DNA from: Rikenellaceae bacterium
Lineage (GTDB): Bacteria; Bacteroidota; Bacteroidia; Bacteroidales; Rikenellaceae
Assembly (NCBI GenBank): GCA_015059905.1
Contig: SUZN01000004.1
Location: 158,794 to 222,793, forward strand
Direction of reading: 5' to 3'
Length of the DNA: 64,000 nucleotides
Below the pieces are notes generated by a model, which saw only the letters and a list, made by a program, of their open reading frames with translations, was not told the origin of the DNA and searched no databases. Shown here in pieces: positions 1 to 64,000 of the stretch (position 1 is its first letter; every line of letters starts with the position of its first letter). The translations under genes and the position numbers were made by a program.

Positions 1-545
1 AAGTAACGGTTGTAAAGACCCTGGAAACCAGCACCGTGACGAGCCTCGTCCTTCGCCATCTCGTGGATTGAGTCGTGGATAGCGTCGTGGTTCTCCTTCT
101 TTGCCATCACTGCCAGGCGGAACTTATCCTCGCAAGCACCCTCCTCGGCGTTCATACGCTTGTAAAGATTGGTCTTTGTATCCCATACAACCTCGCCGAT
201 AAGCTCTGCGAGCTTCGATGCGTGCTCTGCCTCCTCCCAAGCATAGCGCTTGAAAGCCTCGGCAACCTCTGGGTAACCCTCGCGGTCAGCCTGACGGCTC
301 ATAGCCAGGTACATACCAACCTCTGTGCACTCGCCCATAAAATGCTCTTGCAGACCAGCCCAAAGCTCCTCGCTTGCGCCCTTGCCATCGCCGAGCTTAT
401 GCTCTGTTGCGAACTCAAGACCCTCTGACTTCTCCTCTACCTCTACAAACTTCTCTGCTGGAACCTTGCAAAGTGGACACTTCTCTGGAGCTGAATCACC
501 CTCGTGAATATAACCGCATACTGTACAACGAAATTTCTTTGCCAT
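1..545 (-). CDS. Reverse rubrerythrin / NADH peroxidase-like (C-terminus beyond window)
   Basis: Read on the minus strand the frame opens at the ATG at 545-543 and is still open at base 1, so the C-terminus is missing. The N-terminus is a rubredoxin-like domain ([12 protein letters not shown] and PLCKVP, a paired CxxC iron site), followed by a ferritin-like diiron domain with Glu-rich helices. The rubredoxin-first order is that of reverse rubrerythrins, cytoplasmic peroxide-reducing proteins of anaerobes, rather than classical rubrerythrin where rubredoxin is last. It has its own promoter and is likely monocistronic on this side. Family assignment is firm; peroxidase activity is from family knowledge. 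Confidence 0.9.
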
Positions 546-608
546 AATCGTAAAATTTTTAAGTTTGTTTTATGTTTTAATTATTTGTTTTCTGTTTTTT
601 TTCTACTG

Positions 609-638
609 CAAAGATAGGTGTTAATTTTACTTTTGCAA
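609..638 (-). promoter_or_regulatory. Promoter of the rubrerythrin gene
   Basis: On the minus strand the -7 box TATCTTTG (616-609) is preceded after 19 bp by TTG (638-636). This fits the Bacteroidetes pattern TTTG-N19-TAnnTTTG. It lies about 65 bp upstream of the start codon. Confidence 0.7.
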
Positions 639-691
639 TAGTTTTTTCATCACTCTTTTTTATGGGCGAATAAGTTTTGCTTATCGTGTTG

Positions 692-1657
692 CTACTCCGC
701 TAATAATTTTTCGATATGCGCCACATCGGTGCAGTCCTTTGCCATCACTCGCTTCTGCTTATCCAATAAGTAAAGTGCGGGGATAGCCTTCAGGTCGTAA
801 AGACGCTCCTTCTCGATGCGCTGGTCGGCGTCGTAGCCGTTTATCCACGAAGCAGGGTAGTCCTGTAGATGCTCACGCCACGCCTCAAGGTCGGTGTCGG
901 GGTAGATTACCAATACCTTCAGCTCCTTGCGCTCGATAAGCTCCTGCATCATTGGTGAAGAGGTTATTTGCTCCTTGATGTCGCGGCACATCGGACAGCC
1001 AGGGTTACTTATAAATATAAGTGTATAGTCCGCCTTAATCTGGTGCAGTTTGCCCGTGCGTCCCGATGCGAGTGTGAAGGTAAAGTCATTTGCTGTGCGC
1101 CCGATGCGGTTTTGGCGTGCTATCTGCAAATCATATTCGTAAGGCATACGCTCATACTCATCCAGCCACTTGCTCTGTACGGCACTCTCCAGCACGGGGA
1201 TATACTTCTCGTCGTTGCGTAGTGGCGAGTTGGGGTCGTGCAGTACGCCCTCGGCGAGCATCAGGAAGTAGGTGTACATACGCTTCGATGTGGATGCTCT
1301 CTGCATCAGGCGAGGCATATACTTGTAAGCCAGCGAGTCGGGGATGTATCCGGTCGCATAGACCGCAAAGGCTGTGAGCATCTTGGTTGAGTCTATCTGG
1401 TTTACAAAAGTAGTATCAGCGAAGTCGAACTTATCCCAATAGTGCTCACGCAGATACTCCGCCTTCTGTTCGGCAGGGAGCATCGCGGGGGCTAATGCAG
1501 GGATGAACGCCAAAGGCTCATTGCCCTTGTTGCTGGTCTGTTCGGTGTGGTTGTTATCATCAGCGTCACCGATAATGCCAATCACATTATCGCTTTTTCG
1601 ACCTTTGCAGCCAAAGAGCGAGAACAGAAGAAGTGCTATAATAAAAAATTGTTTCAT
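692..1657 (-). CDS. DUF5106-type thioredoxin-like lipoprotein
   Basis: A 321-residue protein with a lipoprotein signal (LLLFSLFGC, lipidated Cys near residue 17). The middle region resembles DUF5106 and the C-terminus is a thioredoxin fold with an intact CPMC redox motif in NPGCPMCRD. It is expected in the periplasm, tethered to a membrane, as a thiol-disulfide protein of the TlpA/ResA kind. It is the last gene of a four-gene minus-strand operon and starts 9 bp after the short-chain dehydrogenase gene. Why a thiol protein ends a steroid-reduction-like operon is unclear; it may simply be a co-transcribed neighbour. Confidence 0.8.
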   Translation of the reverse strand: MKQFFIIALLLFSLFGCKGRKSDNVIGIIGDADDNNHTEQTSNKGNEPLAFIPALAPAMLPAEQKAEYLREHYWDKFDFADTTFVNQIDSTKMLTAFAVYATGYIPDSLAYKYMPRLMQRASTSKRMYTYFLMLAEGVLHDPNSPLRNDEKYIPVLESAVQSKWLDEYERMPYEYDLQIARQNRIGRTANDFTFTLASGRTGKLHQIKADYTLIFISNPGCPMCRDIKEQITSSPMMQELIERKELKVLVIYPDTDLEAWREHLQDYPASWINGYDADQRIEKERLYDLKAIPALYLLDKQKRVMAKDCTDVAHIEKLLAE

Positions 1658-1666
1658 CGCTAAAAT

Positions 1667-2476
1667 CTATTTTTGGAATTGCATAGTGTAGTCGCGTAGC
1701 CAGCGCATCAGTGGACCTCTGACTAATTGACACAGGGGAATAAAGAGCCTGAACCACCAGTCGGGTACCTTGCACCTTACGCCACGAAACATTCCGTTAA
1801 GCGAACGGCGCGCGCAACTGCGCGGGGTCATCAGTATGCCTGTCCTGACGCCGAAGCGTTGCAGCTTGGGCGATAAGCCGTAGAGGTCGGTGGCGATGCC
1901 TGCTGGACAGATGGCGGTGACCGTCACGCCCTTGTCCCTGACCTCTTTGGAAAAGGCTACCGAGAAACTCTTAAGATAAGCCTTGCTTGCGCTGTAAAGC
2001 GACAACCCAGGGTAGGGCATCCAAATCGAGAATGACGACATATTGAGTATTCGACCACCACCGCGCGAAATCATATCGGCTGCATACAAACGGCACATAA
2101 TTGTTGCCGTGATGTCGTGCAGATGTATTATGCGCTCGATGCGCTCCAGGGGCGTTGAGAGAATGTCGCAAAATGAGAAGATGCCTGCATTGTTAATCAG
2201 TACATCAACCTTTATTCCCTCGCTCTCTGTCCACGCAAAAAGCTCCTCGGCGGCATTTGGTAGTGCCATATCCTTTGCCAGATAACGCACCCATACGTCG
2301 GGGTTTGTGGTGGCAACCTCCTGTGCTGTCTGCTTAAGCTCCTCCTCGCCCGATGCAATCATCAGGATGTTGTAACCCTTGCGCGCAAGCTGCAATGCAA
2401 ACTCGCGCCCTATGCCTTTTGATGCACCCGTTACCAATGCGCTCTTTGAGCCTGCTATAACCTCTCCTCGTTTCAT
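1667..2476 (-). CDS. Short-chain dehydrogenase/reductase (candidate hydroxysteroid dehydrogenase)
   Basis: A 269-residue classical SDR with the Rossmann cofactor motif TGASKGIG (residues 16-23), NNAG (95-98), Ser around 147-148 and the catalytic YSASK (Tyr161, Lys165). An upstream in-frame start is possible, but ATG 2476 is preferred because it sits 2 bp after the stop of the flavin reductase gene. It follows a 5-alpha-reductase family gene and an OYE-like reductase, the arrangement in which gut Bacteroidales 3-beta-hydroxysteroid dehydrogenases occur. SDR family is certain; steroid substrate and stereochemistry are inferences from context. Confidence 0.85.
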   Translation of the reverse strand: MKRGEVIAGSKSALVTGASKGIGREFALQLARKGYNILMIASGEEELKQTAQEVATTNPDVWVRYLAKDMALPNAAEELFAWTESEGIKVDVLINNAGIFSFCDILSTPLERIERIIHLHDITATIMCRLYAADMISRGGGRILNMSSFSIWMPYPGLSLYSASKAYLKSFSVAFSKEVRDKGVTVTAICPAGIATDLYGLSPKLQRFGVRTGILMTPRSCARRSLNGMFRGVRCKVPDWWFRLFIPLCQLVRGPLMRWLRDYTMQFQK

Positions 2477-2478
2477 AA

Positions 2479-3708
2479 CTATAAATTTAGCTCGCGGCGC
2501 ACAACCTTGGGTAGGTCTTTGCAGTTGTGGCAACACTTCATATCAACTGAATACATACGCGCGATGCAGTAGTCTTTGTGGTCGCAGCCTGAACGGGTTG
2601 TAATGTCGCCCTCGCGCAACTTATTCACAAATGCAGGGTCATTGACCAATGCGCGTGCCATCTGCACCATCTCAAAGCCTTCGTCAAGCACTCGCTCGAT
2701 ACCCTCGCGCGATACCAATCCGCCCACATATACCAGCGGACCCTTCAGTGCAGCACGGAACTTTTTGGCATTTTCAAGGAAGAAACACTCCTCGAAATCG
2801 TACTGCTTAATCATCCATTGACCGAATAACGAAACGACAATCTTCTGCAACCATTCGTTCCAGCCCATATAATAACCCATTGTGCGTGTGGGTATTCTGC
2901 CGCGCATTACCGCCATAGGCGCGCGTGACACGAAGCCCGAAGAGAGCACGATGCCGTGAACGCCAAAGCTCTCAATCTGCTTGGCAATCTCGATTGATTC
3001 GGGGATTTGTATTCCGCTACGGAAGCCATCCTCCATATTATGCTTTACAAGCACCGCCATATTGTGGCGCGCAGCCTGCTCCATAACCTCCTCAAGGCAC
3101 ATATTCATAAACCTCATACGGTTCTCAAGCGAGCCTCCGAACTCATCCCTGCGGCGGTTTGTCCAGGGCGAGAGAAACTGCGAGATGAGATAGCCGTGAC
3201 CTGCGTGTACCTCCACGCTGTCGAAACCTGCCTCGTGAGCCGTCACCACCGCCTGCCCGAAATCTTTGGCAAATGTTATCAGCTCCGATGGCTTAAGTTT
3301 GCGGTGGAAGGTGGGGGAGTAGAGGTTAAATCCGTTGGATGCCGATACGGGGAAGCAACCGGCTGTTGACCAGTGGGTCATATTGCCACAGTGACCAATC
3401 TGCACACCCACAGCCGCGCCTTCGTGATGCACCGCATCGGTGATGTCGCGTAGTTGCGGCACTATCTCGTCGCGCAACCAAAGTTGCGAGTTGAATGAAA
3501 TTCCGCTTCGGTTTATCGAGGCATATGCGAGCGTAGTCATACCAATGCCACCCCGAGCCACACTGACGTGGTAATCCTTGAGGGCTTGAGTTGGAGAAAA
3601 ATCTTTGCCCATAGACTCAAATGCCGCCGAACGAATGGTGCGGTTACGCAGAGTTACGGGACCCATCTTGTAAGGGGTAAAGAGTTTAGATTGTTTTATG
3701 TCTTTCAT
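2479..3708 (-). CDS. OYE-like NADH:flavin oxidoreductase (candidate steroid 5-beta-reductase)
   Basis: A 409-residue TIM-barrel flavoprotein of the old yellow enzyme class. The signature HAGHGYLISQFLSP followed by NRRRDEFGGSLENR is present, and so is the FMN phosphate loop with the GG of YVGGLVSREG. The Cys-rich C-terminus (CDHKDYC, then CCHNC) is seen in the BaiCD/BaiH and 2,4-dienoyl-CoA reductase relatives. A longer frame exists upstream, but the Met at 3708 begins the conserved region and sits 13 bp after the preceding stop. Family members reduce enone double bonds such as delta-4 of 3-oxo-steroids and bile acids. The 5-beta role is inferred from its place next to a 5-alpha-reductase homologue. 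Confidence 0.85.
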   Translation of the reverse strand: MKDIKQSKLFTPYKMGPVTLRNRTIRSAAFESMGKDFSPTQALKDYHVSVARGGIGMTTLAYASINRSGISFNSQLWLRDEIVPQLRDITDAVHHEGAAVGVQIGHCGNMTHWSTAGCFPVSASNGFNLYSPTFHRKLKPSELITFAKDFGQAVVTAHEAGFDSVEVHAGHGYLISQFLSPWTNRRRDEFGGSLENRMRFMNMCLEEVMEQAARHNMAVLVKHNMEDGFRSGIQIPESIEIAKQIESFGVHGIVLSSGFVSRAPMAVMRGRIPTRTMGYYMGWNEWLQKIVVSLFGQWMIKQYDFEECFFLENAKKFRAALKGPLVYVGGLVSREGIERVLDEGFEMVQMARALVNDPAFVNKLREGDITTRSGCDHKDYCIARMYSVDMKCCHNCKDLPKVVRRELNL

Positions 3709-3721
3709 CTTACGGAACTTT

Positions 3722-4492
3722 CTAATAGATAAACGGAATAATACGTTTGCGTCCAAGGCGTGTGAACTCCTCGCCAAACTCCTTCTCATAACGCTTGTAG
3801 AGCGATGCTGAGCGAGGTGCGAGGTTGGCAAATGTCCATAGAGCAAAGACCGCACCTGCCCACGACCACGAGGCTATGGCGAAGCCTACCCACTCGGTGA
3901 ACTCGCCAAAGTAGTTTGCCGACGAAACGTAGCGGAACATACCTCCTCTGGGGATGTAGTGACGCTTGTCGCCTGGCTTACGCAGGTTGCGGATGATATG
4001 GTCGGAGTGCAGATTGATAGCCATTCCTGCTATGAAAATCGCCGTTCCAACCCAAATCTGTGGTTTTGAGAACCAGTCGGCATAATATCCTTCGGGTGCG
4101 AGATAGAATATCCAGCCGCCCTGCATCAGGGCGTTGAGCGTGTTGAAGGTCATACCCATCAGCACAATGCCCAGCGGCATTTTCGACTCGCCGCGCATAA
4201 GTAGCGGAAAGATAAACGAGCGCTGGAAATAGTGCGCCTGAAACAGAAGGAAAAGTACCAGCGGCACACTCTCCCATTGGCGTGGAGAGAGTCCCCACAG
4301 CGCGCACATCGCAATAAAGACGGGCGACTCCATCAATACCCATCCCACCTTGTTGGGTATGGGTTTGCCATAACGGCTGTCGAACAGATAACCATATCCC
4401 GCCTCGAAGAATTGCAGCGCTATAAAGACCACCACAGCAATGGCAGCCATCACGATAAGGAATGTGTTGTATGATGCTAATGCTCCCTCCAT
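3722..4492 (-). CDS. Steroid 5-alpha-reductase family membrane protein
   Basis: A 256-residue integral membrane protein with about six hydrophobic segments. The C-terminal domain carries the steroid 5-alpha-reductase (SRD5A) hallmarks: NLHSDHIIRNLR, then YIPRGGMFRYVSSANYFGE, then the terminal YKRYEKEFGEEF and a basic tail. Members reduce delta-4 3-oxo-steroids with NADPH; homologues in human gut Bacteroidales make 5-alpha (allo) bile acids. It is the first gene of a minus-strand operon followed by an OYE-like reductase and an SDR. Family call is strong; the bile-acid or hormone substrate is inferred. Confidence 0.88.
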   Translation of the reverse strand: MEGALASYNTFLIVMAAIAVVVFIALQFFEAGYGYLFDSRYGKPIPNKVGWVLMESPVFIAMCALWGLSPRQWESVPLVLFLLFQAHYFQRSFIFPLLMRGESKMPLGIVLMGMTFNTLNALMQGGWIFYLAPEGYYADWFSKPQIWVGTAIFIAGMAINLHSDHIIRNLRKPGDKRHYIPRGGMFRYVSSANYFGEFTEWVGFAIASWSWAGAVFALWTFANLAPRSASLYKRYEKEFGEEFTRLGRKRIIPFIY

Positions 4493-4516
4493 ATCACATT
4501 AAATTGGTTTTATATA

Positions 4517-4524
4517 CAAAGTTA
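4517..4524 (-). promoter_or_regulatory. -7 box for the steroid-reductase-like operon
   Basis: TAACTTTG on the minus strand (4524-4517) matches TAnnTTTG 25 bp upstream of the first start codon. No good -33 TTTG is seen at the usual distance. Confidence 0.5.
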
Positions 4525-4594
4525 ATAAATTTTTGACTTGTTATACCTTATTATTTACATTTTGTTCCGATTTGCGCCACTTTTGACCTAAAAA

Positions 4595-4722
4595 AAAGAA
4601 GTTGCATAGCAAGGTGATTTCTGCGTTACGCTCCTCCTCGAAATCCTCATTTACATTCAGTAAACTGCGGTTTCTCGGGCTTCGCAAGCCTTGAAATCCC
4701 TCTTGCTATACCACTTCAGGAC
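4595..4722. repeat. Structured intergenic repeat-like element
   Basis: The 290-bp gap between convergent-to-tandem minus-strand genes holds an imperfect long inverted repeat. GCATAGCAAGGTGATTTC near its left end pairs with GAAATCCCTCTTGCTATAC near its right end. Smaller hairpins lie inside (TTTAC...GTAAA and GGGCTTCGCAAGCC). No coding potential is apparent. It resembles dispersed intergenic elements of Bacteroidales, but copy number cannot be judged from one window. Confidence 0.45.
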
Positions 4723-4728
4723 AAAATG

Positions 4729-4758
4729 AGGGTGCCCATAAAACATATTGGACACCCT
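4729..4758 (-). terminator. Hairpin downstream of the phosphofructokinase gene
   Basis: AGGGTGCCC and GGACACCCT form a 9-bp stem with one mismatch around an AT-rich loop, 25 bp past the stop of the 4783-6015 gene. The following T-run is short (ATTTTG), so termination strength is uncertain. Confidence 0.5.
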
Positions 4759-4782
4759 CTGTCGATTTATGTAAGAGTAATC

Positions 4783-6015
4783 TTACCAGTTCAAAATCTT
4801 CTTGAAGTCGTAAGCCTCTGGGTTAGCAACGTAAGCCTTTGCAGCCTCGTAATCCTCTGGAGTTACATAGTGCAGGAGGTTGTTGATAACCTGCTGAATC
4901 TTGTCAGACTCGATGTTTACCAAACGTGGTGGAATCTTGCCTGTTGTTGGATCCTGCAAATCCTTCAAGTACAATGGTGATACGAAGCCATCCTGTGAGA
5001 TGTAAACCATACAACCTGTCTTACCCTCTGAGAAGAGCTTGTAAACGCCCATACCGAGCTCTGAGCAGTAAACCAAATCGTAAGCGATAGGAGTCTGGCA
5101 ACGTACCTCGTAACCAATCTCAACTGGACGAGACTTAACCTTCAAGCCAAGCTCCTTGAGCTTATTCTCCAACAACTCGTTGAAGATGTTAGCCTTTGAT
5201 ACCTTACCGAGCTCTGGGTGACCGTGATCGTCATAAGTGAAGTGGATACCAGAGTTGCGAATCTCCTCATCAGAGAGTGAGTGGAATACGCCCTCTGAAA
5301 TCATAGCAACACCATACTCGATACCCATAATCTTACGCTTGATGATAGAAGATACAACCAAGTTTACAATCTTCTCAACAGTAATCTCTGTCTTGTTGAA
5401 CATCTCTGGGATAACGATCATTGGGTAGTGGCAAGCTGAACCGATACCAAATGCCAAGTGACCAGCCGAACGACCCATAGCTGCTACAACGAACCAGTTA
5501 GCTGATGTACGAGCGTCGTTGTAAACGGCACGACCGATAACTGTACCACCCTCCTTTGCTGACTGATAACCGAATGTAGGTGAACCAGCTGGCAATGGGA
5601 GGTCGTTGTCGATAGTCTTTGGAACGTGGATGTTTGCGATAGGGTAGTTCTTCGCCTCGAGGAACTTCGCAATACGGTTAGCTGTTGAAGCTGTGTCGTC
5701 ACCACCAACTGTTACGAGCAACTTAACGTTGTTCTCCTGGAAGAACTTAAGGTTGAAATTCTCCTCAAAATCCTTGTCAGTTGGCTTAAAACGGCTCATA
5801 GTAAGGTAAGAGCCACCCTGGTTGAAGATGAAGTCAGCCTTAACGAAGTCCAAATCCTCGTGACGAGGGTTTGGGTTGAAAAGACCTGAATAACCATAGT
5901 GCAAGCCGATTACACGGTAACCCTTTGCAAGGAATGTCTTGGCAACTGAACCAACAACAGTGTTCATACCTGGTGCTGGACCGCCACCAGTGAGAATAGC
6001 AATAGCCTCTTTCAT
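4783..6015 (-). CDS. Pyrophosphate-dependent 6-phosphofructokinase
   Basis: A 410-residue phosphofructokinase that interconverts fructose 6-phosphate and fructose 1,6-bisphosphate in cytoplasmic glycolysis. Visible motifs are GGGPAPGMN at the N-terminus, VGGDDT (the Asp after GGD marks PPi rather than ATP use), the catalytic PKTIDNDLP and the substrate-binding MGRSAGHLA. The length fits the short PPi-type clade. It is monocistronic, with a -7 box TAAATTTG on the minus strand at 6068-6061 and a hairpin after the stop. Confidence 0.93.
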   Translation of the reverse strand: MKEAIAILTGGGPAPGMNTVVGSVAKTFLAKGYRVIGLHYGYSGLFNPNPRHEDLDFVKADFIFNQGGSYLTMSRFKPTDKDFEENFNLKFFQENNVKLLVTVGGDDTASTANRIAKFLEAKNYPIANIHVPKTIDNDLPLPAGSPTFGYQSAKEGGTVIGRAVYNDARTSANWFVVAAMGRSAGHLAFGIGSACHYPMIVIPEMFNKTEITVEKIVNLVVSSIIKRKIMGIEYGVAMISEGVFHSLSDEEIRNSGIHFTYDDHGHPELGKVSKANIFNELLENKLKELGLKVKSRPVEIGYEVRCQTPIAYDLVYCSELGMGVYKLFSEGKTGCMVYISQDGFVSPLYLKDLQDPTTGKIPPRLVNIESDKIQQVINNLLHYVTPEDYEAAKAYVANPEAYDFKKILNW

Positions 6016-6060
6016 AAGTGTTTATAGTTTAATTGTGTTAATTGATGTTCAAAATCTTCG

Positions 6061-6068
6061 CAAATTTA
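6061..6068 (-). promoter_or_regulatory. -7 box of the phosphofructokinase gene
   Basis: TAAATTTG on the minus strand, about 45 bp upstream of the start codon at 6015. The -33 element is not clear. Confidence 0.45.
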
Positions 6069-6117
6069 ATAAAAATAAATCTATGAACGATAATAAACGT
6101 CGCTTTTTTATGCGCTA

Positions 6118-6152
6118 TTGTGACAATTAAACGCAGAAAATAGTTATATTTG
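6118..6152 (+). promoter_or_regulatory. Promoter of the paired isomerase-like lipoprotein genes
   Basis: TATATTTG at 6145-6152 matches the -7 consensus 30 bp before the start codon. A TTG at 6118-6120 could be the -33 element, although the 24-bp spacer is longer than usual. Confidence 0.5.
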
Positions 6153-6181
6153 CATTGACTTTAACCTAAACATAATCAAAA

Positions 6182-7042
6182 ATGAGAATAGTATTTGCTT
6201 TGGTCGCGGCTTTTGTTATGATGTCGAGCTGCGCAACAAAGAAAGAGGTTGGAATCCAAATCTACTCTGTGCGACAGAGTTTTAACAATATCGAAGCTGC
6301 ACTCGACAGCCTCTCTGCAATAGGCTATACAACAATCGAGACGCTGAATGGCGGTGGCGACCCCAAATGCTTTGGTTACTCGGCAGATGAGTTCAAGGCG
6401 TTGTGTGATAGTCGCTCGCTTTCAATCAGTTCAACTCACGGCGCAGTGAATTTTGACCGCACAAACGAGGTCGCGACAATCGAGAAGTGGCGTGCATTAT
6501 TCTCATCTCTAAAGACTATGGGGGCAAAGTATTGCGTGATTCCTGGTTATCATTTCGGCTCAACGCTCGAGGAGGTGAAGGCTACTTGTGACCACCTTAA
6601 CCGCGTGGGCGAGATAGCGTGGGAGTATGACCTGAAACTCGGCTACCACAACCACAAGGGCGATTTCGACAAGGTTGAGGGCGAGACAATTCTTGACTAC
6701 GTTATTGCAAACACTGACGCGGACAAGCTCTTCATCGAGTTGGATGTCTGCGAGCATAATATGGGAGAGGCGAATCCGATGGATTATCTTGTTGCATATC
6801 CCGAGCGTATTCAGGTGCTTCACTTGAAGGATGATGGCGTGTTGGGCGCAAGTGGCAAGGTTGATTTCGACGCTCTGCTTCAGCGCTTTGCTGCTAATGG
6901 TTGGTGTGACACATATGTTGAGTATGAGTTGCCATTTAATCTGGGCGATGATGCGGCTCAAAATGAGAAAAATATGCAGCAGTTGTGGCAGGGGGTAAGA
7001 GAGTGCTGGCAGTGGATGCAGAATAACGAGTGGATAAAGTAA
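6182..7042 (+). CDS. Lipoprotein of the sugar phosphate isomerase/epimerase (AP_endonuc_2) family
   Basis: A 286-residue protein with a lipoprotein signal (VMMSSCATKKE, Cys near residue 17) and a TIM-barrel xylose-isomerase-like domain. Conserved elements are GIQIYSVRQ at the first strand, LGYHNHKGDF, the metal-ligand region FIELDVCEH and LHLKD. Such exported members are common in Bacteroidetes sugar-utilization regions; the exact substrate is unknown. The next gene is a close paralogue 43 bp downstream, so the two are probably co-transcribed. Confidence 0.85.
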   Translation: MRIVFALVAAFVMMSSCATKKEVGIQIYSVRQSFNNIEAALDSLSAIGYTTIETLNGGGDPKCFGYSADEFKALCDSRSLSISSTHGAVNFDRTNEVATIEKWRALFSSLKTMGAKYCVIPGYHFGSTLEEVKATCDHLNRVGEIAWEYDLKLGYHNHKGDFDKVEGETILDYVIANTDADKLFIELDVCEHNMGEANPMDYLVAYPERIQVLHLKDDGVLGASGKVDFDALLQRFAANGWCDTYVEYELPFNLGDDAAQNEKNMQQLWQGVRECWQWMQNNEWIK

Positions 7043-7085
7043 AGGATAAAATAATAAATATCAACTAATTAAAAATTAAAACATT

Positions 7086-7937
7086 ATGAAAAAGGTTTTA
7101 TCACGTATCGTTGTGCTGCTTGCTGCAGTTGCAATGGTTGGCGCAGTAGGTTGCGCTGGTAACAAAAAGGTAGGTCTTCAGCTCTACTCTGTACATCAGG
7201 ATATGGGCAACGTGGCTGCATCATTGCAGAAGGTTGCTGACGCTGGTTACAATGTGGTTGAGACTTTGGGTAGCCCAACTTGTTTTGGTATGAGCGCCGA
7301 GGATTTCAGAGCGTTGTGTGACGAGAAGGGTCTTCAGATTATCTCTACGCACACCTCTATCGGTATGAATGATCCTGATGCAATGAAGAAGTGGCACGAT
7401 GTATTCGCTGGTTTGAAGACTATGGGCGCGAAGTATTGCGTTATTCCAGGCTTTAACCTCGGTAAGAACCTTCAGGAGTTGAAGGCAGTGTGTGACTACT
7501 TCAATGAGGTTGGTAAGATTGGTAAGGAGTACGGCATTAAGCTCGGTTACCACAACCACTCTCACGAGTACAACGTGATGGAGGGTCAGGTGATGTGGGA
7601 GTATATGATTGAGAATACTGACCCAGATTTGGTATTCTTCCAGATGGATGTTTATTGGACAACACGCGGTGGCAAGGACCCTGTTGAGTACTTGAAGAAG
7701 TATCCAAAGCGTATCCAGATGCTCCACATCAAGGATGACTTGGTAATTGGCGACAGCGGTAAGATTGATTTCGAGGCAATCTTCAAGCAGTTCTACAAGA
7801 ATGGTTTTAAGGACTATGTTGTTGAGCAGGAGATGCCACACTCAAAGAGTGCATCACGCGAGGAGAATCTTGCTCGTATGTGGGATGGTGTTGCAAAGTC
7901 AGCAAAGTATCTTAACGAGGCAAAGTTTACAAAGTAA
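7086..7937 (+). CDS. Paralogous sugar isomerase/epimerase-family lipoprotein
   Basis: A 283-residue paralogue of the preceding protein, with signal AMVGAVGCAGNKK and the same landmarks: VGLQLYSVHQ, CVIPGFNLGKN, LGYHNHSHEYN, FFQMDVYW and LHIKDD. The conserved His, Glu and Asp metal-ligand positions of the fold are present. A tandem duplication is the simplest explanation for the pair. It is expected in the periplasm or outer-membrane inner leaflet. It ends just before a rho-independent terminator, closing a two-gene operon. Confidence 0.85.
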   Translation: MKKVLSRIVVLLAAVAMVGAVGCAGNKKVGLQLYSVHQDMGNVAASLQKVADAGYNVVETLGSPTCFGMSAEDFRALCDEKGLQIISTHTSIGMNDPDAMKKWHDVFAGLKTMGAKYCVIPGFNLGKNLQELKAVCDYFNEVGKIGKEYGIKLGYHNHSHEYNVMEGQVMWEYMIENTDPDLVFFQMDVYWTTRGGKDPVEYLKKYPKRIQMLHIKDDLVIGDSGKIDFEAIFKQFYKNGFKDYVVEQEMPHSKSASREENLARMWDGVAKSAKYLNEAKFTK

Positions 7938-7959
7938 TCACTCTGCATAGAGTTTTCGA

Positions 7960-7994
7960 GAGGGTATCGCATTTGTGCGGTATCCTCTTTTTTT
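7960..7994 (+). terminator. Rho-independent terminator after the isomerase-like pair
   Basis: GAGGGTATCGC pairs with GCGGTATCCTC (11 bp with G-U pairs) and is followed by seven to eight T residues. Confidence 0.8.
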
Positions 7995-8160
7995 GTGCCG
8001 CAAGAAGAGAAAAATAAAATCTGTCAAAGTGTAAGATGTTTCGCTGTAAAAATAAAATAATGTAAGCACCGTAAAGGTTTTTATTTATTAAAAGCGGCGA
8101 TAGAAAGTATAAAAACGCCTTTGTGAGTGGCTGAGGAGCGATAAAATTTGTTGGTAATAA
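7995..8160. other. Non-coding stretch before the cold-shock gene
   Basis: Between the terminator at 7994 and the promoter at 8161 I see no open frame, repeat or RNA fold that I can support. Confidence 0.4.
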
Positions 8161-8191
8161 TTTGTAAATTAAAAAATAATTGCTACCTTTG
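8161..8191 (+). promoter_or_regulatory. Promoter of the cold-shock gene
   Basis: TTTG (8161-8164), 19 bp, then TACCTTTG (8184-8191), a perfect Bacteroidetes sigma-ABfr-type promoter. The predicted start near 8198 gives a leader of about 40 nt before the ATG at 8239. Confidence 0.85.
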
Positions 8192-8238
8192 ATATAGAGC
8201 TACTAACAAATTAGTGTTTTATTAAAGTATTTTTAGCT

Positions 8239-8448
8239 ATGGTCGGTAAAGTAAAATGGTTTGATAGCAAGAAGGGATATGGCTTTATCCTCACCGACGA
8301 GGGTCGTGAGGTATTTGTTCATTATACAGGTATTATTGCCGAGGGATTCAAGGCTCTCACCGAGGGTCAGAACGTGGAGTTTGAAATCGGCAGTAATGAC
8401 AAGGGCGTGCAGGCGGTAAACGTGACTGTCGTCCCACGCAAGGAGTAA
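8239..8448 (+). CDS. Cold-shock domain protein
   Basis: A 69-residue single cold-shock domain with both RNA-binding motifs: RNP1 KGYGFI (residues about 12-17) and RNP2 VFVHY (about 25-29). Such cytoplasmic proteins bind single-stranded RNA and DNA and act as RNA chaperones. It has its own consensus promoter and a strong terminator, so it is monocistronic. Length and sequence are normal for the family; no evidence separates cold-induced from constitutive members. Confidence 0.95.
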   Translation: MVGKVKWFDSKKGYGFILTDEGREVFVHYTGIIAEGFKALTEGQNVEFEIGSNDKGVQAVNVTVVPRKE

Positions 8449-8474
8449 TCTCTCATAACCAATCTATTTTTTTA

Positions 8475-8516
8475 GAAGCGTCACTCTCCCAAATTGTGGC
8501 GCTTCGATTTTTTTTT
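8475..8516 (+). terminator. Terminator of the cold-shock gene
   Basis: GAAGCGTCAC pairs with GTGGCGCTTC (10 bp, one G-U) and is followed by a run of T residues. Confidence 0.85.
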
Positions 8517-8551
8517 GAATTGTCGCAGAGTTTTTTTTGTGCGGCTAAAGA

Positions 8552-8589
8552 TTCAATAAAAACCTGCCCAACTCGCAAGTTGGGCAGGT
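8552..8589 (-). terminator. Terminator of the thioredoxin-fold lipoprotein gene
   Basis: A perfect 12-bp stem ACCTGCCCAACT / AGTTGGGCAGGT with a 4-nt loop. On the minus strand it is followed by TTTTTATT. Confidence 0.9.
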
Positions 8590-8614
8590 CGAAAGCATAA
8601 CCATTAAAATGTTA

Positions 8615-9730
8615 TTATCTCATCAGCGCATCCAGCTCAAACGTGAAACCGAAGTTGTAGTCTGATGTTTGATTTACAAATACTCCAAGCTCCTCGCCCT
8701 CGGGTGATAGGATGACTTTAGTGGGGTAGTTGTTGCCTGCGTGCTTTGCAAACAGAGCCTCCCACTTAAGCCCTTTGGCGCGAAGCTCTTTCTGCCATAA
8801 TGCTGGGTCGTGGCTCTTGCAATTTATAATCACAGCCTCAAACTTATCCCCGTATTTACCTTTGGCCTCAAGCAGTTTAGGCATACCGCGCATCCATCCG
8901 CCTTGCTTTGTTCCCCAGAAGTAGAGTACGGTGTGCTTGCCTGCAATCTGCTCTTTGGTAACCTCCTCGCCATCGAGCATCTTCATTGTCATACCATCCT
9001 CTTCTAACGCAAACACCGTCTTCGCCTTCTCTACCATCACGGCATTTTCCATCTGACTCTTTACTGGTGCAAACTCGCCTTCGAAGATGCTGTCATCTAC
9101 CGTATTGGCATACTCTGCCATATCTTTGAGATATACCATAAAGAATGCAGAAGCTTTGCTTGCGGGATGTCCTTCGATGAAGTTTGAGTGTGTGGTGCTC
9201 AACAACTCCTTCAACTCGCTCTTCTTTGCATCAATCTGTTGTGGCGTGAGCTTCTCCTCGTGTGTGCCCCACATTAGGTCCTCATAGTCGTGCTGGTATT
9301 TGCGGAACTCGCTCTTTACTGCCGAGATGTCCTTGTTTACCTGATTACCCTCCTTTACGGTTGTTGTGATGTAACCGTCAGCCGAAACAGCATTTATCTC
9401 TAGACGCTGACCTGGGTAGAGAATGTTGAGAATCTCACCCGATGGGCGCAACCAACGTTGCGAACCATTGCTGTGGCGGTAATCCATCGAGTAGATGCAG
9501 AAGAATATAGGCTCATCCTCTACGTCGATGTCAATCTTCAGCTTGCCGTTCTTCAGTATCAGGGTATCAATCTCCTCCATACCTCGACGGGTGAGGAATT
9601 CGTGTAAATCGCAGGTGGATAAGAATACAGTATCGTTTGTCAGACCCTTATAACTTACCTCAAGGTTGTGTTTAGGTGTGCAGGCAGCCATCGCTGTGAC
9701 CACCGCAACAAGTGTCAATAACTTTCTCAT
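8615..9730 (-). CDS. DUF4369/thioredoxin-like lipoprotein lacking CXXC
   Basis: A 371-residue lipoprotein (signal AVVTAMAACTPKH). The N-terminal half fits the DUF4369 pattern of Bacteroidetes TlpA-like proteins, and the C-terminal part from about residue 265 is a thioredoxin-like fold (TVLYFWGTKQGGW). Where TlpA/ResA proteins carry WCxxC this one reads WGTKQGGWM, so both redox cysteines are missing and classical disulfide exchange is unlikely. It may bind a partner or ligand instead. It stands alone between two terminated regions. Confidence 0.75.
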   Translation of the reverse strand: MRKLLTLVAVVTAMAACTPKHNLEVSYKGLTNDTVFLSTCDLHEFLTRRGMEEIDTLILKNGKLKIDIDVEDEPIFFCIYSMDYRHSNGSQRWLRPSGEILNILYPGQRLEINAVSADGYITTTVKEGNQVNKDISAVKSEFRKYQHDYEDLMWGTHEEKLTPQQIDAKKSELKELLSTTHSNFIEGHPASKASAFFMVYLKDMAEYANTVDDSIFEGEFAPVKSQMENAVMVEKAKTVFALEEDGMTMKMLDGEEVTKEQIAGKHTVLYFWGTKQGGWMRGMPKLLEAKGKYGDKFEAVIINCKSHDPALWQKELRAKGLKWEALFAKHAGNNYPTKVILSPEGEELGVFVNQTSDYNFGFTFELDALMR

Positions 9731-9757
9731 AGGCGTACAATTTGATTAGTAGTATGA

Positions 9758-9785
9758 CAAATATAATAAAAAATTGCATATCAAA
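9758..9785 (-). promoter_or_regulatory. Promoter of the 8615-9730 gene
   Basis: TATATTTG on the minus strand (9765-9758) with TTTG at 9785-9782. The 16-bp spacer is a little short. Confidence 0.5.
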
Positions 9786-9917
9786 CAACTTTATGTGAAA
9801 GTTTTTGTCGGGAATTTTGTTGTGATAATAAAATAATTTAATATATCGGTGGCGCACAAGCTATATGTGTGACTGAAATATTATGTGTGTGTGGAGTGTT
9901 GGGGTATAGAAAAAAAA

Positions 9918-10013
9918 GGGTAAGCTACTCATATCGCACCGCTACAACCTAATACCCTTGCTTGCTTCCACACCTGGGGGATTCTCAGGGAGCTGGTCGT
10001 ATAAGACTTACCC
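9918..10013 (-). ncRNA. ffs: Small bacterial signal recognition particle RNA
   Basis: Read on the minus strand from 10013 to 9918, the RNA begins GGGUAAG and ends CUUACCC, closing a long hairpin. The tip contains CCCAGGUGUGGAAGCAAGC, the SRP domain IV signature (AGG...GGAAGnAAGC with the GGAA-type tetraloop) that binds the Ffh M domain. A T-run (AAAAAAAA on plus at 9910-9917) follows directly. A perfect promoter sits just upstream at the expected distance. It acts with Ffh, encoded at 19033-20364, in co-translational membrane targeting. Ends are accurate to a few bases. Confidence 0.85.
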
Positions 10014-10018
10014 AAGTG

Positions 10019-10049
10019 CAAAGGTAAGTCAAGAAATTCAAAATTCAAA
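10019..10049 (-). promoter_or_regulatory. Promoter of the SRP RNA gene
   Basis: On the minus strand TTTG (10049-10046), 19 bp, TACCTTTG (10026-10019). Transcription would start about 6 nt downstream, at the GGGUAAG end of the RNA. Confidence 0.85.
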
Positions 10050-10151
10050 ATTAAGAATTCAAAATCGACCATATTTTTGCAAAAAACTTAAAAATTGACC
10101 TGTTTTTGCATCGTTCAACCTCGGTTTGTGATATAAAAGCAGATTTGTGTG

Positions 10152-10182
10152 TTGCATTTTTTGAGTATAACTGCTATATTTG
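10152..10182 (+). promoter_or_regulatory. Promoter of mltG
   Basis: TTG (10152-10154), 20 bp, TATATTTG (10175-10182), about 25 bp before the chosen start codon at 10208. Confidence 0.6.
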
Positions 10183-10207
10183 TAAATTAGAAAAATGTAA
10201 GCGAATT

Positions 10208-11224
10208 ATGAAAAAGTTATTTATATGGACCTTTGTGGTCGGCATTGTGTTGGGTGCAGCGATTGCTGTGTGGGGTTATATCTCGTTTAAGGGAAATGCT
10301 GTGGTAGAACCCAAGGAACTCTATGTGTCACGTAATACGACCTACGAAGAGTTGCTCGACTCGCTCAAGCCTGCCATCAAGCACCACTTTGCCTTCGACC
10401 TCTATGCTGAGCGTCTGAATCTGAAGGAGAGTTACAAAGTGGGTCACTATGTGGTTAAGGATGGAATGAATGTGATTGAGCTTGTGCGAATGTTAAAGCT
10501 CGGCTTGCAGACCCCAGTAAATGTCACGATGAACAATGTGAAGATTCCTGCTCAGTTGGCAGGTAAGCTCGCTATGCAGTTGGAGGCAGACTCTGCGGAG
10601 CTTGTTTCGGTTTTGACCGACAAGGCCCTTGCCAAGAAGTTGGGCTTTGACTCGCCACTTACGATGTTTTCGATATTTATCCCCAATACTTACGAATTCT
10701 ATTGGACTGCTACGCCCGAGGAGTTTGTTGAGCGTATGTATAAGGAGTATAAGCGCTTTTGGAACGAGGAGCGCGATGCCAAGCGTAAGCGTTCGGGGCT
10801 GAATAGGGTTGAGGTGGCAACACTTGCCTCGATTGTCTATGAGGAGACCCGCAAGGTGGATGAGATGCCGCGTGTGGCGGGCGTATATATCAACCGCCTG
10901 CGTACAGGTATGCCATTGCAGGCCGACCCGACTATCAAATATGCTATGCAGCAGTTTGGTCTGCGCCGAATATTGAAGAGTTATTTGAAATACCCATCGC
11001 CCTACAATACATATATAAATAAGGGTCTTCCGCCCTCGCCAATATGTATGCCAAGCGTTGAGGCTATTGATGCGGTGCTGAACTTCGAGAAACACGAATA
11101 TCTCTATTTCTGCGCCCGTCACACCTTCGATGGTTATCATAATTTTGCAAAGACATATTCGCAGCACTTGGCGAATGCCCGTCTCTATCAGCAGGAGTTG
11201 AACAAACGCAAGATAATGAAGTAG
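10208..11224 (+). CDS. mltG: Endolytic peptidoglycan transglycosylase MltG
   Basis: A 338-residue inner-membrane protein with one N-terminal helix (residues about 5-24) and a periplasmic YceG domain. The conserved block LASIVYEETRK contains the catalytic Glu, followed by VAGVYINRL and MPLQADPTIKYA. The enzyme cuts nascent glycan strands and helps set their length. The frame is open further upstream, but ATG 10208 gives the normal membrane anchor and lies just after the promoter. A glycosyltransferase gene follows after 3 bp. Confidence 0.92.
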   Translation: MKKLFIWTFVVGIVLGAAIAVWGYISFKGNAVVEPKELYVSRNTTYEELLDSLKPAIKHHFAFDLYAERLNLKESYKVGHYVVKDGMNVIELVRMLKLGLQTPVNVTMNNVKIPAQLAGKLAMQLEADSAELVSVLTDKALAKKLGFDSPLTMFSIFIPNTYEFYWTATPEEFVERMYKEYKRFWNEERDAKRKRSGLNRVEVATLASIVYEETRKVDEMPRVAGVYINRLRTGMPLQADPTIKYAMQQFGLRRILKSYLKYPSPYNTYINKGLPPSPICMPSVEAIDAVLNFEKHEYLYFCARHTFDGYHNFAKTYSQHLANARLYQQELNKRKIMK

Positions 11225-11227
11225 GCT

Positions 11228-12352
11228 ATGAAGATTGTTGTTTTAGGTCCTGCTCATCCCTATCGTGGCGGCTTGGCGAGCATTATGGAGACTATGGCGC
11301 GTGAGTACCAGAGTCGTGGTCACGAGGTAAAGATTTACACCTTCACGGTGCAATACCCCTCGCTGTTGTTCCCAGGCAAGAGTCAGTTTGTTACAACGCC
11401 AGCACCCGAAGATTTGCACATTGAGCGTGTGATGAATACGGTCAATCCTGTGAATTGGGTGCGATTGGGTCTGCGCCTGAAGCGTGAGCGACCCGATATG
11501 GTGCTGATGAAGTATTGGACTCCCTTTATGGCTCCCTGCTTTGGTACGGTGGCACGCATAGCTCGCACGAATGGGGTGACGAAGTTCATCTGTCAGGTGG
11601 ATAATGTTGAGCCCCACGAGCACCATATTATTGACAAACCCTGCAATCACTATTATCTGGGTGCAGTGGATGGTTTTGTCTATATGTCGGAACAAGTGGG
11701 TGGTGAGTTGAAGGCTTACACCTCGGTGCCAGCGATTTTTTCGCCGCACCCTATGTTTGAGAATTTCGGCAAGGCGGTGGCGCGCGATGAAGCGTGCGCG
11801 AAGCTGGGGCTGGATGCAGGGCAGAGCTATTCGCTATTCTTTGGCTTGATACGCGACTACAAGGGATTGGATATGTTGCTTGAGGCGTGGGCACGGTGGA
11901 GGCCTGCGGGGCGAAAATTGCTTGTTGCGGGCGAGTTCTATGCTTCGCGAGAAAAGACTTACGCGCTGATTGAGAAGCTCGGTTTGCAAGACGATGTTGT
12001 GATGCATGAGGGCTTTGTTGCTGACGATGATGTGCGCTATTACTTCTCGGCGGCGGACTCGTTGCTGTTGCCATATCGAACAGCTACGCAAAGCGGTGTC
12101 ACGCAGATTGCCTATAATTTCTCGATGCCTATGCTGGTGACGGGTGTCGGTGGTCTGCCCGAGATTGTTCCCGATGGTAGGGTAGGCGTTGTCTGTGAGC
12201 CTTCGGTTGAGGGTATTGTCGATGGCTTGAAACGTCTCTATGCCGATGGCGAACTTGACCGCCTGAAGGCAAACTTCGCCGAGGAGCGCAAACGCTTCTC
12301 GTGGGCAACGATGTGCGATAAACTACTTGAGGTTTTCAATATGGCAAGATAA
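11228..12352 (+). CDS. GT4-family glycosyltransferase
   Basis: A 374-residue GT-B glycosyltransferase. The N-terminal Rossmann domain begins MKIVVLGPAHPYRGG with the glycine-rich acceptor loop. The C-terminal donor domain has FFGLIRDYKGLDMLLEA and the late E-rich region (LPYRTATQSGVTQIAYNF, then GGLPEIVPDG). It transfers a sugar from a nucleotide donor, probably in glycolipid or surface polysaccharide synthesis; the substrate is not deducible. It is translationally coupled to mltG (3-bp gap), but no other polysaccharide genes surround it. Confidence 0.85.
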   Translation: MKIVVLGPAHPYRGGLASIMETMAREYQSRGHEVKIYTFTVQYPSLLFPGKSQFVTTPAPEDLHIERVMNTVNPVNWVRLGLRLKRERPDMVLMKYWTPFMAPCFGTVARIARTNGVTKFICQVDNVEPHEHHIIDKPCNHYYLGAVDGFVYMSEQVGGELKAYTSVPAIFSPHPMFENFGKAVARDEACAKLGLDAGQSYSLFFGLIRDYKGLDMLLEAWARWRPAGRKLLVAGEFYASREKTYALIEKLGLQDDVVMHEGFVADDDVRYYFSAADSLLLPYRTATQSGVTQIAYNFSMPMLVTGVGGLPEIVPDGRVGVVCEPSVEGIVDGLKRLYADGELDRLKANFAEERKRFSWATMCDKLLEVFNMAR

Positions 12353-12370
12353 AGCCCCTCTCAATTGGGA

Positions 12371-12415
12371 TTAAAATAAAAAATGGCTATCTCAACGCAA
12401 GAGTTGGATAGCCAT
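12371..12415 (-). terminator. Hairpin terminator between the convergent glycosyltransferase and MFS genes
   Basis: ATGGCTATC...GATAGCCAT with an extended imperfect stem. On the minus strand it is followed by TTTTTTATTTT, so it serves the MFS operon best. On the plus strand the T-run is weak. Confidence 0.75.
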
Positions 12416-12435
12416 TCTTGTAATTTTTACTGCAT

Positions 12436-13803
12436 TTATTTTGTCATATTAGGCTGCTCCAGACCGTAGCCGTTGCGCTTATCCACGCGCTTGAGGATGA
12501 AGGCTATGATGATAGAGATAATGCCAAATACAGCGAAGATTGACATTGGGATAGTGTAGTCGTAAGTCACACCCTCGGCAGTCTCGATTGTAGCGTAATT
12601 CTGGATAACCTTACCAATCATCACAGGCACCATTGATAAACCGATGTTCTGGATGTAGAAGATGATGGCATACGCCGAGCCGAGCTGCTTCATAGGGATA
12701 ATCTTTGGCACCGATGGCCACATAGCTGATGGCACCAGCGAGAATGCGATACCCAAAACAATCATAACGAGGATTGCAAACCACCATACGTTAAGGATAG
12801 GCAATGCAAACAACACGTGTACAAGCGTAAGCATAGCCGAACCGATAATCATCAGCGTAGCACCCTTACCCAAACGGTCGTAGATAGAGCCGAAGATTGG
12901 CGTAAGCAGGATTGTGCCGAATGGCAACATTGCGGGAATAAGACCCGCCAACTCTGGCTCAACGCCATACTTGTAAATCATTAACTTTGTGGCGAACTTC
13001 AAGAATGGGAATACGCCCGAGTAGAACAATACGCAGAGGATGGCAATCAACCAGAAGCCTGTATTTGTGAAGATAACCTTCAGGTCGCTGAAGTGGAAAC
13101 CCTCATCCTCACCTGTTGCTTGCTCTGTAGCTGCTACCGAAGCATCCAACTTCTTGTCCATTACACCATAAACCAGGTAAGCTACAAAACCGATGCAGAG
13201 CAGTGCTGCACCCAACAATACTGGAGCTGCCACGTCGCCCATAGCGTTAGCAAATGGAAGGCTGCACGCCAAGGCTGCCGCAGTACCGATACGCGCCATA
13301 GCCACCTGCAAGCCCATCGCAAAGGCAAGCTCGTGACCTGTAAACCACTTTGCGATAACCTTCGTTACGGTAATACCTGTAATCTCGGCACCCATACCGA
13401 ATATGGCAAAACCGAGTGCTGCAAGGATAACCTGCAAAGGATAACCGAAGAGTACGGTTGAACCGAAATCGCCATCGAGGGCGTACCACTTGATGAGTGT
13501 ACCAACGAGCATCAGTCCGCTGCTCATCACACCTGTAAAGCGCACGCCGCACTTATCGAGGATGATACCACCGAAGAAGAGCATCAAAAGGAATACGTTG
13601 ATGTAGCCATATGCTCCCGAGAAGAAGCCATACTCATCACTTGTCCAGCCCAGACCACCCTCGGCAGGGGTCTTGGTCAGTAAATCCTCCAGCGGAGCCA
13701 TCACATCGGTGATGAAGTAACCGCACATCATCGTGAACGATACGATGATAAGCGCCAGCCAGCGAGCTGCCGCCGAGTCGTTCAATCTTTTTGCCTGTGT
13801 CAT
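12436..13803 (-). CDS. Major facilitator superfamily transporter
   Basis: A 455-residue polytopic membrane protein with about twelve hydrophobic segments and the usual central cytoplasmic loop (residues about 210-235, rich in Glu, Gln and Lys). The MFS motif-A-like GGIILDKCGVRFTG lies between helices 2 and 3, and GSIYDRLGKGATLM follows helix 8. It resembles nitrate/oxalate-formate-type MFS proteins, but the substrate cannot be read from sequence. It is last in an era-TPR-MFS minus-strand group, 25 bp after the TPR gene. Confidence 0.85.
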   Translation of the reverse strand: MTQAKRLNDSAAARWLALIIVSFTMMCGYFITDVMAPLEDLLTKTPAEGGLGWTSDEYGFFSGAYGYINVFLLMLFFGGIILDKCGVRFTGVMSSGLMLVGTLIKWYALDGDFGSTVLFGYPLQVILAALGFAIFGMGAEITGITVTKVIAKWFTGHELAFAMGLQVAMARIGTAAALACSLPFANAMGDVAAPVLLGAALLCIGFVAYLVYGVMDKKLDASVAATEQATGEDEGFHFSDLKVIFTNTGFWLIAILCVLFYSGVFPFLKFATKLMIYKYGVEPELAGLIPAMLPFGTILLTPIFGSIYDRLGKGATLMIIGSAMLTLVHVLFALPILNVWWFAILVMIVLGIAFSLVPSAMWPSVPKIIPMKQLGSAYAIIFYIQNIGLSMVPVMIGKVIQNYATIETAEGVTYDYTIPMSIFAVFGIISIIIAFILKRVDKRNGYGLEQPNMTK

Positions 13804-13828
13804 AATTTATTTAAGTTTTGTTTGTAAT

Positions 13829-15823
13829 TTAATCATTCGTGTAGTTCTTCAACGCCTCATACGCCGACATAATACCCAGCTCACCCGCCTTCGAGAGGTC
13901 GAGGTAACCCTTGCGCGTATCCTTCATATATATCTGCACCAAGCCTCGGTTGAAGTATGCCTCGCCGAACGATGGGTTTAGCTCAATAGCCTTGGTGTAG
14001 TCGTCATAAGCCTCTGGCAGCTGACCCGAAATAGCGTGCAGGTTTGCACGGTTGTAGTAGCTGTATGCAAAATCGGGGTAGAGCTTGATGGCCTTGTTTA
14101 TATCCTCTATGGCATCGTCGTAGTTGTATATGCGCGAGCCTCTGTTCTGCAGGCGGTTTGCAGGGTCGGAGTCGATACTGATGCGCTGGTAGGAGTTGTC
14201 TATCGACGATATGAAATCAATCATTTCGGCGCGCGTTGTCGAACGGTTTATGTAGAGGAATGGGTTTGACGGATTGTGCGAAATGGCCTGTGTCAAGGTG
14301 TTTACCGCGCTGGTGTACTGCTTGATGAGTGACTGCGTAACACCACGCTGGAATAGCAGAGTCCAGTCGCCCTCCTCCGAGCGAAGGCGTGCGGCGATGT
14401 GCTTATCAAGAGCGATAAGTGAGTCGGGTGCAATGTTGCTCTCGCTGTTGGCGATTGTCAGTCGCTCATCGCCTATCTTCTGCTTGAAGTCCACCATACG
14501 CTGTGCGTAGTAGAGCGAGCCGCGAGCCACCATAGCCGAATCTGCGTTCATTAGCGTGAACTTAAATAGTGGCATCAGCTTGATGTTGGTGTTCTGTGTA
14601 GTGGTGTTCTCCGCCACGTTGTCAAATGAGTTGCCCTTGAGCTTGGCGTCAAACGAGAGCAGTTTGTCGAACTTCTGCGTTGTGTCGGCATAGATAGAGT
14701 AGGTGCTGTCGCTCAAACGTGATTTGTACTCCGCAATTTTGCGCTCCGCCACCTGACGGTCTTGTCGCGCCCCCTTCATATCGCCCATCAATGAGCGCAG
14801 GTAGCTGCGGTTGAGGTAGGCGTTGGCGAAGTCGGGATAGAGCTTTATGGCGTGTGAGTAGTCGGCAATAGCCTTCTCCACCTCTCCTGTCTGCGTATAG
14901 AGCCCCGCACGGTTGTAATATACAAGCACATTGTTGGGCGAGTAGAGTGCCACGCGGTCATAATCCTCCAGAGCGCGGTTATAGTCGCCAATCTGTGAGC
15001 GCACAATGGCACGGTTGAAGTAAGTGAGCGAGTTTGTTGAGTCCAGCTCTATGACGTGGTCAAAATCGCTCAATGCCAACATCGGGCGCTTGGTGTCGGA
15101 ATATACCAGTGCACGGTTGAAGAACGACAGAACATAAGTCGAGTCGTGCGAGATGGCTATGTTGAGGTCATCCTCTGCCTCCTTGAAGCGTTTTTGCTGC
15201 ATCAAGAGCATACTGCGGCGGTTGTAGCCGTTGGGGTCTTCGCGGTTGGTGCGGATGGCGGTGGTGAAGTTTTCGTAAGCCTGCAATGTGTCTTTCAGGT
15301 ATAGATAACTCATACCTCGGTTGATATATACATCGGCAACCTTCTTTTCGTGGCGGATGAACATATCGAAATCCTCTATCGCCTCCTTGTACTGCTTGTT
15401 CAGCAGACGTGTCACTCCTCGGCTGTAATATGGGTTTGGCAGGTCGGGGCGCAACTCTATCGCCTCGTGGAAATCCTGCAAAGCGTCGTCGTAATTACCA
15501 AGTCGTGAGCGTGTTATGGCTCGGTATGTAAAGGCGTTGGTAAAGACAGGATTCTTCTCTATGGCGAGTGTGAAGTCAGCATCGGCACCCAACAAATCGT
15601 CCATATTGTATTTGGCAATACCGCGCAGAAAATAACCCTCATAAGCGTCACCGTCGAAGCGCAGTAACACGTTCAGCACACGGATAGCCTCCTGGTAGTC
15701 GTTGTTGGTCATCAACTTACGACCCATATTGAAGAAATAATCCTTGTTATACTGCGTGCTGGCGCATAACGCCCAGAATGCGAGTGCGAGAGTGAAGAGT
15801 ATTTTAAGTAACCTTTTCTGCAT
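13829..15823 (-). CDS. Exported tetratricopeptide-repeat protein
   Basis: A 664-residue protein with a signal peptide (LLKILFTLALAFWALCAS, no lipobox) followed by arrays of TPR motifs from about residue 25 to 360 and again from about 480 to 650. Typical units read YYNRAGLYTQTGEVEKAIADY and FAYSYYNRANLHAISG. A less regular 110-residue stretch separates the two arrays. It probably scaffolds protein contacts in the periplasm. It is between era (53 bp upstream) and an MFS gene (25 bp downstream). Confidence 0.85.
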   Translation of the reverse strand: MQKRLLKILFTLALAFWALCASTQYNKDYFFNMGRKLMTNNDYQEAIRVLNVLLRFDGDAYEGYFLRGIAKYNMDDLLGADADFTLAIEKNPVFTNAFTYRAITRSRLGNYDDALQDFHEAIELRPDLPNPYYSRGVTRLLNKQYKEAIEDFDMFIRHEKKVADVYINRGMSYLYLKDTLQAYENFTTAIRTNREDPNGYNRRSMLLMQQKRFKEAEDDLNIAISHDSTYVLSFFNRALVYSDTKRPMLALSDFDHVIELDSTNSLTYFNRAIVRSQIGDYNRALEDYDRVALYSPNNVLVYYNRAGLYTQTGEVEKAIADYSHAIKLYPDFANAYLNRSYLRSLMGDMKGARQDRQVAERKIAEYKSRLSDSTYSIYADTTQKFDKLLSFDAKLKGNSFDNVAENTTTQNTNIKLMPLFKFTLMNADSAMVARGSLYYAQRMVDFKQKIGDERLTIANSESNIAPDSLIALDKHIAARLRSEEGDWTLLFQRGVTQSLIKQYTSAVNTLTQAISHNPSNPFLYINRSTTRAEMIDFISSIDNSYQRISIDSDPANRLQNRGSRIYNYDDAIEDINKAIKLYPDFAYSYYNRANLHAISGQLPEAYDDYTKAIELNPSFGEAYFNRGLVQIYMKDTRKGYLDLSKAGELGIMSAYEALKNYTND

Positions 15824-15876
15824 AGTTATTGCTTGCCTAAAGTGCGGCTTTAGCTCAAACGGTGAAACTCACTGAT

Positions 15877-16758
15877 TTATTGCTGTTCATAACCGAAACG
15901 GCGGAGCTGACGCTCGTTGTTGCGCCAATCCTCCTGCACCTTCACAAAGAGCTGCAAAAAGACCTTCTTTTGCAGGAAACGCTCCATATCCTCGCGCGCC
16001 TGCTGACCTACGCGCTTCAGGCGCTCACCCTTATGTCCGATGACGATGCCCTTCTGCGAAGTGCGGGCAACATAGATGGTAGCCGAGATGCGGTCGATGG
16101 TTGGCTCCTCCTTGTAGGTGTCAATCTCAATCTCGCAGCAGTAGGGTATCTCCTTGTCGTAGTTGAGGAGTATCTTCTCGCGGATAATCTCCGATGCGAA
16201 GAAACGCAGGGTCTTGTCTGTAAGGGTGTCCTTGTCGTAGAAAGGCTCTCCCTCGGGCAGACGCTCAAGGATAGCATCCAGCACGCCGCCCATACCAATC
16301 TTCTCCTTTGCCGATACGGGGATAACCACCGCCTCTGGCAAGCGGCTCTGCCACTCGGTGGCCAACGCCTCGAGCTTGTCGGGAGTGGTGAGGTCAATCT
16401 TGTTGATAACGACGATTGTTGGTATTCCGCTGCGGTTGATGCGCTCCACGATAGCCTCCTGGCGGTCGCTCTGCTCAACGGTGTCGGTAACGTAGAGTAT
16501 TACGTCGGCATCATCCACCGCGCCGTGAACAAAGTTCATCATCGACTCCTGCAACTTGTAGGCTGGCTTCAGGATGCCTGGGGTGTCGGAATAGACAATC
16601 TGAAAGTCCTCGCCATTTACGATACCCATAATGCGGTGACGAGTGGTCTGTGCCTTTGATGTGATGATTGACAAACGCTCTCCTACGAGGGCGTTCATCA
16701 GAGTAGATTTACCCACGTTGGGGTTACCTATGATGTTTACAAAACCAGATTTGTGCAT
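15877..16758 (-). CDS. era: GTPase Era
   Basis: A 293-residue ribosome-assembly GTPase. G1 GNPNVGKS (residues 11-18), G3 DTPG and G4 NKID are intact, and the C-terminal KH domain has VIGHKGERLKRVG. It binds the 3' end of 16S rRNA during 30S maturation and associates with the membrane. The size is typical. The promoter at 16792-16823 suggests it heads the group with the TPR and MFS genes. Confidence 0.96.
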   Translation of the reverse strand: MHKSGFVNIIGNPNVGKSTLMNALVGERLSIITSKAQTTRHRIMGIVNGEDFQIVYSDTPGILKPAYKLQESMMNFVHGAVDDADVILYVTDTVEQSDRQEAIVERINRSGIPTIVVINKIDLTTPDKLEALATEWQSRLPEAVVIPVSAKEKIGMGGVLDAILERLPEGEPFYDKDTLTDKTLRFFASEIIREKILLNYDKEIPYCCEIEIDTYKEEPTIDRISATIYVARTSQKGIVIGHKGERLKRVGQQAREDMERFLQKKVFLQLFVKVQEDWRNNERQLRRFGYEQQ

Positions 16759-16791
16759 CTTTTCAGTCTAAAAGAGTTTAATATTAACTCG

Positions 16792-16823
16792 CAAAGATAA
16801 CCATAAAAAAATACCCATACAAA
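16792..16823 (-). promoter_or_regulatory. Promoter of era
   Basis: On the minus strand TTTG (16823-16820), 20 bp, TATCTTTG (16799-16792). The -33 box lies inside the terminator hairpin of the upstream gene. Confidence 0.7.
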
Positions 16824-16833
16824 TGTATGGGTA
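16803..16833 (-). terminator. Terminator after the small lipoprotein gene
   Basis: TACCCATACA / TGTATGGGTA, a perfect 10-bp stem with a 2-nt centre. On the minus strand it is followed by TTTTTTATGG. Confidence 0.75.
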
Positions 16834-16856
16834 AAAATGTCGGTCAAAATGGCTCT

Positions 16857-17273
16857 TTACTGCCAGATTGTCTGGTCTTTGCTGGGCATTTGAGTGAGCA
16901 TGATGTCGAGGTCGCCCACGTTTGATGTAAGATGTAGATAGATGTAATCATCATAGAGTTTTATCATCTGACCTGTTATCTTTGAGGAAATAAAATCTTT
17001 AGGCATAAGGCTGATATTGGGCGCGTTGTAGGTGTAGCTGTATTCAACCTTGTGCATTAATTCATCGGTGCCGTAGCCTCGTTTTACAACGGTTAATACA
17101 GCGTTCTCGGAGTCGGTGAACTCCACGGTGGTCTGCTCAAATGTGTCGGAGTTGATAGTGCTGTACCAAGTGCTGTTTGAGAGCGCAGTTGGTATCTCAA
17201 TACTCTCCTCTTTTGAGCAGGCGAAAAGTGCTGCTGTGGCAATAATAATTGCGCTGAAAATAAGTTTTCTCAT
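16857..17273 (-). CDS. Small lipoprotein of unknown function
   Basis: A 138-residue protein with a lipoprotein signal (IIIATAALFACSKEE, Cys at about residue 19). The acidic residues after the Cys resemble a Bacteroidetes surface-export signal. The rest looks like a small all-beta domain (STWYS...TVEFTDSENAVLTV), reminiscent of lipocalin-like Bacteroidetes proteins, but I do not recognise a family. It follows the 17288-17806 barrel gene by 14 bp and is probably co-transcribed with it. Confidence 0.7.
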   Translation of the reverse strand: MRKLIFSAIIIATAALFACSKEESIEIPTALSNSTWYSTINSDTFEQTTVEFTDSENAVLTVVKRGYGTDELMHKVEYSYTYNAPNISLMPKDFISSKITGQMIKLYDDYIYLHLTSNVGDLDIMLTQMPSKDQTIWQ

Positions 17274-17287
17274 GGTTTGATTTAATA

Positions 17288-17806
17288 TTATCGGTTCTTG
17301 TATTTAATTTTGTTCTCCTTACCTCCTCCGAAAACAAATCCGAGCGAGATGCCAGCGTCTGCAAAATTATTATAGCTGGGAATGATATTTAAGTAACCAG
17401 TGATACGCAGGCGGTCGCAAATCTCAATGCCGAAGCGTGGCATAAGGTGGAAATAGTATGAATTATCAATCTTGGGCACATAGTCTCCAGGTATTGAAAT
17501 ATATAATCCTGTACCTATTCCGACAAAGGGCGAAACTCTTTTCTCTTGAGCAAAATTGTAGTCGGAAATGATGTTGAAACTATTGCCACTCCCTCCAGCA
17601 ACGGCTATTCCATCAACACAGGCTCTTGCGCCAATATCCCAGTGTTGTGGAAAGTTATATCGAAGTTCGACTGCGCCCGATGCGAAGGAGTTTAGAGTTC
17701 CGACATTTAGCTCTATCTCAAAATGCTTGACTACTCTGTTTGGGTTTTGAGCAAATAGAGCGGTCGCAGAGAGCAGGATGATGAAAATTAGTGATAGCTT
17801 TCTCAT
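17288..17806 (-). CDS. Small outer-membrane beta-barrel-like protein
   Basis: A 172-residue protein with a signal peptide (LIFIILLSATALFAQ) and alternating amphipathic strands: VELRYNFPQHWDIGAR, SDYNFAQEKRVSPFVGIGTG, FHLMPRFGIEICDRLRITGY and ISLGFVFGG. The same landmarks occur twice in the neighbouring 315-residue protein, so this is the single-domain form of that family. Probably an 8-strand barrel; ligand or role unknown. Confidence 0.75.
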   Translation of the reverse strand: MRKLSLIFIILLSATALFAQNPNRVVKHFEIELNVGTLNSFASGAVELRYNFPQHWDIGARACVDGIAVAGGSGNSFNIISDYNFAQEKRVSPFVGIGTGLYISIPGDYVPKIDNSYYFHLMPRFGIEICDRLRITGYLNIIPSYNNFADAGISLGFVFGGGKENKIKYKNR

Positions 17807-17878
17807 AATCTTTATGTTTACACACTGTCAAAACGATATAAATTGCGGTGTAGTATGCCGCCGCTGTAAAAATTTAAT

Positions 17879-18826
17879 TTATTTGCTGCCGCCACCGATG
17901 GCAACACCGAATGAGAGGAGTAGCTCGGCTGTCTTGAAATTATAGGTATTTACAGTGGCTGTGAGGCGGAAGCGTTTCAATAGCTCAACTCCGACGCGAG
18001 GGTAGAAGCAGAAACAACCCTCTGATTCGGCGCAGCAAGCATCGCCATAAGTGTCGAGGGCTTCATCAATGTTGAGGATGTCGGTGATGGCATAGCCAGC
18101 TCCTAAACCGCAAAACAGAGTTGCATTTTTCTTGCGCAGGAATAGGTAGTCTCCCACGGTAGTGATGCGAAAGCCACAGAAATCTATCGCAGAATTCACA
18201 CCAATATCCCACGGACGAAGGAAATTGTAACGCGCTTCAAGCGAGAAATTTATGAAACTTTGGGTTGCGATACCCACGCTTGGCTCAAACTCAAAGTGAT
18301 AGGTGTTTTTATCCTTGTTCTCTATCTTGCTGCCACCAAAGACAAAACCTGCCGAGAAACCCAGTCCGTTTGTGTATGACTGACCCTTGTTGGAGAATGT
18401 GTTGTAGTAGGCGGTTAGGCGTGCGCGATTGAAAAATTCTACACCTGCGCGTGGCATAAAATGAAACACCGTGTGTCGGTTGGTGCTATTGGTATAGGAA
18501 TCATAGTCTTCGCGTGTTGTGACACCCATACCTGCACCAACGAAGAATGAAATAGGTTTGCCCTGTCGGAAGTTGTAGTCCGACACTATGTCGTAGGTGG
18601 TGGGATAACTTCCACTATCTGCGTTAATACGACCGTTATTCACTCTAAAACCCACATCCCACGGCGAACGGAAGTTGTATCGACCCTCAAGTCCTAACGA
18701 TGAGAATGAACTGAATGTTGCAATGATAACTTCGACCTCGCAAGCTGTGACTTTTCGCTCTGGGGCTTGTGCAAAGGATGTCCCTGCGAGCAGGAGTAGG
18801 ACGAATGAAAGGATAAATTTTCTCAT
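17879..18826 (-). CDS. Outer-membrane barrel-like protein with an internally duplicated domain
   Basis: A 315-residue protein with a signal peptide (LSFVLLLLAGTSFAQ) and two consecutive copies of the domain seen in the 17288-17806 gene. Copy 1 (about 25-165) has LEGRYNFRSPWDVGFR, SDYNFRQGKPISFFVGAGMG and MPRAGVEFFNRARLTAYYN. Copy 2 (about 175-315) has LEARYNFLRPWDIGVN, LFCGLGAGYA and YPRVGVELLKRFRLTATVN. Two linked 8-strand barrels or one larger barrel are both possible. It has its own promoter. Confidence 0.75.
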   Translation of the reverse strand: MRKFILSFVLLLLAGTSFAQAPERKVTACEVEVIIATFSSFSSLGLEGRYNFRSPWDVGFRVNNGRINADSGSYPTTYDIVSDYNFRQGKPISFFVGAGMGVTTREDYDSYTNSTNRHTVFHFMPRAGVEFFNRARLTAYYNTFSNKGQSYTNGLGFSAGFVFGGSKIENKDKNTYHFEFEPSVGIATQSFINFSLEARYNFLRPWDIGVNSAIDFCGFRITTVGDYLFLRKKNATLFCGLGAGYAITDILNIDEALDTYGDACCAESEGCFCFYPRVGVELLKRFRLTATVNTYNFKTAELLLSFGVAIGGGSK

Positions 18827-18855
18827 AGTTGAAAGGTTTATGCGTTATGCTAATT

Positions 18856-18887
18856 CAAATTTAGGAAAAATTGGTCGAAATATCAAA
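18856..18887 (-). promoter_or_regulatory. Promoter of the duplicated barrel gene
   Basis: On the minus strand TTTG (18887-18884), 20 bp, TAAATTTG (18863-18856), 30 bp before the start codon. Confidence 0.7.
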
Positions 18888-18975
18888 ATATGTGATAAGA
18901 AAATGTTGTGGTATAACTATAAGTGATACCCCCCCCCTGAAGAGTATAAGTATAAGTTATTTTTATAGTGTAAGG

Positions 18976-19009
18976 CAAAAAAAGTTGCCCTTCCGCTGGA
19001 AAGGCAACT
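18976..19009 (-). terminator. Terminator of ffh
   Basis: AGTTGCC / GGCAACT outer stem extended by CTTCC / GGAAA. On the minus strand it is followed by seven T residues. Confidence 0.85.
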
Positions 19010-19032
19010 CCTAATATAATATGTCGCACTGA

Positions 19033-20364
19033 CTATCGGCGGAAACCACCGCGTGGCATACGTGGCATCTTCATATTACCGCCCGCCACCATCTTCATCA
19101 TCTTGCGAGTATCCTCAAACTGCTTCATCAGACGGTTTACATCTGCCATAGTAGTACCCGAACCCTTGGCGATACGCTCACGACGACGTGCGTTGATAAT
19201 CTCTGGGTTCTCACGCTCGGCAGGGGTCATCGAGCCGATGATAGCCTCCACCTGCTTGAATGCGTCATCTGGAATATCTACATTCTTCAACATCTTGCCC
19301 ATACCAGGGATCATCGAAGCGATATCCTTCAGGTTACCCATCTTCTTGATCTGGTTGATCTGGTCGATAAAGTCGTTGAAGTTAAACTGGTTCTTCACAA
19401 TCTTCTTCTTCAGACGACGTGCAGCCTCCTCGTCGTACTGCTCCTGCGCACGCTCAACGAGTGAAACCACATCACCCATACCCAAGATACGGTCTGCCAT
19501 ACGCTCTGGGTGGAATACCTGCAAGGCATCCATCTTCTCGCCGCTTGAGATAAACTTCAAAGGCTTGTTCACCACCGAGCGGATAGAGATAGCAGCACCA
19601 CCACGAGTATCACCATCCAACTTGGTGAGTACCACGCCGTCGAAATCAAGACGGTCGTTGAACTCCTTGGCGGTGTTCACTGCATCCTGACCTGTCATTG
19701 AGTCCACCACGAAGAGTGTCTCGCTTGGGTTTACGGCAGCCTTGATAGCGGTAATCTCCTGCATCATAGCCTCATCCACCGCAAGACGACCCGCAGTATC
19801 GACAATCACTACATTGTATGACTTCTGACGAGCATACTGGATAGCGTTCTCGGCAATCTGCACAGGGTTCATATTACCCTCTTCGGTATATACCTCCACG
19901 CCAATCTGCTCACCCAAAACCTTTAACTGGTCGATAGCGGCAGGGCGGTAAACGTCACCCGCAACGAGCAATACGTGGCGACCCTTCTTGGTCTTTAGGA
20001 GCGATGCGAGCTTGCCAGAGAATGTGGTCTTACCCGAACCCTGCAAACCTGCGATAAGCACAACGGCTGGGTTGCCCTCCAGCTTGATGTCGGTAGCTGT
20101 ACCACCCATCAACTGCGCCAACTCGTCGCGTACAATCTTGGTCATCATCTGACCTGGCTTAACGGCTGTCAATACATCCTGACCCAATGCCTTCTGCTTA
20201 ACCTCGTCGGTAAAGTTCTTGGCAACCTTGTAGTTCACATCGGCGTCAATCAGCGCGCGGCGAATCTCCTTGAGTGTTTCGGCAACGTTAATCTCGGTAA
20301 TCTTGCCCTCACCCTTCAATATTTTGAACGATCGTTCAAGTTTGTCTGTTAAATTTTCAAACAT
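19033..20364 (-). CDS. ffh: Signal recognition particle GTPase Ffh
   Basis: A 443-residue protein with an N-terminal helical bundle, a GTPase domain (GLQGSGKTTFSGKLA, DTAGRLAVD, TKLDGDTRGGAA) and a methionine-rich M domain. The C-terminal tail is GGNMKMPRMPRGGFRR. It binds signal peptides and SRP RNA and docks with FtsY at the membrane. Its RNA partner is encoded 9 kb to the left. A -7 box TATCTTTG lies on the minus strand at 20449-20442. Confidence 0.97.
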   Translation of the reverse strand: MFENLTDKLERSFKILKGEGKITEINVAETLKEIRRALIDADVNYKVAKNFTDEVKQKALGQDVLTAVKPGQMMTKIVRDELAQLMGGTATDIKLEGNPAVVLIAGLQGSGKTTFSGKLASLLKTKKGRHVLLVAGDVYRPAAIDQLKVLGEQIGVEVYTEEGNMNPVQIAENAIQYARQKSYNVVIVDTAGRLAVDEAMMQEITAIKAAVNPSETLFVVDSMTGQDAVNTAKEFNDRLDFDGVVLTKLDGDTRGGAAISIRSVVNKPLKFISSGEKMDALQVFHPERMADRILGMGDVVSLVERAQEQYDEEAARRLKKKIVKNQFNFNDFIDQINQIKKMGNLKDIASMIPGMGKMLKNVDIPDDAFKQVEAIIGSMTPAERENPEIINARRRERIAKGSGTTMADVNRLMKQFEDTRKMMKMVAGGNMKMPRMPRGGFRR

Positions 20365-20545
20365 TGTTTATCTTTTTTAGTTTTATTTCTCAAATCGTGT
20401 TTTATGGTCGCACTCTTGGGTGCAATGTATGAAAAATCACGCAAAGATATAAAATCTTTCCCATTGAAGAGCCTTTGGTGGCGTTTTTGTTGTGAAATAG
20501 TGCGAAACTATCAAAAATGAGAGGTTGTGGGAGTGAAAAAATCGC

Positions 20546-20553
20546 TAACTTTG
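20546..20553 (+). promoter_or_regulatory. -7 box of the DUF4491 gene
   Basis: TAACTTTG, 27 bp before the start codon. A TTG at 20525-20527 (18-bp spacer) may be the -33 element. Confidence 0.55.
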
Positions 20554-20580
20554 CCCTCGCAAAACAAAAATTTTTAGAAG

Positions 20581-20862
20581 ATGTATTTTACAGGTTTGAT
20601 AATAGGCATTGCGACGTTTCTTATAATTGGTCTTTTTCATCCGTTGGTGATTAAGGGTGAGTACTATTTCGGCACTCGCATATGGTGGGTCTTTGCCCTG
20701 ATGGGAGTGGTGGCAGTAGCGGCTTCGCTGATGATTCAGGATGTGTTGTGGTCAACCCTTTTGGCGGTGTGGGGTGCATCGTCGTTCTGGTCGATAGGTG
20801 AGCTGTTCGAGCAGAAGAAACGTGTCGAAAAAGGGTGGTTTCCCAAGCGCGAAAAGAAGTAG
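20581..20862 (+). CDS. DUF4491 small membrane protein
   Basis: A 93-residue protein with three hydrophobic helices and a charged C-terminus (FEQKKRVEKGWFPKREKK). The pattern HPLVIKGEYYFGTRIWW and SFWSIGELFEQKKRV fits DUF4491, a family of unknown function frequent in Bacteroidetes. It sits between divergent ffh and a convergent MazG-like gene and has its own promoter and terminator. Confidence 0.8.
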   Translation: MYFTGLIIGIATFLIIGLFHPLVIKGEYYFGTRIWWVFALMGVVAVAASLMIQDVLWSTLLAVWGASSFWSIGELFEQKKRVEKGWFPKREKK

Positions 20863-20885
20863 TTGCGAAAGACTGAAAATATACG

Positions 20886-20932
20886 AATAAACAGTTGTTG
20901 CAAAACTTGCAGTAACTGTTTATTTTGTTTTG
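20886..20932 (+). terminator. Terminator of the DUF4491 gene
   Basis: AATAAACAGTT / AACTGTTTATT, an 11-bp perfect stem, extended by GCAA/TTGC and followed by a T-rich run. Confidence 0.75.
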
Positions 20933-20958
20933 ATATTTAGTCGGTTGTAGCTTATTAT

Positions 20959-21279
20959 CTAAAGTTTTGGATTAAGTTTGTGACGCTCCCTGTCTCGCGT
21001 AGTTTTCTTCTCGAAATTTCGCTCCATCGCCTGCTCTAAATCTATGCCTGTCTGGTTGGCTATGCAGGTCAAAACCCACAACACATCTGCTATCTCATCG
21101 GCTATGTTATCCTTCTCGCCCGCCTTGAATGATTGGTCGCCAAAGCGGCGTGCCATCACACGTGCCAATTCTCCCACCTCTTCAGTAAGAATAGCCATAT
21201 TTGTCAGTTCGCTGAAGTATCTCACACCATAGGTGTGTATCCATTCATCCACTCTTTGTTGCAACTCTTTTATCTCCAT
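20959..21279 (-). CDS. MazG-like nucleotide pyrophosphohydrolase
   Basis: A 106-residue all-alpha NTP-PPase with the metal-binding signature LTEEVGELARVMARR and the second EIADVLWVLTCIAN motif (EExxE ... ExxD). Single-domain members hydrolyse nucleoside triphosphates or modified nucleotides in housekeeping roles. A -7 box TAACTTTG on the minus strand lies at 21305-21298. It is convergent with DUF4491. Confidence 0.85.
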   Translation of the reverse strand: MEIKELQQRVDEWIHTYGVRYFSELTNMAILTEEVGELARVMARRFGDQSFKAGEKDNIADEIADVLWVLTCIANQTGIDLEQAMERNFEKKTTRDRERHKLNPKL

Positions 21280-21377
21280 TTTCGTGGTTTTTTATTTCAA
21301 AGTTAATGAAATATTTAATTCAAGCATAAGCGTTGATTGCTAAATTTGCTAAAAAAGAGTTGATTTACAATATATTT

Positions 21378-21408
21378 TTTGCACATATTGCTTTTTTTTT
21401 TATCTTTG
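21378..21408 (+). promoter_or_regulatory. Promoter of the GH127 operon
   Basis: TTTG (21378-21381), 19 bp, TATCTTTG (21401-21408), 45 bp before the first GH127 start codon. Confidence 0.8.
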
Positions 21409-21452
21409 CCAATCGTAGGAAAATGTGTCAATACTAACGAAAAAATTATACT

Positions 21453-23954
21453 ATGCGATTTATTAAATTTTTGCCAGCCATTGCACTCGGTGCGATTGCT
21501 GTGTCGTCGTGTCAAAAGACTACGATTGAGCGCGAGCGCGAGCCGCTTACGCCTATGTCATTCGAGAAGGTGACGCTGGAGGATGATTTCTGGCTGCCTC
21601 GTCTGAAGACTCAGAAGGAGACCCTTGTGCCATTCTCACTGGAGAAGACCCGTTTCTCGGTTGAGAACCTTCGCCGTGTGGGTCAGTACCTCAAGGGTGA
21701 GAAGGTGACAAAACCTTTCGAGGGTGCGTTGTTTGTGGCATCCGACCTCTTTAAGGTGATGGAGGGTGCTGCTTACCTTCTGACTCTGGAGAAGGATGCA
21801 GAGCTTGAGGCGCAGATGGATGAGATTATCGAGATCATTGCTTCAGCGCAGGCTCCAAACGGTTATCTCTATGAGCATCACATCCTGCCCGAGCATCTGC
21901 GTAATCAGGGCAACTACTGGGGTACGGGTCACAAGCCTTACTCAAAGGTGATGTACAGCCACGAGCTCTACAATATGGGTCATATGTACGAGGGTGCGGT
22001 GGCTTATTATCAGGCTACTGGCAAGCGCAAGTGGTTGGATGTTGCGGAGAAGAATGCGCAGCACATTAACAAAGTATTCTTTGAGGGTGATCCCGACTAT
22101 AATGGTGGCAAGCCTATTATGCAGGCACCAGGTCATCAAGAGATTGAGCTTGCACTCATCAAGATGCACCGCGTAACAGGCAATAAGCTCTATGCCGAGA
22201 TGGCGAAGAAGTTTGTTGATATTCGTGGTACGGAGCTTAGCAAGCAGGCGGAGGGCTCTGCGCAGGGCGAGTATTGTCAGGCGCATATCCCTGTAAGAGA
22301 GCAGATGGAGGCTGTGGGTCACTCTGTTCGTGCGACATATCTCTACTCTGGTATGGCTGATGTGGTTTCGATGACAGGTGATACAACGCTGTTGCCATCG
22401 CTTAACTCTATATGGCACGATATCGTTGACCGTAAGATGCATATCAACGGTGGTCTGGGTGCTGTGCCAGGTATCGAGGGCTTTGGTCCTGCGTATGCTC
22501 TGCCAAATAAGGATACCTATGACGAGACTTGTGCTGCGGTTGGTAACGTATTCTTCAACTACCGTATGTTCCTTATGTCGGGCGAGGCAAAGTATGTAGA
22601 TGTGGCGGAGGTTGCACTCTACAACAATGTCTTGGCTGGTGTAAATCTTGAGGGTAACAAGTTCTTCTATGTAAACGTACTGGAGGCTGATGGCAAGAAA
22701 CCATTTAATCACGGCACGGCGGGTCGTTCTCCTTGGTTTGGTACTGCCTGCTGTCCATCAAATATGGCACGTTTGATTCCTCAGATTTCGGGAATGACCT
22801 ACTCATATAGCGACGATGATATTTACACTGCGTTCTATGCTGGTAACTCTACCGTAGTGCCTTTGGCGGCGGGTGATGTTGCTTTGAGGCAGACTACCGA
22901 CTACCCATTCGATGGCAAGGTGACTATCGAGGTTAATCCTGCCGAGGCAGGTGAGGAGTTTACCCTTTGGTTGCGTGTTCCAACCTGGTGTGGTGAGCAG
23001 TTTGTACCAGGCGAGCTCTACTCTTATGCCGATAACAATCAGTCAAAGGTTGTGGCAAAGGTAAACGGCAAGAGAGTTCGTACAAATGTTGTGGATGGCT
23101 ATATGCCTGTGCAGCGTGCCTGGAATGAGGGCGACAAGGTTGAGCTGGAGCTTCCTATGCCTGTGCGTTACTCGGTGGCAGACGAGCGTGTTGAGGCTGA
23201 TGTAAATCGTGTCTGCATAACTCGTGGTCCATTGGTATATTGCGCCGAGCAGCCTGATAACGAGTTTGTGGCATCTACCTACGTTGTTAATAATATTGGT
23301 GATCAGGGTGAGGTTGCTACATTCTCTGAAGGTATTATGAGTGGTATCAACAACATCACCCTCAAGAGCGAGAGCGTCGATATTCTGGAGGGTACAACAA
23401 CCCCTGCTACACTGAAGCTCATTCCTTACTATGCTTGGAATAACCGAGGCGACAATATGACAATGAATGTGTGGTTTGCCCGCGATGCGGAGACTGTCGT
23501 AAAGGGAATGATTCGCACAACTGGTAATGTGATGAATGTTGAGGCGTCATACACCTTCTCTGGTGATGACCCAATCGCTGTGGCTGACGGCAAGCATCCT
23601 AAATCTTCGGCTGATGGCTCTATCCCACGCTGGACAAGCTGGTCGGAGCACCAGTTGGGTAAGTCGCAGACTCTGGAGGTGACACTGCGTAAGGAGCAGA
23701 AGATTGAGAGCGTCTCAATCTATTGGTTTGACGATAGAGATGGTGTATATCTGCCAAAGGAGTGGTCAATGGAGTATAAGGATGGTGAGGAGTGGAAGCC
23801 ATTTCAGCCTTATGTGACTGACCGTTTCGGTGTGGAGCCCGACAAGTTTAATATGGTGCATCCTCACGGCGAGGTGACAACACGTGTGTTGCGAATAAAT
23901 ATGACACCACAGCCAAACAAGGCGGTGGGTGTGCTGGAGTTGGTAATTGAATAA
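21453..23954 (+). CDS. GH127-family beta-L-arabinofuranosidase, copy 1
   Basis: An 833-residue lipoprotein (signal AIAVSSCQKT) with an (alpha/alpha)6 GH127 domain and a C-terminal beta-sandwich region. Catalytic features known from Bifidobacterium HypBA1 are visible: acid/base Glu342 in GIEGFG, zinc ligands Glu358 and Cys360 in DETC, and Cys433-Cys434 in GTACCPSN, the first being the nucleophile. The enzyme releases beta-L-arabinofuranose, here probably in the periplasm from plant arabinan or glycoprotein side chains. It is the first of three tandem paralogues. Confidence 0.88.
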   Translation: MRFIKFLPAIALGAIAVSSCQKTTIEREREPLTPMSFEKVTLEDDFWLPRLKTQKETLVPFSLEKTRFSVENLRRVGQYLKGEKVTKPFEGALFVASDLFKVMEGAAYLLTLEKDAELEAQMDEIIEIIASAQAPNGYLYEHHILPEHLRNQGNYWGTGHKPYSKVMYSHELYNMGHMYEGAVAYYQATGKRKWLDVAEKNAQHINKVFFEGDPDYNGGKPIMQAPGHQEIELALIKMHRVTGNKLYAEMAKKFVDIRGTELSKQAEGSAQGEYCQAHIPVREQMEAVGHSVRATYLYSGMADVVSMTGDTTLLPSLNSIWHDIVDRKMHINGGLGAVPGIEGFGPAYALPNKDTYDETCAAVGNVFFNYRMFLMSGEAKYVDVAEVALYNNVLAGVNLEGNKFFYVNVLEADGKKPFNHGTAGRSPWFGTACCPSNMARLIPQISGMTYSYSDDDIYTAFYAGNSTVVPLAAGDVALRQTTDYPFDGKVTIEVNPAEAGEEFTLWLRVPTWCGEQFVPGELYSYADNNQSKVVAKVNGKRVRTNVVDGYMPVQRAWNEGDKVELELPMPVRYSVADERVEADVNRVCITRGPLVYCAEQPDNEFVASTYVVNNIGDQGEVATFSEGIMSGINNITLKSESVDILEGTTTPATLKLIPYYAWNNRGDNMTMNVWFARDAETVVKGMIRTTGNVMNVEASYTFSGDDPIAVADGKHPKSSADGSIPRWTSWSEHQLGKSQTLEVTLRKEQKIESVSIYWFDDRDGVYLPKEWSMEYKDGEEWKPFQPYVTDRFGVEPDKFNMVHPHGEVTTRVLRINMTPQPNKAVGVLELVIE

Positions 23955-23966
23955 ACCTAAAATATT

Positions 23967-26447
23967 ATGAAGAAAACATTGTTAGGAATTTTGGCATTGG
24001 TAGCGGTGGCTACTGCTTGCCAGCCAGAGAAGATTGAACGTGAGAAGGAGTCATTGACCCCTGTAACATTTGAAAAGGTGGCTTTGGAGGATAACTTCTG
24101 GTTGCCACGTCTGAAGACACAGAAGGAGACCTTGGTGCCTTACTCATTGGGCAAGGTGGAGCATGCGGTGAGAAACCTGCAAAAGGTTATTGATTACCGT
24201 AACGGCAAGAAGGTAGAGGGTCGTTTTGATGGTCCTTACTTCGTTGCATCCGACCTGTTTAAGGTTATGGAGGGTGCAGCCTACCTCTTGATTTTGGAGA
24301 AGGATGAGAAGCTGGAGGCGCAGATGGACGAGATTATCGACGTTATCGCTGCGGCGCAGGATGAGGATGGTTATCTCTATGAGTGTCATATGTTGCCCGA
24401 AAATTTGAGCAGTGGCGACCGTTGGCGTGGTGGCGAGTCACGTTATAGCTATGTTGTACATAGCCACGAGCTCTATAATATGGGTCACATGTATGAGGGT
24501 GCTATTGCTTACTACCGTGCTACGGGCAAGCGTAAGTGGCTGGACGTAGCCGAGAAGAATGCACAGCATATCAATCGTGTATTCTTTGAGGGCGACCCTA
24601 ACTACAACGGCGGCAAACCAATCATGCAGGCTCCAGGTCACGAGGAGATTGAGCTTGCGTTGGTTAAGCTTGCGCAGGCTACAGGCAATAAACTCTATTC
24701 CGAGATGGCGAAGAAGTTCCTTGATGTGCGTGGCGTGACATACTGCCCCGATGGAAAGGGTGTGATGGCTCCAACCTATGCACAGCAGCACCAGCCAGTA
24801 CGCGAGCAGCGCACTGCCGAGGGTCACTCTGTACGAGCTATGTACCTCTATTCGGGTATGGCGGATGTTGTTGCCGAGTTGGGTGATACAACACTCAATC
24901 CAGCACTTGAGGCTATCTGGAACGATGTTATGGATAAGAAAATCCACATCAACGGTGGTCTTGGCGCAGTCCCTGGCATCGAGGGTTTTGGCCCCGAGTA
25001 TGTGTTGCCAAACAAGGATACCTACGACGAGACTTGTGCAGCGGTTGGTAACGTATTCTTCAACTACCGTATGTTCCTTGCTTCGGGCGAGGCAAAGTAT
25101 GTTGATGCTGCCGAGGTGTCGCTCTACAACAATGTGTTGGCAGGTGTGAATATCGAGGGTAATAAATTCTTCTATGTAAATGTACTGGAGGCTGATGGCA
25201 AGAAGGCATTCAATCACGGTCGTGCGGGTCGCTCACCTTGGTTTGGTACAGCTTGCTGCCCATCAAATATGGCACGTCTTATCCCACAGGTATCGGGTAT
25301 GGTATATTCTCATACCGATGACGATATTTATACAGCTCTCTATGCGGGTTCATCTACCACAGTGCCTTTGGCAGCGGGTGATGTGGCTCTGAAGCAGACA
25401 ACAGCTTACCCATTCGAGGGTAAGGTGACAATCGATGTTACTCCAGCCGTTGAGGGTCAGGAGTTCACAATGTGGCTTCGTATCCCAACCTGGTGTGGTG
25501 AGCAGTTTATCCCTGGAAAACTCTACTCTTATGCCGACAATAATAAGTCAAAGGTTGTTGCAAAGGTTAATGGCGAGCGTGTTCGCACAGCCGTTGTGGA
25601 TGGCTATATGCCTGTTAAGCGTGCTTGGGTGGCTGGTGACAAGGTTGAACTGGAACTCTCTATGCCTGTGCGTTACTCGGTGGCTGATGAGCGTGTGGAG
25701 GCTGATGTAAATCGTGTTTGCGTAACTCGTGGTCCACTTGTTTATTGTGCTGAGCAGCCTGATAACGAGCATCCTGCATCAAACTATGTTGTAAGCAAGA
25801 TTGGTGCGCAGGGCGAGGTAGCAACATTCACAGAGGGTATTATGAACGGCATCTCTTATGTGACAATGCCAGCCGAGGCTGTTGTGGGTGATCAGGCGCA
25901 GAGCGCAAATCTGACACTTATCCCATATTACGCTTGGAACAACCGTGGCGATAATATCACAATGAACGTGTGGTTTGCTCGTGATGCGCAGACTGTAATT
26001 GACGCCATTCCTCACGCAGTGGGTAATGTGAAGAGTGTTAAGGCAAGCCATACTTTTGACTCTGATCTCGACCTTGCGGTAGCCGATGGCAAGCAGCCAA
26101 AAAGCTCTGGCGATACCTCTATCCCACGTTGGACTTCATACCCACAGAAGGGTCAGAAGCAGTGGGTTGAGCTTGAACTTAAGAATGAGCAGGAGATTGA
26201 GAGCGTGTCGGTATATTGGTACGACGACAAGGGTGGTGTTCAGTTGCCAACCGAGTGGAGCTTGGAGTATCGCACAGCTGGCGAGTGGAAGACATGGGTG
26301 CTTTACAACACCGATAACTACAACCTCTTTGCTGATCAGTATAATATGGTACATCCAGCCGAGCCAATCAAGGCTGATGCAATCCGTATCAATATGACAC
26401 CAAAGGCTGATGCGGCTGTTGGTATTTTGGAGGTTACGGTTGAGTAA
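23967..26447 (+). CDS. GH127-family beta-L-arabinofuranosidase, copy 2
   Basis: An 826-residue paralogue of the preceding protein with its own lipoprotein signal (LVAVATACQPEK). The same active-site set is present: Glu in GIEGFG, Glu355/Cys357 in DETC and Cys430-Cys431 in GTACCPSN. The most divergent segment is around residues 255-280, where copy 2 carries CPDGKGVMAPTYAQQHQ, next to the substrate cleft, so specificity could differ. It starts 12 bp after copy 1 and must be co-transcribed. Confidence 0.88.
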   Translation: MKKTLLGILALVAVATACQPEKIEREKESLTPVTFEKVALEDNFWLPRLKTQKETLVPYSLGKVEHAVRNLQKVIDYRNGKKVEGRFDGPYFVASDLFKVMEGAAYLLILEKDEKLEAQMDEIIDVIAAAQDEDGYLYECHMLPENLSSGDRWRGGESRYSYVVHSHELYNMGHMYEGAIAYYRATGKRKWLDVAEKNAQHINRVFFEGDPNYNGGKPIMQAPGHEEIELALVKLAQATGNKLYSEMAKKFLDVRGVTYCPDGKGVMAPTYAQQHQPVREQRTAEGHSVRAMYLYSGMADVVAELGDTTLNPALEAIWNDVMDKKIHINGGLGAVPGIEGFGPEYVLPNKDTYDETCAAVGNVFFNYRMFLASGEAKYVDAAEVSLYNNVLAGVNIEGNKFFYVNVLEADGKKAFNHGRAGRSPWFGTACCPSNMARLIPQVSGMVYSHTDDDIYTALYAGSSTTVPLAAGDVALKQTTAYPFEGKVTIDVTPAVEGQEFTMWLRIPTWCGEQFIPGKLYSYADNNKSKVVAKVNGERVRTAVVDGYMPVKRAWVAGDKVELELSMPVRYSVADERVEADVNRVCVTRGPLVYCAEQPDNEHPASNYVVSKIGAQGEVATFTEGIMNGISYVTMPAEAVVGDQAQSANLTLIPYYAWNNRGDNITMNVWFARDAQTVIDAIPHAVGNVKSVKASHTFDSDLDLAVADGKQPKSSGDTSIPRWTSYPQKGQKQWVELELKNEQEIESVSVYWYDDKGGVQLPTEWSLEYRTAGEWKTWVLYNTDNYNLFADQYNMVHPAEPIKADAIRINMTPKADAAVGILEVTVE

Positions 26448-26479
26448 TGAATAAATAACCTAAAATTAGTATTACTGTT

Positions 26480-28957
26480 ATGAAGAAATTGATGTTTATT
26501 GTTTTGGCGGCAGTGGCTTTCACTGCCTGCCAGACAGAGCGAATTGAGCGAGAACGAGAGGCACTCACGCCAATGTCGTTTGAGAAGGTAACGCTGGAGG
26601 ATAACTTTTGGTTGCCACGTCTGAAGATTCAGAAGGAGACTTTGGTGCCTTTCTCATTGGACAAAACAGCCTATGCTGTCGAGAACTTGCGCCGCACAGG
26701 TCAGTATTTGCGTGGCGAGAAGATTGAGAAGGGTTTTGAGGGTCCTTACTATGTAGCTTCCGATCTGTTTAAGGTTATGGAGGGTGCTGCCTACCTCTTG
26801 ATTCTGGAGAAGGATCCAGAGCTTGAGGCGCAGATGGATGAGATTATCGACATCATTGCTTCGGCGCAGGATAAGGATGGTTATCTCTACGAGGTACATA
26901 TCCTCCCCGAGCAGAAGGAGAACAACCACCGCAAGGGCGGTTCAGGACCTACTCGTTACTCGTTTGTGGATCATAGCCACGAACTCTATAATATGGGTCA
27001 TATGTATGAGGGAGCTATCGCATATTACAAGGCAACAGGCAAGCGTAAGTGGTTGGATGTAGCTGAGAAGAATGCACAGCATGTGAACAAGGTCTTCTTT
27101 GAGGGCGACCCCAACTACAACGGCGGCAAACCTGTTATGCAGGCTCCAGGTCACGAGGAGATTGAGTTGGCTTTGGTGAAGATGTATTACGCAACAGGTA
27201 ATGAGCTTTATGCCGAGATGGCAAAGAAGTTTATCTACATTCGTGGTAAGGAGCGTGACAAGGGTCGTTACTATTCGCAGGCACACATCCCAGTGCGTGA
27301 GCAGACAGAGGCTGTGGGTCACTCTGTACGTGCTACATACCTCTACTCTGGTATGGCTGATGTGGTGGCTATGACAGGCGACACTACTTTGATGCCTGCA
27401 CTTAACTCAATCTGGCACGACATAGTTGATCGCAAGATGCACATCAACGGCGGTTTGGGTGCTGTTCCTGGTATCGAGGGCTTCGGTCCTGCTTATGACC
27501 TTCCAAACCTTAATACCTATGACGAGACTTGCGCTGCGGTTGGTAATGTATTCTTCAACTATCGTATGTTCTTGATGTCAGGCGAGGCGAAGTATGTCGA
27601 TGTGGCAGAGGTTGCTCTCTACAACAACGTGTTGGCTGGTGTAAACCTCGAGGGTAACAAGTTCTTCTATGTAAACGTATTGGAGGCTGACGGCAAGCGT
27701 CCATTCAATCACGGTACTGCTGGTCGTGCTCCTTGGTTTGGTACAGCGTGCTGCCCATCAAATATGGCGCGTCTTATTCCACAGATTTCGGGTATGACAT
27801 ACTCTCACACCAATGACGATATTTATACCGTATTCTACGCAGGTAACTCTACATCTATTCCATTGGAGGGTGGTAATGTAGCATTGAAGCAGCAGACAGA
27901 GTATCCTTTCGACGGCAAGATTTCAATTGAGGTTAGCCCCGAGCAGGAGGGTCAGGAGTTCACGATGTGGTTACGTATCCCAACGTGGTGCGGCGAGCAG
28001 TTCGTGCCAGGCGAGCTTTACTCTTATGCCGATGGCGTGGAGTCAAAGGTTGTGGCAAAGGTTAATGGCAAGCGTGTCCGTACGGAGGTTGTTGATGGTT
28101 ATATGCCTGTTAAGCGTGCCTGGGCAGCTGGCGATAAGGTTGAGCTTGAGTTGCCAATGCCTGTTCGTTACTCTGTGGCTGACGAGCGCGTTAAGGCTGA
28201 TGTAAACCGTGTCTGCGTAACTCGTGGTCCATTGGTATATTGCGCCGAGCAGCCTGATAACGAGCATGGCGCATCATTCTATATTGTGAATGACTTGAAG
28301 CAGCAGGGTGAGGTTGCTAAATTCGATGAAGGTGTGATGAGCGGTATCACAAATATCACTTTGCAGGCTTCGGCTATGCTTGATGACGGTGCAGAGGAGT
28401 TGAATACTGTTGATGCAACACTTAAGCTTATCCCTTACTACGCTTGGAATAATCGTGGCAACAATGTTACAATGAATGTATGGTTTGCGCGTGATGTGCA
28501 GACCGCCTATAAGGGTACTATTCATACCGTTGGTAATATCCGCGATGTGACCGTATCGCACACCTACGGTAGCGATACCCCATACGCTATCGCCGATGGC
28601 AAGCAGCCAAAGAATTCATTTGACCGTTCCATCCCACGTTGGACATCATATCCACAGCTTGGTCGTGAGCAGACCGTTGAGGTAACCCTCCGCAAGGAGC
28701 AGAAGGTTGAGAGCGTATCGGTATATTGGTACGATGATAAGGGCGGCGTTCAGGTGCCTGTAAGCTGGAAAATGGAGTATAAGTCGGGTGATGAGTGGAA
28801 GGAGTTTAAGCCATATATCACCGACCGCTTCGGCGTTGAGCCAGACCAGTATAATATGGTTCACCCCGATAAGGAGATCTCTACAAAGGTTCTTCGCCTG
28901 AAGATACAGCCAAAGAAGGACTCTACGGTGGGTATTCTGGAGTTGATTGTTGAGTAA
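26480..28957 (+). CDS. GH127-family beta-L-arabinofuranosidase, copy 3
   Basis: An 825-residue lipoprotein (signal AAVAFTACQTER) closer to copy 1 in the VREQTEAVGHSVRATYLYSG block. Active-site residues are kept: Glu349/Cys351 in DETC and Cys424-Cys425 in GTACCPSN. The C-terminal beta-sandwich carries VESVSVYWYDDKGGVQ, shared with copy 2. The stop codon overlaps the start of the thioesterase gene by one base, so translation is coupled. Confidence 0.88.
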   Translation: MKKLMFIVLAAVAFTACQTERIEREREALTPMSFEKVTLEDNFWLPRLKIQKETLVPFSLDKTAYAVENLRRTGQYLRGEKIEKGFEGPYYVASDLFKVMEGAAYLLILEKDPELEAQMDEIIDIIASAQDKDGYLYEVHILPEQKENNHRKGGSGPTRYSFVDHSHELYNMGHMYEGAIAYYKATGKRKWLDVAEKNAQHVNKVFFEGDPNYNGGKPVMQAPGHEEIELALVKMYYATGNELYAEMAKKFIYIRGKERDKGRYYSQAHIPVREQTEAVGHSVRATYLYSGMADVVAMTGDTTLMPALNSIWHDIVDRKMHINGGLGAVPGIEGFGPAYDLPNLNTYDETCAAVGNVFFNYRMFLMSGEAKYVDVAEVALYNNVLAGVNLEGNKFFYVNVLEADGKRPFNHGTAGRAPWFGTACCPSNMARLIPQISGMTYSHTNDDIYTVFYAGNSTSIPLEGGNVALKQQTEYPFDGKISIEVSPEQEGQEFTMWLRIPTWCGEQFVPGELYSYADGVESKVVAKVNGKRVRTEVVDGYMPVKRAWAAGDKVELELPMPVRYSVADERVKADVNRVCVTRGPLVYCAEQPDNEHGASFYIVNDLKQQGEVAKFDEGVMSGITNITLQASAMLDDGAEELNTVDATLKLIPYYAWNNRGNNVTMNVWFARDVQTAYKGTIHTVGNIRDVTVSHTYGSDTPYAIADGKQPKNSFDRSIPRWTSYPQLGREQTVEVTLRKEQKVESVSVYWYDDKGGVQVPVSWKMEYKSGDEWKEFKPYITDRFGVEPDQYNMVHPDKEISTKVLRLKIQPKKDSTVGILELIVE

Positions 28958-29325
28958 TGGAGATTGGATTAAAATATCAGAGCAGGGTGGTGGTATCGGA
29001 GGATAACACCGCCCTCAAGCTCGGCTCGGGCGATATGGCGGTGTTTGCTACACCTGCAATGATTGCCCTTATGGAGAATGCGGCGATGAATGCCGTAGCC
29101 GAGCATCTTGACGCAGGTGCTACTACCGTAGGTACGATGATGAAATCTTCTCACATCAAGGCTTCAGCCGTAGGTGCAACCATCACAGCCGAGGCGGAGC
29201 TGGTGGCGGTTGAGGGTCGCCGCTTGTGCTTTGTTGTTAAAGCGTGGGACGAGAAGGGTACTATCGGCGAGGGTGAGCACGAGCGTTTTATTGTCGATAG
29301 AGAGCGTTTCTTGAGTAAATTGTAA
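28957..29325 (+). CDS. Hot-dog fold thioesterase (fluoroacetyl-CoA thioesterase-like)
   Basis: A 122-residue hot-dog domain. TPAMIALMENAAMNAV forms the central helix with the catalytic-type Glu, followed by VGTMMKSSHIKASAVG. The pattern matches FlK-like acyl-CoA thioesterases, cytoplasmic enzymes that hydrolyse small acyl-CoA esters. The ATG overlaps the stop of GH127 copy 3 (TAATG). Its link to arabinoside use is not obvious. Confidence 0.8.
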   Translation: MEIGLKYQSRVVVSEDNTALKLGSGDMAVFATPAMIALMENAAMNAVAEHLDAGATTVGTMMKSSHIKASAVGATITAEAELVAVEGRRLCFVVKAWDEKGTIGEGEHERFIVDRERFLSKL

Positions 29326-29328
29326 ACG

Positions 29329-30432
29329 ATGAAAAAATTTTTGTATTTATTACTTCTTGCTTTTGCGTCAGTGGAGTCGTGGGCGCAGATGACGTGGCAT
29401 AACCCTATGACGTGCGGATATGAGGTGGTGCAAAATCAAGCCTTTGCGGGTGAGATTGATGGTTATAACCGTTTGCCAGAGCGTGCAAAAGGGGTGGTGC
29501 GTGAGCCTGTGTGGAATTTGTCGCAGAATAGCGCTGGTCTGGCGATATATTTTTACACCAATTCGCCAGCGATTGAGGTGCGTTATACTACAACTTCCCG
29601 CAGCTATGCTATGCCACATATGCCCTCTACGGGTGTGTCGGGTGTGGATATGTACCGCGTGAATTCCGCTGGAGGGTTGGATTTCTGCTTTGGTAGTTAC
29701 TCCTTTGGTGAGCAGGTGGTGTATAAATATAATGATCTTGCCGATGTTCGTGCGGAGCAGGGTTTTGAGTATCGTCTTTATCTGCCACTTTATAATGGCG
29801 TAAAGCAGTTGGAGATTGGAGTCCACGAGGGTGCTGAATTTAAGTTTATCCCTGCATCGGAGGAGAAGCCAATTCTCATTTACGGAACATCCATAGCGCA
29901 GGGCGGTTGTGCTTCGCGTCCTTCGATGGCGTGGGGCTCTATTCTTCAGCGTTCGCTGGGCGTTCCCGTTGTGAATTTGGGTTTCTCGGGAAATGGACGA
30001 CTGGAGAGTGAGGTGATTGACTTTATCAAAGAGGTTGATGCTCGCCTTTATATCTTGGACTGTATCCCTAATCTGACCAGCCACAAGGATGTCGAGGAGC
30101 GAGTGATAAATGCCGTTAAGCAGATACGCTCACAGCACGATGAGCCTATCCTCTTGATTGAGCATCCAGGCTACTCCAACGAGGCGACAAACCTCGAGCG
30201 ACGCGATATGATAAGTACCTCAAATGCCGCTTCACGTAAGGCGTATGAAAGACTTGTGAAAGCGGGTGTTAAAGATTTGTATTACATCTCAAAAGCTGAT
30301 CTTGCGTGTCCGCCCGAGACGATGGTTGATTACACCCATCTGACCGATCTTGGAATGAAGCAGCAGGCGACAGTCGTGGAACGCAAGGTGCGTAAAATTT
30401 TGAAAATGCGACTTCGCAGGCGCAGCCGCTAA
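29329..30432 (+). CDS. Exported SGNH/GDSL hydrolase with N-terminal beta-sandwich
   Basis: A 367-residue protein with a signal peptide (LLLLAFASVESWAQ). Residues about 20-175 are a beta-rich N-terminal domain, and from about 180 an SGNH hydrolase begins. Block I is IYGTSIAQGG (nucleophile Ser), followed by NLGFSGNGR (Gly and Asn of the oxyanion hole) and near the end DYTHLTDLG (catalytic Asp and His). These are typically carbohydrate esterases, which fits a gene 3 bp behind the GH127/thioesterase operon: it may remove acetyl or other acyl groups so the arabinosidases can act. Confidence 0.85.
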   Translation: MKKFLYLLLLAFASVESWAQMTWHNPMTCGYEVVQNQAFAGEIDGYNRLPERAKGVVREPVWNLSQNSAGLAIYFYTNSPAIEVRYTTTSRSYAMPHMPSTGVSGVDMYRVNSAGGLDFCFGSYSFGEQVVYKYNDLADVRAEQGFEYRLYLPLYNGVKQLEIGVHEGAEFKFIPASEEKPILIYGTSIAQGGCASRPSMAWGSILQRSLGVPVVNLGFSGNGRLESEVIDFIKEVDARLYILDCIPNLTSHKDVEERVINAVKQIRSQHDEPILLIEHPGYSNEATNLERRDMISTSNAASRKAYERLVKAGVKDLYYISKADLACPPETMVDYTHLTDLGMKQQATVVERKVRKILKMRLRRRSR

Positions 30433-30531
30433 AAACTATGGCGAGTGGCGATTTAGTGTTGGCGAAACGACGAACTGCACATTTTATAAATGAATAAATT
30501 GATAAAGTAGGGTGGAAATATTGACCTAAAT

Positions 30532-30562
30532 TTTGAGGATTGAATTTTTTGCATTACTTTTG
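30532..30562 (+). promoter_or_regulatory. Promoter of tRNA-Gln
   Basis: TTTG (30532-30535), 19 bp, TACTTTTG (30555-30562), 21 bp before the mature 5' end. Confidence 0.8.
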
Positions 30563-30583
30563 TTACCGCTTACGAGCAACGAT

Positions 30584-30657
30584 TGAGCTATGGTGTAATG
30601 GTAACACAGCAGATTTTGGTTCTGTTATTCTTGGTTCGAATCCGAGTAGCTCAACCA
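30584..30657 (+). tRNA. tRNA-Gln (anticodon UUG)
   Basis: A cloverleaf is readable by eye. The acceptor stem is TGAGCTA/TAGCTCA with discriminator A and encoded CCA. The anticodon stem GCAGA/TCTGT closes the 7-nt loop TTTTGGT, giving anticodon TTG. The T-arm is CTTGG-TTCGAAT-CCGAG and the D-arm contains AATGGTA. Total length is 74 nt including CCA. Confidence 0.95.
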
Positions 30658-30659
30658 CA

Positions 30660-30693
30660 GAGGCAGGGGATATTGGTCCGCTGCCTTTTTTTG
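30660..30693 (+). terminator. Terminator of tRNA-Gln
   Basis: AGGCAG / CTGCCT stem with a 14-nt loop followed by seven T residues, starting 3 nt after CCA. Confidence 0.8.
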
Positions 30694-30722
30694 TATTTAG
30701 TCCGTAGCTTTTTTATATGGCA

Positions 30723-30758
30723 GACGGCTGGCTGTGATGTCAGTTGTCTTTTTTTTTG
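30723..30758 (+). terminator. Second hairpin-plus-T-run before the rhamnosidase gene
   Basis: GACGGCTG / CAGTTGTC pair with two G-U pairs, followed by about ten T residues. It may be a backup terminator for the tRNA transcript. Confidence 0.6.
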
Positions 30759-30789
30759 TTGTAAAAATCTTGATTTTTACTTAATTTTG
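30758..30789 (+). promoter_or_regulatory. Promoter of the rhamnosidase gene
   Basis: TAATTTTG (30782-30789) matches the -7 consensus, with GTTG at 30758-30761 and a 20-bp spacer. It is 34 bp before the start codon. Confidence 0.6.
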
Positions 30790-30823
30790 TAAGTAAATTG
30801 CGAATCACAAAAATCACAAAATT

Positions 30824-33499
30824 ATGAAGACCTCTTTTTCAAAAAAGATGTGTGGTGGCATTATCTGTGTGATGTCGCTACTTGTTGTTGTTTTCACGGG
30901 GTGTAATAAACATTCGGGACTTTGTGTGGAGGATATGCGTGTTGAGTATAGCGTTGCGCCGAATAATATTGATGGCGACGTTGCTCGCTTCTCGTGGACC
31001 TATGGAGCCGATGGTGGTGTGACTTTCAAGCAACGTGCCGTAGAGGTGTGTGTGGCACAAAACGAGGATGCGTTGGTGTCAGGCGATTATATTGTAAGCA
31101 GCCGCGAGAAGAGCCCTTTTCAACGAGTCACTCTTTCGACAGAAAAGCTTGAGCCTTACACAAGTTATTGCTGGCAGGTGGTACTTTATAATGCAATAGG
31201 CGGCGAAATTTGTCGCTCGGATGTTGCGTGGTTCTCAACTGCAAACCTGCGTAGAGAGCCCTGGCAGGCAAAGTGGATTACTGACAATCACGACAAAGAT
31301 TATCTTCCTTCGCCAATGTTGCGCAAAACATTCTCCACCAAGGGCGATGTGAAGCGTGCCCTGTTGCATATCAGTGCTGCGGGTTATTACGATGCCAAGA
31401 TAAACGGCAAGCGAGTGTCGGAGGATTGGTTAAATCCAGGTTATACACATTATGATAAGCGAAATCTTTACCTTACGCACGATGTGACATCGTTGCTCAA
31501 GCAGGGTAATAACGTCATTACGGCAACACTCGGAAATGGCTTTTATAATGAGTATGCCGCTATGGCGGTGTGGCAGTTTGATAAGGCGGCGTGGCGTAAT
31601 CGTCCACGTATGATTGCCGAGTTGCATATCGAATATGCCGACGGAGGAAAGGATGTCGTTTCGACCGATAAGAGCTGGAAGACAACGGAAGGCGAGTGGC
31701 GTTGTAATGTGATTTATGCGGGAGATGTTATCGATGCGCGCAAGAGGGTAGAGGCGTGGGATGACCCAGCGATGGATGATAGCGCTTATCCATCGGCTAT
31801 TGAGTGCGAGGCACCATCCTCAATGCTTTTGGCACAGAAGATGCCAGCAATACGCGCGGTTGAGAGCGTTACTCCAAAGAGTATGAAGAAATTCTCTGAC
31901 AAAGATTATCTCTTTGCCTTCCCCGAGAATATGGCAGGTGTTACCACTTTGAAAGTTAAGGGCGAGGCTGGAACCCGCATCGAGGTGCAGCACGGCGAAC
32001 TTTTGTCAAAGGATAGTACACTTGAAGTTCGAAATATAAACATCTACTTCCATACCGTAGGCGATGCCACATTCCAGCAGGATGTATATATCTTGCGAGG
32101 TGATGAGCAGGGTGAGGAGTTTACACCTCGTTTCCACTACAATGGTTTTCAATATGTGTCAGTACGCTCCGACCGCCCGATAGAGTTGGATATGAACTCA
32201 ATCAAGGCTCACTTCCTATCGACCGATATGGAGAGTGTGGGCGAGTTTAACTCGTCGAATGATTTGCTTAATAAGATATGGCGTGCTGTACGTCGTTCAT
32301 ATCAGGCTAATTTCTATGGAATTCCTACCGACTGCCCTCATCGTGAAAAGAATGGCTGGACGGCAGATGCCCATATCAGTATGGATATAGCATTGACCAA
32401 TTTCGATGGTCTGCTGGCATATGAGAAGTGGATAGATGATTTTGTTGATAACCAGCACGATGATGGTTACATCTCGGGTATTATCCCAAGCTCGGGCTGG
32501 GGCTATGGCGATTGGCCAGGACCTGTGTGGGATGCAGCGATGTTTATAATCCCCAACACCCTCTACAATTACTATGGCGATTTAACGGCTATTGAAAAGA
32601 TTTATCCAACCGCAGAGCGTTATCTTGAGATGCAGCACAAACGTGAGAACGAGGATGGTGTGGTTGATGAATTTATGAAAGGTATTGGCGATTGGTGCTA
32701 CTATCGTACTACAACACCGCAGGATTTTGTGGCTGCTTGTTACTACTATTATCAGCACAAACTGATGACCCGCTTTGCTGAGTTGCTCGGTCGTGATGGC
32801 GAAGAGTATGCTGCGAAGACAGAGCAGTTGCGAGATTATATCAATGCTAAATATCTCAACCGCGAGACAGGTGCCTACTCCGTTGCGAAGATTACCGCTC
32901 AGGCGTTGCCTTTGGCTTTGGGTCTGGTGCCTGCGGATATGGAAAAATTGGTTGCGGCTCGCCTGAATGAGGCTGTTGTTGCGGCTGGTTATCTGTGTGA
33001 TTTTGGTCTGGTCGGTAGCAAATACGCGTTGCGTATGCTGGTAAAATATGGCTATGTTGATACCGCTTACAAGCTCGCTACTCAAACAAAGATTCCATCA
33101 TTTGGTGGCTGGATAGAGAATGGATACACCTCGCCACTTGAGCGCTGGAGCATCGGTAGTGGTCCACGTTTTGGCGGAGCAGCTTCGGCAAACCACGTAT
33201 TCTTCGGTGATGTGGCGGCGTGGATGCAGAGCGATATTGCAGGTATCAATTATGATGAGACTGCTCCTGGCTTTGGGCATATCGTTATTCGTCCTCATTA
33301 TCCCGAGGGGTTGGAGTGGGCAGAGGCCTCACTTCGCTCGGTAAGAGGTATGATTCGTTCATCGTGGAAGCGTGAGGCGGGCAAGATAAAGCTAAATGTC
33401 ACAATTCCGATAAATGCCAAGGCTACTATCTATGCTGATAAAACGTATGAGGTGGAGGGCACAGGCGAGGAGATGACCTTTGTAATTACAGAAAAGTAA
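30824..33499 (+). CDS. GH78-family alpha-L-rhamnosidase
   Basis: An 891-residue exported enzyme whose N-terminal segment ends in a lipobox-like VVVFTGCNK. Two to three beta-sandwich domains (to about residue 430) precede the (alpha/alpha)6 catalytic domain. That domain opens with IPTDCPHREKNGWTADAH, holding the conserved Asp/Glu pair, then the GYISGIIPSSGWGYGDWPGPVWDAA substrate-cleft region and a C-terminal beta-domain. It releases terminal alpha-L-rhamnose from plant glycans or glycosides. It is monocistronic, between a promoter and a terminator. Confidence 0.9.
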   Translation: MKTSFSKKMCGGIICVMSLLVVVFTGCNKHSGLCVEDMRVEYSVAPNNIDGDVARFSWTYGADGGVTFKQRAVEVCVAQNEDALVSGDYIVSSREKSPFQRVTLSTEKLEPYTSYCWQVVLYNAIGGEICRSDVAWFSTANLRREPWQAKWITDNHDKDYLPSPMLRKTFSTKGDVKRALLHISAAGYYDAKINGKRVSEDWLNPGYTHYDKRNLYLTHDVTSLLKQGNNVITATLGNGFYNEYAAMAVWQFDKAAWRNRPRMIAELHIEYADGGKDVVSTDKSWKTTEGEWRCNVIYAGDVIDARKRVEAWDDPAMDDSAYPSAIECEAPSSMLLAQKMPAIRAVESVTPKSMKKFSDKDYLFAFPENMAGVTTLKVKGEAGTRIEVQHGELLSKDSTLEVRNINIYFHTVGDATFQQDVYILRGDEQGEEFTPRFHYNGFQYVSVRSDRPIELDMNSIKAHFLSTDMESVGEFNSSNDLLNKIWRAVRRSYQANFYGIPTDCPHREKNGWTADAHISMDIALTNFDGLLAYEKWIDDFVDNQHDDGYISGIIPSSGWGYGDWPGPVWDAAMFIIPNTLYNYYGDLTAIEKIYPTAERYLEMQHKRENEDGVVDEFMKGIGDWCYYRTTTPQDFVAACYYYYQHKLMTRFAELLGRDGEEYAAKTEQLRDYINAKYLNRETGAYSVAKITAQALPLALGLVPADMEKLVAARLNEAVVAAGYLCDFGLVGSKYALRMLVKYGYVDTAYKLATQTKIPSFGGWIENGYTSPLERWSIGSGPRFGGAASANHVFFGDVAAWMQSDIAGINYDETAPGFGHIVIRPHYPEGLEWAEASLRSVRGMIRSSWKREAGKIKLNVTIPINAKATIYADKTYEVEGTGEEMTFVITEK

Positions 33500-33520
33500 T
33501 CGCAAATAAATACAATAATA

Positions 33521-33564
33521 AAATGGTTTGTCGGGGATAATTTTCCAGGATAAACCATTTTTTT
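33521..33564 (+). terminator. Terminator of the rhamnosidase gene
   Basis: AAATGGTTT / AAACCATTT with an inner GG/CC pairing, followed by a T-run. Confidence 0.75.
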
Positions 33565-33565
33565 A

Positions 33566-33573
33566 TATCTTTG
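33566..33573 (+). promoter_or_regulatory. -7 box very close to the GNAT start codon
   Basis: TATCTTTG ends only 16 bp before the ATG at 33590. A start about 6-7 nt downstream of the box would give a leader of roughly 10 nt. Confidence 0.5.
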
Positions 33574-33589
33574 CATAAATTACTTGATT

Positions 33590-34087
33590 ATGATTTTTCG
33601 TAAAGCTACAAAAGCAGATATTGATACTGTTGCGGCGATGATTAAGGCTGCATCCTCTCGTCTGGGTGCTGCGGGTATCGATCAGTGGCAGCGAGGATAC
33701 CCCAACCGCGATAGCGTAGTGCGTGACGTGGAGTGTGGCGTGGGAATGGTGTTGTGTGAGGGCGAGACGATAATTGCCTATGGCGCAGTAATCTTTTCAG
33801 GCGAGCCTGCTTATGAAGATTTGACAGGCGGCGAGTGGCTCACTTCTGGCGACTATGCCGTTGTGCATCGCTTATGTGTAAATGAGATATTTGTAGGAAT
33901 GGGCTTCGCCAAGCGTTTTATGACGGCTGCCGAGGCTATGGCATCGGAGCAGGTGCGAAGTATGCGAATTGACACCCATCCCGACAATAAGATTATGCAG
34001 GGGTTAATTAGCTCGCTTGGATACACCTACTGCGGTGATGTGGTTATCGAGAGCCGCCGACTGGCTTACGAGAAGCTATTGGAATAA
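33590..34087 (+). CDS. GNAT-family N-acetyltransferase
   Basis: A 165-residue acetyltransferase. The acetyl-CoA binding motif region is VHRLCVNEIFVGMGFAKRFM, followed by MRIDTHPDNKIMQGLISSLGY. The substrate is unknown. An in-frame TTG at 33584 could also start translation, but the ATG at 33590 is preferred. The putative -7 box is very near, so the mRNA leader would be very short. The C1 peptidase gene begins 19 bp after the stop, suggesting co-transcription. Confidence 0.85.
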   Translation: MIFRKATKADIDTVAAMIKAASSRLGAAGIDQWQRGYPNRDSVVRDVECGVGMVLCEGETIIAYGAVIFSGEPAYEDLTGGEWLTSGDYAVVHRLCVNEIFVGMGFAKRFMTAAEAMASEQVRSMRIDTHPDNKIMQGLISSLGYTYCGDVVIESRRLAYEKLLE

Positions 34088-34106
34088 CTATAAAACTACA
34101 ATAATT

Positions 34107-35489
34107 ATGAAGAAAATCTTTCTAACAGCCCTGCTTGTTGCAGGTGCAATGTGCGTATCGGCACAGACAAAGGGTGGCGGTATCAGCGAGGATATGCTCT
34201 CTCGCATCCGTCAGGGATATCAGGCTACGCCCGAGCAGAAGGCAGTGAAAAATGCGTTGGCGTCAAACTCTATCGCTACGCTGGCGATTAACTCCGAGAA
34301 TTTGGCGATGATTGACACCCACTTCTCTCACCGCGTGGCTACAAAGGGTATTACCGACCAGAAGTCATCGGGTCGCTGCTGGTTGTTTACAGGTTTGAAT
34401 GTGCTGCGTGCAAAGATGATTACAAAGTACGACCTGCCATCGTTTGAGTTCTCGCAGAACTATAACTCGTTCTACGACCAGCTTGAGAAGTCTAATCTCT
34501 TTCTTCAGGCGATTATCGACACGCGCGATTTGCCTCTTACTGACCGCAAGGTTGATTGGTTGATGAAGAATCCTATTGGTGATGGAGGTCAGTTTACAGG
34601 CGTGTCAAACCTGATTATGAAGTATGGCGTTGTGCCAAAGTCGGCTATGCCCGAGACCTACCAGAGTAACAACACATCACAGATGGCTAATATCCTCCGT
34701 CAGAAGCTGCGTGAGTATGCGCTGGAGTTGCGTGAGCTGAAGCCCGCGAAGGCTATGGAGCGTAAGGAGGCTATGCTGACCGAGGTCTATCGCATCTTGG
34801 TTGAGTGCCTGGGTGTTCCTCCAACAGAGTTCGAGTGGGCACGCTACGACAAGTCGGGCAAGCTCGTTAGCAAGAAGACATACACTCCAAAGTCATTCTA
34901 CGAGGAGTATATTGGTGAGGATTTGGAGCAGAACTACATTATGGTGATGAACGACCCCTCACGCGAGTATAACAAGGTGTATGAGATTGAGTACGACCGT
35001 CACGTTTATGATGGCGAGAATTGGCTCTACATCAACCTCCCAATCGAGCGTGTGAAGGAGTTGGCTATCGCCTCAATCAAGGATAACACTGCGATGTATT
35101 TCTCTTGCGATGTGGGGAAGTTTATGGACCGCTCAAAGGGTACGCTTGATTTGAATAACTTTGATTACGCTTCGCTCTTTAATACTTCGTTCCCAATGGA
35201 TAAGAAGCAGCGCATACAGACCTACACAAGTGGCTCGTCACACGCTATGACGCTCATCGCTGTCGATTTGGACGAAGAGGGCAAGTCGAAGAAGTGGATG
35301 GTTGAGAATAGCTGGGGTGCAGCTTCGGGCTATCAGGGTAACTTGATTATGACCGACGAGTGGTTCAACGAGTATATGTTCCGCGTGGTTGTTGAGCGCA
35401 AGTATGTACCAGAGGATATCCTCAAGCTCCTTGAGCAGGAGCCAATCCTCCTCCCTGCGTGGGATCCTATGTTCGCCCCAGAGGAGTAG
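34107..35489 (+). CDS. Exported C1B peptidase (bleomycin hydrolase / aminopeptidase C family)
   Basis: A 460-residue papain-fold cysteine peptidase with a signal peptide (LTALLVAGAMCVSAQ). The catalytic Cys91 lies in QKSSGRCWLFTGLN, the catalytic His in GSSHAMTLIAVD and the Asn in VENSWG. Homologues are usually cytosolic self-compartmentalised aminopeptidases; Bacteroidetes carry secreted members like this one. The reading frame extends upstream into the GNAT gene, but ATG 34107 begins the signal peptide. A strong terminator follows, closing the ordinary chromosomal part of the window. Confidence 0.9.
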   Translation: MKKIFLTALLVAGAMCVSAQTKGGGISEDMLSRIRQGYQATPEQKAVKNALASNSIATLAINSENLAMIDTHFSHRVATKGITDQKSSGRCWLFTGLNVLRAKMITKYDLPSFEFSQNYNSFYDQLEKSNLFLQAIIDTRDLPLTDRKVDWLMKNPIGDGGQFTGVSNLIMKYGVVPKSAMPETYQSNNTSQMANILRQKLREYALELRELKPAKAMERKEAMLTEVYRILVECLGVPPTEFEWARYDKSGKLVSKKTYTPKSFYEEYIGEDLEQNYIMVMNDPSREYNKVYEIEYDRHVYDGENWLYINLPIERVKELAIASIKDNTAMYFSCDVGKFMDRSKGTLDLNNFDYASLFNTSFPMDKKQRIQTYTSGSSHAMTLIAVDLDEEGKSKKWMVENSWGAASGYQGNLIMTDEWFNEYMFRVVVERKYVPEDILKLLEQEPILLPAWDPMFAPEE

Positions 35490-35513
35490 GGTTGTTGCTC
35501 AATTTGAGTTTTA

Positions 35514-35557
35514 TTCCGAGAGTCCTTGCCCAGCGCATCGACTCTCGGAATTTTTTA
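35514..35557 (+). terminator. Terminator of the C1 peptidase gene
   Basis: TTCCGAGAGT / ACTCTCGGAA, a perfect 10-bp stem followed by six T residues. Confidence 0.9.
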
Positions 35558-35802
35558 TACTTATTCTTTGGAACTTTTGCGAATAGCGGTGTTGTAACTA
35601 ATGCGTAACTAATAGTGAAATTTGATACAAAAAATGTATAAAAAAAGCAGATTTGAATAATATGAGTTATCCAAATCTGCTAATTTAATTAAATGATAAT
35701 CAGCTATTTATGCTGATAGTCTTGTCTAATATTCCTCCTCGTTAAAGTATATACAAATACAAGGCAATTGTTTGATAATCAATAAACAAGTAAAAAATCG
35801 CA
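35558..35802. other. AT-rich boundary region with a 10-bp hairpin
   Basis: Composition changes here from chromosome-like to AT-rich. The only structure I see is AGCAGATTTG (35646-35655) / CAAATCTGCT (35672-35681), a perfect inverted repeat with a 16-nt loop, 120 bp upstream of a mobC remnant. It could be a terminator, or a nick-region hairpin of an oriT, since oriT often lies upstream of mob genes. No att-type direct repeat could be confirmed. Confidence 0.35.
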
Positions 35803-36091
35803 ATGATGAATAATAAGAAAATTACGAAACCCAAGCCCAGAGGCAGACCACAGGTAAGCACCCTGAAACGACTTACGAAATCGGTAACGGTGAAGTTCTC
35901 AAAGCCCGACTATGAGAAGCTACGCCACCGCAGCAAAAATGCAAATCGCACGCTTGCCGAGTATATAAGAGACGCAGCCTTTGACGCCCGAATAGTAGCC
36001 AAACATTCGACTGAGGATGCTGCCGTAATCCGCAACCTTACGGGTATGGCAAACAACCTTAATCAGCTAACAAGGCTATCGCATCAGACGG
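35803..36091 (+). pseudogene. mobC-like relaxosome accessory protein, truncated by an IS
   Basis: The first 96 codons encode a basic N-terminus (KPKPRGRPQ), a ribbon-helix-helix-like segment (KSVTVKFSKPDYEKLRHRS, NRTLAEYIRDAA) and the MobC block LTGMANNLNQLTRLSHQT. The native sequence stops at the IS left end (36092); the frame then runs on into IS DNA to 36303, giving a chimeric tail. MobC proteins help relaxases nick at oriT. No relaxase gene follows in the window, so the mobilization module is broken. Confidence 0.8.
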
Positions 36092-37402
36092 CAGGGAAAA
36101 CGCATTATAAAAATTGGTTTAACAATTGCCATAAATACTTTCTGTCAATAGATGCCCTAAACCTTTTTCTGTTGATTGGTTTGTTCAGTTCATTGATCTT
36201 TAACACTGCTAAAGCCATCTTCTCAATAATGGCAAAGTTCTGTGCCGCATTGTTTTTCTTCCTATCATCATCTTCTCCAAATGTGACATCCAGATGCCAA
36301 TGAAGATTATTCTCTACATTCCTGTGTTCCCTTGCCGTTTTCAATAACATCTCCGCATTATTTGGCAGCGAAGAGATGAAATACTTGTATTCTGAGCGAA
36401 ATGTGTGATTATAACTGTCGTATCGTTCAGAAATGATGCACCCTACAGTTCTCATTCCAGGCCATTGCCTTGCAAACCGATGCATATACATCATGTCTCC
36501 CATGGAATAGCAGTTTCTCCTCTCGTCCCGTCAATGTCCCTGCTCACTTACGGAAAAACTGTCATCACGCCTCAATCTTGGATGCTTGATACACTCGTCC
36601 ATGAGTTGCTGGAGCCATGAGTGAAGTTCCTTTTGATTGCCTTTGACTGGCAAGAAATAGTTTCCTCCATTCTCTAGCACCCTCCTTGCAGTCTCCTTAT
36701 GACAGTGCATCGCATCTGCGGTAAATGTGCATCCAGGAATAAACACTTCGTCAATAAGTTGCTGTACTGAAGGTATCTCATTACTCTTGTCATCCACTCT
36801 GAGTTGTCCGAGGGAAAATCCCAGTTCTGTAGCGTATGCAGTAATCATATGAAGTTTAGACTTATGCGTGTAGTCCTTGTAGCCTGACTTGCGATTTGAT
36901 TTCTCTTCATCTGTTTCTGAAGCATTATGGTTTGTTTTGCCATCAAAGGCGATAACCCCGTTGTAGTGTCCTATAACCCCTATGACCCAACTGCGAAACA
37001 AGCGCTCAAACTTATCAGTGGGAATAATCATGAAGAAACGTCGGATAGTATCATGTGAAGGTGCGCTTTCCCAACCATCGAGTTCTTCCCGGAAAAAATC
37101 ATCAGAAGCCTCTCCATAGTCTGCGATTTCATTCTAGGTCTTTGCTCCACAAAATACAGCTGCAAGGGTTAAAAAACAAATGTTGGAGGCAAGATGCTTC
37201 TTGCAGCGATCAATACGAGGGTCAATTTCTTCTATAGACAAAGAAAATTGCATTAATTTAGAAGATTCGGCGTTGAGTTTTTTCATATTTACATATATCT
37301 TATTTACTATGTAAGTATACTAATAATCAGCGGTATATAATACAAGTTCTCTCACGGATATTTTCCTCTAAAATACGGCTAATTTATAATGCGTTTTTCC
37401 TG
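36092..37402 (-). mobile_element. ISAs1-family insertion sequence
   Basis: About 1.31 kb bounded by near-perfect 20-bp terminal inverted repeats: CAGGGAAAACGCATTATAAA at 36092-36111 and its complement with one mismatch at 37383-37402. It contains a single transposase gene on the minus strand. No matching direct target duplication flanks it. The gene to its left (mobC) is cut in its 3' part and the gene to its right lacks its 5' part, which suggests loss of the DNA between them next to the IS. Confidence 0.85.
36105..37286 (-). pseudogene. ISAs1-family transposase with two in-frame stop codons
   Basis: Conceptually 393 residues starting MKKLNAESSK. Domain landmarks are ISAs1-like: N-terminal DPRIDRCKKHLASNICFL, DDE block FDGKTNHNASE, FTADAMHCHKET, and C-terminal RNVENNLHWHLDVTFGEDD. 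Translation is interrupted by TAG at codon 51 (37136-37134, where TGG is plausible) and TGA at codon 252 (36533-36531, where GGA of a HGR-type motif is plausible). The frame is otherwise intact end to end, so the decay is recent. The element should not move on its own transposase. Confidence 0.85.
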
Positions 37403-37802
37403 GATTGCTAACGCTAAACATCTTCGTATCAGCATCGATGAACCTCATGTCTTGATAACCTTTGTAATAATGTCGGTAGCTATTGCTGTTTTATCAGTAG
37501 CATTGCATCTTGCTAAACACCCGGATTATGACCGCATCGATAACGACCTTAAATACCGCTACATCAAAATGAAAGGCGATGCATCGGCAGTGCAGATAGT
37601 GATATTGGAGGAGATCTTCAAACTCAATAGAGATGCCCAAAAGATCGAGCAGATGCGTGAAGATGTGGAGACCTACGAAGAGGCCGTTCGCAAACAAGCC
37701 GCCCTTGCCGAGCAAGCAAGGCTCAAGGAGCAGGCAGCAAAGGAACAGGAGAGCAAAGCTAAGTCCATTAAGGAGAAACAACAGCCAAAGGATAACCCTT
37801 AA
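37389..37802 (+). pseudogene. 5'-truncated mobilization-region membrane/coiled-coil gene fused to the IS end
   Basis: The open frame starts with an ATG inside the IS right inverted repeat; native sequence begins at 37403. The product has one transmembrane helix (VLITFVIMSVAIAVLSVALHL) followed by a long charged coiled coil (EQMREDVETYEEAVRKQAALAEQ to the end). Genes like this lie behind relaxase genes in Bacteroidetes mobilizable elements. The true N-terminus is lost, and any expression would depend on the IS-derived start. Confidence 0.6.
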
Positions 37803-37819
37803 ATCGAAGAATTAAGGAG

Positions 37820-37876
37820 ATGGCGCATACTAGAATTACAGTAAAAAGAGAGTTTCAATTGCTGTATATCCCGTAG
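37820..37876 (+). CDS. Possible 18-residue leader or gene remnant
   Basis: A short frame MAHTRITVKREFQLLYIP follows a good ribosome-binding site (AAGGAG). It ends just before a terminator-like hairpin, so it could be a leader peptide or the stub of a longer gene. Nothing else supports expression. Confidence 0.25.
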   Translation: MAHTRITVKREFQLLYIP

Positions 37877-37886
37877 CCGTTATTTA

Positions 37887-37926
37887 AAGAGCCTTCCCTT
37901 AAGCAATTGAGTGGAGGCTCTTATTG
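37887..37926 (+). terminator. Hairpin upstream of the recombinase gene
   Basis: AAGAGCCT / AGGCTCTT perfect 8-bp stem with a 20-nt loop; the T-rich run after it is short. Confidence 0.55.
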
Positions 37927-37953
37927 TATCATCTTAAATCGTTTATCACGCTT

Positions 37954-39150
37954 ATGGCAACAATTAAAGTAAAACTACGCCCGTCATCAGTCGTAGGGCG
38001 TGCAGGAACTGTATATTATCAAGTGACTCATCGTAGAGCGACACAACAGATAACAACCAATATCCGATTGCAGCCTGACGAATGGGATGCAATAGGTGAA
38101 CAGGTTGTTGTAAGTGTTGCAGACAAGAGCATTATTCAGAATCGTATAGATAGTGATATTGCACTATTGAAACGAATTGTCAAAGACTTGGATAGTAGCG
38201 GAGTAACCTATTCGGTTGGAGATATTATCAAACGCTACAAGTCTCTGGAATGTTATGTGTCGGTTTTGGACTTTATGAAGAATCAAATACGGTTGATGCG
38301 TAATGCTAATCGCTTGGGTACAGCACAGAACTATGAGAAAACGATGAAGAACTTCGCCGAGTTTCTTGGCGGGGTCAATCTGCCATTTTCGGCAATGACA
38401 GAACAACTTGTTGCTGAATATAATGCCTTCCTTGTGCAGCGAGGGATGGTTAGGAACTCTATTTAATTCTATATGCGTATAATGCGAGCCGTTTACAACA
38501 AGGCAGTAAGGCAAAAACTTGTTGAATAATCTCACCCATTTATAGAGGTCTATACAGGCATTGATCGCACACGCAAGCGTGCTGTTTCAGAGTCTGTAAT
38601 ATCGCAGTTGTATAAACTGAAATTAACAGAAGATACTCCTCTTGCACTTGCAAGGGATATATTCATTTTCAGCTATTGTACCCGTGGAATGGCATTCGTA
38701 GATATTACCTATTTGAAGAAAGAAAACATTCAAAACGGGGTGATATGTTATGCCCGCCGCAAAACGGGACAATTATTGAGTGTGCGTATAGAGCCAAGTA
38801 TCCAGCGGATAATTGACAGATATTCATCGGCATTATCGCCTTATGTTTTCCCTATTTTGACTTCTACGGACACAAAGGAAGCATATGAAGAGTATCAAGT
38901 CGCAATCAACAACCATAATAGACAATTGAGACGATTATCAAAGATGTTGCCTGCCGGTTGCAAATTGACATCATACACCTCTCGCTACAGTTGGGCCACT
39001 GCTGCAAGAAACCACAATGTGCCAATTTCTGTCATCAGTGCAGGTATGGGGCATACCTCTGAGCAGACTACGCAGATTTATCTAACAATGTTGGAAAACT
39101 CGGTGATAGATGATGCCACTCAAGGACTTATTAGCTCATTATTGGAGTAG
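37954..39150 (+). pseudogene. Tyrosine site-specific recombinase interrupted by two TAA codons
   Basis: A 398-residue reading frame of a Bacteroidetes tyrosine recombinase. It has an N-terminal arm-binding domain (MATIKVKLRPSS), a SAM-like core-binding domain (SVLDFMKNQIRLM, NFAEFLGG) and a catalytic domain with CTRGMAFVDITYL (Arg I), SYTSRYSWATAA (Arg II region), MGHTSEQTTQIYL (His and Tyr nucleophile). TAA occurs at codon 171 (38464-38466, TCA plausible) and codon 192 (38527-38529, CAA plausible); the frame is otherwise complete. The 3' end overlaps the left copy of the invertible-segment repeat, so its natural job is probably inverting the adjacent promoter. Confidence 0.8.
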
Positions 39151-39167
39151 TTCCACAAAAGAACTAT
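39142..39167 (+). repeat. Left inverted repeat of the invertible promoter segment
   Basis: A 26-bp sequence beginning TTGGAGTAGTTCC, identical to the reverse complement of 39433-39458. It includes the last two codons and stop of the recombinase gene. Confidence 0.95.
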
Positions 39168-39432
39168 AAGCACCGTATAAGACTCTGAAATAAAACATCA
39201 TACAATATGAGATTCTGATACTTTTATAACATTTTCAATCATAGTAATCTGATTTATATAAAATTGCAAATCGAATAAACATAGGTATTTTGTTTCCTCT
39301 AATTGAAAATATTTATATAAATCGTTGAATATAAATCCATTCAAGGCAATCATTTAATTTCTTGTATAAGTAAAAATAATCGTCTATTTTTACCTATATT
39401 TAAACTATTTTTAGTATTTTTGCAATCGTGTG
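39168..39432 (+). promoter_or_regulatory. Invertible promoter segment (265 bp), drawn in ON orientation
   Basis: An AT-rich non-coding segment enclosed by perfect 26-bp inverted repeats. Near its right end TATTTTTG (39415-39422) matches the -7 consensus TAnnTTTG and points rightwards; the expected start is near 39429, just before the right repeat. The -33 region is weak. Inversion would turn this promoter towards the 3' end of the recombinase gene and switch the downstream operon off. The layout is that of phase-variable capsule promoters of Bacteroides, with a local tyrosine recombinase instead of a distant Mpi. Confidence 0.85.
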
Positions 39433-39458
39433 ATAGTTCTTTTGTGGAACTACTCCAA
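39433..39458 (-). repeat. Right inverted repeat of the invertible promoter segment
   Basis: Exact reverse complement of 39142-39167. It lies 17 bp before the antiterminator start codon, within the predicted mRNA leader. Confidence 0.95.
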
Positions 39459-39475
39459 AGAAAACTCTATTTGAA

Positions 39476-40048
39476 ATGAAAGTAGAGAGTGCGATTTGTC
39501 AGGTAAGTGATTCGTTTGTCAATGGGACAAACGACCGCGAAGCGTACCAAAAACGCTGGGTTGCGGCTCTTGTTCATACTAATTGTGAAAAGAAAGTTGC
39601 AGCTAAACTTGACAAGATGGGAATTGCAAATTATGTGCCAATTCAGCATGAGGAGCACCAATGGAGTGACCGAAAAAAGAAGATAGATCGGGTTGTTATT
39701 CCTATGGTTGTATTTGTTCGTCTTCCTCGAAATGAGGAAGATGAATTTCGCAAACTGTCATTCATCCTTAAATTCATCACCTATCCTGGTTCGAAAGAAT
39801 TGGCTACTCCAATACCTGATGAGCAAATAGAAAAGCTAAAGTTCTTATTGCATAATGCTGATGCTAAAGTCTCAATCGTCGAAAATCTTAAAGTTGGAAA
39901 TAGAGTTCGCCTTATTAGAGGTCCGATGAAAGGTCTTGAAGGAGAACTAAGTTATATTGAGGAGAATAAGCCTATTGTTGCCATCAGAATAGATGGATTG
40001 GGATATGCTTGTGTAAGTGTAGAAAAAAATAATTTGGAAATAATATGA
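39476..40048 (+). CDS. UpxY/NusG-family transcription antiterminator
   Basis: A 190-residue NusG paralogue. The NGN domain spans residues about 19-115 (WVAALVHTNCEKKVAAKL, GIANYVPIQHEEHQW, PMVVFVRL) and the KOW domain about 140-185 (VGNRVRLIRGPMKGLEGELSYI). UpxY proteins are encoded first in Bacteroides capsule operons and let RNA polymerase read through their own long operon. Here the gene is first after an invertible promoter and heads about 20 non-capsule genes. Its stop overlaps the next start (ATGA). Confidence 0.92.
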   Translation: MKVESAICQVSDSFVNGTNDREAYQKRWVAALVHTNCEKKVAAKLDKMGIANYVPIQHEEHQWSDRKKKIDRVVIPMVVFVRLPRNEEDEFRKLSFILKFITYPGSKELATPIPDEQIEKLKFLLHNADAKVSIVENLKVGNRVRLIRGPMKGLEGELSYIEENKPIVAIRIDGLGYACVSVEKNNLEII

Positions 40049-40566
40049 AGCTATTATTTGAGAAGATACAAAAGTTTATAGATTGGATAGCAATTCTAAT
40101 AGGTTCATTAGCATTAGTATCATCTATATTTGGTTACGGTTGCATATTTGGCATTAGAAGCGTTTGTCTTACTAAAATTGCAGGTATTATATGCATTGTT
40201 TATATTTTATATGCTGCATATCTTCTTATGCTAAGACCTAAATTTGATTGGCATTTAATTAATGGCTATTTTCTTAGAAAAGTAATATGCATCTCGATAT
40301 TGACACCTTGCCTACTAACAAGTGTTATTGGATGTCCGAATTTGTTGAGCGATGCTTCTATAAAAGATTCTACAGAATTAATCTTAGAAGATGAACTCTG
40401 CCAATCTATAATTGATAAAACAAAACTAAAAAATAAACAAACAGATCCGCCATTGTTGTGGAGTGTTTATTATCATTTTATTGACCCAGGAAACCAACAC
40501 ATGACCTCAACTAAATTTGGTCGAGGATGGGCTGGACTTATGGGCCTCAGCGTGATGATCAGTTAA
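40045..40566 (+). pseudogene. Membrane channel-like protein, 3' end fused out of frame to a RyR gene
   Basis: The 173-residue frame has three hydrophobic helices (about 13-35, 43-64, 80-99). A soluble part ends in DPPLLWSVYYHFIDPGNQHM, a motif I associate with bacterial ion-channel-like membrane proteins (moderate recall). Near 40533 the sequence becomes that of a RyR domain in another frame, so the last ~10 residues are unnatural and a C-terminal part is missing. A deletion that joined two genes explains this best. It is translationally coupled to the antiterminator gene. Confidence 0.55.
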
Positions 40567-40835
40567 AGCAAACGCCAGATATGGTTCCCTACTCTTAACT
40601 TCCCGAAGGCGAAAAAGAGTATGACCGAGAAATGGCAATGAAAACCATCAAACTTTTGAAGAAGCTCGGTTATGATCTAATTAAGCGAGAAGAAACAGAA
40701 TTATATAAAGTACTCAAGCAACGCATTCAGAGTTCTGACGAAGAGTTCCATTGTCGCAGATGTGGTAATGTTATATACAAACACCAAGTATTCTGCGACA
40801 AATGCGGTCTTGAGTTAAAAATGGATTGGGAGTAA
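40533..40835 (+). pseudogene. RyR-domain/zinc-ribbon protein, 5'-truncated and with an in-frame TAA
   Basis: From 40533 one frame reads GWTYGPQRDDQLKQTPDMVPYS, then TAA (40596-40598, CAA plausible), then LPEGEKEYDREMAMKTIKLL and LKKLGYDL. This is the second half of a RyR (ryanodine-receptor-type) domain. A C-terminal zinc ribbon follows (CRRC...CDKC). The first half of the domain is missing because of the fusion with the preceding gene. Only the part from the Met at 40632 remains open (67 residues). An intact RyR protein occurs at 62993. Confidence 0.7.
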
Positions 40836-40860
40836 TTTAAATACAAAAAATAGAAGAGAT

Positions 40861-41739
40861 ATGATTAAACCAGCAGAATTTATTCATCCAGAAGACGCAG
40901 CAGCATTGCGTCAGTTGGAAAGTATCCCAGGATTTCCTGCCCTTGTCAAGAAGATAATGGCACTGGGATTTGAACAATTGCGGTATGGTATGAATATGGC
41001 GACAGCAATTCGCCTTTCTCCTACTCAATTACCCAAACTTTACAATCACCTTCCTCCAATTTGTGAGAAGTTGGGTATTCCAGAGCCAGAGTTCTATTTG
41101 CAAATGGACCCTGTACCAAATGCGTGGACTTTTGGTGACACTAAAATCTTCATTACTATTACATCGGGATTGGTTGAATTACTCAATGATGAAGAGTTGG
41201 ATGCCGTAATTGCACACGAATGTGGTCATATTCTTTGTCGCCACGTACTGTATCACAGCATAGCTCAATATATTCTCAGTGGTGCAGATGCAATGGGAGT
41301 TTTAGGTTCGCTTACAGTTCCAATTCAGTACGCAATTTTGTATTGGTACAGAAAGAGTGAGTTATCTTGCGATAGATGTGGTAGTATCATAACCTCACCC
41401 GAGATTGTTGCTCGCTCGATGGCTCGCTTATCAGGTGGTCCGAAGTCTATAACAAGCAATTTGAACATGCAAGAATGGGCGCTGCAAGCCGATAAATACG
41501 AGAAGATAAAGAATGATGGCCTGTGGAACAAAGCATTGCAACTCTCTATCATAATCGGTCAATCCCATCCATTCAGTGCAGTTCGAGTTCGCGAAATCCT
41601 CAAATGGGGAGAAAGCCCGCAGTATAAGAATCTAATGCAGAATCTGAAAGCAGAAGCATCTGGCAAGAGATGTCCTAAATGCAATAAAGCTGTATGCGCT
41701 GATTGGGCTTATTGCAAGCATTGTGGTGCAAAACTATAA
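40861..41739 (+). CDS. M48-family metallopeptidase with C-terminal zinc ribbon
   Basis: A 292-residue protein with the zinc-protease motif HECGH (His119, Glu120, His123) in AVIAHECGHILCRH and a downstream conserved LSCDRCG where the third ligand is expected. The N-terminal part (DPVPNAWTFGD) is typical of M48. Residues about 271-290 form a zinc ribbon (CPKCNKAV...YCKHC). There is no signal peptide; the middle hydrophobic part may contact the membrane. In this operon it is one of three protease-like genes. Confidence 0.88.
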   Translation: MIKPAEFIHPEDAAALRQLESIPGFPALVKKIMALGFEQLRYGMNMATAIRLSPTQLPKLYNHLPPICEKLGIPEPEFYLQMDPVPNAWTFGDTKIFITITSGLVELLNDEELDAVIAHECGHILCRHVLYHSIAQYILSGADAMGVLGSLTVPIQYAILYWYRKSELSCDRCGSIITSPEIVARSMARLSGGPKSITSNLNMQEWALQADKYEKIKNDGLWNKALQLSIIIGQSHPFSAVRVREILKWGESPQYKNLMQNLKAEASGKRCPKCNKAVCADWAYCKHCGAKL

Positions 41740-41753
41740 TCAATACAAATGCT

Positions 41754-41975
41754 ATGAAATGCCCTTATTGCGGTTCTAAAAGAACACAAACAACTAATCT
41801 TGGGAAGCGAGCACTAGCTTGGGGAGCAACAGCTGTTACTTATGCAGTGTTATTCCCCTTTACTCGTGGCGCAGCACAAGGCCCAGCACGATCAGCGGGT
41901 CGAAATATCTGCCCTTATAGTAAATATATCTGTTTAGATTGTAAGCGGGAATTTACTGGAGGTCCAGACATGTAA
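41754..41975 (+). CDS. Small zinc-ribbon membrane protein
   Basis: A 73-residue protein: MKCPYCGSKRTQTT forms one half of a zinc ribbon, a hydrophobic Ala/Gly-rich helix follows (LAWGATAVTYAVLFPF), then YICLDCKREF supplies the second CxxC. The start is taken at 41754 because the zinc knuckle begins there. Function unknown; zinc ribbons recur in four neighbouring genes. Confidence 0.65.
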   Translation: MKCPYCGSKRTQTTNLGKRALAWGATAVTYAVLFPFTRGAAQGPARSAGRNICPYSKYICLDCKREFTGGPDM

Positions 41976-42011
41976 TACCATTTTATTCTATAATCATTAA
42001 ATCAAAAAGCT

Positions 42012-42269
42012 ATGTTTTTCAACGAAAAAGGAATCTTGAACATTGACGAAATGGTCGTCAACAATGCATCTTTCAAGACTATAATGGAAGATGGAGTAAT
42101 CACCGAAGAGGAGATTAAAGCTCAGTCTGACAAGGTTGTAGCAATGCTTCACGATATGGAGGCAAAATACAACGAAGAGCAACTTGCAGAGATTAAGAAT
42201 TTGCTTGTAGAGTCAAGCGTGTTGTACGCAGTGTACAATTTTCATTCAATTCAAAACATTAATAAATAA
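42012..42269 (+). CDS. Small acidic helical protein, unknown
   Basis: An 85-residue, mostly helical, acidic protein (MVVNNASFKTIMEDGVITEEEIKAQSDKV) without motifs I recognise. It is 36 bp behind the zinc-ribbon gene and 5 bp ahead of the next one, so it belongs to the operon. Confidence 0.6.
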   Translation: MFFNEKGILNIDEMVVNNASFKTIMEDGVITEEEIKAQSDKVVAMLHDMEAKYNEEQLAEIKNLLVESSVLYAVYNFHSIQNINK

Positions 42270-42274
42270 GAATT

Positions 42275-42781
42275 ATGGCAACTTTCAGCACTAAAAAGAT
42301 ATTATACGGTTCAACATCTTTGATACCTACTATTGCAAACCGTATACAGGAGGAGTTTCAGAACGATGGCTACGAAGTAGCTATGGACGCTTTGAGCAGC
42401 GGTGGTTACGACATTTCTATCACAAAGGGCGGCGTATTCAAGGCTGTATTGGGTATGAAAACCGCATTGAAAGTTACCTTGCTTCCTCAAGGCAGCAACA
42501 TCCACTTTGAAGCCGGTGTCGGTATTTGGGGACAGCAGGCAATTCCTACAGTTATTTCGATGCTTTTCTTCTGGCCTGTCCTCATTACTCAGATATGGGG
42601 CATGGTGGAACAGTCAAAGCTTGACGATAAGGCTTTGAACATTGCAAAGGATGTAGTTTATATGAATAACAATAATGGTGCAGGCGCTACTACTTCTAAT
42701 GGTAGCAAGTTCTGCACAGGATGTGGTACTCAGAATGTTGAATCTGCAAACTTCTGTTGCGGCTGTGGCAGACCTCTATAA
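42275..42781 (+). CDS. Zinc-ribbon protein with a hydrophobic segment, unknown
   Basis: A 168-residue protein. Residues 1-95 look like a small alpha/beta domain; one hydrophobic helix follows (AIPTVISMLFFWPVLITQIW), then a Gly/Asn/Thr-rich linker and a C-terminal zinc ribbon (FCTGCGTQN...FCCGCGRPL). It is probably anchored to the inner face of the membrane with the ribbon in the cytoplasm. No enzymatic motif is seen. Confidence 0.65.
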   Translation: MATFSTKKILYGSTSLIPTIANRIQEEFQNDGYEVAMDALSSGGYDISITKGGVFKAVLGMKTALKVTLLPQGSNIHFEAGVGIWGQQAIPTVISMLFFWPVLITQIWGMVEQSKLDDKALNIAKDVVYMNNNNGAGATTSNGSKFCTGCGTQNVESANFCCGCGRPL

Positions 42782-42783
42782 TT

Positions 42784-43752
42784 ATGGATAAAAAGAAATA
42801 TCTGAAAAATAGATTTAAGAGAGACTTCTTGCAGTATAGTTTGCTGCAGGAAGACTCTCTTCCTGCTAAAGAAATAGCAGAAAAGTTATATGGTGTAATT
42901 GATCTTAATTGGTTGATTGGTCAAGGTAAGCAAGAGATAGAGTCTCTTTGTAATAAGCATCTTTCATTCGAGAAAGTAAAAGTTGAGGGTAAGCTATCTA
43001 ATGAACTATCACAAGAGTTAGGTTATGACCTTAAAGATAAAATTATTGCTGAATACCAAAACTATTTGGATAGCCATTCAACAGATGAAATTACAACTGC
43101 CATTATCTCTAAAATAGAGAGAAGCGTAGAACTTCAAACTTGGAGTAATGGTATTGTGAATATGCAGGAAGCGATTAAACTACTTCTTGAAAGAGTGAAA
43201 AATTCATCAAGGAGTTATGGTAATCTCTACACTGCCCCTATTTCGGAAAATGATATACTTGAAAAGTTTAATAAAGCAAAGGAAAATACCCTGCTCGAAC
43301 GTATTCAAGGAAATAATATAGATGATATTATTGAGTATCGTAGTGCATTGATGGAGTATGTACGCGTGTCGTGCGAGAATATGCTCTATGCAAAACTTAA
43401 AGAAGTATATGCCAGCATTGCCATTGATGCCACTTTTGAGTGTTTACAATCAAACTTCAACGGTCTATCACAATATGCTCAAGAATTAAAATCATCAATC
43501 GCCGATTGCGAGACTAATGAGGAATGGGACAAGGAATACAATCGTCTTGTACCAACGGATTTCTACTACCGCAATGTAGAAAACATTACAGCAGAACACG
43601 CGTTCCATATGATTCTTCTTCAATTCTTTGCCAAGAATGAAGAATGGATGATAAAGAATGAATTGTTGGTGAATGGAGAATTAAATGTGTATATCAATCA
43701 AGACAATATAAGAGTACAAAATCTTTTGTCACAAATCGTAGAAAACATATAA
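42784..43752 (+). CDS. Large helical protein of unknown family
   Basis: A 322-residue soluble, mainly alpha-helical protein (SLLQEDSLPAKEIAEKLYGV near the start; EEWDKEYNRLVPTDFYYRNV late). I do not recognise a domain. The start at 42784 is chosen over an upstream in-frame Met because it follows the previous stop by 2 bp. Operon position suggests an accessory or adaptor role. Confidence 0.65.
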   Translation: MDKKKYLKNRFKRDFLQYSLLQEDSLPAKEIAEKLYGVIDLNWLIGQGKQEIESLCNKHLSFEKVKVEGKLSNELSQELGYDLKDKIIAEYQNYLDSHSTDEITTAIISKIERSVELQTWSNGIVNMQEAIKLLLERVKNSSRSYGNLYTAPISENDILEKFNKAKENTLLERIQGNNIDDIIEYRSALMEYVRVSCENMLYAKLKEVYASIAIDATFECLQSNFNGLSQYAQELKSSIADCETNEEWDKEYNRLVPTDFYYRNVENITAEHAFHMILLQFFAKNEEWMIKNELLVNGELNVYINQDNIRVQNLLSQIVENI

Positions 43753-43764
43753 AACTAAGATATC

Positions 43765-43788
43765 ATGAGCGAGCAGAATAATTATTGA
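43765..43788 (+). pseudogene. Seven-codon stub before the first TIR gene
   Basis: ATG AGC GAG CAG AAT AAT TAT TGA. Beyond the TGA the same frame continues without a stop through hydrophobic codons (GLVLSFAFTLLLLKSYF) straight into the ATG of the TIR gene at 43840. It may be an N-terminal extension lost to a nonsense change, or chance in AT-rich DNA. Confidence 0.25.
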
Positions 43789-43839
43789 GGATTAGTCTTA
43801 TCTTTTGCGTTTACTCTATTACTACTTAAATCTTATTTT

Positions 43840-44364
43840 ATGGCAATCTTTATTAGTTATTCTACTATTGATCATAAGGAAACAGATATTGTATATAAAT
43901 CTCTTGATAACAATAATATTAAATGTTGGAAGGCTGATATTCAATTAAGAGAATATGGTGGAGAAGAATATGAAACGGAGATAGTAAAACAAATAGAACA
44001 ATGTGATGCATTTGTTGTCGTATATTCTCGCAATGCCATTGACTCTAGGTGGGTAAATGGCGAAATTACTTTAGCTTTCAATAGTAATAAAAGAATAATT
44101 ACATTTTTTATTGAAAACATTGATTTCGGTCAAAAGCATAAGTTGAAATTGCCCCAATTTCAATCAATTACAATAAAAGATGGATGGGATTTAGCTTTGA
44201 GCTCTTTATATAAATCTATAGTTAGAATTATTTCAGCAAATGTTGTTACATCAACAAACGATATTCCAAACGAGAAACATAAAGAAATCATGCCCTTGGA
44301 TCATAATCGAAGCAAAGGTTTTTTTAGTAAATTGTTTAATTATTTAACCAATAATATTCAATGA
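43840..44364 (+). CDS. TIR-domain protein
   Basis: A 174-residue protein that is almost entirely a TIR domain (residues 1-135). It begins MAIFISYSTIDHKE, has CWKADIQLREYGGEEYETEI in the BB-loop/helix region, and SRWVNGEITLAF with Glu75 at the position of the catalytic Glu of TIR NADases. The basic C-terminal tail (RSKGFFSKLFNYL) could be amphipathic and membrane-seeking. Bacterial TIR domains cleave NAD or make cyclic ADP-ribose-type signals in immunity. It overlaps the next gene by 4 bp. Confidence 0.85.
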   Translation: MAIFISYSTIDHKETDIVYKSLDNNNIKCWKADIQLREYGGEEYETEIVKQIEQCDAFVVVYSRNAIDSRWVNGEITLAFNSNKRIITFFIENIDFGQKHKLKLPQFQSITIKDGWDLALSSLYKSIVRIISANVVTSTNDIPNEKHKEIMPLDHNRSKGFFSKLFNYLTNNIQ

Positions 44365-45905
44365 GATTAACATATTTTTATTCTACAGAAATCGATGATT
44401 CGATTAAACTGAAAAATCAAATATTATCTCTACAAGTTTTGGATAATTTTGATGTAACACTCATTGATTCAAACTCTGATGACTTTTCTCAGTTAGAATT
44501 GTTAATTGCTTGTCATCGAGATGATATCGTAATCGTTGATTGTTCTATTCCTGACGATATTGCCGTAAAGACAGTTTATCCTATTCTTGTCGCACAAATT
44601 AATATGCTTGATCATGTGCTTGTTGTTAGTAAGACGATGCTTCCACTTAATATTACTCCCCAAAGACAAGGATATGATTCTCCGAGATTTAAACAGGATT
44701 TTTCAGACAAAAAACAATTATTATGGATTGAAGAACAAATCAAAGATCTACATCAAGCAATATCAAAAGGAACTCACTATAAAAGAATCCCATTAAAAGG
44801 ATATCAAGATCTTGAAAAATATCGTCTTGAAATGGAGTTAATGTGGGATAACTCTCATAAGTATAATCAAGCAAGAAATAGCGAAAAGAAAAAGGTCTTT
44901 ATAAGTTATCGAAGTAATTATTATGATGAAGTATTTAAATATAAAAAAGCATATGAAAAAAAGCATCCTGATACAATAGTCAGAATTGTAGAACCAGGTA
45001 TTTTGTGTTCTGGTGAAGAAACCTTATCTCCTATGAGAAAATGGATGCTTGTTTTTATGTTAGAAGCGAAAATACATGATATACAAGAGCTTATAATCTA
45101 TAGGACACCAGATTATACGGAATCATGGTGGACATGTGCAGAATTGGTAATGGTCGCATATAATAATTGGGGAAGAACTGAAGAAAATAAAATAAAAATA
45201 AAATATTACGTTCCCGAGGCCGAGGAGCAAGAAGAGGTAAACATAGACAATCTATTGATGCCATATAATTTAGATAAACAGCAAAAAAACAGGCTTGATC
45301 GTTTGGCCGCTAATACACGTCCAGACACGATGGGACCTGAATGTATGAATAATATTGAGCAAATGCGTTCAATTTGTGAATCTATAAATAATTCCAATTT
45401 TATCGTTAGCACTTTGTTGAAATGGAGTATTAAGCGTATGCTTAAAAAATCCATTCCGGCATCTTTACCAGCTCAAGAAAAAAAAGAGATGTTAAGAAAA
45501 ACGATGAAGCTATACACAAATCCACAATCTTTGGATACTTATCTTGCTGATGATGTTTTTAAGGATAGTTTTTGGAATAGACTTTCATATCAAATAGAAT
45601 GGACAACACCCGCATTTATATTTGATGAAAACAAAATGAAATATACAATTGATATAGATACATTCCTTAATGCACCAATGCAAGAAATAATTCCGTTCAC
45701 AGAACAAGAACTGAAACGGAAAGTTGAGCAGAAGGAAACAATAAAGGTATATAATAAAGATAATCACGAGTGTGAATTATCGGTAACCTTATGTCCAACG
45801 AAAAGGTATATTTGGCTAGCTACAAGAATGGGGCAGCCTACGATAAAAGATGCTCCGGGTTTGGAAATAATTCAGACATATAATATAGAAAAAGTAGAAT
45901 CATAA
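44361..45905 (+). CDS. TIR-like-domain protein with N-terminal and C-terminal regions of unknown family
   Basis: A 514-residue cytoplasmic protein. Residues 1-135 form an alpha/beta domain (LTYFYSTEIDDSIKLKNQ, DDIVIVDCSIPDD) resembling the receiver-like N-terminal domain of some TIR and nucleotide-sensing proteins. Residues about 178-275 are TIR-like: KKKVFISYRSNYYDE, then SWWTCAELVMVAYNNWG with Glu261 in the conserved place. The remainder is helical with a small C-terminal beta region. It is coupled to the preceding TIR gene (ATGA), suggesting they work together. Confidence 0.7.
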   Translation: MRLTYFYSTEIDDSIKLKNQILSLQVLDNFDVTLIDSNSDDFSQLELLIACHRDDIVIVDCSIPDDIAVKTVYPILVAQINMLDHVLVVSKTMLPLNITPQRQGYDSPRFKQDFSDKKQLLWIEEQIKDLHQAISKGTHYKRIPLKGYQDLEKYRLEMELMWDNSHKYNQARNSEKKKVFISYRSNYYDEVFKYKKAYEKKHPDTIVRIVEPGILCSGEETLSPMRKWMLVFMLEAKIHDIQELIIYRTPDYTESWWTCAELVMVAYNNWGRTEENKIKIKYYVPEAEEQEEVNIDNLLMPYNLDKQQKNRLDRLAANTRPDTMGPECMNNIEQMRSICESINNSNFIVSTLLKWSIKRMLKKSIPASLPAQEKKEMLRKTMKLYTNPQSLDTYLADDVFKDSFWNRLSYQIEWTTPAFIFDENKMKYTIDIDTFLNAPMQEIIPFTEQELKRKVEQKETIKVYNKDNHECELSVTLCPTKRYIWLATRMGQPTIKDAPGLEIIQTYNIEKVES

Positions 45906-45916
45906 TCAATAGGGAT

Positions 45917-47221
45917 ATGAACCATGATGTTTTTATAAGTTATTCAAGTCAAAACAAAGAGGCTGCACAAGCTATTTGCCACACCCTTGAACAGAATGAA
46001 ATAAAGTGCTGGATGGCTCCAAGAGATATCCCACCTGGCTCTGAATATGGAGATTTAATTGATGAAGCTATTAAAAAAGCCTCAGTCGTCGTTGTCCTAT
46101 TTTCAGAAACTGCAGCTACATCTTTATGGGTAAAAGGAGAATTGAATATTGCATTTGAAGAACAGAAAGTCATAATTCCATTCCGCTTAGATAAAACACC
46201 TTTAAAAGGACAGAATCGTGTAATACTAAATCAGAAGCATTGGATAGATGCTTACCCTGACTATAAAACAAAATTTAATGATTTACTGTGCGCTGTAGCT
46301 CAATCAATAGGTAAAAGTATTGATAAGGACACGAAGAATACAGTTGAAATTAAAAAAGATTACAAAAAACACATATTGGGTGGAATAATAACTGCAATCA
46401 TATTAGTCTTAATAGCCATACTTTATCCAAAATTTAAAAGTTCAACTCATACTTATGTATATGACAATAATGGGCTTCATGTAAATACAACAAAAATATC
46501 ACCATCTCAAAGTGAAGCTTTGACATCGATACTAGATAAAATGGTTCTTGTAGAAGGTGGTGATTTTGTTATGGGTAATAATTATAAAGATATTGACTGT
46601 TTGACGGAACAAGATAGCTTAAGTAAAAATCCTCATAATGTAAGTCTAAGTAATTTTTATATAAGTAAATATGAGTTAACGCAGAAAGAATGGGAAGCAT
46701 TCTTCTCTATTGAAGGAAAATGCATAGAATATGGCGAAAATAAAGCGATAGATATGTTATCGTGGGAGGATGCACAGATATACTGCGACACATTATCTTC
46801 TATTACTGGTTTAGATATTTCTTTACCAACTGAGGCGCAATGGGAATATGCCGCCCGTGGAGGAAAAAAGAGCAAAGGACATATTTTCTCTGGGCATACA
46901 TTTGATATTAGAGAAGTAGCTTGGACTTCGTATGATGAGTTGACATCTGGGCACGAAATTGGTGGCAAAAGAGTTAATGAATTAGGACTATATGATATGA
47001 CAGGTAATGTTAGTGAGTGGTGTAAAGATTATTATGCAGAATATGACTCCGTATCTGTAATTAATCCCAATGGACCCCAAACTGGCATTTATAAAGTAAT
47101 ACGAGGAGGCGATTTTAGAATTCAAAACTATTATGATATGAAAACCACAACTAGATATTATGCTTCTCCTTTTGTAAATAGAAAAGCGACTGGTTTGAGA
47201 TTAGTAATCAATATAAAATAA
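45917..47221 (+). CDS. TIR - transmembrane - FGE-like (C-type-lectin fold) receptor-like protein
   Basis: A 434-residue protein. Residues 1-130 are a TIR domain (HDVFISYSSQNKE, CWMAPRDIPPGSEYG, SLWVKGELNIAF with Glu75). One transmembrane helix lies at about 152-171 with a basic cytoplasmic flank (KKDYKKH), so TIR is inside and the rest outside. Residues about 209-434 are an FGE-sulfatase/C-type-lectin-like domain (VEGGDFVMG, LPTEAQWEYAARGG, ELGLYDMTGNVSEWC, IRGGDF, GLRLVI). The cysteines used by formylglycine-generating enzymes are absent after RGGD, so it probably binds a ligand. Confidence 0.88.
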   Translation: MNHDVFISYSSQNKEAAQAICHTLEQNEIKCWMAPRDIPPGSEYGDLIDEAIKKASVVVVLFSETAATSLWVKGELNIAFEEQKVIIPFRLDKTPLKGQNRVILNQKHWIDAYPDYKTKFNDLLCAVAQSIGKSIDKDTKNTVEIKKDYKKHILGGIITAIILVLIAILYPKFKSSTHTYVYDNNGLHVNTTKISPSQSEALTSILDKMVLVEGGDFVMGNNYKDIDCLTEQDSLSKNPHNVSLSNFYISKYELTQKEWEAFFSIEGKCIEYGENKAIDMLSWEDAQIYCDTLSSITGLDISLPTEAQWEYAARGGKKSKGHIFSGHTFDIREVAWTSYDELTSGHEIGGKRVNELGLYDMTGNVSEWCKDYYAEYDSVSVINPNGPQTGIYKVIRGGDFRIQNYYDMKTTTRYYASPFVNRKATGLRLVINIK

Positions 47222-47226
47222 CATAA

Positions 47227-47826
47227 ATGCATAAATCTATTATAATATCCATTCTTGTTTTAGTTTTTTCACCTTGTTTTGCACAGGAACAAACAAGTGA
47301 TAAAGAGAAACGACATCGTCTTTTTATTGAAGATTTTATTCAAGAGTATCAATCTGCGTACGAAAAAGAAAAGATTGAGTATATCTCAAATTTTTTCAGT
47401 TCAGATGCGTTGATTATTACCGAAACTAAGCAACTAAGTAGATGTGGCGAAGAACTAGTTCCTCTTTCAACGAAAAAAAGACCATATAAATTAATAGTAG
47501 AAGATAAAATTCAGTATATAAAAAGACTTTCTGAGTTATTTGATCAAAACATCAAAATAAAATTAGGTATATCTGGTTTACGTATAGTTCAACATTCATT
47601 ATATCCTGAAATATTTGGGGTTTCGTTCTTACAGATGTGGTTAGATGATCAAAATGGGAACAATCTTGAAAGCCAAATGCCTGGATATATTTTCTTAATG
47701 ATAGACTTTAAACAGAATGATTTAACTCCTATTATTCATGTTCGTACTTGGCAACCGAAAGACAATATAAGTTCTCCAAAAGATAAATTTAATTTAATAG
47801 ATTTCAGAATATATGACTTTAAGTAA
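47227..47826 (+). CDS. Exported protein, possibly NTF2-like
   Basis: A 199-residue protein with a signal peptide (ISILVLVFSPCFAQ) and a compact alpha+beta domain. The pattern EDFIQEYQSAYEKEKIEYISNFFSSDALIITETK followed by a later YIKRLSELFDQN resembles NTF2/SnoaL-like folds, but this is a guess from shape. It overlaps the next gene by 14 bp. Confidence 0.6.
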   Translation: MHKSIIISILVLVFSPCFAQEQTSDKEKRHRLFIEDFIQEYQSAYEKEKIEYISNFFSSDALIITETKQLSRCGEELVPLSTKKRPYKLIVEDKIQYIKRLSELFDQNIKIKLGISGLRIVQHSLYPEIFGVSFLQMWLDDQNGNNLESQMPGYIFLMIDFKQNDLTPIIHVRTWQPKDNISSPKDKFNLIDFRIYDFK

Positions 47827-48712
47827 TAAAATATTTTTAATTGGACTGTTCCTTGTTCTTGCGACAAATGTTAGTGCTCAAAATTTAAAAGTTACACTAA
47901 GTCCAGATGAAAGGAAAGTTAATAGAAATGCAAAAAATGGAGTATCAACTATTGTGTTTGATTCGAAAGTTAAAGGCCTGGTTATTGATAATGGTACTGA
48001 TGATCAGTGGATGAAGCCTTCCGATAATATGTATGTGTATTTAATTGATACTCAAAGAGATTTGACACGTGGATATGAACAATCTCGAAGAATTTTTATT
48101 CTTAATAGTCCTAAATCATCAGAATACATTCTTGAGATAGATGAAATTACACCTAAGCAATTTCTATATTATACTATTGTATTGCCAGAACAATATCCAA
48201 ATAGTTTATCATGTGAATATATATTCTCAAAGACAACAATGCATGGGATTAGAGTATCATACGGTAAACGTTTTGGCTTTTTTTTATCCTATAAGTGGGG
48301 AGAGTATAAAAAGCAAGGCTGTGATATATCTACCGTCACACAAGATTACGATATAACCCGAGCAAATAAATTAGGTTATATAAGAACTGCTATAACTGGA
48401 GGTCTTCGTCTAGGAGTTATGCATAAAGATCTTGCAAGTCTATATGTATTGATTGGTGGAGGATATGGCGAATATGGGCGTCAGTGGGAGAATCCATTGA
48501 AGATAAATAACAACACTCTATTTTACAGTGATTATATTAAAGGATTTGAAGGAGAAATTGCATGTCAATGTATTTTATATGATTGGTTGAGTGTTTCACT
48601 AGGAACAAGCATGGTTGTAGGAAACGGAAATATATCAGTAGACTACCAAGTTGGTGTAGGATTGAATTTGAATTTTGACAAAATTTTAAAGAAAAAAATG
48701 AATCTACAATGA
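47813..48712 (+). CDS. Exported protein with C-terminal outer-membrane barrel
   Basis: A 299-residue protein with a signal peptide (FLIGLFLVLATNVSAQ), an N-terminal beta-sandwich-like region (residues 25-140) and a C-terminal half of alternating amphipathic strands (GIRVSYGKRFGFFLSYKWG, ASLYVLIGGGYGEYG, LSVSLGTSMVVG, VGVGLNLNF). It is likely a small outer-membrane barrel with a periplasmic domain. The final stop overlaps the next start by 4 bp. It would place one system component in the outer membrane. Confidence 0.65.
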   Translation: MTLSNKIFLIGLFLVLATNVSAQNLKVTLSPDERKVNRNAKNGVSTIVFDSKVKGLVIDNGTDDQWMKPSDNMYVYLIDTQRDLTRGYEQSRRIFILNSPKSSEYILEIDEITPKQFLYYTIVLPEQYPNSLSCEYIFSKTTMHGIRVSYGKRFGFFLSYKWGEYKKQGCDISTVTQDYDITRANKLGYIRTAITGGLRLGVMHKDLASLYVLIGGGYGEYGRQWENPLKINNNTLFYSDYIKGFEGEIACQCILYDWLSVSLGTSMVVGNGNISVDYQVGVGLNLNFDKILKKKMNLQ

Positions 48713-49827
48713 AAAATTTATTAGTTGGTATAGTGTCTTCAATTGTTTTGTTGTTATCAGGATGTTCATATGAAGAGTTTTGTCCGAACGATTGGGCAGT
48801 TGATCCAATACTGGAATTATCTGAAAGTGGATTAATTTTTAATGCCGCTATTAATCAAGATACGGTAAAGATATCCACGAACTATCAAACGTTTGATGTT
48901 ACATGTCAAGACTCGTGGTGTACAATTACACCTAATCAAAAGGACTCAACTATTATTGTTTCTGTTGACCCGAATATGAAAGCAGAACAGCGTCGCACAA
49001 CTATCTATGTAAATGTAGGTCGAGGTGAAAAGAATTTGACCAAAACATTATCAGTAGTTCAAATGGGTGGTTATTGGGATGTCGTTGACCAATTTTCTAT
49101 CTATTGGAGTTCTGATGTGACTATAACACAAAAGGAAACAATTGCAGAAATCCTTTCAAAAATGGTTTATGTTAAAGGCGGTATGTTTGTTATGGGAACG
49201 GAGTTTGATTATACATCAAACATCATGGATACTCGCCATAATGTAACTCTCTCCGATTTCTATATAAACAAAACGGAAGTCACACAAAAGCAGTGGAATG
49301 TTATAATGGGTAGTAATCAATCTAATTTTAAGGGGGAACAATTGCCCATTGAAAATATCGAATGGGAGGACGCCCTTGATTTTGTAACAAAATTGTCAAG
49401 ATTAACAAATCTTAATTTCACATTGCCAACAGAAGCAGAATGGGAATATGCCGCCCGTGGAGGAATTTATTCGATGGGGTATACATATCCTGGTAGTAAT
49501 GATTATGAAGATGTGTTGATTGACAAAGGATATGAAAATCTATCAGATCCTAATTTTACAACATATGCTGTGGGTCAACTATGGCCAAATGAATTGGGAT
49601 TATATGATATGGCTGGAAATGTTGCGGAGATGTGTTCGGATTGGTATGGAGAATACGATTTATCGAATCAAGTAAATCCTATGGGACCTGCGATTGGTGA
49701 ATATCATGTTATAAGAGGAGGAGATATGCAATCAACATCTTTCCTACTTTGGCCAGTATATTCAAGATTCCCATTTATTACTAAGACCGGAAATTATATT
49801 GGAATAAGATTATGTATAAGACCATAA
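48709..49827 (+). CDS. Lipoprotein with BACON and FGE-like domains
   Basis: A 372-residue lipoprotein (SIVLLLSGCSYEE). Residues about 30-120 are a BACON-type beta-sandwich (LELSESGLIFNAA, SWCTITPNQ, TLSVVQMGG), common in Bacteroidetes surface glycan-binding proteins. The FGE/C-type-lectin-like domain spans about 160-372 (VKGGMFVMGTEF, LPTEAEWEYAARGG, ELGLYDMAGNVAEMC, IRGGDM, GIRLCI). The formylglycine-synthase cysteine pair is absent. The acidic residues after the lipid Cys suggest surface export. It overlaps the next gene by 16 bp. Confidence 0.85.
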   Translation: MKNLLVGIVSSIVLLLSGCSYEEFCPNDWAVDPILELSESGLIFNAAINQDTVKISTNYQTFDVTCQDSWCTITPNQKDSTIIVSVDPNMKAEQRRTTIYVNVGRGEKNLTKTLSVVQMGGYWDVVDQFSIYWSSDVTITQKETIAEILSKMVYVKGGMFVMGTEFDYTSNIMDTRHNVTLSDFYINKTEVTQKQWNVIMGSNQSNFKGEQLPIENIEWEDALDFVTKLSRLTNLNFTLPTEAEWEYAARGGIYSMGYTYPGSNDYEDVLIDKGYENLSDPNFTTYAVGQLWPNELGLYDMAGNVAEMCSDWYGEYDLSNQVNPMGPAIGEYHVIRGGDMQSTSFLLWPVYSRFPFITKTGNYIGIRLCIRP

Positions 49828-50684
49828 TTAGTCACCTTGTTTTACTATCAGTTCTCTATCTGATGACTTCCTGCACAAAATCAATAGATGAAATACCATC
49901 CGATGTTGAGATTGTAAATGGATTTAATGTTGAATGGAGAAAGAATGTTTCGGATAGCAAAAAAAATGTAATTCGAGAAATCCTTAATGATATGATTTAT
50001 GTCAGAGGTGGCCTGTTTTTAATGGGAGCAACACAAAACCAAGAGGCTTACGCTAGACATAATGAAAAACCGGCACACTATGTTCAGATTTCGGATTATT
50101 ATATAGGGAAAAAGGAACTTACAATAGAACAAATAGAGATATTGCTGAATACAGAATTTAGTTCCTTTGAAAAAAAACAAGGTAGTCCTGATTTTATTTG
50201 GAATGATTGGGCTTATGTAATGGGGGTTATAGAAGAGTGTTCAAATGTTAAGGTTGATTTTCCAACTGAAGCACAATGGGAATATGCCGCAAAAGGAGGT
50301 ATATACAGCAAAGGATATATTTATCCAGGAGGAAACACTATTGAAGATGCCAAACAATACGCAAATGAGTTAGGATTAGTGGATTTGGTCAAAGGACATA
50401 GCGAATGGTGTAAAGATGCATATAATGAATATTCAAATTCCCCACTTGTAGAAGACCCTTACTACATTCAGGGATTAGGTCATATTGTGCGAGGAGGTAA
50501 TATTAAATCAATTTCTGAGCAAAAAGATTATTTAAAAACCTTCTCTACTGGTAACAAATTTAGCTCCTGTTATGACGATTTCAGAGTTTGTAGAGTATCA
50601 GCACGGTCATATTGTGATGATAGTCAGTCTTACTTAAATACATATATATCGTGTCGATTAGTAATTAATATTAATAAGGAATAA
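49812..50684 (+). CDS. Lipoprotein with a divergent FGE-like domain
   Basis: A 290-residue lipoprotein (LMTSCTKSIDE). The FGE/C-type-lectin-like domain from about residue 65 keeps VRGGLFLMGA, FPTEAQWEYAAKGG, NELGLVDLVKGHSEWC and VRGGN, but the core is shortened and less conserved than in its neighbours. The short helix before the domain (NVIREILNDMIYV) matches the same position in the 45917, 48709 and 57821 genes, so these four domains share a recent common origin. Confidence 0.8.
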   Translation: MYKTIISHLVLLSVLYLMTSCTKSIDEIPSDVEIVNGFNVEWRKNVSDSKKNVIREILNDMIYVRGGLFLMGATQNQEAYARHNEKPAHYVQISDYYIGKKELTIEQIEILLNTEFSSFEKKQGSPDFIWNDWAYVMGVIEECSNVKVDFPTEAQWEYAAKGGIYSKGYIYPGGNTIEDAKQYANELGLVDLVKGHSEWCKDAYNEYSNSPLVEDPYYIQGLGHIVRGGNIKSISEQKDYLKTFSTGNKFSSCYDDFRVCRVSARSYCDDSQSYLNTYISCRLVININKE

Positions 50685-50688
50685 GAAT

Positions 50689-52263
50689 ATGAGAACAGTT
50701 TTATCTTTTGCATTAATATGTGTATTGTTTATATCCTCATGTTCTAAAGAGGATAATCCATTTGGAGAAAATGAGAAACAGTCCAGAGAGTTAATAGTTT
50801 CAGGAAGTTTATCGGAATACATTACGGAAGAAAACATTTTTGAAATTACAAAACTAACAATTAATAGTGTTATTTCTGGAGAAGACTGGAATATCTTATT
50901 TGAGATGGCGGTATTGGGTAATCTTGAAATTCTTGATATGTCAAATGCTCATATTAAAGGAGTTGAGGGTATAGACTGTTGGAATGATGACGAAATTCCA
51001 GAATACAATTTTAGCGAAAGTAAAAAGCTCAAGGAGGTCTTTTTGCCTAAGAATATCAGGGTTATTGGCACAGAAGCATTTTCCAAATGCCGTAAACTTA
51101 CGAAAGTGCATTTCCCTGAACGAATTGATAGTATTGCCCCTCGTGCATTTTATCAATCAGGATTATCAGGCGAATTCAATGTTCCTAAATATTTAGGTGT
51201 AGTAGGCAAACAGGCATTTGGTAGCACAAAAATTAATAAGGTAATAATTCAGTCAGATGTTCTCGCCGCAAAAGATGATACTATGTATATGCTATATGGC
51301 AATAGTGTATTTGCCGATTGTCGGGATTTGAATGAAGTCATTGTTAAGGAAGGGTGTACGATGTTGGAACTAGGTTTTTCTCATTGTACCTCGTTAACGA
51401 AAGTATCTTTACCTGGTACATTGGAACAGATTGGATATATGTCCGGATATACGTCTAATTACATATTTAGCGGATGTGAGAATTTGAAAACAATAACATT
51501 GCCTGAGAATTTGAAGTTTATTGGATATAATGCCTTTTCAAATACATCATTAAGTTCCATAGATATTCCCGATAAAGTGCAATATATATGGACTTATGCC
51601 TTCCAGAACTGCGAATTGTTAGAAAAAGTAATTTTACCCTCTGCTCTTATTAAGATAAGTCATGGGGGGTTTGAAGGTTGCAAGATGCTTGACAATATCA
51701 CAATTCCCGAAAAAGTGTCAGAAATTGGATATTCTGCATTTGGGGATTGTACTTCACTTCAATCACTTTCATTTGAGGGTAATGTATCATTAATTGGTAA
51801 AGAGGCTTTTATTAATTGTACTTCTCTAAACACTGTCATTCTACCTGATGGCGTTGAATCCTTAGGCTCATCTGCTTTTGAAGGTTGTAGTTCTCTTTCC
51901 AAAGTAGTAATGTCTAAAAAACTAAAAGAAATTGAAGCCACAACCTTTAAAAATTGCGTGGAATTACAAGATGTGACTTTGGGAGAATCAATAGAAACAA
52001 TTGGCAGTAGCAGTTTCCTCCATTGCCCTAAATTAACAAAACTTCTAATACCAATTACAGTAAAGAATATTGAGAATTATGCGTTTTCTTATACTGGAAT
52101 TAAAAACCTAACTGTTATGTGGGCATCACCTATCGTAATAAACAATAATATATTTGATGGAATAAATTTATCTAAGTCAACACTAAATGTCCCTCTGGGT
52201 ACAAAAGAGTTGTATAAAACATCTTCAGGTTGGCAAAATTTCGGAACAATAGAGGAATTCTAA
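50689..52263 (+). CDS. BspA-type leucine-rich-repeat lipoprotein
   Basis: A 524-residue lipoprotein (CVLFISSCSKEDN; the acidic residues after Cys suggest surface display). From about residue 100 to 500 it is an array of BspA/TpLRR repeats of about 23 residues, such as IGTEAFSKCRKLTKVHFPE and IGKEAFINCTSLNTVILPD. Such proteins mediate protein or cell-surface binding. Within this operon it is the only LRR protein and may be the ligand-recognition or adhesion component. Confidence 0.9.
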   Translation: MRTVLSFALICVLFISSCSKEDNPFGENEKQSRELIVSGSLSEYITEENIFEITKLTINSVISGEDWNILFEMAVLGNLEILDMSNAHIKGVEGIDCWNDDEIPEYNFSESKKLKEVFLPKNIRVIGTEAFSKCRKLTKVHFPERIDSIAPRAFYQSGLSGEFNVPKYLGVVGKQAFGSTKINKVIIQSDVLAAKDDTMYMLYGNSVFADCRDLNEVIVKEGCTMLELGFSHCTSLTKVSLPGTLEQIGYMSGYTSNYIFSGCENLKTITLPENLKFIGYNAFSNTSLSSIDIPDKVQYIWTYAFQNCELLEKVILPSALIKISHGGFEGCKMLDNITIPEKVSEIGYSAFGDCTSLQSLSFEGNVSLIGKEAFINCTSLNTVILPDGVESLGSSAFEGCSSLSKVVMSKKLKEIEATTFKNCVELQDVTLGESIETIGSSSFLHCPKLTKLLIPITVKNIENYAFSYTGIKNLTVMWASPIVINNNIFDGINLSKSTLNVPLGTKELYKTSSGWQNFGTIEEF

Positions 52264-52284
52264 TTTAATATTTACACATGGGAT

Positions 52285-54189
52285 ATGAGGAGGTTCCCAA
52301 TATACATCTTAATTAACACATCCTTTGCAATCTGTAATAAAACCTTGCGAAATTTCAATGACTGTATAAAATTACTAATTGAAACTTTACAAGAAGATCC
52401 GCATGCTTTAGAAACCGCACATATAAGTATTATGACTTTTGATAGTACAATTACTAAGTTGTGCTCATTGTCTCCATTGTCATCATTTAAAATACCACCT
52501 ATTAAACTCGGTACAAAAGAATCCTCGCTCGAACAAACATTTTTACAATTATCTCCAATTATTGATGATGAACTCATTAAAACCACTAGTGAAAAAAAAG
52601 GCGATTGGAAACCATTGGTATTTATTTTCTCAGATAATGATTCCGTAATTAATATTACAAGAGAAGAGGCTGAATCAATTTATCATAAATGTGGACGAAT
52701 TGTTGTTTGTACTAACAAAGATTCTATTAATGGGGAAAACTACAAGAATATCACCGAAACAATATTATCAATAGAGTCTCTTGATAAACTCACAATTAAG
52801 TCCCTGTTTCGTTGGGTGTCTGAAAGTATTGATGCTGGTGATAAAGTTGATTGCTATGAACTAGAGCTAGAACTACCGCCTCCACCTCCTTCCGTCTATA
52901 TTGATATAGAATCAAATTATTTGGAACGAAAATTCACCTATGAGTCCGTTTGTCAATTTACAATTTTGCCCGATAATAAAAGGTTGAAGAAGTTAAAAAA
53001 CGAATATGAAAAGACTATCTCATCTTTAAATCAAGAACAAAAACGATTAAAATCTGTTCATTTCCAAATTGACGCGCTAAAAAAGAAGAAAAATAAAATA
53101 GAATCACAAAAGGATAAACCATCCGAACCCAAGGGAGCTGTCGGAGCTGGAGCAGTTCTTTTCGGGCCCTTAATGGCGACATTGGGAGGAATAGCTGGAG
53201 CTGGATTTTTTACCAGTTCTACAATCAAACCCTCTAATGATGCAAGTGAAATAGATCAAGAAATCCTTTTAGAATGTGAAAAAGAATTAGAAGCAAAGCT
53301 GGCTCAAGCACAAATGTGCAAAAAGCAGATAGAAGAGTTTAAACAACAGAAAAGTAATCTTGAAAAAGAACTTGCAGTTTTAGAGGAGCAAAACAAATAT
53401 AATGAAGTATATTCTTCTATATTTGCACCAGCAGAGGTAAAACGAAAATCACATTTGCAAGTACAAGTGTATCTGCATTTGTATGAGGAGTCTGAAAAAG
53501 TTAAATCGCTCGCTCAAGAGTCTGATAAAAATGCAGTGAGACGTGATTATATACCTTTATTGCTTAAGTTGAGAAAAGGTGATAAGGTTGATGTCGAGTT
53601 TAATGTTTACGCTGAAACTCGTCTTATGTCTGAACGCAAATCTATAATATGGCAAGGTTCTTTTACAAAATGTTCATTCGATTACTTTATCCCCAAAGAC
53701 ATCGATGTGGAGGAACTGAGTTGTGAAGTCAATTTATTCGTCAATGGAGCTATGATTGGAGAAATGAGATTCTTAACTCAAATAGTTGAAACACCACGTA
53801 ACCTTAATCCCGAAATTCTATCTCATCGCTTCAATAGGATTTTCATCTCATACGCTCACCAAGATGCTCAACAAATAAAACTATTGGCATTAGCTTATAA
53901 AGCGCAGGGGGTGGACTATTTTTATGATAGAGATAGCCTTGCTCCTGGGGACGTGTATGAGGAAAAAATTTTCGACTATATTGATTCGTCAGATCTATTT
54001 GTTTTATGCTGGTCTAAAAATGCGGCAGTAAGTAATTATGTCGCAAAAGAAAAAGATCGAGCGTTGCTCAGAGCATATCCGCAACTCAGTCAAAGAGATG
54101 CCACGATTAAAATCTGTCCTATCAGCATTGAGCCTCGTGCTGACCTACCAAGCGACATGAAAGAAGTCTATAATTTTGAAGTGATATAA
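52285..54189 (+). CDS. vWA - coiled coil - glycine zipper - TIR protein
   Basis: A 634-residue protein. Residues 1-190 resemble the TerY-type vWA domain (RRFPIYILINTS, EKKGDWKPLVFIFSD), but the MIDAS motif DxSxS reads NTSFA, so metal binding is probably lost. Coiled coils follow at about 230-275 and 325-375, separated by a glycine-zipper hydrophobic segment at about 284-309. The C-terminal TIR domain (518-634) starts RIFISYAHQDAQQ and has SNYVAKEKDRAL with Glu589. In other systems vWA-TIR combinations act as scaffolds with an effector end; here the TIR is C-terminal. Confidence 0.82.
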   Translation: MRRFPIYILINTSFAICNKTLRNFNDCIKLLIETLQEDPHALETAHISIMTFDSTITKLCSLSPLSSFKIPPIKLGTKESSLEQTFLQLSPIIDDELIKTTSEKKGDWKPLVFIFSDNDSVINITREEAESIYHKCGRIVVCTNKDSINGENYKNITETILSIESLDKLTIKSLFRWVSESIDAGDKVDCYELELELPPPPPSVYIDIESNYLERKFTYESVCQFTILPDNKRLKKLKNEYEKTISSLNQEQKRLKSVHFQIDALKKKKNKIESQKDKPSEPKGAVGAGAVLFGPLMATLGGIAGAGFFTSSTIKPSNDASEIDQEILLECEKELEAKLAQAQMCKKQIEEFKQQKSNLEKELAVLEEQNKYNEVYSSIFAPAEVKRKSHLQVQVYLHLYEESEKVKSLAQESDKNAVRRDYIPLLLKLRKGDKVDVEFNVYAETRLMSERKSIIWQGSFTKCSFDYFIPKDIDVEELSCEVNLFVNGAMIGEMRFLTQIVETPRNLNPEILSHRFNRIFISYAHQDAQQIKLLALAYKAQGVDYFYDRDSLAPGDVYEEKIFDYIDSSDLFVLCWSKNAAVSNYVAKEKDRALLRAYPQLSQRDATIKICPISIEPRADLPSDMKEVYNFEVI

Positions 54190-54198
54190 GATTCATAT

Positions 54199-55779
54199 AT
54201 GATATACGATATTTTTATCAGTTATAAACGAAAAAGTTTAGCAACGGCAAATAATCTGTACTACAGATTAACAACAAGAGGTTACTCTACATTCTTTGAT
54301 TTAGAGGAGATGCGTAGAGATAATTTCAATGTTCAGCTATTGAATTATATTGAGAATGCAAAAGATGTTTTTGTTATTCTTGAAGAAGGATCACTTGATG
54401 CATGCAAGCAAGATAATTGGGAAAATGATTGGTTCTGTAAAGAGATTTCTCATGCACTCAAAACAAAAAGAAACATTATTCCTATTCTGATAGGCGATTA
54501 TAAGATGCCTAAACAAGAGTTTTTTCCAAATGAACTTCGAGAACTATCATTAAAGAATGCACCTGAGTTTTCTTTTTCTTACTTCGAAGAATATTTAAAT
54601 AAGCTTATTGAAAAGGGGTATATAACATCAGAGGCAGAAATTAAAAACCAAGCAACTTCAATATTTAAGTTCTACTCAAATGAAAACTGCCAAGTATTCA
54701 AAGAAGGCAAACTGGTGTGTAGCCTGGACGGGATGGCAGATGAACCGTACTATTTGCCAGTTCCAAGAAAAGGTGATTATAGATTCAAATGTATAAACTC
54801 CATTACTGCTGAATCACAAACATTGAAAGAACACATTGATGCAGACGAAGAGCGAGATGTTGATATACATTGGGATGACCATAAACCGTTTATTCCAGAT
54901 CAAGAATGGCCAGAGGCAAAGATAGTCAGTGGAGATTCTTTTATAGTTGAGTTAGGTAACATTCAATTTGAAATGCTTCGAGTTGATGGTGGAACTTTAG
55001 AGATAGGAGCAACAAAAGAACAAGAAAAAGATGCAGAAAACAATGAATACCCGGCACACAATATCTCTCTCCAAACATTTTATATGGGAAGATTTCCAAT
55101 AACCCAAAACATCTGGGAAGTAGTGATGGGATATAATAAATCACATTTTAAATATAAACAAGAAACGGTTATTGAAAATGCAAAATTGAAGAATCTTCTT
55201 GTAGGTGCTCATCTTGGAAGTGCTTTTGGACCAATAGGAGCCATTGTTGGAGGGGCGGCGGGTTCTGCAATAGGCTGGTTTTCAGGGAGAGAGAAAAAAC
55301 TTATGAATAAGGGGCATTATCCTGTTGAGAATCTAACCTATGATGATGCTCAAGAATTTGTCCGTAGATTATCTAAAATGATAAATATTCAATTTGATTT
55401 ACCTACTGAAGAAGAATGGGAATATGCTGCACGAGGTGGGCAAAAGAGTAAACGTTATCGTTATGCCGGTAGTGATAATATAGATGATGTTGCATGGTAT
55501 AGAAATAATTCTGATAGAAGTACGCATCCTGTTGGCGAAAAACAACCTAATGAATTAGGGTTATATGATATGTGTGGCAATGTATGGGAATGGACTAAGA
55601 CTCCAGCATATCCATATGCAACCCCAATTGAACCTGATGGCAATGTTTTCATTCGCAGAGGCGGAAGTTGGTGGCATGAAGATAAGAATTGTCGTGTCTC
55701 ACGTCGCTATGCATCTGATAGGTCAAAGAAAACTAGTGGATTGGGCTTAAGAGTAGTAATTAGAGAAAATATTGAATAA
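54199..55779 (+). CDS. TIR - FGE-like protein with glycine-zipper insert
   Basis: A 526-residue protein with an N-terminal TIR domain (YDIFISYKRKSLATANNLYY; NDWFCKEISHAL, Glu82) and a middle beta-region (about 155-235). A C-terminal FGE/C-type-lectin-like domain follows (about 265-526: VDGGTLEIGA, LPTEEEWEYAARGG, ELGLYDMCGNVWEW, RRGGSWWHEDKNCRVSRR, GLGLRVV). A Gly/Ala-rich hydrophobic stretch (VGAHLGSAFGPIGAIVGGAA) is inserted in the FGE fold before the conserved HYPVENLTYDDA. There is no conventional membrane helix between TIR and FGE, unlike its two relatives. Confidence 0.85.
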   Translation: MIYDIFISYKRKSLATANNLYYRLTTRGYSTFFDLEEMRRDNFNVQLLNYIENAKDVFVILEEGSLDACKQDNWENDWFCKEISHALKTKRNIIPILIGDYKMPKQEFFPNELRELSLKNAPEFSFSYFEEYLNKLIEKGYITSEAEIKNQATSIFKFYSNENCQVFKEGKLVCSLDGMADEPYYLPVPRKGDYRFKCINSITAESQTLKEHIDADEERDVDIHWDDHKPFIPDQEWPEAKIVSGDSFIVELGNIQFEMLRVDGGTLEIGATKEQEKDAENNEYPAHNISLQTFYMGRFPITQNIWEVVMGYNKSHFKYKQETVIENAKLKNLLVGAHLGSAFGPIGAIVGGAAGSAIGWFSGREKKLMNKGHYPVENLTYDDAQEFVRRLSKMINIQFDLPTEEEWEYAARGGQKSKRYRYAGSDNIDDVAWYRNNSDRSTHPVGEKQPNELGLYDMCGNVWEWTKTPAYPYATPIEPDGNVFIRRGGSWWHEDKNCRVSRRYASDRSKKTSGLGLRVVIRENIE

Positions 55780-57076
55780 GTTAAACATTAGTAATAAGAA
55801 TATGTATTTCCCAGAAGAAATATTAGACGTAAAAAATATTTTGCGTAATTTGGATGATGAGATAAGCAATTACGAGAAAATTGCGATTATAGATTCTTGT
55901 ATAGAACGATTAAACCATTTTAGACCTAGATTTCTATTAGAACCACACAAATGGACTCATATTAAGAATGAAATATTAGAAGAATTGCGTTATGCAAAAG
56001 AAAAATGTAAACGGTCAATAATAAGTGTTAGAGAATTAGAACATATATTATTTGAAATAAATGATAAAGTAAATCTTGTAGTGTGCTCAGATGTGAAACC
56101 ATATAAGAACTTGTGTATATTCTTTTTGTCTCATCCTAAAAATAAAGCAATAGTTACAGCTGAAATCTTATCACGCATAAATTATCTTGACAAGATGACC
56201 CGTGAGGTCACATTTATAATGCCAGGATATAATAAAGCCCAAATGGATGATGAAGTTATAAATGCGTCTGATAATAATCTTCAACTCACATTTGATGAGA
56301 ATTTATTTGTAAAAATGGTTCAAGAATTAGAGAATGAATCAAATGGAAAATTCTTGTATAATGATATGTGTGAATTAGTATTCATAGGTATTAAATCAAA
56401 CGGGATGTATGATTTTGATAACTTCCAAAGGCTAGATTTAAATATATTATCCCAGAAACGAGGTATTGATCCTATAAAGTTGATACTAACGGTTGCACAA
56501 CAATTTAGAACCGATAAAAATGAGACTATTGATATTAGAAAATATGTTACCCAAATATTGGGTGAATTGACGATGCAGGACTATAATCCTGCAATAAAAA
56601 TTTTTATTGCTGGTGCTAAGAAGCTAAAAGAAGAACGTTCTTTATTAAGAGAAGAACTAAGTAAAGTTGAAAACGCTAATAATTTAGATATCCGTGCTCT
56701 TACATTTGAAGATTTCGCAACCTCTTTGACGGGAGAAGATAGAGGTCGTCAAGCAGATTACAATAAATTTATAGAGAAGGAAGCTAATGTAGTTATATTT
56801 ATTTTTGATTCTACAGCAGGAGAAATAACCGAAGAGGAATTTGATATAGCATATAATTCTCTAAAAGAAAATAGACATCCAGATATATTTGTATATGTTC
56901 GTAAAAGAAGTCCATTTTCATACCGGAATATATTTGGTGATCGAAGATTGCAAAATATTAAAAATAAAATTTTTGCATATCAAAAAGAATATTACATAGA
57001 ATATGAAAATCTTGATAATTTAAGATATCTATTTTATAGTGATATGGTCTCTTATTTTCAAAAGAAAAAAGATTAA
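55772..57076 (+). CDS. Cytoplasmic protein with C-terminal TIR/DUF4062-like domain
   Basis: A 434-residue protein. The C-terminal 150 residues form an alpha/beta domain: IKIFIAGAKKLKEERSLLRE, then FEDFATSL, RQADYNKFIEKEANVVIFI and EEFDIAYNSL. The pattern is that of TIR-like or DUF4062/nucleoside-processing folds that appear in prokaryotic conflict systems. The N-terminal 280 residues are unrecognised. The start overlaps the preceding gene by 8 bp; a Met 10 codons later (55802) is an alternative. Confidence 0.65.
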   Translation: MNKLNISNKNMYFPEEILDVKNILRNLDDEISNYEKIAIIDSCIERLNHFRPRFLLEPHKWTHIKNEILEELRYAKEKCKRSIISVRELEHILFEINDKVNLVVCSDVKPYKNLCIFFLSHPKNKAIVTAEILSRINYLDKMTREVTFIMPGYNKAQMDDEVINASDNNLQLTFDENLFVKMVQELENESNGKFLYNDMCELVFIGIKSNGMYDFDNFQRLDLNILSQKRGIDPIKLILTVAQQFRTDKNETIDIRKYVTQILGELTMQDYNPAIKIFIAGAKKLKEERSLLREELSKVENANNLDIRALTFEDFATSLTGEDRGRQADYNKFIEKEANVVIFIFDSTAGEITEEEFDIAYNSLKENRHPDIFVYVRKRSPFSYRNIFGDRRLQNIKNKIFAYQKEYYIEYENLDNLRYLFYSDMVSYFQKKKD

Positions 57077-57091
57077 TCATCAATCGATCTA

Positions 57092-57799
57092 ATGGGAAAC
57101 TATTTGATTCCACTAACCGCATTACTTCCTATAGCCATCCTTGTGTATTACATATATCACAAGGATGAGAAATCCCCAGAGCCAACAGGGCAATTGGTTA
57201 AAGCATTCCTATTTGGCATTTTATCGGTACCGGTATCATTTTGTCTGTCAATACCATTTGGAATAATTGGACTATATCCTATTGAGGTGACAAGTATATT
57301 AGGAAGCATTAGTACTGCGTTCTTTGGAGCTGCGATACCAGAAGAAATCGCAAAATTCATTATGTTGTGGCTGTTGTTACGAAAGAACCCTTACTTTGAT
57401 GAGAAAATGGATGGTATTGTCTATGCAGTCTGCGTATCCCTCGGCTTTGCAGCATTAGAGAATATAATGTATCTCTTCTCCAATGAAGAGGCATACTTAT
57501 CAGTAGGCATTGCACGTGCAATCTTCGCAGTGCCTGGACATTTCTGTTTCGGCATTCTGATGGGATATTATTATTCATTGGCAAAATTCTATCCCAAGAC
57601 ACCTACAAAGAATAAAGCTCTTATATTAGTTGCGCCTATCATCGTTCATGGACTCTACGATTCCATATTATTCATAATCAATGTGACTCCAGCCATAAGT
57701 GGCATCCTATTGATTGTATTCTTGGTCTTTTGCCACAAAATGTGGAAATATGGAAGTAAAAGCATACAAGAGCACATGAAAAGAGATATAGAAGTCTAA
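57092..57799 (+). CDS. PrsW-family intramembrane metalloprotease
   Basis: A 235-residue polytopic membrane protein with the four PrsW/CAAX-like motifs: PEEIAK (Glu84-Glu85), GFAALENIMY (Glu123), VPGHFCFG (His150) and HGLYDS near the C-terminus. PrsW-type enzymes cleave membrane-anchored substrates in or near the bilayer. Next to TIR-TM-FGE proteins, one of those could be its substrate, but this is inference. Confidence 0.88.
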   Translation: MGNYLIPLTALLPIAILVYYIYHKDEKSPEPTGQLVKAFLFGILSVPVSFCLSIPFGIIGLYPIEVTSILGSISTAFFGAAIPEEIAKFIMLWLLLRKNPYFDEKMDGIVYAVCVSLGFAALENIMYLFSNEEAYLSVGIARAIFAVPGHFCFGILMGYYYSLAKFYPKTPTKNKALILVAPIIVHGLYDSILFIINVTPAISGILLIVFLVFCHKMWKYGSKSIQEHMKRDIEV

Positions 57800-57820
57800 G
57801 TTTTATATGGAAGTTGCCTG

Positions 57821-59290
57821 ATGAATTCAAAATACGATATATTTATAAGCTACCGCAGGAAAGAGACGGCGGACAAAGCTGAACACCTTTTTACTCTTCT
57901 TGAGCATGAGGGATATAAGGGACGGGTTAGTTTTGACAGAGAAAATCTTGATGGAAGATTTGACATCGAAATTCTTAAGCGATTAGACAATTGTAAAGAT
58001 TTCATTGTTATTCTGAGTCACGATACTTTATCCATTCTTAAAGAGGAAGAAACAGGATGGTATCATAGATTGGCATATTGTACAATAGATGAGTTTCCAC
58101 ATATTGAAATGGAAATGAAAGCTGCTGGCGGAAATTTAGATTTTGTTCGGCTTGAAATTGCCAGAGCGTTAGCTAAAGGCAAACATATAATTCCTGTCGT
58201 GCCAATCAATTCTTATAATTACAATTTTGATAATTTAAGGTTGACTGATGATATTTGTCTATTGATAAAACAACATGCAGAAAGATATCAAGACACCAAA
58301 GACTTTTTGTTTAAAGACATTCTACCGAGAATAATTAAACGCCTTAAAAGTCGCCCCGACAGAACCTTCTGGACTAAATATGTAGTCGCTGCATTATTGT
58401 CAGTGGTACTTATTATCTGTTTTGGTGGATGGCTTAAATGGAACAGAGAGAATATTGAATTCAAGAATTGTCGTACACAAGCCGATTATGAGTTTTTTGC
58501 TCAAAAAACAGATTTCTTCCGCTCTGAATGTGAGGATAGCTTATATTGTTTCAAAGAATTAACAAGAAATATAATTCCAATTAATGATGCGAAGAACACT
58601 GGCAAAAAAGATTCTATTCGAGTAAATTGGGGCAAAAACTGCTCACTTCAACAATTACATACACTACGTAATTTGATTAATAATATGATGTATGTTGAAA
58701 AAGGAACTTTTATAATGGGAACGGCAAATCCCGTAGGATTAGAAGGCGTTGAATGCGATGTTACTATTGAGAAAGATTACTATATAGGTAAGTTTGAAGT
58801 AACGGAATATGAATGGAATGTAGTAATGAATGACTCAACTACAATAAACAAAAAGTTGCCTATGGCAATGATATCATGGAATGATTGCCAAGAATTTATC
58901 CGTAAGCTTCAAACTTTGACAGGCCTATTATTTTCATTACCTACAGAATCCCAATGGGAATATGCCGCAAAGAAGAATGGAGAGAAGGACTGGATTTACG
59001 CCGGAAGTAATACTCCAACAGATGTAGCTAACTACAATGAGTCTTCAAAAAATGGGACAATTGAAGAAACAGGCAACAGAGCCCCAAATGGCTTAGAACT
59101 ATATGATATGTCCGGCAATGTATCTGAATGGTGTAGTGATGGTGATGGTAATGGTAATGATAATCGTAAACGAGTACGAGGTGGTTCGTTTATGAGTTCA
59201 TTAGAAGAGATTGTTGTCACATATTCAGATGTTGCAACAGCTGATACTAAGAGTGAAGCAATTGGTTTAAGATTGTCATTAAATCCTTAA
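57821..59290 (+). CDS. TIR - transmembrane - FGE-like receptor-like protein, second copy
   Basis: A 489-residue protein. The TIR domain is residues 1-165 (KYDIFISYRRKETADKAEHL; LDFVRLEIARALAKG with Glu112). A transmembrane helix at about 187-205 has a basic cytoplasmic flank (RLKSRPDRTFWTK), placing TIR inside. The exported part has a 75-residue linker and an FGE/C-type-lectin-like domain from about 290 (VEKGTFIMG, LPTESQWEYAAK, LELYDMSGNVSEWC, VRGGSF, GLRLSL). Catalytic cysteines of true FGE are absent. The architecture is the same as the 45917 gene with a diverged sequence. Confidence 0.88.
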   Translation: MNSKYDIFISYRRKETADKAEHLFTLLEHEGYKGRVSFDRENLDGRFDIEILKRLDNCKDFIVILSHDTLSILKEEETGWYHRLAYCTIDEFPHIEMEMKAAGGNLDFVRLEIARALAKGKHIIPVVPINSYNYNFDNLRLTDDICLLIKQHAERYQDTKDFLFKDILPRIIKRLKSRPDRTFWTKYVVAALLSVVLIICFGGWLKWNRENIEFKNCRTQADYEFFAQKTDFFRSECEDSLYCFKELTRNIIPINDAKNTGKKDSIRVNWGKNCSLQQLHTLRNLINNMMYVEKGTFIMGTANPVGLEGVECDVTIEKDYYIGKFEVTEYEWNVVMNDSTTINKKLPMAMISWNDCQEFIRKLQTLTGLLFSLPTESQWEYAAKKNGEKDWIYAGSNTPTDVANYNESSKNGTIEETGNRAPNGLELYDMSGNVSEWCSDGDGNGNDNRKRVRGGSFMSSLEEIVVTYSDVATADTKSEAIGLRLSLNP

Positions 59291-59300
59291 AATAGAACCT

Positions 59301-59948
59301 ATGAAAAAAATCTTGTGCTTGTTATTTATTTGTGTCTTACATACAAATCTGAATGCACAAAGTGTAAATTTTGATAATGTTTATAAAGCTTGTATACTCG
59401 CTCAATCTTCTATGAGTTATGGTCTAGGAAGTCAAGTTGAAATCCGAGAAGCTGCAAATTTGCTAACTAAAACCTCATGGAGTCCATTAATATTGCAGAA
59501 TGTAGATATTAAGCATGAGGCTTCAATTAAGAATCATTTAGTGTTTTCTCCTGAATTTTTGAAAGCAGTGGCTGATAATCGTAGCGTTTATAAACATGCT
59601 AAGATGTATCAGGAAGAACAGATAGCTGCTCAACGAGGTGGAGATGTTCTACTTTGTACTAAATGTGTAAAAGCACAAAAAAGTGTCGTATATGCGTTTC
59701 GTCATACTGGAGGAAATTCCAATATTGCAGCTATTGCAGAAGTCAATGGACTTATAAATTTAAGCGTAATTGTAAAAGACCAGAATGGGCAAGAGTCTAA
59801 ACCATATAAAATCACTTCAGACGAATTTAAAGGAGCATCCTCACGTAAGCTGCAATCAATAAAAGTTCCTGAAGGTAATTCTATTCTCTACATTACCATT
59901 GAGAACAAATCGAAGAAAGATAAAAGCGTAGCAATTATTGTCGAATAA
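59301..59948 (+). CDS. Exported protein of unknown family
   Basis: A 215-residue protein with a signal peptide (LFICVLHTNLNAQ). A helical N-terminal region is followed by a beta-rich C-terminal half (VVYAFRHTGGNSNIAAIAEV, SILYITIENKSKKDKSVAI). I do not recognise a domain. It lies 10 bp after a TIR-FGE gene and 16 bp before the TPR-CHAT gene, so it may be a periplasmic partner of the CHAT protein. Confidence 0.65.
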   Translation: MKKILCLLFICVLHTNLNAQSVNFDNVYKACILAQSSMSYGLGSQVEIREAANLLTKTSWSPLILQNVDIKHEASIKNHLVFSPEFLKAVADNRSVYKHAKMYQEEQIAAQRGGDVLLCTKCVKAQKSVVYAFRHTGGNSNIAAIAEVNGLINLSVIVKDQNGQESKPYKITSDEFKGASSRKLQSIKVPEGNSILYITIENKSKKDKSVAIIVE

Positions 59949-59964
59949 AATATATATCAATCAT

Positions 59965-62727
59965 ATGAAAAGATTATTACTTCTCTCAGTTTGCATTTTA
60001 TCAGTATTCGCTTCTTATGCTCAAACAGAAAAAGCCAAGACCATGTTTGCAGAGGCAACAAGTGGTAGAATGACACCAAGTCAATATCTAAAACAAGATT
60101 TTGTAAAGGTTGACTCTACGTCAATGCATGATTTGGCGGTATTATTCTACCAAACTAATGATTATGTCTCAGCAGGAACATGCTGGGAAATAGCATTAGG
60201 TAAAGTAAAGAAACATGGTAAAGCCTATGAGCAAATCATCAATTGCCTTTCTGCCGTATATATGGATAATACCAATCCTCAAAAGCTACAATGGCTATTG
60301 CAAGTAATTGAAGAGCACAATCAGCAAGAACTTTTAAAAGATTGCAATGACTATAAATGCAAACTTGAACGAGCGCAATATTATATAATGCAAGGTGACG
60401 AAGGTAAAGCAAAAGAGCATATAAAGGAATCCCTTGAATTATGTCAGACGGAGGAACAACGTATAGAGGTAGAAGACGCATATGCAAAAATACTTTTTGA
60501 TATAAGAGATTTTCAGGGAGCAGCACAATATTATTATTCAGTTGCAAATCGTTGGAAAACAATCGGAAATATGGAAAAGTATGGCGATGCTATGTATTGG
60601 TCAGCACAAAACTATATCTTTTCATCAAAATATGATATCGCAGAAGATCACGCACGAAAAGCTGTCGATGTATTCAAAACTGATACTACTGAAAAAGGAA
60701 GGAAAAAGTATATTCAAAACCTTGTTTGTTTGGGTGATGCTTTATTTTGCCAACAAAAATATGAGGAGGCATTAGGATATTATACGATTGAGTTAGATGA
60801 ATGTAAAGAGATATTACCTAATACAGAGAAACATGCTGATGCATTAGAAGATATAGGTAAAGTATTGGTGCGTTTAAAACAGTTTGATGAAGCAAAATCT
60901 CATTTACAGCAAGCTTGTAATATGTATAAGACGCTAAATTTGGATAACAAATACTCTAATACATATAGCGAGTTATTGATATGTATGCGCAAATCCGGGA
61001 ATAATGATGTTGCCGATGAAATGGAAGCTGAGGCAGACAATAAACGGAAAGCCGTTTGGCAACGCCTTCTTGATAGTGAACTTAGTAGTATAGAAACGAC
61101 TGAAAAGTATCTAAGTAACTTGGTTTATACAAATTCGCTTAATACTATTGCAGGATGTTACTATGGCCTTGATAAATATAAGGATGCAGCACATTATTTT
61201 GGACTGTATACTGAAAATCTACGAAAAATGCTCCAGGAAAAATTCCTATTGCTTACAGACGTTGACAGAGAAAGGGTTTGGAATGAACAGCAGCAACATA
61301 TAGACGATTTTCGATATAATGTCGCAGCATTACCTGATTCTGCAACAAACTTAATGTCACTGTATGTTCCGACTTTATACGACATGGAACTCATCTCTAA
61401 AGGTATAATGCTTAATTCTGTTATTGAGTTTGAAAAAGTATTGGAGGATAATGGAGATAAAAAACTGCTGGAAATATATTTTACTATTAAAGAGAATTTT
61501 AAATTGATTGATGAATTGCAAGCGGTTGTTTCTGATGAAAATATCGAAAAGGTTTTACAATTAAAACAAACTAACAGTTCACTTCAGCATCAGTTGATGG
61601 TAGGTTGTGCCACTTATAGCGATTACACACAATATCTCTCCTTTACATGGCATGATGTTCAAGCAAAATTGGGTGAAGATGATATTGCTATAGAATTTAC
61701 AACCGTTCCCCTATCTCCATTGGACAAGGATAATTACATTTTGGCACTCATACTCACTTCCTCAGGTGAACCCACGATGGAAGTCCTAAGCACTAAAGCG
61801 ATTATTAAGAATATGGTTGTCAAGGATGACTTGTACGATAATAGCCAATATTATAATTTGTTCTGGGGATTTATGAAGCAACACCTTGCCGGTAAGAAGA
61901 GAGTATATTTTGCTCCGGATAATAGTTTAAGTAATATCGCTGTTGAGTATTTACGAGATGGTGATATATCATTTTATGAGAAATATGAGGTTTATCGTCT
62001 GTCTTCAACAAAAGAACTATGTCGTAACTATTCAGAGAGAACAACAAAGAATACTATTGCAATTTTTGGCGATATAGACTATAATTCTCTGATATCAAGT
62101 AATGAAAGAGGTTCCCTGTCATGCGGCCAATTAAAATACAGTAAGGTTGAAGTTGAAAACATAAAATCGAAAATGAAGAAAACTTATAAGGTGAGTGTGT
62201 ATGACAAGAATGAAGCTACAGAACAAAGTTTCCGGGAACTTTCAGATAACACTCCGATTATACTTCATGTATCTTCACACGGAGACTATGACGGTAATGA
62301 CAAAACTTCTAATAAAGATGCTATGAATAATAGTTATCTTGCTCTTAGTGGTATTAACAACCTCTTTTCTACTAATATACAAAACGATGGTAAAATTACT
62401 GCAGCCGATATAGCTCAGATGGATCTACGTCAATGTGATATGGCAGTTCTTTCGGCATGTAATACAGGTCTGGGCGGTAAGGGAATTGATGGCATATTCG
62501 GTCTTCAACGAGGCTTTAAGAATGCAGGAGTTCGTTCTCTTTTAATGAGTCTCAAACCCGTATATGATGAAAGTACGGCAAAACTTATGACAGCTTTTTA
62601 TGAGGGTTTATCTAACGGTAAATCTAAGCGTCAATCTCTTCTTGATGCTCAAAATGCAATTAAAACAATGGGATACAAAGAAGGTAAGTATTGGGCACCA
62701 TTTATTTTGTTAGATGGAATAAAATAA
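59965..62727 (+). CDS. Exported TPR-CHAT caspase-like protease
   Basis: A 920-residue protein with a clear signal peptide (LLLSVCILSVFASYAQ), about eight TPR units between residues 35 and 400, a linker, and a C-terminal CHAT domain (about 650-920). The catalytic dyad is visible: His772 in HVSSHG and Cys832 in LSACNTG, with the usual GIFGLQRGFKNAGVRSLLMSL and final YWAPFILLDG. CHAT proteins are caspase-like peptidases (separase and Craspase relatives). Export of one is notable, as characterised defence members are cytoplasmic. ATG 59965 is chosen because it begins the signal peptide. Confidence 0.9.
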   Translation: MKRLLLLSVCILSVFASYAQTEKAKTMFAEATSGRMTPSQYLKQDFVKVDSTSMHDLAVLFYQTNDYVSAGTCWEIALGKVKKHGKAYEQIINCLSAVYMDNTNPQKLQWLLQVIEEHNQQELLKDCNDYKCKLERAQYYIMQGDEGKAKEHIKESLELCQTEEQRIEVEDAYAKILFDIRDFQGAAQYYYSVANRWKTIGNMEKYGDAMYWSAQNYIFSSKYDIAEDHARKAVDVFKTDTTEKGRKKYIQNLVCLGDALFCQQKYEEALGYYTIELDECKEILPNTEKHADALEDIGKVLVRLKQFDEAKSHLQQACNMYKTLNLDNKYSNTYSELLICMRKSGNNDVADEMEAEADNKRKAVWQRLLDSELSSIETTEKYLSNLVYTNSLNTIAGCYYGLDKYKDAAHYFGLYTENLRKMLQEKFLLLTDVDRERVWNEQQQHIDDFRYNVAALPDSATNLMSLYVPTLYDMELISKGIMLNSVIEFEKVLEDNGDKKLLEIYFTIKENFKLIDELQAVVSDENIEKVLQLKQTNSSLQHQLMVGCATYSDYTQYLSFTWHDVQAKLGEDDIAIEFTTVPLSPLDKDNYILALILTSSGEPTMEVLSTKAIIKNMVVKDDLYDNSQYYNLFWGFMKQHLAGKKRVYFAPDNSLSNIAVEYLRDGDISFYEKYEVYRLSSTKELCRNYSERTTKNTIAIFGDIDYNSLISSNERGSLSCGQLKYSKVEVENIKSKMKKTYKVSVYDKNEATEQSFRELSDNTPIILHVSSHGDYDGNDKTSNKDAMNNSYLALSGINNLFSTNIQNDGKITAADIAQMDLRQCDMAVLSACNTGLGGKGIDGIFGLQRGFKNAGVRSLLMSLKPVYDESTAKLMTAFYEGLSNGKSKRQSLLDAQNAIKTMGYKEGKYWAPFILLDGIK

Positions 62728-62757
62728 ATGCTATAACCGACATTTCTACTATAATAT

Positions 62758-62928
62758 GATTATCTTTTGGAGCAAGCAAATGATAGTCTAATAAAACAAA
62801 AAATTACTATAATTAATTTTAGGCAAGAAAATAAACATTTAAAAGATGAGAACCAAAAGCTTACGCAGCAAATATATATTGATACGAGAAATGGATATAA
62901 GGACAATGAAATAAAATTTGGATTATAA
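62758..62928 (+). pseudogene. Coiled-coil gene remnant
   Basis: An open stretch of 56 codons without an ATG start, preceded by a stop, reads LLEQANDSLIKQKITIINF and KHLKDENQKLTQQIY, a heptad coiled coil ending at TAA 62926-62928. It looks like the 3' end of a gene whose front was deleted. Confidence 0.45.
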
Positions 62929-62992
62929 TAATCTAATATGATAGATTGGTCTAACATATTTGTTCTATAATATAGACTTAAAAGTAAAAGCA

Positions 62993-63283
62993 ATGAAAAA
63001 GAATTATGTGCCGCAACCAATGGATACAAGTGATATCCAGTTGCCTGAAGAATTGAATACATTGATAGAACAAATGGCCAAGAATGTTCACGAAGTATGG
63101 GCACAAAGCCGTATGACTCAAGGTTGGACTTATGGAGAAGAGCGTAGCGATGCTTTGAAACAGCATCCTTGTTTGATTCCTTATGAGGAACTTCCGGAAG
63201 TTGAGAAAGCATACGATCGTGATACCGCATTAGGAACATTGAAACTAATAAGCAAATTGGGATTTAAAATAAGTAAAGAGTAA
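62993..63283 (+). CDS. RyR-domain protein (intact)
   Basis: A 96-residue single RyR domain: YVPQPMDTSDIQLPEELNTL, NVHEVWAQSRMTQGWTYG, HPCLIPYEELPEVEKAYDR and TALGTLKLISKLGFKI. All landmark blocks of the ryanodine-receptor-type domain are present. Prokaryotic RyR domains have been proposed computationally as nucleotide-ligand sensors in conflict systems. The frame also opens upstream at 62960, but the Met at 62993 precedes the conserved start. The stop overlaps the next ATG by one base. Confidence 0.9.
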   Translation: MKKNYVPQPMDTSDIQLPEELNTLIEQMAKNVHEVWAQSRMTQGWTYGEERSDALKQHPCLIPYEELPEVEKAYDRDTALGTLKLISKLGFKISKE

Positions 63284-64000
63284 TGGGGTTATTTGACAGA
63301 TTTAGGAAAAAGTCGCAATTAGAAGTTAGAAGTAATGTGACAGACATCGTTCAACAAATGTTCGATGAGGCTGGCATTACTCCACAACGCCCCGACAAGA
63401 ATGTATTTTTGACGGTAATTGATGGAGTACATTGCAGTTTCAAAACCATATTGAAATGTGATGAAGAGAATCCGAATAAACTCTTCATCTATGCTCCATT
63501 TCCAGTGCCTGTACCAAAGCATATTGCCGGTCTAATACCACACGAGTTAAACCGTCTGAACGGGAACAATCTGTATAAATCCGAAATCACTATCCAAGAA
63601 AACGGGGATGAGTATTCTATATTTTCCTTCACTGATTGTGAGTTTGAAAACACTCCTTCAACCGATGAAATAAAGGGTTTGATGATTCACACAATTGATG
63701 TGATAGATAATGAAAATTTCCGTTCATTGGTATGTGCCATAATGGGATATGCGACCTATGACGAACTGAAAAAAACGATGATAAGCAATGCTCATATTAA
63801 TGGTAATGAGGCTAATATCTCAATGGCAGATGGCTATTGTACTTTACAAGATAAGTCTGACGGTGTAACTTCCCCTCGCTATTATGGCCGTTTGCTGATG
63901 CTCGCTATACATATCATTGAGAATAGGATTACTCAAGAACGAGCGCAGCAGCTCCTTAACGAACAAACACCGTTGTTGATGATAATGCAGGAGGCGTATA
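63283..64000 (+). CDS. Unknown protein, C-terminus beyond window
   Basis: An open frame starting ATG 63283 (overlapping the RyR stop as TAATG) stays open for 239 codons to the window edge. The N-terminus is MGLFDRFRKKSQLEV. Next is an alpha/beta segment (VFLTVIDGVHCSFKTILKCD, LFIYAPFPVPVPKHIAGLI), reminiscent of YbjN-like or chaperone-like folds, and then a helical part (RYYGRLLMLAIHIIENRI). No confident family. Coupling to the RyR gene suggests a joint function and shows the operon continues past the window. Confidence 0.6.
   Translation, partial: MGLFDRFRKKSQLEVRSNVTDIVQQMFDEAGITPQRPDKNVFLTVIDGVHCSFKTILKCDEENPNKLFIYAPFPVPVPKHIAGLIPHELNRLNGNNLYKSEITIQENGDEYSIFSFTDCEFENTPSTDEIKGLMIHTIDVIDNENFRSLVCAIMGYATYDELKKTMISNAHINGNEANISMADGYCTLQDKSDGVTSPRYYGRLLMLAIHIIENRITQERAQQLLNEQTPLLMIMQEAY

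Follow-up and report, generated by a model that had tools for sequence, protein, structure and literature searches.

A predicted Bacteroidales-type invertible promoter, probably stuck ON beside a broken recombinase gene, before an UpxY gene and a TIR/FGE operon in a Rikenellaceae genome

In gut Bacteroidales, phase variation has been described mainly for surface molecules. Invertible promoters linked to upxY genes are standard for capsules (PMC12118408, PMC13114119, PMC12632263), and in capsule operons UpxY is described as suppressing termination (PMC12118408, PMC13114119). The published consensus of the -7 element is TANNTTTGY (PMC8748976, PMC12632263). Invertible promoters have also been described in Bacteroidales before resistance genes in former glycan loci, an arrangement named IP-ARG (PMC8748976). 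In the PS locus of P. vulgatus CL10 the adjacent recombinase is defective by internal stops, and inversion of the promoter was detected by PCR (PMC13114119).

The window analysed here is a stretch of 64,000 nucleotides from contig SUZN01000004.1 of a Rikenellaceae bacterium (assembly GCA_015059905.1); loci in other genomes are cited by number (L027 and so on). Judged from its sequence, the 317-bp region 39142-39458 is very likely a Bacteroidales-type invertible promoter. It stands before an UpxY gene and 20 further genes, all of which would form one operon of ~23 kb, and it is probably stuck ON, the neighbouring recombinase gene, which likely flipped it, being broken. We read the locus as a known switch design that would have been recruited to immune-like cargo. 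The parts of the switch are as follows:

37954..39150, plus strand, tyrosine recombinase gene of the switch (Phage_int_SAM_5, Arm-DNA-bind_5, Phage_integrase)
39142..39167, plus strand, left arm, 26 bp, with core GTTC-N7-GAAC; contains the recombinase stop codon 39148-39150
39168..39432, no strand, 265-bp inter-arm segment, predicted to invert; current orientation ON
39415..39422, plus strand, predicted Bacteroides-type -7 box TATTTTTG(C), 10 bp from the right arm
39433..39458, minus strand, right arm, 26 bp, exact reverse complement of the left arm

The first-pass annotation had described perfect 26-bp inverted repeats around 265 bp, with the recombinase stop codon inside the left one, and the arms are indeed complementary at 26 of 26 positions, enclose 265 nt and hold that codon. 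At a spacing of 60-900, exact inverted repeats elsewhere in the window reach 12 at most, and 40 order-1 Markov windows gave longest repeats of 11-16; the 26-bp arm repeat is far beyond chance. With its two half-sites and 7-bp centre, GTTC-N7-GAAC has the form expected for the core site of a tyrosine recombinase. The rightward box TATTTTTGC, correctly said to be aimed at UpxY, fits the -7 consensus TANNTTTGY, the promoter call being a consensus match. We infer a transcription start near 39429, which would leave a leader of only ~47 nt before upxY. A search of the bacterium's own genome with the 19-base arm core, at up to three mismatches, returned both arms and one 3-mismatch match in the CHAT gene; the latter was considered as a sister switch site and judged to be chance. 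A degenerate two-arm pattern with a gap of 200-230 gave no match, because the real inner gap exceeds this range, and viral contigs gave two weak partial matches. Left of the recombinase gene, at 35803-37031, lie a gene for a NikA/MobC-type mobilisation protein (plus strand) and a piece of a DDE transposase gene (minus strand), hinting at a mobile-element border.

The orientation of the segment was compared with that in L027, a metagenome-assembled genome from roe-deer rectum with an UpxY 89% identical to that of the window and an intact recombinase of 397 aa (79%). The L027 segment is also 265 bp long; its alignment to the window segment extends over ~210 bp and requires that one of the two be inverted (score 98 inverted vs 25 direct; best of 100 shuffles 40). 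Because these orthologous segments align only in inverted form, an inversion has occurred between the window and L027 lineages. Among 12 arm-bounded segments (66 pairs), 8 pairs could be oriented, five as opposite and three as the same, and all 8 agreed with the direction of the promoter, which itself lies within the aligned sequence of such pairs. None of 39 further pairs with L116, L090 and L019 could be oriented, which brings the total to 8 of 105. L069 and L070 likewise scored higher when inverted (65 vs 23; best of 100 shuffles 32); since their match covers only 55 bp around the promoter, the window and L027 form the one strong case.

The first-pass annotation had also proposed looking for the same repeat-flanked segment before homologous operons in other Bacteroidales, and comparable segments were found. 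Each of the 15 loci for which an arm pair was accepted has an outward -7 box at 3-13 bp from one of its arms, whereas resampled segments with an outward box at most 45 bp from an arm amounted to a mean of 1.3 loci and a maximum of 5. The promoter points ON in four of these loci (window, L069, L072, L073) and OFF in 11, among them L019 (G174), where no recombinase ORF was recognised by BLAST. Extra TAnnTTTG boxes that go against the outward rule occur in L027, L069, L070 and L080, and one extra box of L070 reaches into the right arm and points ON. In 12 loci compared for exact 15-bp GTTC-N7-GAAC cores, eight have at least two, identical within the locus and in five versions across the eight; L067 and L069 have one, and L026 and L068 none. 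Outside the 15-locus count, with no accepted arm pair, stand L067, L026, L068, L025 (contig starts too near), L118-L121, L071, L086, L079, L081-L084, L009, L012 and L018, together with L117, in which the 15-bp inverted repeat consists of the promoter box; the arm scan did not extend to the distant-UpxY loci L091-L101 and L105.

Some loci have other layouts. L070, L074 and L075 carry two direct copies of the left arm ~84-88 bp apart together with an inverted copy on the right, and nested inversions or deletions would be possible with such a layout; for these three the outer left arm was used. In L117 (G538:C8, oriented 2600-3250) a leftward TAGTATCTTTG box recurs in each of five repeats spaced ~76 bp, and two rightward boxes precede upxY; this is a promoter array rather than a two-arm switch.

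These comparisons bear on a reading in which the repeats are an insertion scar or some other structure that never inverted, and the box is a fixed promoter. The mobilisation and transposase genes just to the left would suit such a scar, and inversion within the species was not observed. Against it stand the opposite orientation of the L027 segment, the outward box near one arm in every locus with arms, cores that match within loci and vary between them, and a recombinase at the same place in relatives. An integration scar or a chance repeat was rejected on the L027 inversion together with the arm statistics, and a never-inverted structure of any kind is extremely improbable.

The recombinase gene of the window carries two in-frame TAA stops (38464-38466 and 38527-38529), absent from the first-pass annotation. 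The open pieces of the gene are 37924-38466 and 38608-39150. In the second piece the catalytic-domain motifs are still recognisable, with one position that departs from the residue shared by all 8 intact relatives aligned. Intact copies were found in other genomes, where relatives of 48-86% identity precede comparable segments or operons. Where L027 and L072 agree, the codon changes on the window branch are 27 silent, 2 amino-acid and 1 stop over 397 codons, compared with 56/36/0 and 65/19/0 on the two comparison branches; the other window stop was not counted, as its codon differs between L027 and L072. This substitution pattern indicates that the recombinase gene was conserved under constraint until recently, and that its loss is recent.

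The own genome is a draft of 11 contigs and 2.25 Mb (92% complete); for this reason a further recombinase may be missing from it, and the stops could be sequence errors. In the latter case the switch would work normally in cis, which would agree with the perfect arms and with the ratio of 2 amino-acid to 27 silent changes, unusual for a dead gene. However, the two stops and the motif change at a residue fixed in 8 relatives would call for several errors in one gene, whereas the 21 operon ORFs read open apart from a shortened second gene, g2. Draft errors are thus a highly unlikely explanation.

A second possibility is that a recombinase encoded elsewhere flips the segment in trans, so that the TIR/FGE operon is phase-variable today. 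The arms are still 26/26 identical, the genome holds six other tyrosine recombinase (PF00589) genes, and P. vulgatus offers a precedent for inversion, seen by PCR, next to a defective recombinase (PMC13114119). Yet no one of the six resembles the switch recombinase closely: the best-scoring one has 24.6% identity over 402 residues to the intact L027 protein, three have no match to it at E<=1e-3, and short local matches of the genome's other recombinases reach up to 31%. The 92%-complete genome yielded no close paralogue. In the flanks fetched for the six loci, an exact inverted repeat of at least 13 bp occurs at L031 only, a G+C-rich 14-mer unlike the switch arms, and the arm core lacks a second convincing genomic site. 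A switch that is still live is rather unlikely on these grounds, and it keeps the weight that we give it because the CL10 promoter inverts beside its defective recombinase; for the same reason a broken neighbour is no proof of a frozen switch (PMC13114119). Still, the two stops in the recombinase gene, together with the failure to find a close paralogue, make it probable that the switch is frozen ON. Of the first-pass annotation, an invertible promoter before an UpxY-led non-capsule operon is well supported by the inverted L027 segment, by the arm cores and by the cargo, in which no capsule family was detected; present-day phase variation in this genome is not supported, the adjacent recombinase being broken and a close paralogue not having been found.

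Damaged switch parts were also seen in two other near-clade loci. L067 (G081) has a recombinase without residues 59-147 and unequal arms, and points ON. L026 retains the leader and a slightly changed right arm, also pointing ON; neither a left arm nor a recombinase was found beside that arm. Five near-clade loci combine an arm pair with no noted damage: L069 is ON, and L027, L070, L090 and L116 are OFF. The gene adjoining the L116 arms was not recognised as a switch recombinase, and L090 matches the switch recombinase at 41% in a stretch that starts inside the gene. ON is the orientation of 3/3 damaged loci (window, L067, L026) vs 1/5 near-clade loci that have arms and no noted damage. This suggests repeated freezing in ON, in numbers that are small and too few to prove selection.

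Behind the switch, 21 main ORFs follow on one strand from 39476 to 62727 (scanned at E<=1e-3, with a 90-aa ORF at 41703-41975 left out):

39476..40048, plus strand, UpxY-family transcription antiterminator gene (NF033644, 136.5 bits, cut-off 100)
40045..40566, plus strand, g2, no Pfam or NCBIfam match; apparent 5' remnant of a gene for an 840-935-aa protein
40861..41739, plus strand, M48 peptidase (Pfam)
42012..43752, plus strand, three genes (85, 168 and 331 aa), no family over the cut-off
43840..44364, plus strand, TIR protein (Pfam), ThsB-like in weak PADLOC matches
44361..45905, plus strand, 514-aa protein, no match in family, PADLOC or solved-structure searches
45917..47221, plus strand, TIR-FGE protein (Pfam)
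47227..48712, plus strand, two proteins of no family, signal-peptide-like N-termini (by eye)
48709..50684, plus strand, BACON-FGE and FGE proteins (Pfam), lipobox-like N-termini (by eye)
50689..52263, plus strand, BspA-type leucine-rich-repeat protein (Pfam), lipobox-like N-terminus (by eye)
52285..54189, plus strand, protein with C-terminal TIR domain (Pfam)
54199..55779, plus strand, TIR-FGE protein (Pfam)
55772..57076, plus strand, 434-aa protein, no match in Pfam, NCBIfam or PADLOC searches
57092..57799, plus strand, PrsW-family intramembrane protease (Pfam)
57821..59290, plus strand, TIR-FGE protein (Pfam)
59301..59948, plus strand, protein of no family, signal-peptide-like N-terminus (by eye)
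59938..62727, plus strand, TPR-CHAT protein (Pfam), last of the run, signal-peptide-like N-terminus (by eye)

The UpxY-type antiterminator named by the first-pass annotation is confirmed by the family match. Its list of about 20 TIR, FGE, CHAT, LRR and RyR genes holds for the first four types (TIR and FGE 5 each; LRR, M48, PrsW and CHAT 1 each), while no RyR domain was found in the window operon at E<=1e-3. Its statement that no capsule gene is present also stands, in that none of the 21 ORFs matched a glycosyltransferase or polysaccharide family at that threshold. Three of the five TIR proteins are fused to FGE, and the longest direct repeats, D1-D3, fall in FGE genes (61-86% identity). The set of TIR-FGE, lipoprotein-like FGE and LRR, and CHAT proteins suggests a system spanning envelope and cytosol, and with these immune-like parts the operon may have a putative anti-phage role. 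In the 21 ORFs neither an NTPase core (STAND or MoxR) nor a reverse transcriptase family was detected, and no ThsA-type match was obtained (21 ORFs by Pfam, 10 by PADLOC); because of these three absences the operon is not filed under a named defence system. No solved structure matched for two window proteins. Terminator-like sites at 39400-59300 number 8 vs 8.4 in shuffles, which leaves intrinsic terminators unsupported as targets of UpxY. The contig ends at window position 64000, ~1.3 kb behind the CHAT gene.

The second gene is not a recognisable UpxZ: g2 lacks a Pfam or NCBIfam match and resembles a truncated remnant. Its match is confined to residues 1-205 of the proteins encoded after UpxY in L025, L026 and L067, and no trace of the remainder was found in 39001-64000. 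With only this 5' remnant left, a replacement of cargo seems to have taken place directly behind upxY, with g2 as a possible junction. The M48 peptidase, g5 and g6 are 99, 98 and 91% identical to their L067 counterparts and UpxY is 86% identical; as the three exceed UpxY in identity, this is a sign of recent gene exchange.

The UpxY itself may offer a way to find further operons of this kind. Of 180 genomes of the genus, 31 match the switch DNA and 84 have an UpxY-like match (both at E<=1e-3); only 5 of the latter, the window's included, reach 59% identity. Matches were obtained in 12 of 268 genomes of the family at E<=1e-20 and in 8 of 393 genomes of an even draw from the order at E<=1e-30 (own genome counted in both), and no second UpxY was found in the own genome at E<=1e-3. 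At E<=1e-20 a protein search returned 1057 UpxY-like proteins, of which the best 120 were listed, without gene context. In a tree of 42 UpxYs the window's falls among 12 in one group (support 96/90), from genomes with four family codes (f1, f22, f26, f80). These 12 had been picked for the similarity of their UpxYs, at a stage when their cargo was not yet known.

No capsule family was found in the cargo of this group among the proteins scanned. L067 has RyR, TIR-LRR, SIR2-TIR and nSTAND1 proteins, L026 RyR and a transglutaminase-kinase, L027 a DUF4062-TPR protein, L069 three HSP70s, L068 FtsK-GYF and JAB proteins, and L070 an M48 pair (by BLAST). L116 has DUF4407, PP2C and a weak dynamin-like match below the cut-off, L117 FHA-trypsin and a kinase, L118 AAA-trypsin, and L025 a g2-like gene and one ORF without assignment before the contig ends. 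A type VI secretion system (T6SS: TssC, Hcp, baseplate, Tle1-like) belongs to L090, an assignment made from a pooled scan by protein size and elimination. L090 (G235:C32, oriented 918-1107) has 27-bp inverted repeats (mismatches allowed), an OFF box and an UpxY of the group, and its T6SS operon is possibly phase-variable. That pooled scan, of 41 proteins from 8 loci, gave no polysaccharide family among the 25 families listed of 62. The design is not a one-off, a group of related UpxYs heading such operons.

The distant UpxYs head mostly polysaccharide operons. Polysaccharide and glycosyltransferase families lead in their pooled scan (82 proteins, 14 loci), which covers the cargo of 13 of the 30 tree rows outside the group. 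L072-L075, L077 and L080 have the recombinase family and mostly the same arm type, without a close UpxY; one pooled scan of 25 proteins gave kinase, FHA, dynamin and also polysaccharide families and a second, again of 25, gave M48, GTPase and fimbrillin, with families known by pool and not by locus. As this cargo is mixed, the recombinase family is not limited to immune-like cargo. For L119 and L120, one test gene from each was without a matching solved structure, which leaves their cargo unassigned; the test gene of L071 is a UDP-galactopyranose mutase relative.

In the mechanism that we propose, the recombinase would have bound to the GTTC-N7-GAAC core of each arm and inverted the DNA enclosed by the arms. 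In the ON orientation RNA polymerase would transcribe through the right arm into upxY, and UpxY would keep it running through the ~23-kb operon; the OFF orientation would silence the operon. Relatives with intact parts could then keep a costly immune-like or envelope-guarding system ON in one subpopulation and OFF in another, and the recent loss of the recombinase in the window genome would have turned the switch into a constitutive promoter. More tentatively, and with somewhat less than even confidence, we suggest that a dedicated UpxY clade, accompanied in several members by a recombinase and by arms of the GTTC-N7-GAAC or a related type, serves as a portable ON/OFF cassette for immunity and antagonism across Bacteroidales families, and that under lasting threat the switch is broken ON, so that bet-hedged immunity becomes permanent. 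Should the same switch control immune-like and T6SS operons, these populations would bet-hedge immunity itself, and a single genome per species would be a misleading guide to which cells are protected. The UpxY group would then be a sequence handle for finding such operons, and recent recombinase loss a natural test of when permanent expression pays.

In the searched literature, outside which most subscription papers fall, no report of an upxY-type invertible promoter before a TIR/FGE or T6SS operon was recognised, and the locus is best placed beside the systems that share some of its parts. The window TIR proteins, with their weak ThsB-like matches, recall Thoeris, unlike which no ThsA was found in the operon. 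The co-occurrence of TIR, CHAT, FGE and peptidase domains is shared with the TIR/STAND/FGE (CLec) conflict systems and their DGR-diversified forms (PMC7159879, PMC8195603, PMC10907252). Unlike these, the window operon yielded neither an NTPase core nor a reverse transcriptase, nSTAND1 being present in the related L067; NusG and phase variation go unmentioned in the two eLife papers among the three.

The promoter resembles those of capsule loci (B. xylanisolvens and B. thetaiotaomicron CPS, P. vulgatus CL10 PS) in its adjacent recombinase, palindrome-bearing arms, -7 box between the arms and upxY as first gene of a long operon (PMC13114119, PMC12118408), and as in P. vulgatus CL10 the adjacent recombinase is defective (PMC13114119). 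It differs from them in the arm core, GTTC-N7-GAAC as opposed to the GTTAC-GTAAC type (PMC12118408), in an operon without capsule family or recognised UpxZ, and in an UpxY that groups apart from the sampled polysaccharide-type UpxYs. With IP-ARG the window has in common the same switch, often with upxY first, recruited to non-capsule cargo (PMC8748976); unlike IP-ARG, that cargo is immune-like, with a T6SS in a relative, and stands behind a distinct UpxY group.
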